Source of the DNA: Leuctra nigra
Lineage: Eukaryota > Arthropoda > Insecta > Plecoptera > Leuctridae
Length of the DNA stretch: 64,000 nucleotides
Assembly: GCA_934045905.1 (NCBI GenBank)
Contig: OW203764.1
Span: 29,490,900-29,554,899 of the forward strand
Direction of reading: 5' to 3'
Shown: one piece after another, positions 1 to 64,000 of the stretch
How the letters are laid out: each line of letters opens with the position of its first letter
Numbering within the stretch: position 1 is the stretch's first letter
Notes under the pieces: generated by a model
Told to the model about the DNA's origin: nothing
The model's database searches: none
What the model saw: the letters and a program-made list of their open reading frames with translations, nothing else
Made by a program: the position numbers and the translations under genes

Positions 1-2403
1 TTGCACACTTTCAGCTGTTGGACATTGACAATTCGCCTGGACAGGACACTGATGCAAGCACTCATGGGAGTGACAAATAACTCTAACTTCATGATTCCTG
101 TCTGAGTTGAATGGTGAACATATGTGCATCAGTTTAGTTTTATCGGCATTTATGGTTAGTTCTTTATCGTGGGTCCATTTCAAAATATTATCTAAATCTT
201 CTTGCAAGTTATCATTAACTGTTTTCAAAGATTTATGAGAAGATAGAAGTAAAATGTCATCCGCATATAGATATATCGCACAATTTTTTATGATCTTTAC
301 GACGTTATTAATGTATATCAAGAATAAGGTAGGTCCTAAAACCGAACCTTGCGGAACACCAATGTTGCATGACTTTGTTTCACTTCTACTTGATCCTATA
401 TTTACGAAAAATTCTCTGTCCCTGAGGTAACTAATGAACCAAGATAGCAAATTCCCTCTGATACCGATATTTTCTAACGTTTCAATGAGTTTAATATGGT
501 TTATCGTATCGAAAGCTTTGGATAGATCTATGAATAAAGCCAGAATGTGGTTTATATTATTTAAATTATTATTAATATCATCACATAGTGACAGAAAAAG
601 ATCCGATGTACTTTTACCCTTTCTAAATCCGTACTGATTATCCGAAATTATTTTAAATTCTTCGAGATATTCAACTAACCTGGATGCTACACATTTCTCC
701 ATTACTTTCTCTATTATAGGCAGTTTTGCAATTGGTCTGTAATTTCCAAATTTCAAGTGGTTACCTTTTTTGTATATTGGTTTAATTATTGATGATTTCA
801 TAACTTGCGCTACGTTACCCGCCTTGAGACTGAGATTGATATATTTGGTTATAACAGGGGATAGTTTTTCAGACACAAGTTTCAAGTCAACCACGCGGAT
901 ACCATCACTACCCGGACCCTTACGATTATCCATTTCATTTATATACTTTTGTACTTCGTTTTCTTTAATAGGTCTGAAATACATTGATTGTAGGCACCGT
1001 ACATTCTGAGTGTTGATTAGCAAATTTACTGGGCAGTTGATTTTAAGTATTTCGATTTCATCAATAAATGTTTTTGCAAAATTGTTACATATTGTCTCGT
1101 CGTCCAACGTCTTACCCAAATATCTGTGGATCACCTCATCAACTGTGTGTTTCTTGCTCTGACCCATAAAGTTATTAATGATTTCCCAAGTTACTTTTAA
1201 ATTCCCCTTTGACTTTTGAATTAAGTTGCTGTAATATTTAAATTTCCTTCGATTTATAGATTTATTCAAATTATTACGAAACTTATTGTATTCTGATCTT
1301 AATTTAGGTTTGTCTGGATGAGTGCTTCCACATCTTTTCCACTTTTTGAATAAGCGATCCCGTTTCATCATATCTTCAAATAAATCGGGAGTAATCCAGT
1401 CCTTCCTTTCCCTCTTTTTCATTACCTTCACTCGTTGAGTTCTGGCCTTATCGTATTCTCTCGCAAAGGTTTTCTGCACTTGTTCAATTATAGCTACGTC
1501 ATTATCAATACTCAGAAATTCATACCAATCAATTCCGCTTAAACTTTTTTTGAGTAATTTTTCATTAATTAAAGTATGTTGTTTACAAATTGTTCGATTA
1601 CATTGATCTGTTTTCGCAAATTTATTTACAATTAAATGTGTCAAAATCATGTAATGGTCTGATAGTTTGGTAGTCACAATGGCAGATCTGAACTCAGTGA
1701 ATTTACACTTTATGTAGATGTGGTCAATACATGATACAGTTAACTGATTCTCTCTAAACTCTTCTCTTGTAACCTTATTTATGCATTTCATGTATCCGTG
1801 CCCAGCAAGATTATTTTCATATAGTTCGACAACACTATCTTCTTCATCCAATACATTTATATTTACATCACCAATGTATATACTATTGACACATCGTCCC
1901 TCACTCTCTTCAAAAAACACCTCACACTCCTTTATAAATTGAACTCTGCTGTAACTCGGCGGCCGATATATAGCCAAGAATTGAAATTCAATTTTCGAAT
2001 AGTTAAAAGTTATTAGACCTGAAATGGATTCACAACTATGAAAAACATAATCTTGTTCCCTGAATGTGTGTACATCTTTGACAAAAATAACAATTCCTCC
2101 ACCCCTTCTGTTTTCTCGAATTTTATAATAGGCATTATAACCTTCGAGATAACATGTTTGTTCGTATACATAGCTTATACCAATCTCAGTCAAAACAATT
2201 ACATCAATGACCCCAAGATGCCTTTGCATCAGGATAGTGAACTCATCCCAGTTTTTGTTTAGAGACCTTATGTTTAGGTGGGCCACAGTTATACCATTAG
2301 AATACACAATATTATCAATACGAAACCAGTCGTCAATCTCGTCAACCACAGAACAATTATCATTTCCACAATCAATTTCATCTTCATCAGTCCATGTTTG
2401 CAT
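1..2403 (-). CDS. LINE ORF2: APE endonuclease plus reverse transcriptase (partial)
   Basis: I read this frame triplet by triplet from the ATG at 2401-2403 to base 1: 801 codons with no stop. The first ~240 residues are an APE-like endonuclease: VAHLNIRSLN near the start, LTEIGIS, RRGGGIVIFV, AIYRPPS, the IGDVNIN block and SDHY near its end. The reverse transcriptase follows, with NYRPIAKLP, ALFIDLSKAFDTINH, GVPQGSVLGP and the catalytic YADD box encoded near 250-265. The C-terminal part lies beyond the window. The protein nicks target DNA and copies the element RNA at the nick. An ORF open over this length suggests a young insertion. ATG 2403 is chosen because a stop lies just upstream in frame (2416-2418) and it overlaps the ORF1 stop. 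Confidence 0.88.
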   Translation of the reverse strand, partial: MQTWTDEDEIDCGNDNCSVVDEIDDWFRIDNIVYSNGITVAHLNIRSLNKNWDEFTILMQRHLGVIDVIVLTEIGISYVYEQTCYLEGYNAYYKIRENRRGGGIVIFVKDVHTFREQDYVFHSCESISGLITFNYSKIEFQFLAIYRPPSYSRVQFIKECEVFFEESEGRCVNSIYIGDVNINVLDEEDSVVELYENNLAGHGYMKCINKVTREEFRENQLTVSCIDHIYIKCKFTEFRSAIVTTKLSDHYMILTHLIVNKFAKTDQCNRTICKQHTLINEKLLKKSLSGIDWYEFLSIDNDVAIIEQVQKTFAREYDKARTQRVKVMKKRERKDWITPDLFEDMMKRDRLFKKWKRCGSTHPDKPKLRSEYNKFRNNLNKSINRRKFKYYSNLIQKSKGNLKVTWEIINNFMGQSKKHTVDEVIHRYLGKTLDDETICNNFAKTFIDEIEILKINCPVNLLINTQNVRCLQSMYFRPIKENEVQKYINEMDNRKGPGSDGIRVVDLKLVSEKLSPVITKYINLSLKAGNVAQVMKSSIIKPIYKKGNHLKFGNYRPIAKLPIIEKVMEKCVASRLVEYLEEFKIISDNQYGFRKGKSTSDLFLSLCDDINNNLNNINHILALFIDLSKAFDTINHIKLIETLENIGIRGNLLSWFISYLRDREFFVNIGSSRSETKSCNIGVPQGSVLGPTLFLIYINNVVKIIKNCAIYLYADDILLLSSHKSLKTVNDNLQEDLDNILKWTHDKELTINADKTKLMHICSPFNSDRNHEVRVICHSHECLHQCPVQANCQCPTAESVQ

Positions 2404-3168
2404 TGGGTTTAACCACTAGAAAGTCAAGGTCAGTGACTGAATTAACTCTTATAATCTTGCTCGACGCGTCTGATTTTCTGACCAAAATCTGACCACGTTG
2501 GACCCAGACAAATTTATAATCTAGCTCTTTAGCACGTTGTTTAGTTTGCCACAATAAATCCGCGTAGTACGGAGACAGATTTTCATTTATATAAATACGA
2601 ACAGTACCTGAGCCGTCAGTCACAATGTCTGAATTTGAGACTACCTGACGCTTTGCCGCTAGGAACTCCTCTCGTTTTTCCTGGAGCAGAACTTCACGAT
2701 GATCTTCTCAATGCGACCTTGAACTCGCCGTGGGACTCGATGGGCTGCTTCAATCTCGGACTTTTCAAGACTAACGCCGATCTTCCGAGCTATGGCCAGG
2801 ACAATTCCCTCAACGTCTTCGTCTTCTCTCACCTCGACGTTTAAGATTTCGATGTTAGACCTCCTCCCGTACTGTTCAAGGTGATTTAGCCTGGAAGACA
2901 GGTCAGCAATCTGCCGGTCCTTCACGTCCACCCTCGCCTCGAGGTCAATCACCTGCCGCTTGATGTCGTCTAGCACTTCGAGTTTAATGCTAATCCCTTT
3001 AACTTCTTCACGTAATTCGTGCACAATGTTCAATTTATTATTAATATCCTTTAACACATCCGAATTGTCAAATGTGAAGTTATCGTCGCCGTCGCCCGTT
3101 GGCGTACCCGATTTAGGTTTAAGTTTTGGTGGCATTACGTCCAACAAAACTCGTTTCCTGCACAGCAC
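2387..3168 (-). pseudogene. LINE ORF1 (coiled-coil RNA-binding protein), frameshifted
   Basis: The N-terminal part (3168 to about 2659) has a basic start (likely initiating at MPPKLKPK, 3133), then a long coiled coil with heptads, then the HLEQYGRRSNIEILNV and AAHRVPRR signatures typical of L1/CR1-type ORF1 proteins. The reading frame closes at 2659, but the expected continuation (EEFLAAKR, then a C-terminal domain with NENLSPYYADLLW) runs in another frame to the stop at 2387. The frames connect if one base is missing in the run of five T (plus strand) near 2672-2676. This is either a real inactivating deletion or a homopolymer sequencing error. The family binds element RNA and assists reverse transcription. 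Confidence 0.75.
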
Positions 3169-3244
3169 ACGAATTGACTCGGAGCTACCCTATAGCACAA
3201 CCTTCCTCGTCGAGAGTTCGCGAGCGAATGTGCGAATGTATTAG

Positions 3245-3747
3245 GAACAAAAATAAAAAATAGTGATGGTTTAAATAAATGTGTATATTTTACATATTAT
3301 TAAAGCTTTTATATAACATATAGTATCACCTATAAACACAATATGGAATTGGCAATCACATTATAAGCATGAACATTTTGTAATGGATAACTATTTTCGA
3401 TACCTACTCTGAATGATGTCACAACACTTAACATATACCTAACATCAGAGAGGTAAATTTAACCTTCACTAATAAAATATATATATCGATAGATCCACAT
3501 CAATTACCGACTTGTCTCGATTCCTTTTCTCGAGGTAGTAATGATGGTGTAGGCAAAACAAACGTACCTTTTGCCATCTCAGCTAACTAGAAAGTGGGCA
3601 AGTAGCAATGTTAAGTTGGCATTAGGTTTGATGAGGAGGAAATTCGACCATTCCTCGGCTCTTCAGCTGAGGCAGACAATAATGTAATAGATTAGGGGAA
3701 TGAACACATAAACGAGCAAGAGAGAAAGCTAAACTAGGAATTGTGCT
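3245..3747 (-). other. Probable DDAH 3' UTR and downstream DNA
   Basis: AT-rich sequence between the DDAH stop and the LINE. No AATAAA on the minus strand was seen here, so the true poly(A) site is unclear and the LINE may have landed in the UTR. No coding signal was found. Confidence 0.35.
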
Positions 3748-3873
3748 CTAGAGGCTGCGAATGTGACGAGTGCGTCGAAATAGTAAACAACAAGATGTTA
3801 ATCCACTGCCGACTTTTGCCAATTCAGACATGTTTAGAGTACGTCTGGCAAAATCCACTTTTTCTTCGAAGAC
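3748..3873 (-). CDS. Ddah: DDAH coding exon 6 (catalytic Cys, stop)
   Basis: Residues 229-269 and TAG at 3748-3750. It contains MSELAKVGSGLTSCC; Cys256 aligns with the nucleophile. The last twelve residues (LLFRRTRHIRSL) diverge from the usual family end. Confidence 0.9.
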   Translation of the reverse strand, partial: VFEEKVDFARRTLNMSELAKVGSGLTSCCLLFRRTRHIRSL

Positions 3874-6800
3874 CTGAAAATTGGAAATGAGACAATAAAT
3901 TTCCTTTCAAAGAAAAATATTACTGAGAATGACATAATATTTATTTACAAGCACACTTTGGGTCCACTACATTCTATAATTTATAAAAGTAATATGAATG
4001 AGTACCTATACATTAATTACACAACTAAAACTGCTACATTAGCAAACAATTAGAAAGTTTGTTTGCAATTCCAAGAGAATAATTCAATTGTACAGGACTC
4101 CTCCATTTTTAACTCAATACCTATAGAATAGATATGTTTAAAACAAGTAAAAATCATCTCAATAACTACCATACCTGTTTGAATCAGCTCTTCTTACCCA
4201 ATAATTGATTTTTGATTATATTTTGATTATTTTTAAAAAATTATACAGACCGGATAAAATAAATCTAACGGAGACTTGTTCGATACATTTCAATCAAGTA
4301 ACACTTACTTTGCAGGAGGCGGGAATCTCATCTTCTGTTCTATGTACAAGGGTTCCGTTCATGTACAACACATTTGCAGCAATATCCTCAGGTACGGTGA
4401 GAGTCTGATAGCTGAAAGTGGCTTCCCTCTCAATCCTCTGAAGCAGACACAGAAACAAATTATCAGTACAATTCTACTGAAAGCAGTGGGAGAAATTGAT
4501 GAATCCTCATAAGGTTTTAAAACAAGTATAAAAATTAGTGAAAGGGTAAATGTGGGCCTGAGCCTTTCAGCTCCTCTACAGATATTTTTGTTGAAAAATT
4601 GAAGGACAACTCTGGGGAGCCAAAATTATACTAATTTCTCATCAAAGGGCTGTAAGACACATTGCCACAATCAAATGATCGATTGGCTAACTTCGTTGCA
4701 GAGGTCTGACATCACCCCAAATCTCCCCGGCCCCAGTTTGACCAGCGGTAATAAGGAGGAGAGAGTAATGAGTGTTAGTACTACATGTGCTGTGTACCTT
4801 GAGAACATCGCGCGCAGCGGGGGACGTGCCGACACAGATCACATCCGGACCTGCCATCGAGACGAGACTCTTCAAATGACGAGATTCTGTCACCTGAACA
4901 AGAAAACATAAATCTTAGGACAGCTATCTGTGAAAATGGAATAATTTCTACAAAGTGGACTTTGTATGTGGAACTTATTCTACTTGGACCTTGATAGAAA
5001 AGGGGGGTGGTTGCTTGCTTTGTTATCTTCGAAGTAGCAGAGCAGCAGGGGTGATGCAATGCAATGTACTGTTGTTTAAAACTAACAAATTAAAATGTTT
5101 TCTTTGCAATTAAACATTTATTTTTATTTTTATTGCAAAAATCAAAACTTAAAACAATGGAAAGGATGTATAAACTGAAAGAGTACTTTTAGGTATCATC
5201 ATTATCAGGGCCGGACTGGCCCCTGGCGGCTAGGCGGCGATCGCCGCCGAGGCCCCTGGCTATTGAGGCCCCTAGATTGTGTATAACATACTTTTTTATC
5301 ATCAAAAAATCCATTGAAAGATACCAGAAGTAAAAGAGCGCCTTGCGTGGCAGGTTGGGGGCCTCAAATAAACCCATCTTCCATTAACTTCATGGTGAAC
5401 GTTTTGCAGCCAAATATACATTTTTACAATCCCAAAACGATTCATATATATTACAAAAGTTCAAAAAGTGCTCTTTGGGACAGGCTGGGGGCCTCTTCTA
5501 TTTAAATGGTTCTTCCAATAACAGCATTTTGAGCATTTTGAAGCCATTTAGGTACACGATTTTGCAATCCCAAAATCAATTGAAAATTAACAAAAATCTA
5601 AAAAAAAAACCTGCTCGCCAGTCTGGGGGCCTCTTAGTATGAACATCATTTAATATTATATTTATGTTGTACATTTTGCAGCCCAACCAATACTCATTTT
5701 TACATCCCAAAATGATTTAATAATTACAAAATTCGAGAAGCGCTCAGCAGGCTGGGGGCATTTAAATTTGTCTTCATTAACTTTTTGTTACCTACGCATT
5801 ATGCAGCAAAATACACATTTTTAAAGTCCCAAAAACAAATTAAAAATTATAAAATTTCAAAAGCGCCCTGCGGGGCTGGCGGGGGCCTCTTATATTTGGA
5901 CATTTTGAAGTCAAATACACGATTTTACAATCCCAAAATCTTTTGGAAATAAACAAAAATCCAAAAAGGGCCCTGCGGGGCAGGTTTGTCGCATTTTCCA
6001 TTTTTTTCATCTGGGGCTTAACGACGCACTGTTCTGCAGCGAGGCTAATGGCGACGGAAAATCATTATTTTTATTTTCCATTAACTTTATGTTTGACATT
6101 TGGTGCCAAATACACATTTTTAGATCACAAAATCGCTTAAATAAATACAAATTATCAAAATTCGCCCTGCGGGGCAGGCTGGGTTAATTCTTTAATTTCA
6201 ATCGTTGATAGCATCTTAGCTCAAACTAATACACGTTTTTATAATCGCAAAATCGTTTTAAAAGTGACTGAAATTGAAAATTTTCTCTGCGGGGCAGAAT
6301 TTGGGTACATTTAACTTCACTTTCTGTTAGCCTCATTTTGAAAAATACAAGTTTACATAATCCCAAAATCATTTTAAGAATGACAGTAAATCAAAAAGCG
6401 CCCTGCCATTATTGGCAGGCCTATCTGTTATGTTTTTCTTGTGAAAAAATGAACTTAAAAAATCACCAAATTGTTTTAAAATTTCATTTTAAACTTTTAA
6501 AAATCCAAAAATCGCCCTGCGGGGCAGGTTGGTGGGCAGCTTTCTCCAAAATACTTTTAAATAGTAATAATAGCCGCCGAGGCCCCTGACGAGCCAGTCC
6601 GGCACTGATCATTATTTACCAGGTAAGTATAGCAAGTTTATGTTGCTGTTGTATAAAATTTTAAATTTAAACAGTTTTCAGTTGCCTATAAAAGTTTTTC
6701 TACAACTTATCACCTAAAAATAATTGAAACCACTAGAATTTAAAAAAAAACAGTATGATCGTTCAGTTAAGATATCAATACACATAGAATGTGATCGAAA

Positions 6801-9800
6801 AGAGATTGAAGAATGCTTCTTCTTTTGTCTAAAACGATGTTACAACTGTCAGCTCACAGCTAAGAGTTGATCTACGAGCATACTGACAGGTTATAATTTA
6901 ATGCCGAGGTGGGAATGTTTCTGACAGACACCTACCTTGACTGGCGTGCAAGGGAACTCTGGAAATGCAGCGGCGACTCCTCTCGCCCCCGCCTCATTTG
7001 TCCACTCAGAAAGTCCCACAAAGAACTCCCGACCTGTCAACACAACGTCATCAAGTCATTAGGCAATCAAAATACCTAAAGAAACATTGCCTTTACTGAG
7101 AAGTCGTGATAAAAAGAACGTGAATCTGTGAAGTTAAATGTTAAAACAGTTTATTGGCCCTGTAATCATTATATGAAAGAGTGTGGCACGAATTACTTCT
7201 GGCCAATTTACGCTCCACATTAGTAAACTGTTTTGAGAAAATGAGATGTTTCTATCGTATCATTCTACTTTACTTATACCAAGAGAGAGGGGACTACTAC
7301 ATAAATATGCTCCATTTTGTTAGTACGTGAATTATATTCCCCTTCTCCCATCATGGCGAAGATAGTACATGATCGCTGATACTCTAGTATCTAGAGGCAT
7401 TTAAATGCTTGAAGCTCGAAAAATAATACAAATTATATAGGATGGAAATTTCTTTTTAATTTAGCTTCGACCTCCATAAATCATCACATTTGGTATACAG
7501 GAAAAACTTTAATATTTGAAACATTGGTGCGACCACAGACTAGTTATAGCCTTGTGTTGTGCGTCCAAAATAATTGCAAAAGTAGATTGCAAACAGTTTG
7601 ATAATTTGACAAGTTTGACAAGTAAGCACTTAAAGGCCTTGGCCAGGTTGCTTCAGCTTCTAAATAATAATGTGACAATAATGATTTTATCCAATATTCC
7701 AAAAAATCAAATCGATCCGACAATCACAACGATCACAATGTGACAATTAAACTCTTGCCGCAACCCGCCACACACTGAACGCAAGCCCGCAACGCATGGA
7801 GCAGTGACGTCAGTGCGAGGGACCGCCCTGCAAGCCAGCCCGCGGCCGGCCGCGTGCTCTTACGCTGCAGCAACCTCCTAACTCTATGCCGATACATGGT
7901 ATCAAATATCAAATAAGTCAAATGTCCCCGGGTTTAACCGTAATTTACCAAGAAATTTTTCCCGAAAATTATTTCAAACTCGTCCACTTAGTAGTGGTTT
8001 CTTAGATACCTACAATCTGATTTCCAGACAGATTTCGGCGATGCATTCAGTAATTCGTACATTCGCACAAGGAAGTAATTCGCACTTAAATCTATTTGTA
8101 ATGTCATAATCAGTCTCTGTAAAGTGGTTTGAACAAACTATAGTGATTATTTAGTAGGAGTAAAGTTGTCTCTGGTAATGTTATGAAGCCACTGTTTATA
8201 TCTGTCTGCTGATGACTGAAGGAAATCGATGAAAAGAGAGTTTAATTCCATCCGCGCCTACACATTTTGAAGTAGTGTTACATTTATATACACATCATTC
8301 TTTAACCATTATTACGGTTTTTCACACGCAAGTAAAAAATTTAAACTGAAACATACATTTTTCACTTCTATTTATTCACTGCTATAGTCACGTGTGTAAA
8401 CGCTTTTATAATCACCATTTCAATTGTCTATAATAATGATATACCTACTAATTACTATTATGAAATAAAATCACTATACATCCAAAGTTATTTACTTGCT
8501 AGTCTTGCTACTGTCCAGCCTTTCTCGCATAAAATAAAAACACACCACCTATTCATGAAACCACACAAATTAACTGAAGACACAGTCAACGCGCTGCATC
8601 CTGCTGTCTTGACGCCGAGCGATCCCTCGCACTGACGTCAGTGCCCCATCCGTGACCGGAAACTAAGAAGGGGTGAAATTCTGCTCATGGGCCGAAAACA
8701 ACATTTTTTTTGACGCCTCAGATCTTCCGACATCAACTACCATCCATTGAAACACATACCTTAGGAAGTCGTACTGGGGCTTTAACCCGTTCAAACTGAC
8801 TGTTTGATACAGGTGGAGTTAAATTTAGGTCGGGGGACTCGATCACCCTCTCTCCCCCATTTATACTAAAGTCAATTTAATAAAAAGTATGTATATAAAA
8901 ACTAATAAGATTCCCCCCTACAAATGTATTTCTGCTTACACCCCTACCTAGTTAGGTAACGAAATTATTATCAAAAATAATAAATACCAGTGATGGTCGG
9001 ACACACAGAAACGGGGAACTCTCTCCATTTGTAGAATTGATTAAAATATTGAACGTATACATCTAGCATGTAGACAAACAAAACATTATTTGTGGGATGA
9101 ATAGTACGTAGTGAATAGTACCTAATTGATACCAGGCATGTCATACGTCACACATAGATTTTCCCGCCAAAATGTCACACGCAAGTTTATTGTGTTATTT
9201 TATGAATGAAATGTAATTTTTCGGGTAATAAGTGTACTATTTGTCATTTTGTGTGTGTTGATATTTACAATTACAATAAAAAAATGTCAGGAGGCTTAGG
9301 TACCTACTACCTATTGAGTAGTAGGTACTCTTGAGTGAAGGTGGCCAGTTAATTGATTGTGGACATAATACGAGAAGCAGCTGCTTGCTTGTGCAAGGAA
9401 GCATGGAAGACGGGAAAGGTGTTCGTTGCGCTCATTGAATTATCTCTTATAATAGACAGCACAACGTCGACGCTGACGCTACGAACACAGCAGATGCCTA
9501 ATTGTGCGGAAACGGAAATAGTCCTAAATAACTGACCTACACATTTCCTAGACACCAATTAAATGCAATTTATCCATTAATAAAGTCGTCGAGCGTCCCC
9601 TGATCTTGTGATCAAGTTCCCTTCAGTTATTCAAGTAGAGTAGCGTGGTAGTATGGTGGTAGGCTCAAGGAGGTAACACCTCCTTGGCTGGAGTTGGTTT
9701 AGCAAGCTTGTACCCAACTTATAAAATAAGTATTATGGAAGCGCGACGGCGCGAGTGCACCTAATATTGTGCGTTCATTGTTCATGAGAGGAGAGGATAT

Positions 9801-12800
9801 ACTTTTACCATCGACTACCAAATACTAAATACAAATGAATCAGAATCTAAGAAAATGGGCCCGTTGATGACGTAATTGAGCGAGAGAAGCGAGCGTCTCC
9901 TTTTGGCTCTTTTGGCACGGACCTCTGTTTTTTTGTTTTTTTTTTGTTTGTTTGTCTGTCGTCTGCTCGTATACAGGTCACACCGTTTATTCGATCGAGC
10001 TGAAATTTTGCACACATGTCCAGACCAAATATGAGATTTGCAGACCCTAATTTTTTTGAAATCCCCTGATTGGTTCAAATTTTAGAAAAATTATCTTTCG
10101 ATTGGTCCGTTCAATCAATTTGAAATTTAGCAAAGTCATTGCAACCAACATTTTACCCAATCATAAAAAGTTTCAGCAAAATCCTCCCATTGGTTCAAAT
10201 TTGAAACCATTTTTCCTGTGATTTTTGAAATTTAAACTAGAACCGATTGACCGACCAACTTAAAACTTCGCATGGTCATTGGTAGCAACATTTAAGGTAT
10301 TTTTGCCAATTTTCAGTCTAATTTGTAGTTATTTTCAAAAGATTTTGTAATTTTAGGGACATTTTGTGTGTTGGCTGTCAAATTCACGGCGACTTCGAAT
10401 CTTCAGTTCAAGGCAAGGTAGTTAGAGCAGAAAGTTTCAAACGAAATGAAACTAATAATGACCGTTCAACAGATTGATCTGATATTGTGTACACAGTAAT
10501 ATCATATCATATGAGTGGTCCCAGGTATATTGTTTGAAAGATATCCTGTGATTTTTGAAACTTAACAAGGAACCGTTCAATCAAAGGTTTAATCGATCAA
10601 CTTAAAACTTAGCAAGGTTATTGGGACCAATATTTTTGGAGATTTTGGAGATATTTATTTATACAAGTCTGTGACGAAATTCAAGAATTATTGGCTTTTA
10701 ATGACATTTTCGACAGACATAATTTCGGTTCGAGGTGTTGCGTGTATCCGTGCTCGCTCATCAACGCGTTACTCAGAGCGTTTTCCTAGTATAAATTTAC
10801 AACATTCAGAAATTACACGACATTTTCACTTGCTGATCAAAGTACGTAAGAATGAGTGAACGCATTTGAAATTGCGTAAGCTGACAATACGTATTGTACC
10901 TAGACACACTTTCGTTGACAAGATCGAATCATCATTTAAGAAGGTAATTTTTTAGCCATTGAGATGGTCTCAATCTGGGTCCACTGCACCGCTTTTGCAT
11001 TTTCCGTTTTTATTCTTACAGCTTATCACAAATCCACAAACCGTTCACGGTAGACTTGTGATTGGTTTATAGAAAAAAACGGAAAACGTAAAACGCAAAA
11101 AACGGTCTGTGTACCCAGCTTTATATTAAAATTCTAACAGAAAACTACTGGCACTGACATCAATCATCACGGTAACTTCCTTTATTTGATCGACCTGACT
11201 GACAGGTCGGAGATGTTTTGTTTATGTTCCACATTCGGGAATGCATTTCTCTCTGGGTGATCAAATGTAAGTTCTAGAACAACAGTCGCATGTTACATGA
11301 CCGGCCGGCTTCCTCTGGCTCCACGTGGTGTTTACTGACCTGTGAACAGGACGTCGCCTCCATCCAACTTGGCCGCCTCGTCAGCAATCTCCACGATAGG
11401 CATGTCCAACTCCTTCTTCAGCACAGCACGCACAGTCTCCACCTGCACAACACAAGGCAGCGAGTCAGCACAATGACAAGACGCATGTTCTGACGAAACA
11501 AGATCTTGGCACGATTCAGTTGCATGGCAATTAGTCAACTGCAACGCATCGATGTTCTAACTCGAAGTAAGTAGGTACCTATTTGCATTATTTGCGTCAA
11601 CCTACTCTGTAACCTCATCGCCTCCACGGGTGTTTATAGGCGAAACCTAGCTGTAGAATGAGCAAATTTTACCACTGCACAAATAAATAAGTCGAATGCG
11701 TTTGTACGACCATACGTTATTTACTTAAATAAATCAAAACCTACATAAAATGATAATTTGTATCTTTAATTCCTTTTTTAATTTGGTTTTGTACCAAAAA
11801 AGCCAACTGTTCATTTCATGTTGATCTAGTGGAACCAGCAGGTAGCAGCTGGCTGGGCAATATTTCGGGGTTCCTCGGCACAAAAGTGTTCAAGCAGAAG
11901 AAATAACCTAATGAAACGAAATTCTCAAAATAATTAATTTTTTCCTTTTACTAAATGTCTATTTTATTACGACTCTTCTATACTCATATTGCTTCAGGGA
12001 ATGACGTTAGTTATACTCTGTGAATAGTTAAATATGTAATATTTTATTGATGCTGTATAAAAAGGTGCATGGTGTGGAAAGTTGCAAGGTGGCCCACTAA
12101 GGTCCTAGTGACTTCTTTTGTTAGAAGAACCTTTGTTTGTTTTGTTATCCATTATTTGTGGGAGAAAAGACGTAATTTCTTTTCATCTTTACCATCATTT
12201 CAAACAAATTACTGAAGACTAGTTTATCATACGTACGTTCATCTTCAGACAGCATCTGGCCACTAGGAATGAAGATTATTATTTACTCAAGAAATTTCAG
12301 CGACGACCAAGACTAAAAATATGAATGAATACTGATGAGTTCCTCAAGTACTTTCATTCATGGTATTTGAATAACTAATTTACATCAAACTACAGTTCGT
12401 TACAAATGATTCAACTCTGTCGATAGATTGTTACATCAGTCACGACAATTACTTTTTTACATCTGGGTAAGTGGAAATGAAAATGAGATCATCACGTATA
12501 ATACCATTTACCTGTTTGCCGGCCGCCGCCAAAACAAGTAGGTATTACATCATTGACACTGCAGGCTTGGCATAATATGTTGGTCGGTACAGGGAGTAGC
12601 AACTACATTGTCACACGATATCTGGCCGACCTTTCCCCTCATAAACTCCCAAGTGAAGCTGATTTAGCATTCAATTCACGACCACTCAGACATAGCGTTC
12701 AATTGAGAGCCATTCAAATCTGATGTCGTTGAAAAGTGTTCGTCTGGATTGGAGTGGTGATCCCTCCAGGGCGCGAGGCAATGCAGAGATGGGAGTTTGA

Positions 12801-13796
12801 AAGCAACAGTTTCAATTTACTTGTTTGCAACTTTGTGTAACCGGAGCCTGCAAAAGTTGCGGCTAACTTTATTTCACAAAATAACATGTAAAAAACAGGA
12901 AATGTCTACAGGAAAATCCGCCTTCGTTTTACTTATCAAATACGTAATTCTCAATAGTAACTTCTTAATTTTATCAAAAAATATTTCAAACAAAATTGAC
13001 TCTAGTTCGTTCTGTAGGTAAAGCCAGGCTACACCTCCATTATTTTTCTAAAATCTGCAAGTCAAATGAAAACGTTATTTTTAACGAGCCTGTCCTGTGT
13101 GTACGTATAATTTTAGGTGTCGATGATAAAGTTTAAGCCTTGGGCGATTTGATAATAAATTTGCATACGTATACGTTGATTTTCCCAATCTATATTTTTG
13201 CCGCGCCAAAGACAAAACCATTGTGTACAACAAATTATGCATAATATTATTATGTAGTTGTAACTTGTATTGTCACTTCCATTTTACTTACTACCAAGAA
13301 CAATTAAACTGCATGCAATTCCAGCCAGGGATTTGAAAAGTTTGCTGCCTGCATCTCATACCTACTGCAGTATTGAATTGTGTGCAGTATTTTAAAATGT
13401 ATGCAGAGAAAGAGGGCAAACCAACCTCCTCAAAAAGTCAATATCAACGTAGCGACTGTTTTTATCTTTACAAATAAACACACCGTCACAGGTTGTTGCA
13501 TATTTCATGCTGACGTCTAATAGACTAGAGTCTCTCACCTCCTTCTTGCGACTCGGCGCGCTTGGTCTGGCAATCAAGGCAATACCATTGCAAACGACTG
13601 CAGTATCTTCTACCAGCACACACTCCGGCAGCGTCTCGTCCGGCGGCAATTCAATGACGTCTAAACCAAGCTCCCTCAAGAGACGCACAAATGCTTCGTG
13701 TTGTCTTCGCGCTTCTTCCAGGTCTATTTCACCACGTGTGCGAAATGACAGCGGTATTCGACAGACGATGGCATGAGTGTACTTTACTGACGCCAT
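3748..13796 (-). CDS. Ddah: N(G),N(G)-dimethylarginine dimethylaminohydrolase, six coding exons
   Basis: Joining 13796-13539, 11442-11340, 7033-6936, 4893-4798, 4437-4309 and 3873-3748 gives an uninterrupted 269-aa protein; every intron is GT-AG and phases agree. The enzyme hydrolyses asymmetric dimethylarginine and monomethylarginine to citrulline plus (di)methylamine, removing inhibitors of nitric oxide synthase in the cytosol. Family blocks in order: LELPADE-like region (IELPPDETLPECV, 49-60), VEDTAVVC (62-69), ARPSAPSRKKE (76-86), LDGGDVLFTGREFFVGLS (112-129), HLKSLVSMAGPD (159-170), LTVPEDIAAN and LTSCC (253-257). By alignment from memory, the catalytic triad of human DDAH1 (Asp79, His173, Cys274) falls at Asp64, His159 and Cys256, all present. 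It is shorter than the human protein (285 aa) at the N-terminus, and the tail after the catalytic Cys is basic and unlike the usual VLINKK ending. Confidence 0.95.
4309..4437 (-). CDS. Ddah: DDAH coding exon 5
   Basis: Residues 186-228 including LTVPEDIAANVLYMN and LVHRTEDE. Acceptor CAG at 4438-4440, donor GTAAGT at 4308-4303. A few residues shorter than the human segment between LYMN and HRT. Confidence 0.92.
4798..4893 (-). CDS. Ddah: DDAH coding exon 4
   Basis: Residues 154-185, containing the catalytic His159 in SRHLKSLVSMAGPD. Acceptor CAG at 4894-4896, donor GTACAC; phase 0 at both ends. Confidence 0.93.
5206..6607. mobile_element. Non-autonomous hAT transposon with internal ~120-bp repeats
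   Basis: The 1,402-bp element sits in DDAH intron 3. The ends are inverted repeats: CAGGGCCGGACTGGC on the left and GCCAGTCCGGCACTG on the right. They are flanked by a perfect 8-bp duplication ATCATTAT (5198-5205 and 6608-6615). CAG-type ends and 8-bp duplications define hAT elements. There is no transposase. The inside is about ten diverged units of roughly 100-140 bp, each with a conserved GC-rich core such as CCCTGCGGGGCAGG (for example near 5867, 5969, 6162, 6512), usually followed by GGGGGCCTC and preceded by an AT-rich ACACATTTTTA...CCCAAAAT stretch. Confidence 0.92.
6936..7033 (-). CDS. Ddah: DDAH coding exon 3
   Basis: Completes Gly121 and encodes to Lys153, beginning with GREFFVGLSEWTN. 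Acceptor CAG at 7034-7036, donor GTAGG. Too short and ATG-less to stand out as an ORF; found by splice phase and family match. Confidence 0.93.
7796..8649. repeat. Inverted 30-bp pair around CRE-like palindromes
   Basis: 7796-7825 and 8620-8649 are near-identical inverted copies (25+ matches of 30), each containing TGACGTCA inside ACTGACGTCAGT. They enclose about 800 bp of AT-rich, non-coding DNA in DDAH intron 2. They may be the ends of a degraded element; no flanking duplication was found. Confidence 0.55.
9850..10870. repeat. Dispersed repeat with internal repeated blocks
   Basis: Diverged direct repeats recur: CCTGTGATTTTTGAAA at about 10216 and 10543, and an 'AAACTTxGCAxxGTxATTGG' block near 10126, 10264 and 10606. 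The reverse complement of 9,880-10,020 shares architecture with 58,405-58,560 (TGTGCAAAATTTCAG, a CAAACAAA tract, AGAGxxxGTGCC, then CTCGCTCAAT). GCTCGCTCATCAACGCGTTA near 10749 also matches 58,353-58,373 inverted. No protein is recognised. Confidence 0.6.
10975..11118. mobile_element. Small inverted-repeat element (MITE-like) in DDAH intron 2
   Basis: Imperfect terminal inverted repeats of about 37 bp start CTGGGT(C/A)CAC and continue into GTTTT/GCATTTTCCG-rich sequence; the right end is CGGTCTGTGTACCCAG. The internal ACTTGTGATTGG is shared with the element at 35,953-36,070. The target duplication is not clear, so the superfamily is unassigned. Confidence 0.6.
11340..11442 (-). CDS. Ddah: DDAH coding exon 2
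   Basis: Residues 87-120 and the first base of Gly121. The acceptor CAG lies at 11443-11445 and the donor is GTCAGT. It encodes VETVRAVLKK to LDGGDVLFT; the latter is a DDAH signature. Confidence 0.93.
13539..13796 (-). CDS. Ddah: DDAH coding exon 1
   Basis: Residues 1-86, from ATG at 13794-13796 (context GTCATGG) to a GTGAG donor immediately after 13539; ends in phase 0 at ...SRKKE. The open frame extends upstream to other ATGs, but the family N-terminus and the G at +4 favour this start. Confidence 0.93.
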
Positions 13797-13960
13797 GACG
13801 GCTGCGATGTAAAGCAACGACTGGCTGGAAGTGGACTGGGAAAGAAGAGAGAGGCGGCCGTGGCAAGCGCGAACTGTCAGCCAGAGAGAACGCTCCGATT
13901 GGCTGGGAGAAAGTCGATGAACCAATGAGAGAGTGTAAATAATGGAACTTTATATTTAGC
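13797..13960 (-). promoter_or_regulatory. Likely DDAH promoter and 5' UTR
   Basis: More GC-rich than its surroundings, immediately upstream of the DDAH start. Two CCAAT-type boxes: CCAAT read on the minus strand at 13898-13902 and on the plus strand at 13922-13926. No convincing TATA box at a fixed distance. The transcription start is not determined. Confidence 0.4.
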
Positions 13961-16256
13961 GCGAATACGAATGTGGACATTCATGTTTATTGATGGTGAT
14001 GAGAAGTATATATGGCACAACGACTTCTCCAAGAAGCAGCGTTTGCTTATTTTAATAGTTGTCTTTATAGTTGATCAGTCATCGTGGGTATAACTACGTT
14101 ATTACATTTTCAAAGAGTTAAAGTACAGCATTTTCAAGTTTTATGTACAAATTAACTCTATTCAAATTTGACCAAACATGAAAGATATTACGTTCTGGTT
14201 CATAGCTATTTGGCAAAGAGTCAGATTGAGACTGATAAAATTATTCAAACATCACCAAGCTAAAAACAGCTATGACATAATAAAGCTTACGCTATCTCTT
14301 TAATTCTTCTTCAAATAGCTTGCTTTGTTCCGCGCTGTGGATTGAAGCACATAACGGAAATTAGCAGCAAGTTCAATGTCTGACAACGACGCCTGTGAAA
14401 CGGCGTCGGAAATATATAGACTAACGAACGACTAACCGGTGCCGCCGTTAATTATTCTTGGCAATGAATTACGCGCTGAAAGGAAAGAATTCTCGAGAGA
14501 TAAATGAGATGAACCAGAAAATCAGATTTTTGAAATTATACCAAAATGGGTTTAGTCCAAAGGTAGGTAATTTTATTTTTAATTAGGTACTAAAAATATG
14601 TTTTACTTTTGAGGATAATAAAATATGGCTGATCAATCAATTTCCAATATGAGAGTTCATTCACAGCTTAACTATAATTTTTATCTAGTTCCATATTTTA
14701 CTTTATGAATAAAACTTCTGTATACATTCTAAGAAGTTAAAAACTCACAGCTTGAAATGATTAAAATGACATATCAATCTGATGATCTCATGCCCACAAT
14801 TTATTTCCTAAAGATTATATTCCATATCCTTGCGACTGACTCACGGGAAAACAGAGCAAGCAAGACGCAAGGGTGACGGACAGCGCTAGCGGAGCGAGCC
14901 GGCAGGGGTGGGTGGAGTGGGGGTGGGACAGGTGAACACCCTCTAGCGCGGTATCGATGCAGCAGGTAGATATTCGCAAGCGGACACGTGGAGCTGCCCC
15001 CCTCACATGTGAGGGTGGGTGGACGCAAGGGAGATCTTGAGATGCTGGAGGCGAAGGAAAGTACAGAGTTTAAGACACAATGTTTTTCCCGATTGTCCCT
15101 GAAAACGAATGTTTTCATTGAGCAAACGATTTCTCTCCCTGATGACTGTTTTATTTTCGAGATCTTATTATTGGCTTTGTACAGGTCGCATCTTTCCTCC
15201 CATCGATCTGAAATTTTGCAGGATTCAGGAATTTTTGGTTGAGAAAATTGGTTATGCTCTGTTCAGTCAGATTATCGTCACCAAAAAAGTGCTCACTGCG
15301 CACGAGCAGAACCAAGTTGGTCAACACTCAACCAAAAAGCTTCCAAGTTTTATCAAAATCTTATAACATCTTCTGATCACGTCAAATTTTACAGTCATTC
15401 TCTTATTTTCCAGCCAAATCGGTGATGAAATTGCGGACTTATTGAGCTGTCAAAATGATCGAAGAGGAAAATCACTGGAACTTCTGATTCGCTTGTTCCA
15501 GAGTGTTGATTTAGCTGGTTATTTCCAAGTTTCAAACAAACGCGGATATTATTGTGTTGATTGGGTGGATCGTGTTTTGATTTCAATTCGGTATGTTTTC
15601 TCTGTGTGTTCGAGAGGTGTTGCACGTATCGACGCTTTTCTCCAAACCTCGCGCTATTTGTTTCTAACAGGTACAATGTGCAAGACTTCTGTTTTCGTAA
15701 ATGGCTCTTCCTTCACACCAACGGGAACAACCCCTTCTTACCTCTATGCTGTAGGGGTGGCTGGACAGGAGGCTGGACTTAAAATATTGAGGCGAAGGAA
15801 AGAAATATCTGTGTACACGTTTACAAGTAACGAGTTCAAAAAAAACATTTTATCACAAAACAACTGGTATGAATGATAACTACGTTTTGAAATGTTTATC
15901 AAATTAATGCCCCCTCCCCCCAAGACGTACGAAGTTCATTTCTTGATACTTAATACCTTTTCGTGTAATTTGTGGCTCGAAACATATTATCTCCATCCAG
16001 GATTTATACAATTAGTCTTTAACGTGGTAAGTGCTCTGCGACTAGGCTAGTGACGGATACAATTAATGATTATTGTTAATGATTCCTACTTATAGGTGAC
16101 GTGATGACGATGATGAAGGTTGGCAGACGATGGGAAGGAAGCTATCGTGGCTAATAAGAAGGGAACCTCCCCACTCCCCCAGCAATTTGTCTCATGACTT
16201 AGTGATCAAATCACAATAAAACTACCATCAGGGGCGACGGGAATTCAATCTAACCA
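13961..16256. other. Intergenic DNA without a recognisable gene
   Basis: A GC-rich patch at 14,860-15,050 and a segment at 15,180-15,225 (ACAGGTCGCATCTTTCCTCC..., CTGAAATTTTGCA) that resembles the dispersed repeat at 10.0 kb. Two copies of GAGGCGAAGGAAAG flank the interval (about 15,045 and 15,790). The 144-codon open frame at 15,442-15,876 resembles nothing known. Confidence 0.4.
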
Positions 16257-16550
16257 ATGGCGTACCCACTACCCAGGATGACTTTTCGGGGGGGGGGGGG
16301 GGGGGGGGGGGGGGATTTTGAAAAATTAAAGATAACTGTTGAAAACAGGTGTATCGGGGGCACCGGGAATTTTTTTAAATTGTAACTCGCAATTACTATC
16401 ATTTTGGTATGCTTTTCACATGATCTGAGTCTCTTTTATCAATTTTTTGTTCACATATTATTTTAAATGTCCTGATTTCTTAGATCATGGATGCTTATTG
16501 CTTTGCTCTGATTTCGGCCCCCCCTGGGTAGACCCCTAGACTTCCGGAGT
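16257..16550. repeat. Degraded element fragment around a 27-G run
   Basis: An uninterrupted run of 27 G occupies 16288-16314. The flanks GGCGTACCCACTACCCAGG and CCCCCCTGGGTAGACCCC resemble the ends of elements with GGCGTAxCCA termini. It is too decayed to delimit. Confidence 0.35.
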
Positions 16551-16919
16551 GCAAGATTAATGAATTATGTAATTTCATTGTATGTTAACTATTCACCTTC
16601 CGAATGAATTTCACTTTGCCGAGTTAACCAAAGAAGGTGAGATTATAATCTGCTGCAAAATGTGACTATTAATTTGACGCCGGCCAGTCTGCACGCACGG
16701 CGCTTTGGCACTAAGTCGTTTGATCAATAATAATAGTTCCAATGTGTCTGGCGTGGGTGACCTCGTGTGAAGAACGTTTCCTCATTCGCCGCGTGGAAAT
16801 AGCATCACTCCAGATTGCTTTTAGTATTCGAGGTGACCACGTAGGGAGACTCGGCGTGGTACCATCAATATGACCCCCCCCCCCCATGTGCGTCAGAGGA
16901 AGTGAATTTTGTAAACAAA

Positions 16920-17115
16920 AAAGTCATAGAAACTCATTTCAAAAGTGTTAAAAAGCCAAAAAAATGCCCTACGGGGCAAAGTGGAGGCATGCTCTCCACC
17001 ACCCCAATGTGTAAATTTTTTTAAAAATATTGAATATTTCAACAAAATATACATCACAACGTCTCAAAATTGATTTAAAAGTGGCCAAAAACCAAAAAAC
17101 ACCCTGCGGGGCAGG
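16920..17115. repeat. Two units related to the hAT internal repeat
   Basis: Cores GCCCTACGGGGCA (about 16,964) and CACCCTGCGGGGCAGGG (about 17,100), each preceded by a CCAAAAA tract, copy the unit design of the hAT element at 5,206-6,607. No terminal inverted repeats were found here, so this is an orphan fragment of the same family. Confidence 0.6.
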
Positions 17116-17849
17116 GTGAACTAAATTCACCTAATGGAATAATAAGTTGATTATTCTAAAATATGCTTCCAAGCCTAAATCTCTGAGAAAAATAAGAAAA
17201 CCAAAAAGATTCATGTTAAAAATTAGAATGAAATGCAGAATTTTGAAATATTTGAAAATAAATTTGATGGCTACCAAATTTACCAAATTAGATTTAGCTT
17301 CTTTATCCGCCCAGTCCACTGGTCTTGACCGAGGGCATCATCACAGATTTTAATTTGTGCTCAATTAAGATTTTAATCACACAAAACTTTGGAAATGCGA
17401 ATTTTATTTTTAAATTCATACGTCCTGGGTTTGCAGAAAATCACTTTTTGTACGTAAACCACATTTTGTGATAGTACATTCAAATCTCACAAAATCCCAA
17501 AACGTAGGCATTTACTATTTTGCAAAATAGTCAACTTTCCTGATTTTCTTAAATTTCTTGCACTTCCATACCATCTGGGCATTAATTTAATTAAGAAACT
17601 ATAACGCCCTTACTCAGGGGTTTTATATTTATTAATTATTCCACGTGCTGTTCCAATCATTTCAGAACTTCAAAATGTGAGTAATTGGTAACCGTCTTCC
17701 GTCTATAAAAATACCACAGTTCACCATGCACACTCTACATGATATAACTGTCAACAATAACTGGAGAACTGTCAATATGAAGGAAAGTTTTTTTTTTAGG
17801 AAAAGGAGCAACAATTACAAATAAAATAAGTATCTGAGATTTCTTCACC

Positions 17850-20544
17850 TTTATTTGGCAAATGTTATAGTAGTAATTACAGCTTATAAAGCAAAAAAAG
17901 CTGATATATGTATATATTAATTAATGAATGAGTATGATGTTATGGAGTAGGTATGATTCTCTAAATTGAGTATTTTATAATAACTACCAATACATAAAAC
18001 TGATGTTCAGAGGGTGGGGTACCGGTTGTAAAAATTTACCACAATGAAGCAATTGGCCAGCCATTGAACATTTCCTTATTGATATGCACATCCTGATGTT
18101 AACTCGACATAATCTTATGTTTTCGTGAACTAATAATGTTAGTTCTCACACCATAACAGAGGTGATCATACACTCTGCTTCCTCCATAATATCTTACACA
18201 CATTCTGGCTAAAGGTTTGTTTCTCAATTCAACTCCTAATGCATTTTAAAATGAACAATTTTGGCTAGAAATGAATAAAAATGAACTTGGTACTAATCAT
18301 ATGACTATGTCTACATCTACTATATATATATAAGTGAAACAAGCCGAGAAGTAGAGGAAAATTGCCGTATTTACAAACAGCAAACGTGCAGCGTCAAAGT
18401 GAAAGAGCTGCCACGAACGTACAAAATGTCTGGGAAAATTCGAGTACGCTTTCTTAGGATGATTCCTTGTTTTTCAGTATTCTAATTCATGGCAGTGAAA
18501 ATGAAGATCTAGCATCGGAAGAAAGCGGACGAGAGTTCATCCACTGTCAAGTATTTTTTATTTATTTTTTGTTTTTGTATTTGAAATTGTGATGCATGTT
18601 ATTTACCGCCCTTGAAATGTCCACTGCTGGTCCCAAATGTCAAAACACGCCACAGAATCCCTCTAACAATCGCCACGCTTGCCACTGGCGTAAAAAACAG
18701 AATTTAGGCAAAGCTGATTTCGCAACATCGTTGTCATCGGCCCGCTTTTACAGATTAAAACCTCATCCATCGAGATTCATTTAAAATAAATGCTTATATT
18801 ACACCTAATGTTTACAATAAGAATAGTTGAATTATGCAACATTCATACAACATAATGACAAACATCCACTCTCAGCCAATACTGGGACTACTTATTAATA
18901 GGGTTGGGATTCGATTTGAATTGCTAAATCGATGTCAAACTGAAAATTTCGACATCAAATCGAAATAATTTCGACATCGAAATAATTTTGACATCGTAAT
19001 AATTGTCCACATCGAAATAATCGCGGCGAAATTTGGCAACACTGAATTTGCGTCTGCCCAAGGCCATGTTACTAGCGCGAGAGATGTCCCTCTCACACCC
19101 CCCTCGCGGCAACAAATTACGAAATTACGAGGAAATGATTGAAGTAAAGAAAATTTTTCATTTAAAATAAACTACAAGCATTTATTTATGTAAAAGGGAA
19201 CAATTAATGAAAAAAAATTGTCGCGAATCCAGTTGGAAATTCATGGTTTTATTAGACTTGTTGCCGGAATATATCCCGTGAAGCATAACACTGTCTGCAT
19301 TCAACATCCTTTAGCAATGTTGCCCGTAATGTTCACTTCAAACTCGAAAACTTTTCACAATTCACTTCGTCTCCACGGCGGGATTATATTTTTTTTTGCG
19401 TGGAAACATTCTTTCAAGAGAGAATAAAAACAACACAAGCTGAATGTCACGAGACAACTGACCAACCCACCCTCAACTGCACACGCGGTATGCAGGAAGG
19501 GCGGAAGCAGGCCACTCAGCTGATCTAGAGAGAGGCACGCGGCACTGTTGCCAGCTCTACAATACTGCGCGTAAATTCTCGGATTTTTTTTAAACGATGT
19601 CAAACGATTATTTGATTAAACAATTCAAATCGATGTCGAATCGAAACTCAATATTTCATTTGACATCGATGTCAAATCGAAAAATCGATGTCAAGTCCCA
19701 ACCCTACTTATTAATCTAGAAGTCAAACAAAATTGCTGCACAAAAAGTTAAGCTGATTGTAACATTGAATGACTTACTGCGACCACATGATTAAAACGTA
19801 CTGGGAGATTTGTATCTCTCCAATGATCATGATAAGCTAATTACAATTAAGTGACGTGGGATAATATACTAGCTAGTTACAGTATTTGCAATCGGCTCTG
19901 AATGATTCATTCCCATCTTTCTCTCTTGCCTAACAACGCGCACTCGCTTCTAAAACAATTCGATCGGCCAACCTAAGCTCAGCCCCCGTGTGGGACAATA
20001 AGTTGGCCGGATTCAAACTCAATTTAGTTTAGCAGCACTTCTACACTACAGGCTACGATAAATGCTCATTTCAACATAACAGGGGTATTACATTGAGAGG
20101 GATCTCAAAACACCAAGAAGGCATATGTAGTGGAATGAACAGACTGGAATACTATGGTGTGAAACAGAAAACGTCTCGCATATAATTTCTATGAAGTTTA
20201 GCCTCTTGGGTTCTACCTTCTGGATGACCATTGAAACGATAAAAGCAGATTAATAATTACTACATTACGAAAATTACAATCTTTTGTAAAAAATGTTCTA
20301 AATTCAGTATAAAAAAATGTAGAAAGTGTTGGCGTTATTCATTGAGTTTGCTGCGTGTAGAACATAAAGAAGCTCGTCGCCGTGAGTTTGTAGGTTCGAT
20401 CGTGAACGGTCGAGCCGTCAAGGCAGGGCAACGCGAGGCAAAGGAGACATGCAGCAAGGTGGAAACAACAGTCAGACACTGAGGGATGGGAGGGAGTCGG
20501 GATCGGCGGGAGAGAGGGATGCTAGATTAAAACCAACGACCACT
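17850..20544 (-). other. Probable fax 3' UTR/downstream DNA
   Basis: AT-rich DNA after the fax stop. An AATAAA on the minus strand at 17850-17855 could end a long UTR, but a hAT copy (18,899-19,706) lies in between and a nearer site may be used. A run TCTACTATATATATATAAGTG at about 18,318 looks like a Helitron 5' end, but no matching 3' end was recognised. Confidence 0.3.
18899..19706. mobile_element. Non-autonomous hAT transposon (808 bp)
   Basis: The ends are TAGGGTTGGGA on the left and TCCCAACCCTA on the right, with further imperfect inversion rich in AAATCGATGTCAAA. Perfect 8-bp duplications CTTATTAA at 18891-18898 and 19707-19714 flank it. The subterminal regions carry clustered (T)CGACATCGA-type motifs. 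No transposase remains. It is a different family from the element at 5,206. Confidence 0.92.
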
Positions 20545-20619
20545 TCACTTTGTTTCCTTTTCTTCCTTTTGCTTGTTCTCTTCTGGCTCTTTCTCCGTCT
20601 CTTTCACCTCCTTCTCAGA
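20545..20619 (-). CDS. fax: fax coding exon 7 (Lys/Glu tail, stop)
   Basis: Residues 352-375 (SEKEVKETEKEPEENKQKEE...) and TGA at 20545-20547. The acceptor is TTTTCAG at 20620-20626. The charged tail continues exon 6 in frame, which supports the join. Confidence 0.88.
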   Translation of the reverse strand, partial: SEKEVKETEKEPEENKQKEEKETK

Positions 20620-23600
20620 CTGAAAAGAAGACAGTACTAAATTAGATACATGATGTGGAAGACTTATGTCAAGTGAAGAGGAAGAACAATCAGCCTGTGA
20701 CTGGAAATAACAAACTAATTTTCTTAGCTTTTGTCTCAATAATAGAATATTTTGCCAATAATAGAAGTATGGCTATAGTATTCCCAGTTGGCAATGCCCA
20801 ATGGTTGGTAGGAATGTACAGGCGTATGGGCAAATCATACAGACTGTCCAATCTACAATTGAATGTACTCTTGGAAAAAATAAAAAATAATCATTTGAAC
20901 AAATTTGAATAACTGCTCGTCAGGTTCCGTAACAATTAATGCTTGTTACTACATAGCATTGAAATGAGAGCTCTCTAGAGAGAGTGAGACGAGAAGATCT
21001 CATCTAGGCTGACTTGATGGTGCCATAATGTTAAGTCAATCAAATAATTTGAGCAATCATTTTTTGTTGTGCAAACATGAAGTTTGTAAATAAGACTTTG
21101 TACTACATTTTTTCGAAGTACGTTGCATTTGACTTTCATAAATTTAATTTGATTTTATGTTTCATTTCATTTGATTTATTTATGAAACCACTTCAGGTAT
21201 GGGCTTACTTCATGTATGTAGTATTAGTAACGTAAGTCCTGTGAACACTTACCTTCTCAATCTCCTTCTCGATCTCCTTGTCAACAATCTCCTTGTCTCC
21301 GCCTTCCTTGCCGTCCTTCTCCTTGTCGTCCTTCTCCTTGTTCTCCTTCTCTTCTGGAGGAGGCTTGGGCAGATGCGAGTTGAGGTCCAGCGTCTTGCAC
21401 ATGTCTTCCCAGTCGGGGAAACATCTGGAGAACAAACATTACAATGAAAATAAAGAACATACCACATACATACCTACGTACTAATATGTTGACAGATCGG
21501 AAAAACCGTATGTTTGTAACTTCCCATTATTAAGATTATAATTCCGGCCCAATTTTCTGCTCAATATGTGATCTGTCTTTACAGCAGAATAGCAAAATAT
21601 CAAGTTTGACAGACAACCACGTTTAAAAGAAGATACAAATCAAGATCAAGGTTAAAAAAACATTGGGGGGCCACTCCACCTCAGCACCAATTAGTCCGGG
21701 TCGCAGAGTCCCAGATTTCTTTTTCTTTCATGAATGAACATAATGCTTTTCCAAGCGATTTTGACGCTTTTTAAGCCTATTTTTATCTCAATAACTCGCG
21801 TCTACAGAGGCTAAAATGACAAATTCTCTGGAAATGATATTTTTCTGTAGTACATACCTAGGGTTGTTTTTTAAATTTCTTATGGGGGGCTGGTGAAGTG
21901 GACATATTAGACATGAACTATAAATAATAAATATATTTCCCACACATAGCCCCCCCCCCCCATTCAACAACTGATCAAGATAGGGATCTCCTCTTTACAT
22001 TGAACCATACTGTGCAAGAACATGCAGCATTTGTTGATTTTAATCGTATGCGCACCTCTCCTTCATCCTGTTGGTGTGTCCGACGAGGTTGGCGCAGTGC
22101 TCTTGCATGTAGTCTCGCAGATGGTACTGGACCTCCTTGTCCAGGAAGTGGACTTGCGCGAGGACGGCGAACGCAACCACGTCCAACTGGAGCATAATAC
22201 AAACTGTTCAGACACGGCAGCAGGCAAGAGAGTAACTTCGATTAAAAAATTAAGATCCACGAAAGAACCAATTATTTTTTTTTAATACAGAAAAGCTCTT
22301 TTTGGGGCAGATTTTTAATAAATTTTGAACAGTTGATTTGGACTAGGTTGCCGTGGCAACAACCAATGACATTCTTTGAATGACCACACTAGTCCCCACA
22401 GGACACACACACAGAGAAATGAAAACTGGCCCTTATTAATATTACATTATCACATTTTAACCAAGTACTACTTTCACCGTTGCAATGTTAATCATTGTAG
22501 AAGTTTAGTAGTACCTACTAGGTACAATGAAAAATACAATTTGTGCAAATAGATAGGTAAATCAAGATAAATTGTAAGCATTTAGTGAAAAATCAGAAAG
22601 TTTCTATCCTTGAATGTCCCCTTTAAATGTAAGTTGTGTTAAATTGGGCGTGGTAATATTGACGGTTTTATGGAACACAACATGCTACAAAATGATTTGT
22701 TATAAATTTACGGCAGTCCTTGCAGTGCCATCTTCCGGTGAAGAAATGCCCGAACATCACAAACAACATTTGGAGCATGTACCGTAAAACCATCAATTGC
22801 TCGATCAATTGCACATAGCGATAGCTCTCAGTCAACTCAAACTCAGTTGCACCCAGAGCTTTCTCAAATGCATCTACGTTGTGAATTTCAGGTAGTGTGT
22901 GCCAATGATACATATCTGAACTCAGAACAACTAATGGCCAGTATCCAATTTAATCTCGCACATTAATGCACATGAGGGATTCAAGACCTCAGCTGTTATA
23001 AAAAGCTGCACATTTGAGTGTGTGACCTTGAAGGATTTAACCACATAAAGTTTCTTCGCAACAATGCGCAGAGTTGAATACTGCAAGTGTGCTGACTACG
23101 AATCCAATGCGCATGTGTAATGCGTTTTGCGGAATGACCATAATAATTTAAAAACCGGACATGTTGTAAGAACAATTAATTTTGGCACTCTAATGTCTTA
23201 TCTTTGAACAATATATATTTGTACATTGTTCTTTTGGGAAAACCAGAAAATGAGTGGGGGAATATGATGAATTGATGAATATATTTCCGTAGTTCAGTTT
23301 AGTTACATTTTCTTCAAGAAATTGTGTTCCTGAACATGCATTCTACTTCGTTTTAGTTTCTGGTAAAATTCTCACCGTGGACGGCTCATCACCGAAGAAG
23401 AACGGCTTGTCAGCCAGCATCTCGGACAGGACCTTCAGATCGTTCTGGCCGAACTCGATGATTTCTTCTGGCTTGTGTACGCCCATTCCTTGTGCCTTCA
23501 CTTTCTTCACTCCCTGCAAAACAAGAACATTTAGTTATACAATAATACATTCATATTTCATACATACAAAATGGATTCAGTTTTTGCAGTGTGTTAAAAT

Positions 23601-26600
23601 GTTTGACGACATAGGATATGAGAGTTTGTTCTTCTTTGAAGAATAATCTGGATTAATATGCACAGCCATCTACACTCGTCGTTCGTTCCTCCTCCTCGTG
23701 AGCTGCCTGTTAACTGAATAAAAATTGCAGTTCCTCACTTGCCGTCCCGAGAAGGGGCCGCCACCGACGCGCTTTTGAATAGCCAAGGCGGCGGTGGCAG
23801 CCCCTTCCCGGGACAGCAAGTGAGGCACTACAATTTTTATTCAGATAACAAGCAGCTCACGAGGAAAAGGAACGAACGACAAATGTAGACGGCTGTGTTG
23901 CTTATTAAGGATTTGAGGAAGACTAAAGATAGGAAGAGTCGAGGTTGAAAAGTGGAGGAATGATATAAAAACTTGGCGATTATTCCGTAATAATTGGAGG
24001 TAGCTATACAAAAGTATTTTCCTGGGACATCAGAGAAATACGCACATAACAAATAACAATAAATAATTTTTTTTGAGACCTCTTTGAAGATGAATTTAAT
24101 TTTATATTATTTATCCATTTTTAAGTTAGCTTTCTACACAATTAGACCTGCATAGATAGACTAATAAATAATTTATTGCTAGGCTAGGAAACTTATGAGT
24201 GACACTGCAATAAGCTTAATGCTGTGATCAAAACCTGAACATAGTGTGTTAGCAATTTCCTGTTTGAAATTAGTAAATGGATTGTTTCTTAGATGGTTGA
24301 TTACAAAGACAAACTGCATCTATTGGTCACAGTTCTTTCCCCATTCCGACAGACCCGACCTATGTCCTCCAAATGTCTTCCAATCCAATTGCATGGATTG
24401 GCAATTTAGAGAGTGGGGGAACTTTGAGAACTGTGATCCTATCCAACTAACACAAGACCTCACCTTGCGGCCGAATGTGAACTTAAAGATGAGGTTCAAG
24501 ATGCCGTTGGGGATTCGTGTGCCGAGAGCGTGTTGCAAGTTGACCTTGTAGCCTTTGACGACGTTTTCGGGGTACTTGGCCCTCCACCATGCCACGCACC
24601 TAAAATGAAGATAAACATAGTTAGCTCAAGCTCAAGAAACATTTGCATACATTATAGATCCTGACCTTCCTTGTACCAAGATTTGTAAGATAGCTTGGCA
24701 AATTCATTAGTAATTCACATGTTAGTAATTTCATTTAAGTGTTCATTAAGAATACATTTTTATTATGTGAGATATGACATGGAAATTTAGACATAAGGTC
24801 CTGGCAGAAGTTAAAAACTACTAGGAGTCAAGTGGCCAAAATAACATAAAGAAGTCATAATTTCGAACATTTGAACATATTCAAATTCCAGTTACCTGAG
24901 TACAAAATTAATATTTTGAATTTTTTCCCTTCAAAAACAAAATTCACTGAAAAACCTCCGAACAAAATCCTATATCGATAATTTTTTTTCATTATAACCT
25001 AGGTTGTTGCCAAAAACCGAACATGGAACACCTAACACATATTTCATGAGGTTTCAACAAGTTTTTAAAAAACAGCGTGGAATACGATTACGGCACTAAA
25101 TCTGGCGTTGTGTGAACACTCACCAGATGAGGTGGTTCTCAATCATGGAGATCATCGCATGCGACACATTCTTCTGGTCGTTGGTGAGGCCCGCGTCCAG
25201 GTTCTTCTCGTAGCGCTGGGATAGTTCCTTGAGGATGATGGCGCTGTCGGGGATCTCCTCACCATTGAGCTCGATGAACGGCAGCTGTCCCTTTTTAGAG
25301 CGGAACTTTGTCTTGTGGTCCACATTCTGAAACACAAACCACCGAGTTAGAAAATAGAACATCTTTGAGACAGGAGTTGCTTCTCATCTTGATATTTTAC
25401 ATGGTAGGTAGTTGACAAAATTTACAGAGAACAGCAATTGATCTTGATTTTGGGCTTATATCAATTAAATTTAACTCTAAGAATAGTTCAGTTTAGTTTC
25501 AGTTTATTAGTAAAACAATAGGTCCGTGAAGTTAGCACCGCCCATTAACGCACTAATTATCTCATGTGTGGGATGAATTAGTGCACAATTAGTGCGTTCG
25601 ATCGGCACTAATTTTATAATTAGTGCGTCATCCGTTTCCGAGAAAAACGCACTTTACTATGGGCGGTGCCAACTTCACGCAGCACCGCCCATTGACGCAC
25701 TAATTTTCAAACCCACACAGGCAATTAGTGCACAATTAGTGCGTTCGATCCCCCCCATTCCCTAAATTAGTGCGCACTTACTTTTCGAGTTATTCGTGAA
25801 TAACCGTGGGCGGTGCAGCACCGCCCATTGAAAATTTCAAGGTTTTCAGCACGCCATGTTTTAGTGCACAATTAGTGCGTTCGATTCCCCCCATTCCCAT
25901 AATTAGTGCGCACTTACTTTTCGAGTTATTCGTGAATAACCGTGGGCGGTGCAGCACCGCCCATTGAAAATTTAAGATTTTCAGCACGCCATGTTTTAGT
26001 GCACAATTAGTGCGTTCGATTCCCCCCATTCCCATAATTAGTGCGCACTTACTTTTCGAGTTATTCGTGAAAAACCGTGGGCGGTGCAGCACCGCCCATT
26101 GAAAATTTCAATGTTTTCAGTACGCCATGTTTTAGTGCACAATTAGTGCGTTCGATCCCCCCCATTCCCATAATTAGTGCGCACTTACTTTTCGAGTAAT
26201 TCGGGAATAACCGTGGGCGGTGCAGCACCGCCCATTGCAAATTTCATGGTTTTCAGCATGCCATGTTTTAGTGCACAATTAGTGCGTTCGATCCCCCCCA
26301 TTCCCATAATTAGTGCGCACTTACTTTTCGAGTTCGAGTGCTTACTTTTCGAGTGCTGCACCGCTCACGGTTTTTCACGAATAACTCGAAAAGTAGGTGC
26401 GCACTAATTATGGCAATGGGGGGGATCGAACGCACTAATTGTGCACTAAAACATGGCATGCTGAAAACCTTGAAATTTTCAATGGGCGGTGCTGCACCGC
26501 CCACGGTTATTCACGAATAACTCGAAAAGTAAGTGCGCACTAATTATGGGAATGGGGGGGATCGAACGCACTAATTGTGCACTAAAACATGGCATGCTGA

Positions 26601-29600
26601 AAACCTTAAAATTTTCAATGGGCGGTGCTGCACCGCCCACGGTTTTTTACGTTTACTCGAAAAGTAAGTGCGCACTAATTATGGGAATGGGGGGGATCGA
26701 ACGCACTAATTGTGCACTAAAACATGGCGTACTGAAAACATTGAAATTTTCAATGGGCGGTGCTGCACCGCCCACGGTTTTTCACGAATAACTCGAAAAG
26801 TAAGTGCGCACTAATTATGGGAATGGGGGGAATCGAACGCACTAATTGTGCACTAAAACATGGCGTGCTGAAAATCTTAAATTTTCAATGGGCGGTGCTG
26901 CACCGCCCACGGTTATTCACGAATAACTCGAAAAGTAAGTGCGCACTAATTATGGGAATGGGGGGGAATCGAACGCACTAATTGTGCACTAAAACATGGC
27001 GTGCTGAAAACCTTGAAATTTTCAATGGGCGGTGCTGCACCGCCCACGGTTATTCACGAATAACTCGAAAAGTAAGTGCGCACTAATTTAGGGAATGGGG
27101 GGGATCGAACGCACTAATTGTGCACTAATTGCCTGTGTGGGTTTGAAAATTAGTGCGTCAATGGGCGGTGCTGCGTGAAGTTGGCACCGCCCATAGTAAA
27201 GTGCGTTTTTCTCGGAAACGGATGACGCACTAATTATAAAATTAGTGCCGATCGAACGCACTAATTGTGCACTAATTCATCCCATACATGAGATAATTAG
27301 TGCGTTAATGGGCGGTGCTAACTTCACGGACCTTAAAACAATTTGTTGCAATCATTGGGTGAACATGTTTATTTGCAACATAGCCTTGATAAAAAATTAA
27401 AAATGCTTGAATGAAAAGGTTGTAGGGGCAAGGAGATACCAAAACCAAATGAGATCCAAAATATTTTCCACACACTTTATTGAATACCTGCACATTACAG
27501 CTACCAATAGCCTGTCATTCATCGTGCTGTGTGTTATATTGTGCCAATTTAGGTACTACCGAATTTAAGGGAAAATATAAATCATGCTGGGAAATTAAGA
27601 AATAATTTATAAGAGGTGGTGTGTTGTTTCTTTTACTAGTGGCAAAACTCGCTACAAAATTATACATTTAAATCACCAAAATCGCAATATTTTTCACATT
27701 TTCACAAAACTATAGAAAACATTTTTGAACACAGTTTTCAAACAAGTTTCAAAGTGATGTTTTTGAAATCAGGTCTACCAACTGCACGGTTCACTGGCGA
27801 TCTCGGCGTGAAATCTTTACCCTCAATCAACACGTGCCGGGGCTGGCAGGAAAGAAATTGCATTAGCATCCGCGTGGGTGGGGGCAGAATACATTGAACC
27901 TGGAGGGTGGGGGGGTACATGACAAACACTCTGGCCCTATTGACTTAGGTAGGTAGGGGTGATGACAGCAGGGGCGGCACAAGGCGGGATGCGAACACGA
28001 GAACAGCGGGAAACACAAATATGCATTCGAAAATAGGAGATATATAGTCTATCGCCCCCCTACCCCCAACCTCGATGGGAAATTAAGGTTAGTTATTCTG
28101 CAATTTATAAAGCTTCAGCATACAAGAACTGTTACGTCTTCAATAGTATTACGTATTTAGATAATCTAAATGTCAAATTTTAGGAGCATGAAATTGATAA
28201 GCATCTAAAGGTTTTCTTCAAAATTCGCGAGAAAGAAATGGAGACATTTAATTAAGATAAAGGTTCAAATTACAAGAAAGAAACAACTTTCAGATCTCGT
28301 ACTGTCGGTGGCCTTTGTTGCGTAATTCAAGCAATTAGTCTAAATTCTCAGAAGAATTTTTATTGGATACTCGACTCCAAAACGTTCTAAAAAAACTCTA
28401 ATTTAATCCGACTCTTCTCTAAAGATTCAATCAGGGCTGTCAAGTACATCGTTAAGATTCTCGAACAATGTCAATGAATGTTGAATGACTTGGAGGGTGG
28501 GATGGGGTGGTCTAGCCTGGAGGAGGGGGGACAGAGAGGGGGGGGGGGAGGACGTACACCACCCCCAGTATTGATCTCTCGCAAGCCAGACGCGCTCCAC
28601 GGACAAGGGGGGAGAGGGAGGCACGCACCCTACCCTGCCTGCACACCCTATATACCCCCAGCTGTCTACAATCCAGATCTACCCTCCGAGTCTGCTAAAA
28701 CCAGCAGCTAGACGCACCCTTCCACGGCGACGGCGTGTATAACGTCGCCGATACCATATTAGGAGTTGCCACTGTTGTGTTCTCGCAAGTTCCACCAACC
28801 GCCCCGGGAAATATGATATACGACCCTTGGGCAATTACCTCTATGCCGAAGAAGTGGGGCATTGTTGCAGATTGATTGGAGCTTAATCTACGATTCGGGT
28901 GATAATATTAAGTCGTAAACCCGAGGATCAAGTCGGTCGCAAACGCTTAGAGGAAATGCACGATAACTCGTAAGATTGGTAGTAAAAACGACACAAATTG
29001 GCCGCCTTTGTGCGAGCAAACAAGGTAATAACTTACGTGATTCGATTCCCTTCCCACTCGAGTCACGCAACGAGTATTTGTGATTTACTACATTATTTTG
29101 TCATATAAAAATCCCATGGATCGCAATAAATTGTAGATAAATCCGGAGTAGCTCAAACTTGTCCCAAAACAAAACGTAAAAATATGTTACTAAATAATAT
29201 ACGCGAACTCTTGTCACCTAGAAGTGATTTTAGGCAGTAAGGTACTGAATAATTATTATACTTTACAAATTATATAGGTATTAATATTTAGCAACTTCAT
29301 TAAAAACTTTTACTAAAAAAACATACTAGGCAACCATGTACTAAAACTAACTTTTTTAGTCAATAATTTCATTACTTCTAATTTATTATCCGCATTCCAA
29401 CATTTTGGTGAATAATTCGAATTAATACTACAAACTATCCTGCGTGTATATTTCGTTCCAGTTACATACAATGTCGCTGTCCGCAAGCAACGCATTGCGT
29501 GTCCTACTAGTGGCCAGCTGTGCGTTGCTGTTAGCCGTGTCGCGTGACATGGGGTGGACAGCTGCATAATCGCGACGACACGTCTGGGCACAGTTGCAAC

Positions 29601-32600
29601 TTGTAAGCGCGGCTCAATCAATGTGCCGCGGCATTATGCACTTCATGCACCGGCTCACAAGTCCCAAGACACATCGCAAACATTCGCCAGTCGATGATGG
29701 ATGAAGACGGAACCCCGAAAAGCTATTGCTGTCCAATATGTAATTGTTGGAAAGCACAGTGGCCAGCTTTTTCCACAATTTAATAATAAGTACGGCAAAA
29801 GAGCTTTAAGGTATGTGGTTCCAGCAATTTTTAATAAAATACCAACAGATTTAAAAAAGTTAAGAAATTATCAGAAAATTAAATATGAAATCAAAAATTG
29901 GTTATTACGTTCCTTGGAGTAGCTGATGTGTTGCCTCTTATTTAGTATTATAATTATAAGTTACCATGATTTTTCTTATTTGATATGTTTGATTTTTCTT
30001 CCTCTGTTCAGGATTTATTATGTGTATGTTAGTAATTAGTATTTGTAATTCGATTAATTAGTATCAATATCATGATAGATTGTTTCTTCCGATTGTGTAT
30101 TTTATTTGTTATACTATGTTAATGTTATTATTTACCAATTTATATTTTTGTGTATAATACCACAAAATATAATGTATATAATGTATAATACCACTAGACC
30201 ACTCGTGGTCTAGTGACTGTATACAGTGTATTATTTATGTGTGTTTCTAAATAAAAAAAATAAAAAAAAAATAAAAAAAAAAGTTATTCATTACTTTTTT
30301 ATCATGCTTGAACATAAATTTAATCATTTTCATTCAATGAATCTTTAATCAGTTACATTTTCTGCACGAGAATCACATACTTATTCGTAAAAAAGAATTT
30401 TACTTCTACTTTCAGTTTCAAAATTATTATAATTTCACTGTAGCAAGTCTCAAAATACAACTACTCAAGTAAATACCAACGTAAATACTTATGTAAACCA
30501 TCTGAAACTCTTCCTTGTTTGTACAAAAAAAAAACATTCCCATACTCGCCATTGACATTAATTCCTCATTTTTTAATCCTACAAATCTCGAAATGAAACG
30601 GATTCAGTTAAATACTACGTCTCTGAACAGTGCTGGACTAAACGTCCCCGTAATGCGATTAAAACCCGCCGTCCCACCGAGTTAAACCCCAACACGCTCG
30701 CCGACTTATTAGCAAGTAGCAGAGGAAGAGACGAGTGCAATCAAGTAGAGAGCGCGATTAAACAACGCTACACACGGCTTCCTTGAACACTAGCGGGAAA
30801 ACTGCATTCAAACTTGCTTCTTTTCTATCGCCAGCAACGCGGAAGATAATCCGCCGTGAAGTAGGCAGCCGAGATTGCACAGAAGCCCCACTAATTGCAT
30901 AGCTCCACGGCGCAAAGGAGCGGGATTTTTTATAATAAAACGTCTAAAAATAGCCGCGGAACAGAAATAGCTTGGATAAACACCGGTTGAATGTGGACTC
31001 AGTTTCTATGTCCACCGGAGATCGATGAACCACTTCAATTCTTGAATTCCACTGAGGAAAAGCACTTCATCTCGTAACAAAAATAAGTACTGAATAGAAA
31101 AACAAGTGTCCTCGGAGCGTGAGATATAAATTACACATCGCAAAGCTTTACGACAAACAAATTAAAATGTGACAAAAAGTTCGATTGAGGGAAAACTTTT
31201 GTGCAATTCGTTTCGAATCAGAAGTGCATCAAACGGTCACTCTCGGCTGCTCCCGTTACGCGACCCGCCGATTTGACGATGCACTTTGCGCATAGAACCC
31301 GCCAGCTGGTGAAATGGGTCTGCGTCGTGCAGTCACGACTGCAGTGAATTGCATTGCACTAACTGCACTCCGGCGATGCACCGGCCGATGCATCTGCGAT
31401 CGCAAGGACACAATGCCACGTTCACGCGAAACCAGATTTTAAATGGGCTTTTGTGAAAATAAATCGATTGAAATATTGGACTTGAGCCTAAAATAACGTT
31501 GGAAAACAACAAAGATCGTTGTATAAGTAAGCGAATGTGAGAACAGTTTTTTAAAATGAAGACTTTACGTCATTTGAAGTAGAACCAACATTTTTTGTAT
31601 TATTCCGCAGAAACAATTACAGTAAATAAAACCTGAGTGTTATCGAAATAGAAAATCCAGAGGCTGTTTTAGTTTTAATGTGAAAGGTTCCAATGACACT
31701 TTTCTCGCAGAGCAATGATTCTTGCGGTTGTTTTCCAGAACACAGTTTTTTTTTTCGTAATTTCGTATATAATCAGAACCGAAAACTAAAACAAATGTCA
31801 AATTGATAAAACACACACTATTACGCATCAACTTGCATATTATGTGATGTGTGAAAACTAATTATAATGAATTCAGGGACCAACGAAGCAATCAACAAAT
31901 TTTTATAAACGTCTCAAAATTCAAGTCAATCACCTTTATAGAAAGTGTACTCTCATTAATCTAACTCAAAAAAAGTGAAGTTGAAAAGCAAAGCCCAGCA
32001 GTCGTGTTCAATTATCACGATCAATTGCTCGAGAAGGGTGAAAGAAAAACCGAAGAGAGCAGGCAAGGGTGCTTGAACCCGAAATCACAATTCCGTTCGA
32101 TTTTTCGACCTCGAAAGACACGCCCCCTCTTCCACAAGGATAAGGTGGTGTGAAAAACGTTCCCACAATCGCACTTTTCACGTTTTTCACACCACACAAT
32201 CCCAGAGGTCGAAAATAGAAAGAGGGCACGTGAGAAAATCGTATCTGTCCCCCCCCCCCAGACCTTTACAAATCACGGTTCACAGATAACCCCCGGAGAG
32301 TCATAACGCTGTCATTCCGACACAGAAAGTGCAGTTAATGCACAAAAAATGTCAACTGACGTCTGACGGATGACGTTCGTCGTCTAACAACGTCGACAGC
32401 TTGTCAGAAGCTGTGATAACAGTTACACTAGATAAAAAATTTAAGATTATCGCGTACCTTTCTTATTTATACACCCAGAGCAGATGGGTTGAGACGTACA
32501 GAAGTCAATGAACATTTCAATTGTAAAACCATGGAGTTTTAAATATCTTTTTAAAACCTCCATGGTAAAACTATGTTGGTACATCAAAGGCAGATAGTTA

Positions 32601-35600
32601 GAAACCAGTAATAAGTCAACTGCGCTCATATACTGGATGAAAATGCACCGTCTTCAAAATTTCATTTGTCAAAAAGAAAACGACGAGATTTTCTTGAGAG
32701 AAATGTGAATCCATTATATTTTATCCTTCAACGAAATGGGGCAGTTTCGACTCAAGGCATGAAAAATTATTCACGATGTTATTCTCGGAGTTTTGTCAAT
32801 GCAACTAATATTTGCGCCTAGACGAAGATAATAGATAATAACTCCTCCAAATCAATGCTACAACGAGTTGAACTATTCACCACATTGAAAAGATTCACAT
32901 GCTAAACACATGGACCATTGCATAGAAAGAGATTTATTTTCGAATGCTTGACACATTTCTTGTTAATTTGAAAAGTACAATAAGTTGACCGTGGAAGCCT
33001 GGAGGCTGCGTACTGACTACTGTCCAGGATACAAATTATTGAAATTATTGTCCCTTATTGCGATTCCCTATAAGATTGAAATGATGACACTTATAGTAGT
33101 AATTCAAACTTAGTACCTACGTAACCCCAAGGGTCAAGTAACAAAAGAACATATTTTAGCGCCTGTTTTCGTGTAAAAGTTGTCGGACTGCGAGAGAACA
33201 CCCCACGCTCGAGAACACCCCACGCTCGAGAACACCCCACGCTCGAGAACACCCCACGCTCGAGAACACCCCACGCTCGAGAACACCCCACGCTCGAGAA
33301 CACCCCATGCTCGAGAACACCCCACGCTCGAGAACACCCCACGCTCGAGAACACCCCACGCTCGAGAACACCCCACGCTCGAGAACACCCCACGCTCGAG
33401 AACACCCCACGCTCGAGAACACCCCACGCTCGAGAACACCCCACGCTCGAGAACACCCCACGCTCGCGAACACCCCACGCTCGAGAACACCCCACGCTCG
33501 AGAACACCCCACGCTCGAGAACACCCCACGCTCGAGAACACCCCACGCTCGAGAACACCCCACGCTCGAGAACACCCCACGCTCGAGAACACCCCACGCT
33601 CGAGAACACCCCACGCTCGAGAACACCCCACGCTCGAGAACACCCCACGCTCGAGAACACCCCACGCTCGAGAACACCCCACGCTCGAGAACACCCCACG
33701 CTCGCGAACACCGCCAAAAAGGAAGTCGTCAGCGTAAAACATTCTGCCAGACAACAGCATCTGCACGTCGTTATGCACAAAACAGAAGAAACCAACAGAT
33801 TTTTTTACTCGTCCGCAAAATCTTCTCCAGAGATATTTTTATGCACTCTCTACGAGCCACATGTTCGGTGCTTAGATTCAGATGTAGAGAGCAAATAGAT
33901 CCAAGAGAGAGATAGAAGTCATAGTAAAATAGCAAACCTATGTGTCAGTTGTTTGTTTCTTTGATAGTAACTTCGAAGTACGTTGTTCCCGCAAATGTAG
34001 TAATAAGAGATATGCATTGTTTAATACAATTCTGACGTTAATTGCTTTGCAACTTCATACAAAATCTCTTTGAAACCTGATAGACAAAAGAGTTTTAGCT
34101 TGTAATTACGGCGCAGTCTTGCTAAAGCGGCGGCTAACGTCCCGCGGAATTGTCGCCCATGTGCTGTTGCCAGGCCGCACGGGGCCCCGCCGCCCCCGCC
34201 AGGGGGTGTGTGTGTGTGTGTGCGGGGGGTGGCGTTGCCATGGTTATCGGCCAATGAACCCGGGACCTTGGCGGCCGGCGTCTTTGCGAGGACAGCGCGA
34301 AACAAAACGCGACCATTTGGTGACCGGCCCCTCGGGGTTCCAGGGAGACAAAGGACGAAGAAAATACCGAGACGGAAAAAACAATGTTTCTGGAGGAAAT
34401 GTGATGGTGTTAGAGAGAAAAGTCTTTATATGATGATGCTAACGACTTGCCCACGAAATTAATCAAAACTATTGCAGTATCACTACAAAAATAGAGATTT
34501 CGGAGATGACACACAATAATCTTCCCAATACAAAGAAGAATGTGTAATTTGCTCAGTTAACAATAAGATTGAAAGGGGTTAGTTAATTGGGACAGAACAG
34601 GTCCCAATAGACCTTTCCGACGAAAGATAACAAATGTGTACCGACTGAGCTTTGTAAGTTTGTATACATGGAAAAATCAAAGGCACGTATTGAATTTGTA
34701 AACCTTATCAACTGAAAGACGAAGATCCAATTAAGGTTAGTGAGCAATCAAAGGCCGAAGTCAAAAGGCCATCGCGAAATGTAAAGATTTCTCGAACCTC
34801 TCACAACAATTTTCCTCCTGAAAGAAAACTCCCGAAACACGTTCCTTTGAGACGGAAAAGAAAAACACTCTGCCTATACGCCTCTAAACAGCAAATAAGA
34901 CGTCACCCAAAGAATCGAATGTTTCCGCTCAAATTAGTTCTTCATTGGAACAATATTATCGTCTCGCACGACAATCCCACCCCTTGGAGGCGAAGCAATT
35001 TGGCTCCTCTTCAAAGTCAATGCGCTGGGCTCTTCGAAATGACACCCCCCCACCCCGGCGCCATTAGACGTTCGCACCCTTTAAACACGCGGCGATTGTT
35101 TGCAGATGTAAATCAGAATCCTTTCGACTAGATGACTGACTGGTAAACTGGAGATAACTGTTGAATCTATGCTCGTCAGCTCCACCAGAATTTTACATGC
35201 AACCTCCATAATGTAGCTTGCATATAAAGTGAATACGTGAGTGTGCAATAATTTTCACGAGGAATACAATATCAGTTGTCGCCTCCGTTAATTACGTTCT
35301 CGGTACCTACATTTTATTAGAGCAAAGAAATTATTTTCTACAGCTACTTCACTGCCATTAATAAAGATAATTGCCACCTTTACTAGGTTTTCTCCTGGTA
35401 ATTTTATAAATGCCGAAGCACAGTCGACGATAATGTTTCTTGGTCAGATCATACAAAGACCATTCTCAACTGTGACCACTTTTACAGGTTGCCTTCGGTT
35501 AGAATACAGTAAGTGAAAACGAGATTGGTCTAGACTTCTGGGACTAATCTGGCTTGGAATCGTATTTGATTCTCGCAAATCATCCGTGCATATGAACAAG

Positions 35601-38600
35601 TAGGTTCAATCGCCGACCACAATAATAAAACTCAACTCAGTTCAGCAGACTATACACTCCAAAGACGTACCTGACCTCCACTGGACTCGAACCAGGATAT
35701 TCAAACAAACTGTCCGCTATTCGAACCAATCAATTGGCTGGCACATCACACATCCCGGAAGCGTCTTTGTTACGCAGCCGCACAGAAAAGGCTGTGGATG
35801 TGAAATCTGCATATACCAGCCCATCGCAAGGTGTCGCGCTATCTACGCACTTGGGGAGGCGCGAAGTGCGTGCAGGCACGAGCAAGGTCGTGAGAGAACG
35901 GGTGGTGACGAAGTAACAAGGTGCTGTGATTGCAATGACAGGTGCCACGAGCAAAGCCGGCTTCACATAAAGCGACCAATCACAAGTCCAGAAGCCGCTC
36001 AAGGGAGACTTGTGATTGTTCAATAAAAAAAGACGCGAAACGCAAAACGCGCTTTATGTGAAACCGGCTTTACACCGCCATTACCGCGGCGTTTGTTTTC
36101 ATGAATTTCGAGAGCTTTAAAACGTAACACGAGACGATTGAATCAATGACATTTAAAAACGATGGAGTAATATTACGATGTTTTAAAGGGAATGATAGAT
36201 ATTCCTACACAAATATTGATATTTTATAATTGAGATTATGATGACAGAGATATTACACCATATATGAATGATGATGATGATGATGAAAGTGTAGAAGGAA
36301 AGGTGAGAAGGAGGTGGTTACAGTCTATTTGAAGGAAATCTTTCCAGCATTTGCCTCTCGGCCGAGGAATATCATGAAAGAACTTCGGTGGATACGCGGG
36401 ATTCTAACCCGATACCTCCGGGGTGCAAATCTAGAACTACCTCAGACAACGTGCTCCGTTCCTAATTTTTCTGCGTAGTGTAGTTTTCATAGAAATAAAA
36501 GGCGTGCAATTCTGAGAATCAAAATCGACATTCTTTTTGCAATTCAGTGAAGTAACCTTCAAAAATAGAAACCGTAGCAAGTGCAGAAAGTTCTCGAGCA
36601 CGTGCTACAAATCCGCTGACTGCATGCGTTCACGTCTGCTGCCAAAGTGCCTGGTGACATCGTGACGGCAAGATGGAGGGCGACGTGACACGTGACGAAC
36701 ACGTGACAACACGTCGCAGGAAGGCAAGATGGCGAACCAACAGGAATAGGCAAGTGATTCAGACAATTAGCATCGAGTCACGGAAGGCAAGAGTTACTAC
36801 GCTACGCTAATGCAACAGGAGTTTCTATAAGCGAGTGATAGAACACTCGAAAAGAGTCCATGTGGGCTCTTTCGTTCTCCTATATTACACTAACTGAACA
36901 AATAAAAACACACAACTTACCAGAACAATGACGTGAAATCAAAGTATGTCTTACAGAAGAATGTTAAAACAAGGGTATTGGTTCAAAAAATTGAAGGTCA
37001 GTCAGCATGTGTGATTACAAATTCACAAAAAATTGCATCGCAATTCCCCAGTGCGTGCGAAGTTTACCATGTGAATTCATATTAATTCAAGAAGCAGATG
37101 GAATGGCAAATATTTGATTATTCACAACAGGAATTCGAACCCGCCCATCCACTGCGATATCTATCTCGCCTCACGCATATCGATCGAGATGGAACATTCC
37201 ATTCTCGATTCAAACGAACACGTGTTTCCCGCGCCGCGCGGCACGCGTCGCAGAACGAATAACTCGCATCGAGAGTGACAGGCGACTTGCTGTTAATTAA
37301 GCGAACATCCCACATTGTTGCCTACTTGAGACATTCGTCGCGGCGGCGGAGAGAACATGTCGGGAGATAATGGAACTGTCTGGGATGGATGCGTTTCTTG
37401 GAGGACTTCATTGTATTAGTTCCTTGAGGTGAATTTATGCAGACAGGAATTGCCAGGATAATGTACAGGCGGCGAAATGAACTCGGCAGTGACTAACGAA
37501 TAAGGAGGCCCGGTCCATAATGGAAATTGGAGTGATCTTGTCCCCCCAATACACATTTGGTGCCTATAAACTACACGACAAAATTACAAACGCTGCATCA
37601 GCCACAAAACTTTATATCATACAGAGAAATGTACACATTCTATACGGTTATTTTGTCGAAATCCTAGTCTAATTTTACAAAAAAACTAACTTCTAGACGA
37701 CCTATCAAAAGAAACACAATAAAACAGCTATATCGATGGGGACCTTACTTCCGATTCTGAGAAGAAATCAGTTGAAAGACCGTATACAACATTGGAGTTC
37801 CTTTCATCTGATATCAAATTTAGCATCGTTTTATCTTTTCAATCATATTACAAATTTCAATTTTCAGTTACCGCAAACACGTAAACCGAATTGTTTCATG
37901 ACCTGAGCCATTCCACCTCCATTATCTCGCACCACTGCAATGGTCCTCGTCTACGCCCTGCAATCTCTGCGGTTTAGTGCGATATAATCGACTCTTCGAC
38001 ATCGGCGTCGCCCAGATGGTGATCGTAAATGTTCGCCTCTCAACGGAGATCGCCTTTATCGCCGACAGAGGGTGGAGGATGGGGGCGCGAGCCCTCGACA
38101 GCCCTGTAGAACAATTCATTAGCAGCAGAACGGGGATCATCGCGGCCGATAACGTGGCTAGCCGCCTGGGAAAGGGATTCAGATGACAAAGCAAACACGG
38201 GAGAGTAAAACTTACAGAAATACATCAAGAAACTCTTTAGGAATAACTTTACGACATCAAACAGAATTGTGGATCTAGCGCATTAGGAACATAAGCTAAC
38301 ATCACAGAAGAATTACCGTGACACCTCGGCAAATATTCAACAGATAAAGCGGGATCAATTCCTCAAACAAGATGAGAGTATTCAAATATTATTGTTATAA
38401 ATGTAATTTTGATGTTTTACTGTCTACTCCCTACATTTAACAATGTTTATCAATCGGCATGGAAATAATTGTCATAAACTTCACAATAAACTCTACAGAG
38501 ACACTGTGGAGAAATAGTGGAAGCCAGCGAAGCGAGGATGTCTGTCACCTTTATGTGCAGCACACAGTCCGTTACCCCCACGTTACGTACTGTTTACCAG

Positions 38601-41600
38601 GCGGCGCTGTTCACATCAACCTTGCCTGTCCAACGACCGAAACAGTAAACACTCGTTAAAAATACATACACACACAACACACCAGGTAATATTGTTTATG
38701 AGCACCTGATTATGTCAGTCTGGGCGAACAGAGCTGACCTAGTGAGATTATTCTATTGGTCTCGCGCAATGCTTGCCAGGCAAAATATGACCAGCAGAAA
38801 ACATAATTCAGTCGAGTACTGTTAGTACACAGACGGAAGGTAAGTAGATTACTACACTTTTTCATGGTCCAGATGGCACTCGAAATAATAAACGTAATTG
38901 GCCGTTCTGGTATTTTATTCTCTCTGATATTTCTGTGCCAAACTGATGAAGATACAAAAATACAGGAAATTAATTGAAGGGAGGATACAAAAGTCGTGCC
39001 GGACTTGAAAAAGCCTAGAAATGTTGTATAGATCCGTGAGGTATTTCTCCCAAATTGATCAGTTATAAAACCCTTGCGAATGAGGTGAGGTCGTATGTAC
39101 CAATAATAGGCGAGATCAAAAGAAATGGAGCAAAAGAGAAGAATATCAATATTGTGTTTGTGGAGCAGAAGTAGTGACAACAAAATAAAATACTACGACA
39201 AAAGCAAGCAAACCACTGCAAACAGATTCGGGGAAGTGGACTTGCCACAAAATGTTCCACTTCAATAGTACAAAAAATGCGGAAAAACTCATATCAAAGA
39301 TGCCTCAATTCAGTGTTAGTTCGAGAGGATGAAAATGTATCCACTCGGCCAATGATTTCGAAACCTCCGAAATAAAAATGTTTATTTTTCCAGGAGCGAC
39401 GTTAGCAGTATCTATAAAACACGAATTTTATAGGCCGTGGTTGGGCGGCCATCCGTCAAAGATAGCGCAAGGGCCAGTAAGATATGACGGAAGCAATAGA
39501 AATAGTTTTAAGACAGCTATGAAAACTCCCAGAGACAGCAAAAGAATATGGGTCAAAGATAAGAATATTGAGAGAAAGCATGAGGTACTCGAGCTATAAG
39601 CTGTAAATGATAGAGATGCTGTTGGGGGATGATGAAATGAAGATGTTTGGTTGGTAGGAAGCAGATTTGCAATTACATGTTCTAAAGTACGAACCACAAC
39701 GTACACGTTATGAAGCACACTCAAGTTGCCTACTGGAATTTGATTTTCAGAGGTCACGCATCGTCTGGAGTACAGAAAGATGAAAACATAACCGAATAAA
39801 GTGATGCAATTGAAACATATTGCGGGAAGCAAATTGAACCCGGGTCTTCGGGGAGAAAGACTGCGCGTCGCGTCCTTTTGCTGTGCTCCGCAGTTTTTTG
39901 CGATCGAGATAAAAAAGAAACTAAAGAAACATATTAATTTATATTAAAACGTTGAGTGAAATCTGAAAATAAACCCAGAATTTGGCATGGAGAATTCTTC
40001 TGATTCACGTCACACAGCAGAGGGTCACTATCAATTTTGGTTTTACGACTTTCTTTTTTCGCCTCTCTTCAGAAGCCTAACTAATAATAGACCCCGCAGC
40101 TCGCATAGATCAATAGAGCGGCCAAATATTTGCGCTGAGATGTAACATAATTGTTATTCCCCAGAAGCATTTAGATTCGGCGAACTAGCGCTGGAAACAC
40201 CTTCGAGAAGCATAAGACAGGCCAGATGCGAGGCAAGCGGGGAAATCGATTCAAAAGTCGACCTAACGGTTTCAAATCTTCATAACTTGGTAAATTGCAT
40301 TGCTGCAACCGTGTATTACAGTACTACCCATATTTGTCAAATTATAGGTTGAACAAGTCCTATGTCATCAAATGGCTAAACATATAAATTTAGTTTCCTG
40401 AGAGGCAGTGACGAGACAAATCTTCAAAATAATTCGGCATACGAGACACTTCTCCAGATAGCGTTGTACTGTACCAGAGATATGGATGCCTTCCCTGGGA
40501 CCGTCCACAAGCCACGTAAATTCATCCAAATTCGTCATCAAGAGCACCTAATTCGAGATAAAACGCCCTTCCTCGTCCTCCCCCCGCCGCGTGGAAATGG
40601 AATGCACCGCCACGAGTGTGTGACGACGAGTGCAGCGGCAATGCCGGGGACATTCCTCGCCGGCGTTCTCATGCCTGCATAATCACCTCGGCGGGGTCAC
40701 AACTATTGAACTACAACCAACCCCAAGATCATCCTCCGCCAGCCGGTTCTCAGCATTATGTAGATGACGCGGGGGCAAGTGGAAAGAATCCTGAGTCAAG
40801 CCGGAGCGATGTACAATAAACACAAGAAATATGTTACACTCGGCGACGTGAACGACATGTTTTGACGGCTTCCCTTATGTAAATCAAAGACAGAAAGATT
40901 CGTTCCAGACGACTTGCGATCCAGCGAGCGAGCTACCTTACTAAAGAAAAGAAATCTGAAGCCATGTTCAGAATGGCTGTTATTACGTCCTCATGCCGTA
41001 CAATTATCTGCAACATTGTTGTCAAGACCAATATCCTGAAAACCATAAAAGTAACCCACGAAAAAGCAATTTTCCAAAACAATAACTAAATAAATAACTA
41101 TGATTACTGATAGTAATGCCATTCATAAATTTCACTGCCCATCTTGCGCAATTTGACAGGAGAAGTCGAGCCTGTCCGAATCTTGTCTAGCAGATGACTT
41201 CCTTGAGGCATCAGAAATGGTAGACGAATTAGTTCGCAGAGGTTACTGAGGCTAATTAAGATGCAACTCGACAAACTCTAGTTTTGAGACTTCGCGCAAG
41301 AGATAATATTGTGAAAAACATGTCTTGACAAAGTAGTTTACATGAGTTGCAGACTCCTCAAGTAAAAAGAGGCAACTGAGAAAACATTTCACTGAAATTA
41401 CATCGAAGTTTACGGTTGAGGACATTTCCATGTCTTTCACGAGAATGCTGAATGCAGGCTTTAGCCAACGCTGGAGTGGTTTTCGAAACGTCTGCGGAAT
41501 TTCCATCGGGACAATTGACTTAAGCCACGTCCCAAGACAAAAGAGCATCCACTAGAGGAGTTTGCAAATCAGCGGAGCAAACAGTGTTTCACATCGGGAC

Positions 41601-44600
41601 GGCGTCGTCCACTCTCACGACGACGACGTCCACTCACGTCGGGACGACGTCGCGACGGGAGCCCGAGTGGTGCCCGCTGTAATTGGACGGAGGCGGCGAG
41701 GTCAGAGACGTCCGGAGGTCAACGCAATTCGGGAGTAGCCGGCATCGATCTCGACGAGGCGTCAAGAGCGTCCGACGGCGACGCCGGGGGAAGGGGCGGG
41801 GGGCGCGATCGAAACACCGGTGAAAACATTGCCGAAAATAGACCCCCCCCCAGCCTGTTGCATGTGCTCGGGGTTGAATAATCGAGACCTTAGTTTATGA
41901 TTGGCGATAACTTTAATTTTCGAAACACGATGTTCGTGACGCAATAAATGATAGAACACCTCACCTCAGACTTAGTAACAGAACATAATACATTTCATTT
42001 CAACAAACTCATTTAAACCCTCGTTAAGTTCTACATAGAAAGGATTAATTATCAGAACGAAATTAATTAATGTACCGTTGACACCTTAGTACATTACATT
42101 GTCAAGCTCGACGACATTACTGACTATTCACTGCAAGAAATTGAATTCTGAACCAGAATTAGATTACCGAACGTAACATGGAAGTCTCCTTACAAGTACT
42201 CGAGAGTGGATGAGGAACACGAACATTGGCCCCTGCGTGGTCGTTGCCGAGTCACCAGCTCGAAATGGTTTCAATTAAATCCAGGCGAAGTTCGGAGACG
42301 AAACTCTTGCATAATGCAGCCCGCATACAGAAGAGATGTCATTCATTACACATTGTGCAAAACCACCCAATTACAACATCACACGAACCTCGGCATTGCA
42401 GTTGCTAGCGCTGGAAATGGAATATATAATTTAGAACAACGAGAGTGAGATAAGGTAATTTTCAACATATTCCAAAACAAACGTATACAAAAACTATGAT
42501 GCATGTTTACATCCCCCTCTCCCCTTCCTTCACGCCTATCAGTGACTAATAAGATGATTCTGGACCAGACGGACTCAAGTGGATTGTAATTTATACGCGA
42601 TGTCGCGCCAACAATTAGCAGTTCCCACCACACCGGTGGCAATGTCGACGAGACACATCGGAAAGAAGCGGACGTCAACCGGAAAGCGGCGCTAATCCTC
42701 AGAGCGCCGCGACGCCACGGAAAGATAACTCAATAGCCGCAAGAGAAAAGACGCCTCGCGCAGGAAACTTAGTTACGATCCGTGTCTCTTTAACCCCTGG
42801 CAATTCTGACAGCCCGGAGAACGTTTTTCTCACATTATTAACCACAATTCAAACAATCCTTATGACACGAAACATAGGGGCGAGTCTAGCTTCACCCTCC
42901 CCCAACCCTCAAACAAGGATATTAGAAAATATCGACTGACGAATTAAATGTTAATAAAAACCGAACAATGGCAGAAAGAAGCGAGAGTAAAACGCGAGTT
43001 CTGCGGGCGCGAGGACCGTCTGGCGGTCCATTAGCATGATGAATAACAGTAAGCGAGCGACGATAGGGGCGAGGGGTATTACTTCATTAGCGAGGGATGG
43101 AAACGGGGTGCCGGCCAGGCGGTCTTGATCGCGGCAATCGGACCAATCATGATCGGAAGAGGAACACGTTCAGAGGTTATTACGGCGGGAAGGTCGATAA
43201 ACGTGAGGCTATCAGATTGGATTTCCATGTCGAATCAAAAATGTACCAATCAATTACTGTCACTGGAAGGAAGGGTTGGACACGTTTAAAATACCGAAAA
43301 TTGAACAAACTCTGTTTTCATTCCCTTGTTCGGTAAACGATCCATCAAGTTAACAATTCATACTGATTTTTTTACAGTTGTTGAAATAATATAGGAGAGA
43401 TTTTATAAAGCAAACATAAATGTGTGCCAAGTAAAATATTTCCAATGTAAATTAAACTAACGAACGCGTCAGATTCGGGATTAGAAAAGTTATTTCGTGA
43501 CGATCGGCAACTGTCTCCGTCCAGGGCTCCCTCGAGCAGGGACAACGCTAACCTCTTAGTTTATCGCCTATCTTCGAACATAAAAAGCAACAACGACAAG
43601 AACATTGTCCTTTAATTGAACCAGTAAACTCCTCGTCGGCAACTTTCAGTTCCTCCCAGGGGGGCGGGCGGGCGTAATCTCATCAAGCAATTGGGCAATG
43701 AAACACGGAGGTCGTCATTAGCCCAACTGGTAAATACATTTCACCACACACAGTAAATATTAAATTGGCTATTATTACTCGCTCTCGGTGCGTGCTCCGC
43801 CGTCCCCGCCGAAGACAAAGACAAGAGGATGTGAGAGACAAGCCGCAGGGGTGCACAAACGCGCGCGCGCAGCTTGCACCGGTTGCAGTCTACAAGGTCG
43901 CGAGGTTCAAGGAACTAAGCTGCAAGTACATCGGACGAGATGGTTCGTGAGAAGTGATCGCCGGCGTCGACATGGCTTTTATCACATCGCCGGGCAGACA
44001 CCCACCAAATGTGTAAACAAACACATGAGGTGAAGTTTTAAACAATTCCAAGAGAGAGAAAACCTTTACATAACCCTCGATGATGTAAAACAAATGCCAA
44101 AGAGTACATTTGCCCTCTCCCTCCTTATTTCCTACCAGAACGCCGTCCCTTATGAACTAAAACAAATGGTTGAATAAATACGGAACATATATCACCTCTA
44201 CAACAATAAGTAGTAACCAAAGAGTTGTCAACAATACACTCCGTCGACAAGAGTTGAGACAAGCTGACTGGCAACAATCCAAAACGTCAAACAACCCGAT
44301 AAATTGTTGTACTTTCACAAGACGACAATACTGTCGTCGATTTAATTAATTATGTGTTATTTGTAGTCTGTCCTGCATCATATTATAATGTAAATATTTA
44401 TTCATCATATCATTTATATTTATTTTAAATCGGAATGTCACCTGTCGAAAGATACATTGTATTGAAATGTGTAACTAGTTTCGATACAAATTGACTGATG
44501 GTTATCGCAAATGCACGCCGCAAAATGCGATTGACTGGCTACTAGAACGGCGACAATTTACCGCCCTTTACCAAATTCAAGCTAATCTAATCACCTCGCT

Positions 44601-47600
44601 GGAGTGCACGAATTCGCGACTGAATTAGCATACTCGGATGGCCACCCCTGCGTAAGGGTAAGTGAACATGACTGCCCAGTGTGTCGGGTGACCTTGATCG
44701 CACTCGCAACACCCGATCGGCGATCACATAACCTTCGGATTCCAGTCCCGCCGCGCGACCGAGCGCAGTTGGCACCTGGCTAATCGCATAGACACACTGG
44801 GTCAAACGATTACACGGCGACCCGATGGGACTGAAACGCCCATCACTAATCGACAGTTGGCGACGTCACATTGATTTCTTCATTTCCTGAGTCAAAATAC
44901 ATGCCGGCTACCTTTTCACTGATGAAGTGATTGCTGAAATATTACAATAAAAGTCAAGATCAGGATACATAAATTACTTCTCATGAGGACACAAGAAAAG
45001 ACGATATGAAACCATCAAACTAATAATGTATTATTCATTGATATCATTATGATCTTATTGCGCACTGACATTCTAAAATTATCAGATGGTATTAATTTAC
45101 GAAATTAATGCGGAGGTAATGAACATAACCTTATATCACGGAATTTCTAATAGTTTCCATATTAGAAACAATCGTAGACAAAATAACATGTTAGTACAGA
45201 AACACTAGAATACGTACTGTACCTACTAGTAGTACGTGTACTAGGTAAAATAGAATTTCTAATATTTTTCATGTATCCAGCGACAGCCAGATTTTTGTTG
45301 AGACATTGAAATTTCAACAGCAAAACATCAACAGGCGAGCAGTATCTGAATTGTCGAACGAATTGCTACCTGGCGTTGAAGGATTTCTGTTTAAAAAAAG
45401 CACGAGAATTCCGCACACAAAGAAGACAGCACCTGCATTATGCACTTTTAGAGGTCACTCTCCATGCACCATGTGATAACGATACTTAATTTAACTGATT
45501 AGTGTGAACATGTCGAGCGAGATTTCTCCAAGAAACAGGACGCTGTTTACGAGCAATTGTGTTTGATGAACGACAGAACAATGCGTGGTTTTCCTCCCGA
45601 CTAATAACCGACGACCTGGCTTGAATAGGTGTTGAGTGAATCATAATTTACCTCGCCCCGCCTGTCTACATGACACACTGACATCTTTGCCAGCAGAGAA
45701 ATTAAGAAAAATAATGTATCCCTAGGGTAAACATTTAGGTATTTGTTTTGAAAACGGCTGACCTCCACGCATCCTGTCCCGAATGCTTTTCATGCCTAAT
45801 AGCATTGGTATTTTTACAGATTCTGTGAATTCATTGTGACTGGTCATTAGGAGCTAATTATGTTGACCAAAACAAATTCCAACTACGTGTGAGCATAAAA
45901 TTAAAATATGCAAGATAAACGTATGTAAAACTGACTCATTCGTCATTTATGTCCAGAACCTGCAAGCTCACAGGGAACTTAATATTTCATCTGGAATGTG
46001 TGTTCTGGCTTTCTCGTAGTCTGTCACGTAAAGGTCACGGGGGAGGGGGCCGTGATATCACAACCTCAACAAGTGAGTCATCCCATGAGTCACCGGCGTC
46101 GCGACGCCGACGAGCTCGAGGCACGGGCGTCGTGCGTGCACGCAACCGGCTAGACGCACGAATGGTCAACGATTACTGTAATTAGGCGGGCATACACAAC
46201 ACAGGCCACGAGACTGCACAGGAAACGCGAGATTATAATGTCGGTGGTTGTTGAATGAGGATCATAGGTGAAACAAACAGGGCGACATTAGTAATTCCGT
46301 GTAGGATGACCTCTTCTGCTATTCCAATCGAAATCGGTTTTAGGTATATTTCAACAGAAATGGAACAAAACCTAAATAAAAAAGTGGAGTAGTATATATA
46401 TCCTTCAGCAGTTGCATCCTTTATATTTTCAGATTTCAAAATACAAGATTAGAAAGGAGATCGCTATACATGATAAAATGTATTTGTGTGATTATTTTTG
46501 TTTTAAATGATATTACAAAATCTTATTAGGTAATTTCGCAAATCTATTTAGAAATATGACGAAATACATAAAATGCGAGGGGTTAACAACTCCGGAAATC
46601 TGGTGTACAACTAGCCAGGAAATCTTTGGAAATCTTGAAAATCTTCGGTAATCTTTGAAATCTTAGATAATCTTAGGAAATCATTGAAATCTTTGAGATC
46701 TGGGAAATCTGAGAAATCTTCAAAAATCTTTGGAAACCTTCGAAAATCTTTGGTATTCTTTGAAAATCTTTGGAATCTTATGAAATCTTCTAAATCTCGG
46801 AAATCTTTGAAATCTTATGAAATCTTCGAAATCTCGGAAAACTTAAGAAATCTTGGAAATCTTTGAAAATCTTGGAAATCTTCGGAAATCTTGTAAATCC
46901 GAAATCAGGTGTACACCAAAACTAGTAGTTTTAACCCCCTCGATAAAATGCAGGTCGAATTAAAAATAAAACAAAACAAAAAAAGCGCTAACAATATAAT
47001 GCGGGCCAAAGACAGAGACTCAAAGTAATCTAATTTTTACTGTCTTCGGAAGTCGCAAGGTGGACCGGACCACCCAACCAGAACATAAGATTCAAATTAC
47101 ATTCAATATAGTTACGAACCTGCATCGTAAAATAACAGTTATTCCACACAAAGAGGAACTGAAGGGTTGAACGCGTCTATTATTCATCAGTTTACCTTTA
47201 GACCTAATTCGAAATCGGGTCATTGAAGTGGGTCTCTGATAACACGGGCATTGACGTGACATCACGGGCATTGACGTGACATCACGCGAGTGACAGGGAC
47301 ACGGTATGGAGTGCGAACACAATCAATACACGCCGACAAGGAAGACACGAGAGCAAGCAACACACTCGAGATCACTGATTCACGCTTTACAACAGTCGTC
47401 AGTATGAATTATAAAGAGAACGCGATTTAGCAAACATGCGGTGGGGGATGTAAAACAAGCGAAATAAAAACAACATGAGATTACGATAAAATTCCACAGG
47501 TAGTGAAATGTTGATTTGTAAAAAAAATGCTTTACATTGGTAATGTATCGAAATTACACCAAACGCTTAAATTTTTATCCAGCGATTTGGTCCCGAAATT

Positions 47601-48564
47601 CAACCGCGAATGGCTTAATTTGTCCTGGAACGCCACTACGAAAAACATTCCTTTTCTTCTTCCCTTCAAGGCTTTTATTTGAAGAACATTACAAATAGAT
47701 CCTAAACTTGCTATGCGGTAATAAAATACTGGAGCGAAATAAAATACGACCAACAGAAAGCGAAATTGACACGGTTATGGGGTGTTCGCTAAACGGGTCC
47801 CAGCTCTAAAATCCTGGAGGCAATCTCGAATAATTAGAGGAGCAAACCCTTAACGTCCACATAAGCGACTGCTGCAGAGTCAACTTTGCCAGGATCGTGT
47901 GGGAGTGAAGAAATATGTGACTAACTCCTTGAAGACTCCTCGCTCAATTAATTAATTACCACTTCCGGTTTCAGCGCATCTTCTAAAACTACACACTCCA
48001 CACGTGGCATCTGAGAACTAGCTGTACGGGGGTACTTGGGATTTGGTTGATGATAAAAACGTCTGGCAGCCTGTTAAAAAGCAAACAAGACATCTTGATA
48101 GGATCTGTAATGGGCGTAACAGTCGTCACTAAGCGACGGCACTGACTTGAGAACTTCACAACACGAGGGGGTTGGCGACCAAAATATGACACGACGATTA
48201 TAAAAACGCACACCGCGTAAGTTAATAACTACATGCGACAGTCTACTCTTGGATTTATTGTGTGAAATGGTAAAATTATGTTACAAGTTCTTGACAAAAC
48301 ACAACATTCAACAAGAACTCAAGAACCTCTACTTGAAGTTCTGTCAAAAACTTGATAAATTCTTGGTAGATCAGAATTTTTGTCTCAAAAAATGTATAAG
48401 TAAAAACCTATGTTGTTGAAATTGCTACTATCCAATTCTTTACATTTACGAAAATACCTACTCACTTTTATGAGTTTATTTAGGTACTCAATTCTAATTT
48501 CTTGATATTATTTAGATACAACTCTGCCCAAGAGATCCTTGCAAATGGATGTTGGAGGGGGGAG

Positions 48565-48595
<31 letters not shown>

Positions 48596-51500
48596 ACAAG
48601 TGTGCGCTTCATTTTTCGGGGATGTTCGATTTACGACATAAAGTGACGGGGTGCAGTCAAATGTAAAATAAAAAGCGTATCAAATGAATCTAGCACGGCC
48701 TCCAACTAATTTCGAAGGGAACATGACGCAAGGCGACACGGGAGCCAGTACTCAGAACGGCGTCTAGGTCAACTTCTGGTCACAGTGCAGCGGGTCCCGA
48801 CGTGAATCTCGCGAGGTCAAAGGTCGCGTGCACCGAAACATCGCCCCATGAATATGCATCGCGCGTCGAAAGTGAAACGAACATCGAACGCGCACAGCCG
48901 CCGAAATATCACATCAAGATTCAAGATAACAACCACAGGTTCGTGCAGGTACAATCAAGTTCCAGTTGGGGACACAAAGACTCGAATTAAACGATCCCTT
49001 CATCGGTTGGAAACCGGGAGTCTTTCATAAGTCTACTTTAGAAGGAACAGCCCGATAAGATTACATCCAAGTCGAACTAAGTCGCTGCCGAGAGGATTTA
49101 CGAGAATCAAGTACACCGGCGACTTGACAAATCCGAAGTTATGAACCGAAAACGCATTGATAAAAAAAAAACTCCGCCCGCCCTGAGAACCTAATGAACC
49201 ACGAAACATCCCCACCGATCATCCCTAATCTCCTAACCAGAAGGATGTGTGCGCCCTAAAAAATAACACCCCCACAAGAAGTGTGGAATGATAAGCCGCC
49301 GTCAAGGACTTGGTATTTGAATAACTGCCACGGCGGTATCTCGACTCGGGGAACATAAACCAGTGACAATGTTCCACCTCAGACACTTGAAGCCGAGAGC
49401 AGTATGAAGATGAGCAAACACTTGTCAGTAGTGTCAGCTTTATCACCAGGAGAAAGCATAGGACTGAATTGCGCCACTTCAAGGAGAACAGAGCCCTTAT
49501 TCTGTTTAAAAATGATTTAAACTGACACTTTACGTGAAATATTCCCACATACATAAATATTATACAGTGAAACGAATAGTCACAGAGTCAGACCCTGTGT
49601 AGGTTTATATCTCCTTTCGAAGTCACATTTCACGGGAAAAATCACGATAATTATGATGGACCCGATTCAAGCCAATGCACAACAATGACAAAATCACCTA
49701 CCTGGAAGCCAATTGAGAAATTAACATGACAAATGAATCTACAAATGGTCGTATTGTTTCTACGGTGAACTATGATGAGTCATCAATGAAGCCGCCTTTG
49801 TCAGTGTGCAAGGTGTTGATTGCCGCGGTGGTGAGGGGGAGGGGGCATTGATCGTAAGTAAACACAAATAATATCCGGCGTCTGAGCCGCCTCGCTTGAC
49901 GGAGTTCACGAGAGACAACGCCTCCCCTCGGCGGGAGGACAGGAGGGGGGGGGGGGCGGTAACAATGATGACCGCCTGGAGAAACCCTTTGACAAACTGT
50001 CTGGAGTGGACTAACAGGCGAACACTACAAACATTCAAGAACTAGATCTTGACATTTTGTTCCGCGGGTCTGGCCCGAAATCGATTTGGTTTCTATGAGG
50101 GTTTTTACCCGCGAATTTATCAACCTTGAAACAAAGTTTTAGCGCGTCCAATCAGTTAAAAAATAAACCAAGTATCAAACAGTATGTGATGCTGGATTGC
50201 TGACATAGACACAAGCAGAATGCGCCGATGAAGCACATTCTACCAAGTCTCGTGTCCACAGTTTACCTACGTCAGCTATTAGGGAGATTTTGTTCTAGGT
50301 AGGTACAATGTTACGTTTTCATCTAGAGGAAAGGCAAACATGCAACAAGCGCATACACAGGCATCAGGCAAACATACATACATATCCCGTGCATCCCCAA
50401 ACAAAATTAAGATGCATTTCCGCAACACGGGCGTATAAAAGGACATCATGATTTTGATTTGGAATGTTTTGAAATTTAAAAGGCGAAGAGGAAGAAGTAT
50501 TATCTGTCGCGTGGTGATAAAATGACAGCGGCGTGTTTGATTGCACCAAGGTTCTGCCAGACTGCGCGGCTCAATTGTGCAACTAAAACCACGCCAGCAA
50601 GTGTCTGGCTCCGATCACACGCCAGCTCGCTCGCCGAGGCGGTGTTCTTGAGAATAGAAAGGGAAGCCACTGATGAGAACCAGAACAAGATAAAGTCAAG
50701 GGCAAGATGCAATTCAAACACAAAATACGCCGGATGTCCGAGAGCGACGCGCAATTCAATTTACACTCTCAGTTACAGCGACAAACTTGGGACGAAATTT
50801 GTCCAAGAGAAGAGCGTGCTGCAGAATATATTAAAAGAATTCATTAATAAAATGGTGCATTCAAAATCAGCTTGACAAGGCCAAACCAAGAATTTAGACT
50901 ATTAAATCAACGAGTTAAGTGTGATTAAATATCCCCTTCTATCGATGATGTGCCCGAAGATATCATTTCAAGACGAGTTAAATATCTTAAACTATCCTCG
51001 TTGTGACGTAAATTGCCAATTCTTAGCTCTTAATTAAAATAATCAGCAAAAACCTATAGCAGCTGGATATAAACCACATTTAGAATGAACGTCCAGGGAT
51101 GCACAAACTACTCTCGTCTGGATACTACGGTGATATTCCCGGTGACAAGGACTCTCTACCCACCCCTGACATGTTGCCGTTTAGAATATAAGTCCGCCCG
51201 CAGCTGCTCTTTGCCATGTATTAAACAAACCGTGACGTCACTAATTATTACAAACTTAAAGGAGTAATCTAAAAAAAGGCCAAGTGGAACATCTAGAAGC
51301 GTCGTCGCTAAAACATTGTGACAAGCGCAAAGTTGACTGCTTGACATTTGATCTCTGCTTGTGGCCTCCAAGGGTCGTTTATAACACAACAGTACAGATA
51401 AAATCTAGCATAAAATATGTATACAATTGACAATGTGAGGTGTTTTCAACAAACACATAAAAAACAGCTATTGTCATTTTCAACAATACATTTGAAGCCC

Positions 51501-53387
51501 GTAGGCGCCCGAACTGTGGGGAATATACGACCTATGTGGGTGGCAGAGTTTCAAGGGGAGAGGAGATTAAAAAGTAGAATGCAAACGTTCGTTTCAAATG
51601 ACAGATTTTAAATGGAAAATATTAAAACTTGCTGGAGGTCGGAGCTTCAGACATAAAAATGGGTTTAGCGCCCTGAATTATTTTGAGTCTATGAATAATG
51701 ACAAATGAGTGACTGACTAACCACAGCCAGACCAATGAATCAGAAGATGTGAAGTGATTGACTCATCTAAGCAGCCAGACTGATTTATCACTCCGACAAT
51801 TGACTGGATTGTAAAATTACTTTAATGAGGGACACACGGACACACGTTACAGCTATTATTAATCACTTGGTCGGTTTGTGGTTTATCATTTATCAAAATG
51901 TCAATGTCTTTCCTAGTGACTATGCTGATACATCCGCCCATTGATAACATGCACTGCACATCCCCCCACAGCCTTATCGGCCAAGACAAACTGATGACGC
52001 TTATCATCGCTGTTCGATAGCATTCCATATCCGTCACAATACACTACAATCCGGAAGAGAAGAATACGATAAGATCAAAATAGTAACCCACATTCCCACA
52101 CATCCGAGAAATTAACTTTAAATATGTACAAACAATTATTTATATCACTAACACATTGAGTTAAATAAAAAAATATCACCCTCTCTCAAAGTTAAGTACC
52201 AGCCTACTTCAAAAATTAAGTACACGAACAAAAACTCCTCAGCAATGACATGCGTTTAGATCGTGGTTGATACCACACCGCTTTCATCACCAACATAAAT
52301 GAAGCCCGCATTCCGAAGTTATTAGTTAGGCAATACTTTTCTTACACTCACTCATACATGGATTCTAAGAAATGGTGGAACACGCAAAATAAATTATTGG
52401 ACTAGTTCTACGAGTAAACCGAGTTTTAACTCGCATAAAGGCAGAGCCAGCGTTCGTCGGTAGGTATTCAGTATTTGAAGGTCGTATTTGTAAATGTGAT
52501 GCGATTCGCTACTAGCGACAGGTTGGACCATTGTTGGAACTCGTAACATGTTATTATTGCAATATATTATTGGCTGTTCCATTGTTGAATTTACATTATT
52601 GGCGAAGTCTGGAGTAAAATTGTCAGTTTGGAAAGTTCAATGCTAGAGTAAGCAACTTTGTCAAGTACTAAAAGCATAATAAATACTTCCTAAACTGTGT
52701 CCTCCCTCACGGCAAACATCAGAATTATATGTAAACTTGGCCTTTATCATCAGCAAACAGCAGCCTAATCAAACATTGATCTTTGTACTTAACAATATTT
52801 TCCCAAGAGATGCTTCTACAAACATAGCCCAAATAATACTGTCGATAACATAAAGTAACTATTTGTGCATCACAAATCAACAATACATAGGTCAGTTATC
52901 GCAGAAGAGAATGGAGCTGAAGACGATCATGGAAATAGATCGCACAATCTAGATTCAATGCCGATACTCTGCGAGAGTTCAGTGGCATTGGCTTGGCGCA
53001 TTCCTGCCTGTCGCCGGGTAGTACAACATGGTTACACCCCAGGGAAATTCTACTGTGCATAAAGCCAACGGGTTTTCTCGCCAGAAATAACGCGAAGAGT
53101 TTTGTAAAACTTACCTCGTATTTAAGTCCAGCAAGTCTGAGCCATGTTTCCACCTTCAAGCAGTACGGCGAAATCGACGGCAAAAGCGGCGTACGCGAAA
53201 ACTGGTACAAATAGATAATGTCCTGCTCGAAATTGATCTTGTGCACCACTGGTTTCGGAGGCTGCGTTGCCTGAACGACCGGCTCGGCTACCTTTTCCTC
53301 TTCTTTAGTCGGCGTTTTGTTGGTATCGTTTTGTAAAGCTTCGACTTCCTTATTTTCCACCGGCACGTTATTTTCCTCACTCGCCAT
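20545..53387 (-). CDS. fax: Failed axon connections (Fax), seven coding exons
   Basis: Joining 53387-53115, 25326-25124, 24599-24464, 23513-23376, 22186-22056, 21424-21253 and 20619-20545 gives 375 residues with all GT-AG introns and consistent phases. Fax was found in Drosophila as a dosage-sensitive modifier of Abl kinase mutants affecting axon growth; it is a GST-fold protein of the metaxin/GST_C_6 type with no proven enzyme activity. Layout: low-complexity acidic/Pro N-terminus (1-48); thioredoxin-like domain from about 56 (YLYQFSRTPLLPSISPYCLK, KKGQLPFIELNGEEIPDS); all-helical GST_C-like domain from about 140 (NVSHAMISMIENHL, WWRAKYPENVVKGYK, FTFGRK, MLADKPFFFGDEPSTLD, NLVGHTNRMKERCFPDWEDM); and a Lys/Glu-rich tail (318-375). 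The first intron is 27,788 bp, long for this compact protein, and holds most of the repeats in the window. Identification is very secure. Confidence 0.96.
21253..21424 (-). CDS. fax: fax coding exon 6
   Basis: Completes Arg294 and runs to Lys351: CFPDWEDMCKTLDLNSHLPK, then a Lys/Glu/Asp repeat tail. Acceptor CAG 21425-21427, donor GTAAGT 21252-21247. Confidence 0.94.
21488..22055. other. fax: fax intron 5 remainder
   Basis: Non-coding AT-rich DNA with a C-run near 21,951-21,961. Nothing else recognised. Confidence 0.5.
22056..22186 (-). CDS. fax: fax coding exon 5
   Basis: Residues 251-293 plus two bases of Arg294: LDVVAFAVLAQ, then NLVGHTNRMKER. Acceptor CAG 22187-22189; the donor is a weaker GTGCGC. 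Confidence 0.92.
23376..23513 (-). CDS. fax: fax coding exon 4
   Basis: Residues 205-250, GVKKVKAQGMGVHKPEEI to FFFGDEPST; phase 0 at both ends. Acceptor CAG 23514-23516, donor GTGAG 23375-23371. Confidence 0.95.
23661..23897. repeat. 237-bp foldback element in fax intron 3
   Basis: Two arms of about 105 bp are inverted copies (CACAGCCATCTACACTCGTC... against ...GACAAATGTAGACGGCTGTG) separated by about 20 bp around 23,775. They share AATAAAAATTG, CTCACTTG and GGGGC cores. Similarity fades gradually past the ends, so the boundary and any target duplication are unclear. Confidence 0.8.
24464..24599 (-). CDS. fax: fax coding exon 3
   Basis: Completes Trp159 and runs to Lys204: VAWWRAKYPENVVKGYK and NLQHALGTRIPN. 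Acceptor TAG at 24602-24600, donor GTGAG 24463-24459. Confidence 0.95.
25124..25326 (-). CDS. fax: fax coding exon 2
   Basis: Residues 92-158 plus two bases of Trp159; NVDHKTKFRSKKGQLPF at its start. Acceptor CAG 25327-25329, donor GTGAG 25123-25119. The 1.8-kb foldback element ends only about 190 nt upstream of this acceptor. Confidence 0.96.
25520..27333. mobile_element. 1.8-kb foldback (FB/MULE-like) palindromic transposon
   Basis: The ends are perfect inverted repeats, AGGTCCGTGAAGTTAGCACC on the left mirrored on the right, flanked by a perfect 9-bp duplication TAAAACAAT (25511-25519 and 27334-27342). The arms run about 25,520-26,335 and 26,348-27,333 and are nearly identical in inversion. 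Each arm is built of direct units of about 135-136 bp: core GTGGGCGGTGCAGCACCGCCCAT at 25806, 25942, 26077 and 26213, and its inverse at 26482, 26618, 26753, 26888 and 27024. The core is itself a palindrome. Long inverted arms made of tandem units plus 9-bp duplications match Drosophila FB elements, which are grouped with Mutator-like transposons. There is no transposase. All open frames inside are repeat artefacts. Confidence 0.9.
27343..29700. other. fax: fax intron 1, segment without a gene
   Basis: No coding or RNA signal. Contains G-rich tracts near 27,900 and 28,520-28,550 and an inverted GGCGACGG...CGTCGCC pair near 28,726-28,750. Confidence 0.5.
29701..30286 (+). mobile_element. 5'-truncated LINE, 3' end with A-rich tail
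   Basis: The open frame 29701-29922 ends with NNKYGKRALRYVVPAIFNKIP and KNWLL, the usual C-terminus of CR1/Jockey-type ORF2 proteins. A 3' UTR of about 330 bp follows, then a (TAAAA..)-type tail at 30,248-30,286. CACTAGACCAC/GTGGTCTAGTG (30192-30215) forms a perfect inverted repeat near the 3' end, as expected for an RNA structure read by the reverse transcriptase. The 5' end and target duplication were not found. It cannot be compared with the left-edge LINE, whose 3' end is missing. Confidence 0.72.
30287..33193. other. fax: fax intron 1, segment with two inverted repeats
   Basis: 32,094-32,217 is an imperfect hairpin (GTGGTGTGAAAAACG mirrored by CGTTTTTCACACCAC, plus TTCGACCTC/GAGGTCGAA outside). 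32,528-32,572 is a short hairpin around CCATGGAG/CTCCATGG. Otherwise nothing recognised. Confidence 0.5.
33194..33703. repeat. 17-bp minisatellite, 30 copies
   Basis: The unit GAGAACACCCCACGCTC is repeated exactly 30 times (510 bp), plus a 9-nt partial unit. Within the 30 units only two substitutions were seen, at 33308 and 33467. Each junction makes CTCGAG. Because 17 is not a multiple of three, 51 bp cycles all frames and long open frames appear on both strands; these are not genes. Confidence 0.95.
34203..34228. repeat. (GT)n microsatellite and G-rich patch
   Basis: A short GT run followed by a G-rich stretch inside a locally GC-rich patch (34,115-34,290) of fax intron 1. Confidence 0.7.
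34290..35619. other. fax: fax intron 1, segment without a gene
   Basis: AT-rich to mixed composition; no repeat, RNA gene or coding signal recognised. Confidence 0.45.
35620..35760 (-). mobile_element. tRNA-derived SINE candidate
   Basis: On the minus strand, CTGGTTCGAGTCCAG (box B GGTTCGAGTCC, 35683-35693) forms a T-arm-like stem-loop. It is preceded by GCCAATTGATTGGTTCGAATAGCGG, which resembles a decayed box A region. It is followed by unrelated sequence with a TTTTATTATT end. No complete cloverleaf. Confidence 0.45.
35953..36070. mobile_element. 118-bp MITE-like inverted repeat
   Basis: Terminal inverted repeats of about 22 bp (AAAGCCGG(C/T)TTCACATAAAGCG). Internal ACTTGTGATTG pairs with CAATCACAAGT. 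It shares the GCGTTTTGCGTTT and ACTTGTGATTG motifs with the element at 10,975-11,118, suggesting one superfamily. No clear target duplication. Confidence 0.65.
36265..36462 (-). mobile_element. tRNA-derived SINE with (TCA)n tail
   Basis: On the minus strand, a tRNA-like head includes GGAGCACGTTGTCTGAGGTAG and CGGGTTAGAATCCCG (box B-like, in a 4-bp stem). A roughly 100-bp body follows, then a (CAT)n tail at 36,265-36,286. Head-body-simple-repeat tail is the standard SINE plan. No flanking duplication could be confirmed. Confidence 0.6.
37095..37205 (-). mobile_element. tRNA-like SINE remnant
   Basis: GGTTCGAATTCC (37130-37141, minus) is a consensus box B. The upstream GCGTGAGGCGAGATAG is only a weak box A. 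No tail or duplication seen. Confidence 0.35.
39800..39900 (-). mobile_element. tRNA-like SINE remnant
   Basis: On the minus strand GACGCGCAGTCTTTCTCCCCG, then CCCGGGTTCAATTTGC, resembles the anticodon-to-T-arm half of a tRNA-derived SINE with a decayed box B. Confidence 0.35.
39901..46575. other. fax: fax intron 1, long stretch without a gene
   Basis: Patches of higher GC (41,580-41,830; 43,000-43,200) alternate with AT-rich DNA. Contains a CGACGTC-rich stretch at 41,585-41,660, a C-run near 41,843 and a (CG)n tract near 43,860. No coding exon, tRNA or clear element recognised. Confidence 0.45.
46576..46942. mobile_element. hAT-like element filled with GAAATCTT tandem repeats
   Basis: Terminal inverted repeats CGAGGGGTTAA / TTAACCCCCTCG, with TGGTGTACA/TGTACACC pairing further in. 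Flanked by ATAAAATG on both sides (46568-46575, 46943-46950); a ninth shared C makes 8 or 9 bp possible, but symmetric ends favour 8 (hAT type). The interior (about 46,618-46,905) is a degenerate tandem array of 9-14-bp units such as GAAATCTTTG and GGAAATCTTC. Confidence 0.75.
47243..47285. repeat. Tandem duplication of about 20 bp
   Basis: CACGGGCATTGACGTGACAT occurs twice in succession; no further copies. Confidence 0.8.
47286..52890. other. fax: fax intron 1, right part without a gene
   Basis: Homopolymer and dinucleotide tracts: 17 C then (CA)n at 48,565-48,598, a G-run near 49,945-49,956. A CRE octamer TGACGTCA at 51,233-51,240. No exon or RNA gene recognised; open frames here have no family resemblance. 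Confidence 0.45.
53115..53387 (-). CDS. fax: fax coding exon 1
   Basis: Residues 1-91, from ATG 53385-53387 (context ACCAACATGGCG, a strong insect start) to the GTAAG donor at 53114-53110. Ends ...LRLAGLKYE, phase 0. Confidence 0.95.
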
Positions 53388-53570
53388 GTTGGTTAGCAAT
53401 TAAAACTGGATTGTTTTGTTGAGAACGGTGCACGACGAAACGAACGAACCGATCTCGTCTTCACAATGCAACAAACTGGGGTAGTTTTCTAGCGAGCGTA
53501 GCGCGCGGTCGCTTCTAGAACTGCGAATGAGAAGCTACCCAAGCCATGACGTCACGGCTACGGCTGGAGT
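53388..53570 (-). promoter_or_regulatory. fax: Likely fax promoter and 5' UTR
   Basis: A GC-rich block just upstream of the fax start. It holds a perfect CRE palindrome TGACGTCA (53547-53554) and TTCTAGAA (53513-53520), which looks like a heat-shock-factor half-site pair. A more distant 5' UTR exon cannot be excluded. Confidence 0.4.
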
Positions 53571-54121
53571 CAGAAGCGCGGCGCAAGGTTGCACCGGAAA
53601 TGGTTAAAACCCCGCCCTACAGGGACGGCAGAGCGGCGGCGAAGTGGGAGTTGAATCATGAAGCGGTGGGTATTTTGACTAGTGTGGTGGGTAAAGGGCA
53701 CACCCTCTCGCGCGGCGCGGGGTGACCGGCTCCGGCTCGATTCTGGCCGGCGTATGAGAGATAAATCAGATCCCGGGCAAATGAGACATTCCATTATAGT
53801 CGGCAAAAAACACTAAATAAAATGAAAATCAGGAATCTCATACAAATAAAGAATCACATAAACCCTGATTTAAATAGTATTAAACTCGTCAAATTTAATT
53901 AAATGGGTTTTAAATTGAATGATGAAGCTACGTGTATTTAGGTGGATTAATTATGGCTGTGTCTATATTTTCGCTTCTTCTCTCATACATTAAAATGATT
54001 ATGATCTGCAACCAAGCACAACAATTAGCTACTAGAATTTTTACAAGCCACAAATGGACACCGTATATGTTTCTACGGTCTAATAAATTTCGTCTTATAG
54101 TTATTCTTTAAAAAAGAATGA

Positions 54122-54463
54122 ATGTACGAAGCAATCCACATGTCAGATTCTGACACTGAAGACGACACCCGAGAATCTTTACCTGACTTTTATTATGACA
54201 CTATTTCATCAACCTGTCCGTCTACAAAGGTAATCAAATTGTCACAGACGAAAATTAATATGTTGAATTTCCTCTTTCCGACATTCCTATATATAGAGAG
54301 ATTGTGTGTTTAAATAAAAATAAAATCGCTTTCAACAGCAATGACTAAATTGGTTGTTTCCTTTCAGAATCTTACTGACTTCCATGTCGCATGTCGTGTT
54401 GACAAGATTGGAAATGAAGTCACACGAAAATGCCATTTCATTCCCGATAGCGGAGAAATCTAG
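54122..54463 (+). CDS. Possible small two-exon gene, unknown function
   Basis: Exon 54122-54229 (36 codons, acidic: MSDSDTEDDTRESLPDFYYD) ends at a good GTAATC donor. After a 138-bp intron, CTTTCAG leads into 54368-54463 (31 codons, including CRVDKIGNEVTRKCHF), ending in TAG. The join keeps frame and gives 67 residues. A TGA lies directly before the ATG, so it is the first in-frame start unless an acceptor brings in another exon. It is divergent from fax with about 730 bp between starts. The protein is not recognised; it could also be a transposon or pseudogene remnant. Confidence 0.28.
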
Positions 54464-56640
54464 TTGTATGTCAGTCAGCTTATCTTTAGGGATGTAGTGC
54501 TTTACGATTTAGCAGTCCTGGCAAAGGGCAGAGGCATACCATGGAGTTTTACTATCCAATTCCAACAATGTTGGCTACCATCCACTCATGTATAATGATA
54601 ATTAATTAGCAGGTTTTTTAAAAATTAAAAATTAAATCAATTATTATTTTGTCTGAATCACTCAAAATTCAATAAATTCATTACATCAGGAAATTGGACG
54701 CTGGAATAGTCGACAAAATCAAAAAAATTGTTAGATAAAACGGTCTTAAAATGTAAGAATTATAATTTTTTAACCAATGCATAAAATCATACAACTATAG
54801 TATCAATACAATTATTATTGTTAGTCTCGATAACTGTGAGAAATTTCTACTTCATTCGCTCCAAAGATTCAATTTTGATTTGAAGAAAATAGGTCAGCCG
54901 GTCAGCCAATTTTTTAATCATTTATTGAAACATTTCAACTTGAATAGAAGAAGAATTTGAGCAGTGTAGCAAGCAGAAAAACACATAAAACTAATTACAA
55001 AAATATAGAGATGATGTCAAAACTGTTGAATCTCGCTCCGATCACATTAAGTACAACATCTAACTTGACACAAGCCCACTGCAGTTTGAAATCTAATAAA
55101 AATTATGTAGAACACATTTTTTGTATGTTCAAAATAAACTCCACCAAACCAAATTATTATGATTCAAAAATACTTCGCTGAGTTTTGCAATTTTCTCGAT
55201 TCAGCTCTTCCAGAAATGTTCAATTCTCATTTCTCTTTCTTTTTCAAGTTTTCTGGAATCCAGAGGCACGAAAGTCGGATAATACGTTTGCAAATATACA
55301 ATTCAAGTGAGATTTAATTAGACGAATTTTGTAAAAGAATCACAGAGGACCTCAAATTATTTCCTATGTGGAATTCAATTTTTTTTAATTTAAATGAATT
55401 TCTGCGATGTATTGCAGTTTTTAGTGTAGGTAAAGTACGTACTGGTGATTTACTTATGTTTGTGAATTGGAAAATATTTACAACATGGTCGGAAAAGAGG
55501 TACATTTAGAAGTTCAGAAAAAAACTCATTCATTCCGAATTGGCTTTTCTGGAGCTTGGAATTTTCTTCTTGATTTCAAATGATCTGGGAACTGAACACA
55601 TTTTGAGAAAATGTAGTATGCATCTTCACTACCAATTTAACATTCATTGCTATTCCCCTGGTATCCTCTTTTATCGTTTCTTGTTTTGTATTAATTAATA
55701 AGATATGTGCGTCACCTAAGACTAAGAGGCATTGTTCACTGCTGGTGGTGTATGAACATGCCTTGTAAGAAACGAGATAATAAAGAATAATAATAAGGTA
55801 TGGAGCAGCTTTTCAGTTACCACTGCACTTCAGCTTTATTAATGCCGCCTGTCCTGTGTTCTTCGCAAATTAAATACTAATTTGAATATTATCTTTTATC
55901 TTAATGTTATATGAAAAACAGGTACAATATAATTGGTGCTTGCGTTAATTTACTATAAATACGAGTAAATACATCGAGGTTCAAATTATTTTTGTAACAA
56001 ATCGTCGCCCTAGTCCATAGTAACTATCTCAAATATAGAGCAAACCACTTATAATTATCATCAACCTAATTTAGCATCCAGCTCTGACCATTTAAACTTA
56101 ACAAAATCTCTTCAAGTTCTCAACTCATCATCTGTGGTGAGAAGAATGAATGTCTGTCTAAAGATTCCAGACTCTCAACGCAGTTGGTGAATGAAAGAGC
56201 AACCTTTTATGTAGCACTTGACCCGAACTACCATAAGGGAGAACAAAAGGTGTCAGTATTTTAGTGAATGAAGTTCCAAAGAAGCTAAGTGCTTGGCCCA
56301 ATTATTCATTCAGATGGACACCCTAATTACTCTTCACAACACCAACATGGGGATCTGTGGGCATTAGCGCGGGTTATCATGATAAGAGATGCATTCCTGA
56401 AGCTTCAGACTGCAATAAGAAGTGAAGAGCACACTTTAAAATACATTTAAAAAATGAAATATATGTGTTAAAAAATGCAGTAAAAAGTTTCCGTTTTTGA
56501 CACCATGTTGCAATGATTTATCGTCAAGTTCTGAAAGTGAAAATGTTAATGCATTGTGATTTTTTTTTATATATATAAAGCAATAGCATTTCTGTGGTTC
56601 CTCATATGATTTTGAAGAGGAAGGAATTCATTTCTTACTT
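54464..56640. other. Intergenic AT-rich DNA
   Basis: No gene seen. 55,600-55,797 ends in CATGCCTTGTAAGAAACG followed by an ATAATAAAG(AAT)n tail on the plus strand, which resembles the 3' end of a retroelement transcript. Confidence 0.4.
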
Positions 56641-56663
56641 GACAGAAGTTTCGGCACGTTCAA

Positions 56664-56703
56664 GTCACGTCACGTTCACGTCACGTCATATCACGTCACG
56701 TCA
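56664..56703. repeat. (TCACG)n microsatellite
   Basis: Degenerate repeats of CACGT/TCACG over about 40 bp. Confidence 0.75.
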
Positions 56704-56740
56704 GTATACACTAGATAGTATTAACGTGGTGTATTTTGTC

Positions 56741-56795
56741 GGGGGGGGGGGGGGGGGGGGGGGTAGTACGACAATTTCTTACCCCCCCCCCCCCC
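56741..56795. repeat. 23-G run facing 14-C run
   Basis: 23 G (56741-56763) and 14 C (56782-56795), separated by 18 bases, can pair as a hairpin; the G run could also form a quadruplex. Confidence 0.85.
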
Positions 56796-58329
56796 CTCGT
56801 AGGGCCTCAACAGGTACAGTGTACGAGCTTGCCTGGCACACAAAACGTCTTTAAATTAACTAACAAATTAGGTAGGTATATAATAAAATAACTATGAAAC
56901 GGAATAATACAAGCAGGATTTTTTTATCACTTAATGCCGTGATCACTTCTAAGCATGAAACTATCCCGTGTTTTCACGACAGAATTGTGAACAATATTCA
57001 AGTAACAAACCATGTCGTCAGAACTCTGTGCACTTAGTTGAAAGTTGTCCATCACCCAGTCAATGCCCAGTGGTATTGTCAAAACGATCCCCAGCCTCCC
57101 CCTCCTCCAACCCTTCCACCGGCAATAACGTGACCACCCTCGCCACTTGGTATTCACGTCAGTGACATCTACCAGTAAATTACCAAGTCCAGGAGACTTT
57201 ATTGATTCCACACGCACAGCCAAGATGCTCTTTTCAAAACGAAAATAAAGAAGAGTCGGCTCGAAGCATTTTAAACTTTGTCTCTCGAGATCATTTCTTT
57301 TATCAAATTCCTCTCTGTAAAAAAATCGTGGTTAATTAGCATGCCCTTGATGTAATGAAGTCGTTACAAATTGGAATAATTTATATTTTAAATTCTTGAA
57401 CTTTTTATCTCAAATAAACTGTGGCTATGATTAGATCAGTGTTTGAGAAGTATGAAGAGGAGAAGTTCAAATATAAATAATGATAATCTAAATTTATCGA
57501 AGTTGAAAGGTCAAAGGGTTGTATGCACAGATATCTTGACCCTCTCTCTGTATTTAATGATTGAAAATATTTTTTCTTCCCGAAGAGATTCTAATAAAGA
57601 TGCAAGTAGTGAATGAGTCAGAGACGATTCATGATGGAACTTAATGAGTCAAATAGACGGCTTATGAGTAATTTAGTCTCAACAGAAATAGCTTTCTTAT
57701 CTCAAGTAGTTAGTCGTCTTCCTGAACTCAGCCCTGCCAAGTTAAATCCACCATAAGAAATCATATTCAAAACAATTTCTCTTCGTCAATCAAAGTACAA
57801 TATTTGTAAGTACCTGGCTAGAGCAGATGAAATTTCACATTTCAATGTCAATGTCACAAGATTTAGATATGACACATTCTTTAATTTTGTATAGATTTTA
57901 TTGGATCTTCATATGAGTCAGGAACCGGGATGAGCAATCTTGGACGTGAATGCATTTTATTGCGCAAAATTCCAATGACACATTTCACAATGTTTGAAGA
58001 GTTTGCTATCGAGTCTGATAGCATTACGTATTCAGGAGAGACACACCAGATTTATCAGGATAGGAGGGCTACTCACCCTTGACTTTCCTTTTGAGCAATA
58101 ATTCTGGATATAAAATAATAAGATTGAAATTAGTATATCTAAACTCTTCCAACTATAAGAGACAGGGAAAATAAACGAATAATTAACCAGTGTTCAAAGA
58201 ATAAACTAAACCAGGCACGTGAGAAATAAAATCTATACAATAGTCACATACCTAACCTGCCTGCGCGAATTTCGGAATATGATACAATTTTTGAAACATG
58301 AAATTCCGAGAGCAGAAAACTAGTTTACT
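56796..58329. other. Intergenic DNA without a recognisable gene
   Basis: AT-rich; open frames near 56,927-57,223 have no family resemblance. Confidence 0.45.
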
Positions 58330-58657
58330 AGGAAAAAACGCTCAGTGTATATAACGCGTTGATGAGCGAGCCTTCGTACTTCATCAGATTTGAGTACATT
58401 TTGTACTATGTGCAAAATTTCAGATTGATTGGTTGTGCGGTTGACCTGGGCAGTGCAGGCAAATAACAAACAAAAACAAAACAAAAAACAAACAGAGAAA
58501 GTGCCATAAGAGTAGTACCGTGGTGAGTGTGACGCTCTCTACGCTCGCTCAATAAACGTGGTATTCTGAATACACACAAAAGTGACACGTTTAGGTATTG
58601 AGCGAGCCACGGTACTCTTATGGCACTTTCTCTGTTTTTTTTTTTTGCCTGCACTGC
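58330..58657. repeat. Copy of the dispersed repeat containing a 208-bp foldback
   Basis: 58,330-58,560 matches 9,880-10,800 in inverted orientation. Within it, 58450-58657 is an inverted repeat: GCAGTGCAGGCAAA...ACAGAGAAAGTGCCATAAGAG mirrored by CTCTTATGGCACTTTCTCTGT...GCCTGCACTGC, with the centre near 58,555-58,590. Confidence 0.75.
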
Positions 58658-58781
58658 AAAGTGCAGGCAAAATTTAGTCCCGATCGGAACTAAAAGGGTG
58701 AAAAAGTATCGAAAATGTACTCGCCTTTTTATATCTTTTAAGTTATCAATAAACACTTTAAAGTCAGTTAAGAGTTAAGAG

Positions 58782-59170
58782 GCAAACGGAAGCGAACGGG
58801 AATCGCACGGTTCGTCAGAGCGTTTTTTTGAAATTTTGTCATCCCGCTAAATAATTTTAAAAAATCAGATAGTAACGACCCATTACAGCCTAAAATACTA
58901 AATATTGCCGCACACTGGAGTACTTTATGACCTCTGGTGCGACCTCAAAGTGTTAAATACGATTATTTTACTTATAATATCTAAAAATATCGTATTTAAC
59001 ACTTTGTGGTCGCACCAGAGGTCATAAAGAACTCCAGTTTGCGGCATTATTTAGTCTATTAGGCTGTAATGGGTCGTTACTACCTAATTTTTTTAAATTA
59101 TTTAGTGGGAAGACAAAATTTCAAAAAAATGCTCTGACGAACCGTGCGATTCCCGTTCGCTTTCGTTTGC
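58782..59170. repeat. 389-bp near-perfect palindrome
   Basis: Arms of about 185 bp (from GCAAACGGAAGCGAACGGGA; mirrored end TCCCGTTCGCTTTCGTTTGC) meet near 58,976 with a spacer of about 20 bp. Only scattered mismatches separate the arms. No flanking duplication found. Confidence 0.88.
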
Positions 59171-60050
59171 GTTTGATCTCAAATCCATATAAAAAGCATT
59201 AAATCCCAATCAATGGAGCCTCTTTGTGTGGATTATATTCCCCTTCCCAACTCAAGTGTAGAAAGATGGTGGATTATATAACAAAGCGATTTGCGTAAGA
59301 ATGACCTTTTACTCTTCATTACAATTTATGTCTGTGCATGGATTGCATAATTTCGCATAATTATGATAATAATAATAATAATCATAATAATCATAATAAT
59401 AATAATAATTATTACCTACCAAAATTGTATCTTTTGCTGAATCCTCTTTTTTGGTTTCTGTAGAGTTTATAGCTAAAACTTAAATTGTTTTTTTTTTTAG
59501 TTAGCGCATTCGGCAGATAACCTCGAATCTAACTATTATTGCCGATTTAATTAATAACGTTGCTAATTCAATTTTCAGTTTCCCTAAAATGAGAGTTAGC
59601 GACTTATAATTCAGTCAGCCCACGAAATGTGTTGTAGAATCTGAATCTGCACAGCGCATTTGCTCGCTGAGCCTCCAAGTGGTCATGAATAACATCTGTT
59701 GAGTCCATATCGATGCGAATTATGAATGATGCCACTTGCAGAATCATCACCACGCTAACCAGTAAGCAACAAGCTAGAGTTAGAGATCGCGCAAATTACA
59801 GACCTTGGAACTCGCGTGCCTTGCGAATGAGTCTGGAATTTTAATTGACGCTGATGACAAAATAGCCGACAATAAATCAATTCCGACGATCCGTGTAGGC
59901 TCTCCTCTCTTCATCTCATCATTGGTTGGAATGTGGTGAGCTACTAGACATGGTTGAACACTTTTTAAAACACTCTCTTGAATCTACAGCATGAGATAAT
60001 CATCACACAAAAAAGGCTCCATCCTTGAAGTGGTTAAGATTTAAAGTGAC
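59171..60050. other. Intergenic DNA with (AAT)n microsatellite
   Basis: An interrupted (ATA/AAT)n tract with CAT interruptions spans about 59,364-59,412. No gene seen. Confidence 0.5.
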
Positions 60051-60053
60051 TTA

Positions 60054-60176
60054 GTCTGCGTTTCACCAAGATTCTAAACCCGGTTTAGAGGCGGTAAACC
60101 TGGTTTAGACTTTAGAGGCTCCTAAACCAGGTTTACAACCTCTAATCCGGGTTTAGAATCTTGGTGAAACGCAGCC
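60054..60176. mobile_element. 123-bp palindromic MITE, PIF/Harbinger-type
   Basis: Nearly the whole element is an inverted repeat: ends G(T/G)CTGCGTTTCACCAAGATT and its mirror, with TAAACC(C/A)GGTTTA motifs repeated inside. It is flanked by TTA on both sides (60051-60053, 60177-60179). A 3-bp TTA duplication with G-rich ends fits PIF/Harbinger MITEs. Confidence 0.82.
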
Positions 60177-60179
60177 TTA

Positions 60180-62925
60180 GAAGTATGAAAGCTCGATCAT
60201 TCATGGCCATGGGACTACAGGTGGGGACTATTCCAAGAAGTTGGGCCTTTTTGTGTAGATTCCATCTCCCCTTTCTCGTACCAGAAGGAAACCCAGTAAT
60301 CTGCACTTAATCTCTCAATTTAATTAAAAATACATAAGGCAAAGTAAAGAATGGATATAAAATCACTAAAATGTGATAGACTTCAGTTTTTGCTAAATAC
60401 TAATTTTAAAGCTGTGAGGAGTTGGCGCTTTCGTCGTCTATAAAATCCAGCTAACTCAAAATAAGTGTAATCGACTTTCTGCAGAAACCTCACGATATGT
60501 AGCCTACTATGTGATTCTAAGGAAAAATAGTAAATACCATTTAAATTAATATATTATCTTAGAACAATCAAGAATCATCTTAAAACTCTGAGGATGCTTT
60601 CAGTTTTCTGAAAATAGTGTAAAAGCATAAACAGAAACATAAAACCGAAAGACGTTGAAATGTAGTTGGCAGTACAAAAGGTAGTGTGTTTAATGTGTAG
60701 ACATAATTTCTGCTAAAACAATTAAATTAAAATCCCCTGGATGTATTTATAATGGAACGCAAGATGTTGCAGGTGGTGGCCACTATTTACAAAGCGCGCA
60801 ATTTAATTTCACTCCATCGACAATAGCCACAGCGTTTGTTTCTTCCGCTCTAGTGCATTAAAACATTCTCTGCTTGAATACATTATTTCTCTATTCTATT
60901 AAATTGATACCAGAAAAAGCTAAGAAAGATGCATTTTGATCTCCTTTCTGTATAAAGTTTGTCATTTTTAATTCTCACGAATGCAGGTCGTCTATCCAAG
61001 AAAATGAACTTGAAAATTGCATTTTTGTACATTTAGAATATTATTATTTTGAATTTTTTACTTTGTGTTCAATGTCAATCTACATCCTGAACGACAACTT
61101 TATTCCCAATTAACAGAATTCTTTTTAGTTTGTGTACAAGAGAAATATACTCGTATATGACTCATGAGGTAAGTCTATGGTGGCCTACTGGGTTAGGTAC
61201 CAATTGAAATTAAAGTTAATGAATGGGAAAACGGGTTTAAGGTTTAAGTGAAAAAAAATGCCGACAAAATATTCAAATGAATTCACTTTTATTATTTTGG
61301 TACCGCTGGTTGATAAAGTGGACCCAACAATTTTGACATCAAGTGCATTTTATGTAATACCTACTGATAAAGCCGCGTAAATCAGTAATTACTTATAAAT
61401 TCTAATCATTGTTAACAATTAGAAAACCAAATCTTCACAGTATTACATCGCCTACCTTATGAAATCATCATACATTAGAACAAGAGAAAGCAAATGTTAA
61501 AAAAATGGAATGCTATGACAGTATTCACTAAGTACAGCAACATGTAATATGTATTATTGAATTAAAATAATGTACTAGTTTACTAATTAAGTACAGTTTT
61601 ACTCAAAATAATACTCAATTATTGAAATGCGGTGTCTGCATGCGCTCTGGACAAGAACTGAACTCAGTTTATGTCTGGAAATTATTAAATATTTGCCCAA
61701 CCCAACTTAGTAAAGTAACATTAATTGTGAGACACATTTTATGACCGGAGATCCTTTGGACCTCACTTCCTATCATTTCATCTAAGTTTTTAAATACTTA
61801 CACTTCTTCGTAATTGAGTGCCATTTCTAACTGGGTCAACATTAAACACTACCAAACATAACATAGAACTATCCATTCATTAACAAACAATACAGCTTTG
61901 CAACTTACACAGCAGTGTAAAAACCTACCTTACTCTCCGATACGAACTGCCCTCACAGTGCAGCTATATTGCAATGAGAAATAAATAAATATACATGAAT
62001 GTTAAATTAATTGCAATCTAATACTAATAATAATACACTTGTTTCCATATATTAAATTATTGAATAATACATCGCAATTATGCTATTAAAAGTTATCACT
62101 TTAGTAGAGTTCATCTGATAAAATAATCTAGTAATTTTATATACAGATTCTTTTTAAAGATTTTCTGTAAAAGACAAAAAAACAAACACTTATTAAGTTC
62201 TTCATCACATAAGTTTACCTCTACCTACTTGACAGACATGTACGTGAATGCCAAACATCATGCGCCTAAGCAGATGACGATACATTTGCACGTGATATTA
62301 CGGTGGTTGCAGGGTTGGAGTGTTCAAGTCAAAGCAGGGTATACGTAGCATAATATACATAATAATGCACTTTGTATTGCACGCATCTTTCAACGACATC
62401 AATGAGGAGTAGATACATCGTCGTAGGAGAATATTGAGCTGCGGTGCATGTAGGACATTGAAAACATCGCTACACAATGACGATAGGTATTAAACACTTG
62501 TTGACTGCCGAGAAACTTTATTCCGGATGTCGACAACGGTCGTTGTTAAACGTTTTTCGGGATGGTGCGATGAGAGGGAGCAAGTTAAGAGTAAGACACG
62601 TAATATCGGAGAATTGTTAGCTTGAGTTGATGGCCGCATTATTTCTCTTCTTAACAGTTAACGTATTAGTTTATGATAATTGTTAATTATCGACGTAGTA
62701 GGCCAGTGAGTAGCTGATCAGCGTAATGACAAAGGCACAAAAGCCTCCATGTCTCTACTCGGCGAAATCAGACCGATCGTAGAGAATTGACACGATAGTT
62801 TGGTCTGCGCGTCCACCTCGAACTAATCGACGAGGCGAGCGTACCGAGCAATCAGTCTCGAGGGGTGTCTATTGCAAGAATTGCCGTCACAACGCTTCGA
62901 CTAGTGCGAAGTCGTTCTCCCTTCG
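60180..62925. other. AT-rich DNA, possibly a long 3' UTR
   Basis: No open frame or element recognised. If the exon at 62,926-63,090 is real, this may be its 3' UTR; AATAAA on the minus strand near 61,289-61,294 is a candidate poly(A) signal. Confidence 0.3.
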
Positions 62926-63090
62926 TCAGACTTCAGGGCTGGACGTCTCGCTGTTGAGTTGGTTGAGATGGAGGTGGAGATCTCCGATCTCTTCGTGCTC
63001 GCTCTCGACCGAGGCCGATCGCGACGCTGGTGCTCGTTCAGCCGTCGAGCCACTCGTCCAGCGCTGTTTCCAGCTCTCTAGCCTCATGAT
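62926..63090 (-). CDS. Possible terminal exon of an unrecognised gene
   Basis: A GC-rich block in AT-rich surroundings begins after a TTTCAG acceptor (63091-63096, minus). One frame is open for 54 codons (MRLESWKQRW near its start, LHLHLNQLNSETSSPEV at its end) to TGA at 62926-62928. A second frame gives a shorter ending (HEARELETALDEWLDG, stop 63038-63040), and splice phase from the missing upstream exon would decide. Neither is recognised. The upstream part would lie right of the window. Confidence 0.33.
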   Translation of the reverse strand: MMRLESWKQRWTSGSTAERAPASRSASVESEHEEIGDLHLHLNQLNSETSSPEV

Positions 63091-63096
63091 CTGAAA

Positions 63097-64000
63097 CCAT
63101 GCGATTAGATTATTTTATGAAACGTGGCACATGTAAAGTTGTAACACATATCACAAACAATTTATAAACGTTATGAAAATTATGAACAACAAATAATTAC
63201 AACTTTGCTTATGTTATTGACACTAGTGCACTGTAATACATTCTTGATGTTCAGGACAGGAATTGATAAAACATTAAGTGCATTGCCCAAAATGTACAAA
63301 GTGACATGACTATAAATTGCAAATTAAAACGTAACTACTCTTGCGGTGAATTGCATTGTGATTTGGTATAATAATACATTGTTTTCCTTAAGATTCAAAT
63401 TAAGATAGATTAAGAATCTACATCGTCAGAAATGCGGAATAAGCACGCAAGTGCCATATTGGTCGAAAATTGCCCGTTGATATCTTTCCACAGTTTAATA
63501 TTGTTTTCACCTTCCAAAATTTCCCCCAAAATCTTTGACTAATGGAAGTCCTTGTTATTTAACTTGTAAATTTTGTACGTAGGTAATTGGTTCTTCTACA
63601 GACTATTCAGCAAAAAAGTGTTCATTTCTCCTGAACAGGAACATACATGATTTTACAGCGTAGCTGTCAATATTTTAATTAATTTAATTGCTACACATGC
63701 AAATCAATATTACAAGTTTCAATGACATGTTAAATATAAAATACCATCTGAAAAACAAATCATCATAAAAATTTTTAAGAAATACCCAAATAACATTTTG
63801 ATCTTGTGGAGTAGTACGTAACGTGCAAGCACAAAGACAAACAAAATGAACAACTAAACTGAAATACTTGAATGGCTCACTTAATTACACACTTTTACAC
63901 CCTCATGCCCCAAGATATTTAGGTAGGTAACAACACAGGACTAAGTCTATTGGATTCCGTCCAGAAGAAGAATAAAGCACGGTCTTGTGGTGTTTTGATT
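63097..64000. other. AT-rich DNA to the right edge
   Basis: Probably intron of the putative gene ending at 62,926, if that exon is real. Nothing else recognised. Confidence 0.35.

What the first reader, a model, noticed from the sequence alone, without database searches (positions are those of the whole stretch)
25520..27333. FB-like foldback transposon with tandem-unit arms and 9-bp duplications
Seen directly: perfect mirrored ends, a perfect TAAAACAAT duplication, and arms built of ~135-bp direct units whose core is itself palindromic (palindromes within repeats within a palindrome). Arm identity is very high, so it is recent or kept similar by gene conversion. The right arm has about one unit more than the left, pointing to unequal exchange. 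The plan matches Drosophila Foldback elements, but the unit sequence (TTAGTGCAC and GGGCGGTGC motifs) is not one I recognise; it may be an undescribed family.
Basis: partly seen in the sequence, partly recalled or inferred. Interest (0 to 1): 0.75.

Follow-up and report, generated by a model that had tools for sequence, protein, structure and literature searches.

The report
Foldback transposon with tandem hairpin arms
This is a transposase-less jumping gene in an intron of an insect gene, built almost wholly of two mirror-image arms of repeated hairpin units; the type is known and the unit sequence was not found in what could be searched.

Summary
25520-27333 (1,814 bp) is an inverted repeat flanked by the perfect 9-bp duplication TAAAACAAT. 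The mirror symmetry starts exactly at those duplications. The left arm has six ~136-bp units (the last truncated) and the right has seven. Units match by position between arms: the outer 680 bp differ by one substitution and one indel. The surplus unit is the innermost one, beside a 23-bp centre that carries a 14-bp copy of arm sequence. That points to internal deletion of a longer parent more than to the unequal exchange proposed. All 13 units carry an identical TTAGTGCACAATTAGTGCGTTCGA block. The terminal units fold into branched hairpins (z about -9.8). No open frame exceeds 105 codons. The element lies about 190 bp from an acceptor in a fax intron of an insect, probably polyneopteran.

Best reading: a non-autonomous Foldback-type DNA transposon, mobilised in trans by a MULE or Rehavkus-type transposase that binds the repeated blocks. 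Architecture and duplication length match published elements (Rehavkus-1_TC, Tm1, Tetris). The transposase and further copies could not be sought, because the whole-genome search did not complete (12 attempts). So superfamily membership stays inferred. New member of a known kind.

The parts
25511..25519 (+). left target-site duplication TAAAACAAT
   Evidence: only perfect 9-bp pair at this spacing among 62,091 positions
25520..27333 (.). whole foldback element, 1,814 bp, longest stop-to-stop frame 105 codons
25520..25681 (+). left terminal unit L0: outer end AGGTCCGTGAAGTTAGCACCGCCC, inverted inner copy of CGTGAAGTT.GCACCGCCC at 25661-25679; folds as branched hairpin
   Evidence: (z -9.84)
25682..25817 (+). 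left unit L1 (0 differences from R1 over 108 columns)
25818..25953 (+). left unit L2
25954..26088 (+). left unit L3 (0 differences from R3 over 108 columns)
26089..26224 (+). left unit L4; arm identity breaks near its inner end (about 26199)
26225..26334 (+). left unit L5, truncated at its inner end
26335..26357 (.). asymmetric centre; contains CTTACTTTTCGAGT (from 26341), a 14-bp copy of arm sequence
26358..26492 (-). right unit R6, innermost, no counterpart in the left arm; its inner edge is a variant (GCACCGCTC)
26493..26628 (-). right unit R5
26629..26763 (-). right unit R4
26764..26898 (-). right unit R3
26899..27035 (-). right unit R2
27036..27171 (-). right unit R1
27172..27333 (-). right terminal unit R0, branched hairpin
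   Evidence: z -9.78
27334..27342 (+). right target-site duplication TAAAACAAT
25120..25326 (-). host context: coding part of a fax exon (stop-to-stop frame 25120-25383; acceptor read by eye at 25327-25329; inner limit not determined), about 190 bp from the element

Best explanation
A non-autonomous Foldback-type DNA transposon that inserted in the long intron of the fax gene of an insect, probably a polyneopteran. Shown: exact 9-bp duplication at the ends of the mirror symmetry, position-matched tandem-unit arms, an identical 24-bp block in all 13 units, a hairpin-forming terminal unit, no transposase gene, an asymmetric centre with a copy of arm sequence. Inferred: a transposase of the MULE or Rehavkus group, encoded elsewhere in the genome, binds the end motif (CGTGAAGTTRGCACCGCCC) and the repeated TTAGTGC blocks, pairs the two arms, cuts the element out and inserts it with a 9-bp stagger. 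The arms were made or kept alike by one inverted-copy event or by arm-to-arm conversion after the units had diverged. The centre was left by interrupted repair of a longer parent, whose middle, perhaps with its transposase gene, was lost.
For: Boundary and duplication. Flanks not mirrored. Units match by position: for L2-L5 the in-order pairing with R2-R5 has the fewest differences of 120 pairings, 5 against a mean of 14.4. The outer 680 columns of the arms carry 2 differences. The block TTAGTGCACAATTAGTGCGTTCGA is identical in 13 of 13 units, while unit types L0, L1 and R5 share only 48/91 (L0-L1), 45/91 (L0-R5) and 66/91 (L1-R5) of the columns compared outside it. This fits a binding site under constraint. 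Terminal units fold far better than shuffles. The 14-mer copied at the centre fits repair by template switching. Published parallels, all seen as passages: Rehavkus-1_TC, 164-bp units in inverted termini; Rehavkus, 9-bp duplications; Tm1, foldback ends with 9-bp duplications and a Phantom-type MULE transposase; Muta1, palindromic end motif plus tandem subterminal repeats; most foldback elements assigned to Mutator; secondary transposase-binding sites in Galileo tandem repeats.
Against: Only one copy was seen, so mobility rests on one duplication. No transposase and no second copy: the own-genome search did not complete (12 attempts). Duplication length alone does not identify a superfamily. 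The element's first base is A, whereas PMC13359780 reports conserved G/C in the first three bases of most arthropod MULE ends; the next two bases here are GG. Binding of the repeats is inferred, not tested. The 24-bp block was picked because it is invariant, so the Fisher p values (2.6e-6, 7.7e-7, 0.0017) are post hoc; the block could also reflect a recent shared origin or conversion. In the unit alignment L2 is no closer to R2 than to L3 (2 differences each); the arm alignment shows a single indel between L2 and R2.
Confidence: 0.75

Rival explanations
1. Same kind of element, but mobilised by a transposase outside MULE/Rehavkus (for instance P/Galileo-like or hAT, with an unusual 9-bp stagger). 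The foldback form would then be convergent.
For: Foldback form has arisen in more than one superfamily: Galileo belongs to the P superfamily (start of the abstract of PMC3573991 in the listing), and PMC4079207 speaks of exceptions to Mutator (passage).
Against: A perfect 9-bp duplication fits MULE and Rehavkus (the table rows of PMC6446971 seen; 8-10 bp, most commonly 9, for Tm1). Shorter duplications for P and hAT are recalled, not looked up.
Confidence: 0.15
2. A satellite-like tandem array that became inverted by a local break and fold-back repair, not a transposon; the 9-bp repeat is coincidence.
For: Tandem ~136-bp units resemble short satellite arrays; repeats of such arms are also found as satellite arrays (Tetris; TCsat23).
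Against: The only perfect 9-bp pair at this spacing among 62,091 positions sits exactly at both edges of the symmetry. The outermost units are special terminal units with an end motif. The symmetry stops sharply at both sides.
Confidence: 0.04
3. An assembly or library artefact (chimeric inverted read).
For: Long palindromes are a known product of chimeric reads (general knowledge).
Against: A fold-back read would mirror the flanks too; they are unrelated (28.5% identity over 200 bp). The two arms differ in unit number and in inner sequence, and a perfect 9-bp duplication sits at the edges.
Confidence: 0.03
4. A remnant of a hairpin-ended replicating element (parvovirus-like terminal repeats) rather than of a cut-and-paste transposon, because the terminal unit is a branched, T-like hairpin.
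For: Branched hairpin in both terminal units, z -9.84 and -9.78. The likeness to parvovirus ends is recalled, not compared.
Against: Perfect 9-bp duplication; tandem units behind the terminal one; no frame above 105 codons; no exact match to four end or unit patterns in the viral-contig collection, a test that would miss diverged relatives.
Confidence: 0.03

Closest known systems
Rehavkus elements (Rehavkus-1_TC of Tribolium castaneum)
   Same: Inverted termini holding tandem units of similar size (164 bp, mostly five and eight monomers; PMC10218199, passages); 9-bp duplications and long inverted ends (26-400 bp; PMC6446971, passages); arthropod and annelid hosts.
   Different: Rehavkus-1_TC is 9.5 kb; Rehavkus elements carry a transposase with a PHD finger and, by PMC6446971, a minisatellite before the 3' end only. 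This element is 1.8 kb, has no transposase and has arrays in both arms. No sequence comparison was possible (Repbase not held).
Drosophila Foldback (FB) elements
   Same: Long inverted arms of tandem units around a middle (recalled).
   Different: FB's unit lengths and end sequence were not looked up; from recall its repeats are shorter (about 10-31 bp) and its ends differ.
Tetris of Drosophila virilis
   Same: Non-autonomous, foldback form, ~220-bp tandem units in the arms, 8-10 bp duplications (PMC4079207, passages).
   Different: Tetris has an outer flanking domain (up to 866 bp) before the array and a middle domain; here the array starts with a 162-bp hairpin unit and the middle is about 23 bp.
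Tm1 (Meloidogyne, Phantom-type MULE) and Muta1 (Aedes, MULE)
   Same: 9-bp (Tm1, most commonly) or 8-9-bp (Muta1) duplications and composite tandem-repeat ends; Muta1 has an imperfect palindromic end motif (passages).
   Different: Their repeats are 12-15 bp; here units are ~136 bp, each with three TTAGTGC blocks in one orientation. Their transposases are known.
Galileo (P superfamily)
   Same: Foldback-like form, ~210-bp tandem repeats in the arms of one subfamily, secondary transposase-binding sites (PMC3573991, passages).
   Different: P-type transposase; duplication length 7 bp is recalled.

Membership tests
Foldback-type (structural class) | Long inverted arms making up nearly the whole element | tested here: met
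Foldback-type (structural class) | Arms composed of tandem direct repeats | tested here: met
Foldback-type (structural class) | Target-site duplication at both ends | tested here: met
   (this one copy)
MULE / Rehavkus superfamily | Duplication of about 8-11 bp, usually 9 | tested here: met
   published range from passages
MULE / Rehavkus superfamily | DDE transposase of this group, in this element or an autonomous partner with the same ends | not testable with these tools
MULE / Rehavkus superfamily | G/C in the first three bases of the end (reported for most arthropod MULEs) | tested here: inconclusive
   end is AGG; report
Drosophila FB family | FB end and repeat sequences | not tested
   no FB sequence was held
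Rehavkus | PHD-finger transposase | not testable with these tools
   no coding region; feature
Rehavkus | Minisatellite before the 3' end | tested here: inconclusive
   tandem units in both arms, not one; PMC6446971 describes one side, PMC10218199 the inverted termini of Rehavkus-1_TC

The most novel reading that the evidence does not exclude
An unnamed polyneopteran transposon family whose ends are not linear binding sites but iterated cruciforms. Each arm is a series of hairpin-capable units, capped by a branched hairpin unit carrying the end motif in both orientations. The transposase, or a repair enzyme, would recognise the folded form, and the inner copies of the end motif could serve as alternative ends.
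Probability: 0.1. Interest if true: 0.55.

Novelty: new member of a known kind. Interest (0 to 1): 0.3.

Why it matters
Foldback elements have been implicated in inversions and in seeding satellite DNA (passages and abstract starts), yet how their arms grow and stay alike is not settled. This copy shows units that match by position between arms, a break in identity towards the centre and a junction with copied arm sequence. Those features make models of arm homogenisation and internal deletion testable once further copies are compared. Otherwise it is an ordinary intronic insertion.

Tried and rejected
Unequal exchange as the cause of the surplus unit: less likely, because units correspond in order and the surplus unit is innermost, but not excluded. 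Satellite inversion, assembly artefact and virus-like ends: see rivals. Relatives elsewhere: exact patterns in viral contigs gave 0 matches in 4 scans. An 18-mer in genome contigs gave 2 single matches in unrelated bacterial MAGs, neither holding a 19-base pattern of the block, so I take them as chance; about 7 are expected for an 18-mer in 257 Gb on both strands by my own arithmetic. Literature: eight text searches. The motif search found 200 papers with at least one of four strings; the 20 listed showed no transposon title and no occurrence of the two longer strings. The other 180 were not seen, and Repbase/Dfam were not available, so no claim that the family is undescribed can be made. Rfam (gathering thresholds) and tRNA scans of the window: nothing. 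The element has no BLASTN match (E up to 1) elsewhere in the window. Five other hairpins show no direct repeat longer than 5 bp at their edges, within the 10-18 bp searched on each side. The Fisher p of 1.7e-5 for more differences in the inner 136 columns used a break chosen after looking and treats clustered differences as independent, so it overstates the case.
Full report
What is there. The stretch 25520-27333 is a 1,814-bp inverted repeat. The outer 373 bp of the arms match with one mismatch. The perfect 9-bp pair TAAAACAAT abuts both ends; it is the only such pair at this spacing among 62,091 positions. Outside it the flanks show no mirror symmetry, 28.5% identity over 200 bp. The longest other exact inverted repeat in the window with starts up to 2.5 kb apart is 32 bp; the largest imperfect one has 204-nt arms at 90%.

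Anatomy of the arms. Cut at GCACCGC(C/T)C, the left arm has six units (L0-L5) and the right arm seven (R0-R6). Successive marks lie 135-137 bp apart for internal units and 147 bp for the terminal unit; the innermost units L5 and R6 run into the centre. Neighbouring units meet in the palindrome GGGCGGTGC(A/T)GCACCGCCC, 9 times intact; the exceptions are the inner edges of L0 and R0, which carry the end motif, the truncated L5 and the variant inner edge of R6. Every unit carries three TTAGTGC in one orientation; L1 and R1 have one more in the other orientation, and L0 and R0 two more. The motif ATTAGTGC occurs 36 times on both strands of the element and GGGCGGTGC 24 times; neither occurs elsewhere in the window. 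Three runs of five or more columns are invariant in all 13 units: GCACCGCCCATT, TTAGTGCACAATTAGTGCGTTCGA and AATTAGTGCG. In 91 columns outside the 24-bp block (first 12 and last 24 alignment columns left out) L0-L1, L0-R5 and L1-R5 share 48, 45 and 66, inside it 24 of 24 each. The block was chosen because it is invariant, so the p values are post hoc. That pattern is what a repeated protein-binding site would show, but a shared recent origin of the block is possible too.

Terminal unit. The end motif CGTGAAGTTRGCACCGCCC occurs at both ends of each terminal unit, in inverted orientation. As single-stranded DNA both terminal units fold into a branched hairpin, z -9.84 and -9.78, with 0 of 200 shuffles folding as well. 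Five of the eleven other units were folded: L1, L2, L3, L4 and R6, with z -5.62, -4.63, -4.46, -3.23 and -2.83; 0, 0, 0, 1 and 4 of 200 shuffles folded as well.

How the arms relate. Aligned from the outside in, the arms differ by one substitution and one indel in 680 columns, then by 8 of the next 136. Over 108 columns L1 and R1 are identical, as are L3 and R3, and L4 and R4; L0 and R0 differ by 1, L5 and R5 by 3. L2 and R2 count 2 differences in that unit alignment, the same as L2 and L3; the arm alignment shows one indel. The in-order pairing of L2-L5 with R2-R5 has the fewest differences of 120 pairings. So the arms became copies of one another, or were converted, after the units had diverged. 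L5 is nearly as close to R6 as to R5 (4 against 3 differences), so an exchange at the inner end cannot be ruled out.

Centre. The left arm stops inside unit L5 at 26334 and the right arm starts with R6 at 26358. The 23 bp between hold a 14-bp copy of arm sequence (CTTACTTTTCGAGT, found 10 times in the arms). Filler of this sort is typical of repair with template switching (general knowledge). I infer that a longer parent lost its middle by interrupted repair.

Host and site. Exons read by eye from the translations and joined match Failed axon connections proteins: 748 proteins passed, 120 were listed. All six named proteins among the first eight hits are polyneopteran insects (Timema twice, Bacillus rossius, two Schistocerca, Zootermopsis), at 72-85% identity; hemipterans and other insects follow. 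The element lies about 190 bp upstream of the exon that starts near 25326 on the minus strand (read by eye), in an intron of roughly 27 kb if the frame at 52896-53399 holds the preceding exon. That frame matches Pfam GST_N_4 below its curated cut-off, and the frame at 13392-13949 matches a DDAH family just above its cut-off. The species itself is not established.

What it works like, and what it is. The plan is that of Foldback-type DNA transposons. Passages seen in published work give close parallels: Rehavkus-1_TC with 164-bp units in its inverted ends (PMC10218199), Rehavkus with 9-bp duplications (PMC6446971), Tetris with ~220-bp units (PMC4079207), Tm1 and Muta1 with 8-10 bp duplications and MULE transposases (PMC3169594; PMC5225508), Galileo with secondary transposase-binding repeats (PMC3573991), arthropod MULEs with inverted ends up to 1,193 bp (PMC13359780). 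Structural class membership is met.

Verdict. A real, well-preserved, non-autonomous foldback transposon copy; a new member of a known kind, with an elaborate hairpin-in-hairpin design that may deserve a closer look when more copies are available.

Noticed in passing
58772-59180: Second hairpin, 204-nt arms about 90% complementary with 1 nt between; no shared sequence with the foldback element; no edge duplication above 5 bp found. Possibly another foldback-type repeat.
   Followed up: partly
60050-60180: Short hairpin with TAAACC/GGTTTA motifs, CTTAG at both edges; looks like a small MITE.
   Followed up: partly
23661-23897: Hairpin of 110-nt arms (88%) with a 17-nt loop, lying between fax exons read by eye; no clear duplication.
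   Followed up: partly
33194-33712: Minisatellite, 30.5 copies of a 17-bp unit (GAGAACACCCCACGCTC), 99% matches, open in several frames on both strands.
   Followed up: no
46618-46899: Degenerate tandem array of a 9-10 bp unit (GGAAATCTT).
   Followed up: no
2659-3189 (-): 176-codon open frame that reads like the first ORF of a non-LTR retrotransposon (by eye); no Pfam match.
   Followed up: partly
11025-11096 and 35979-36050: A 72-bp dispersed repeat pair, 81% identical.
   Followed up: no
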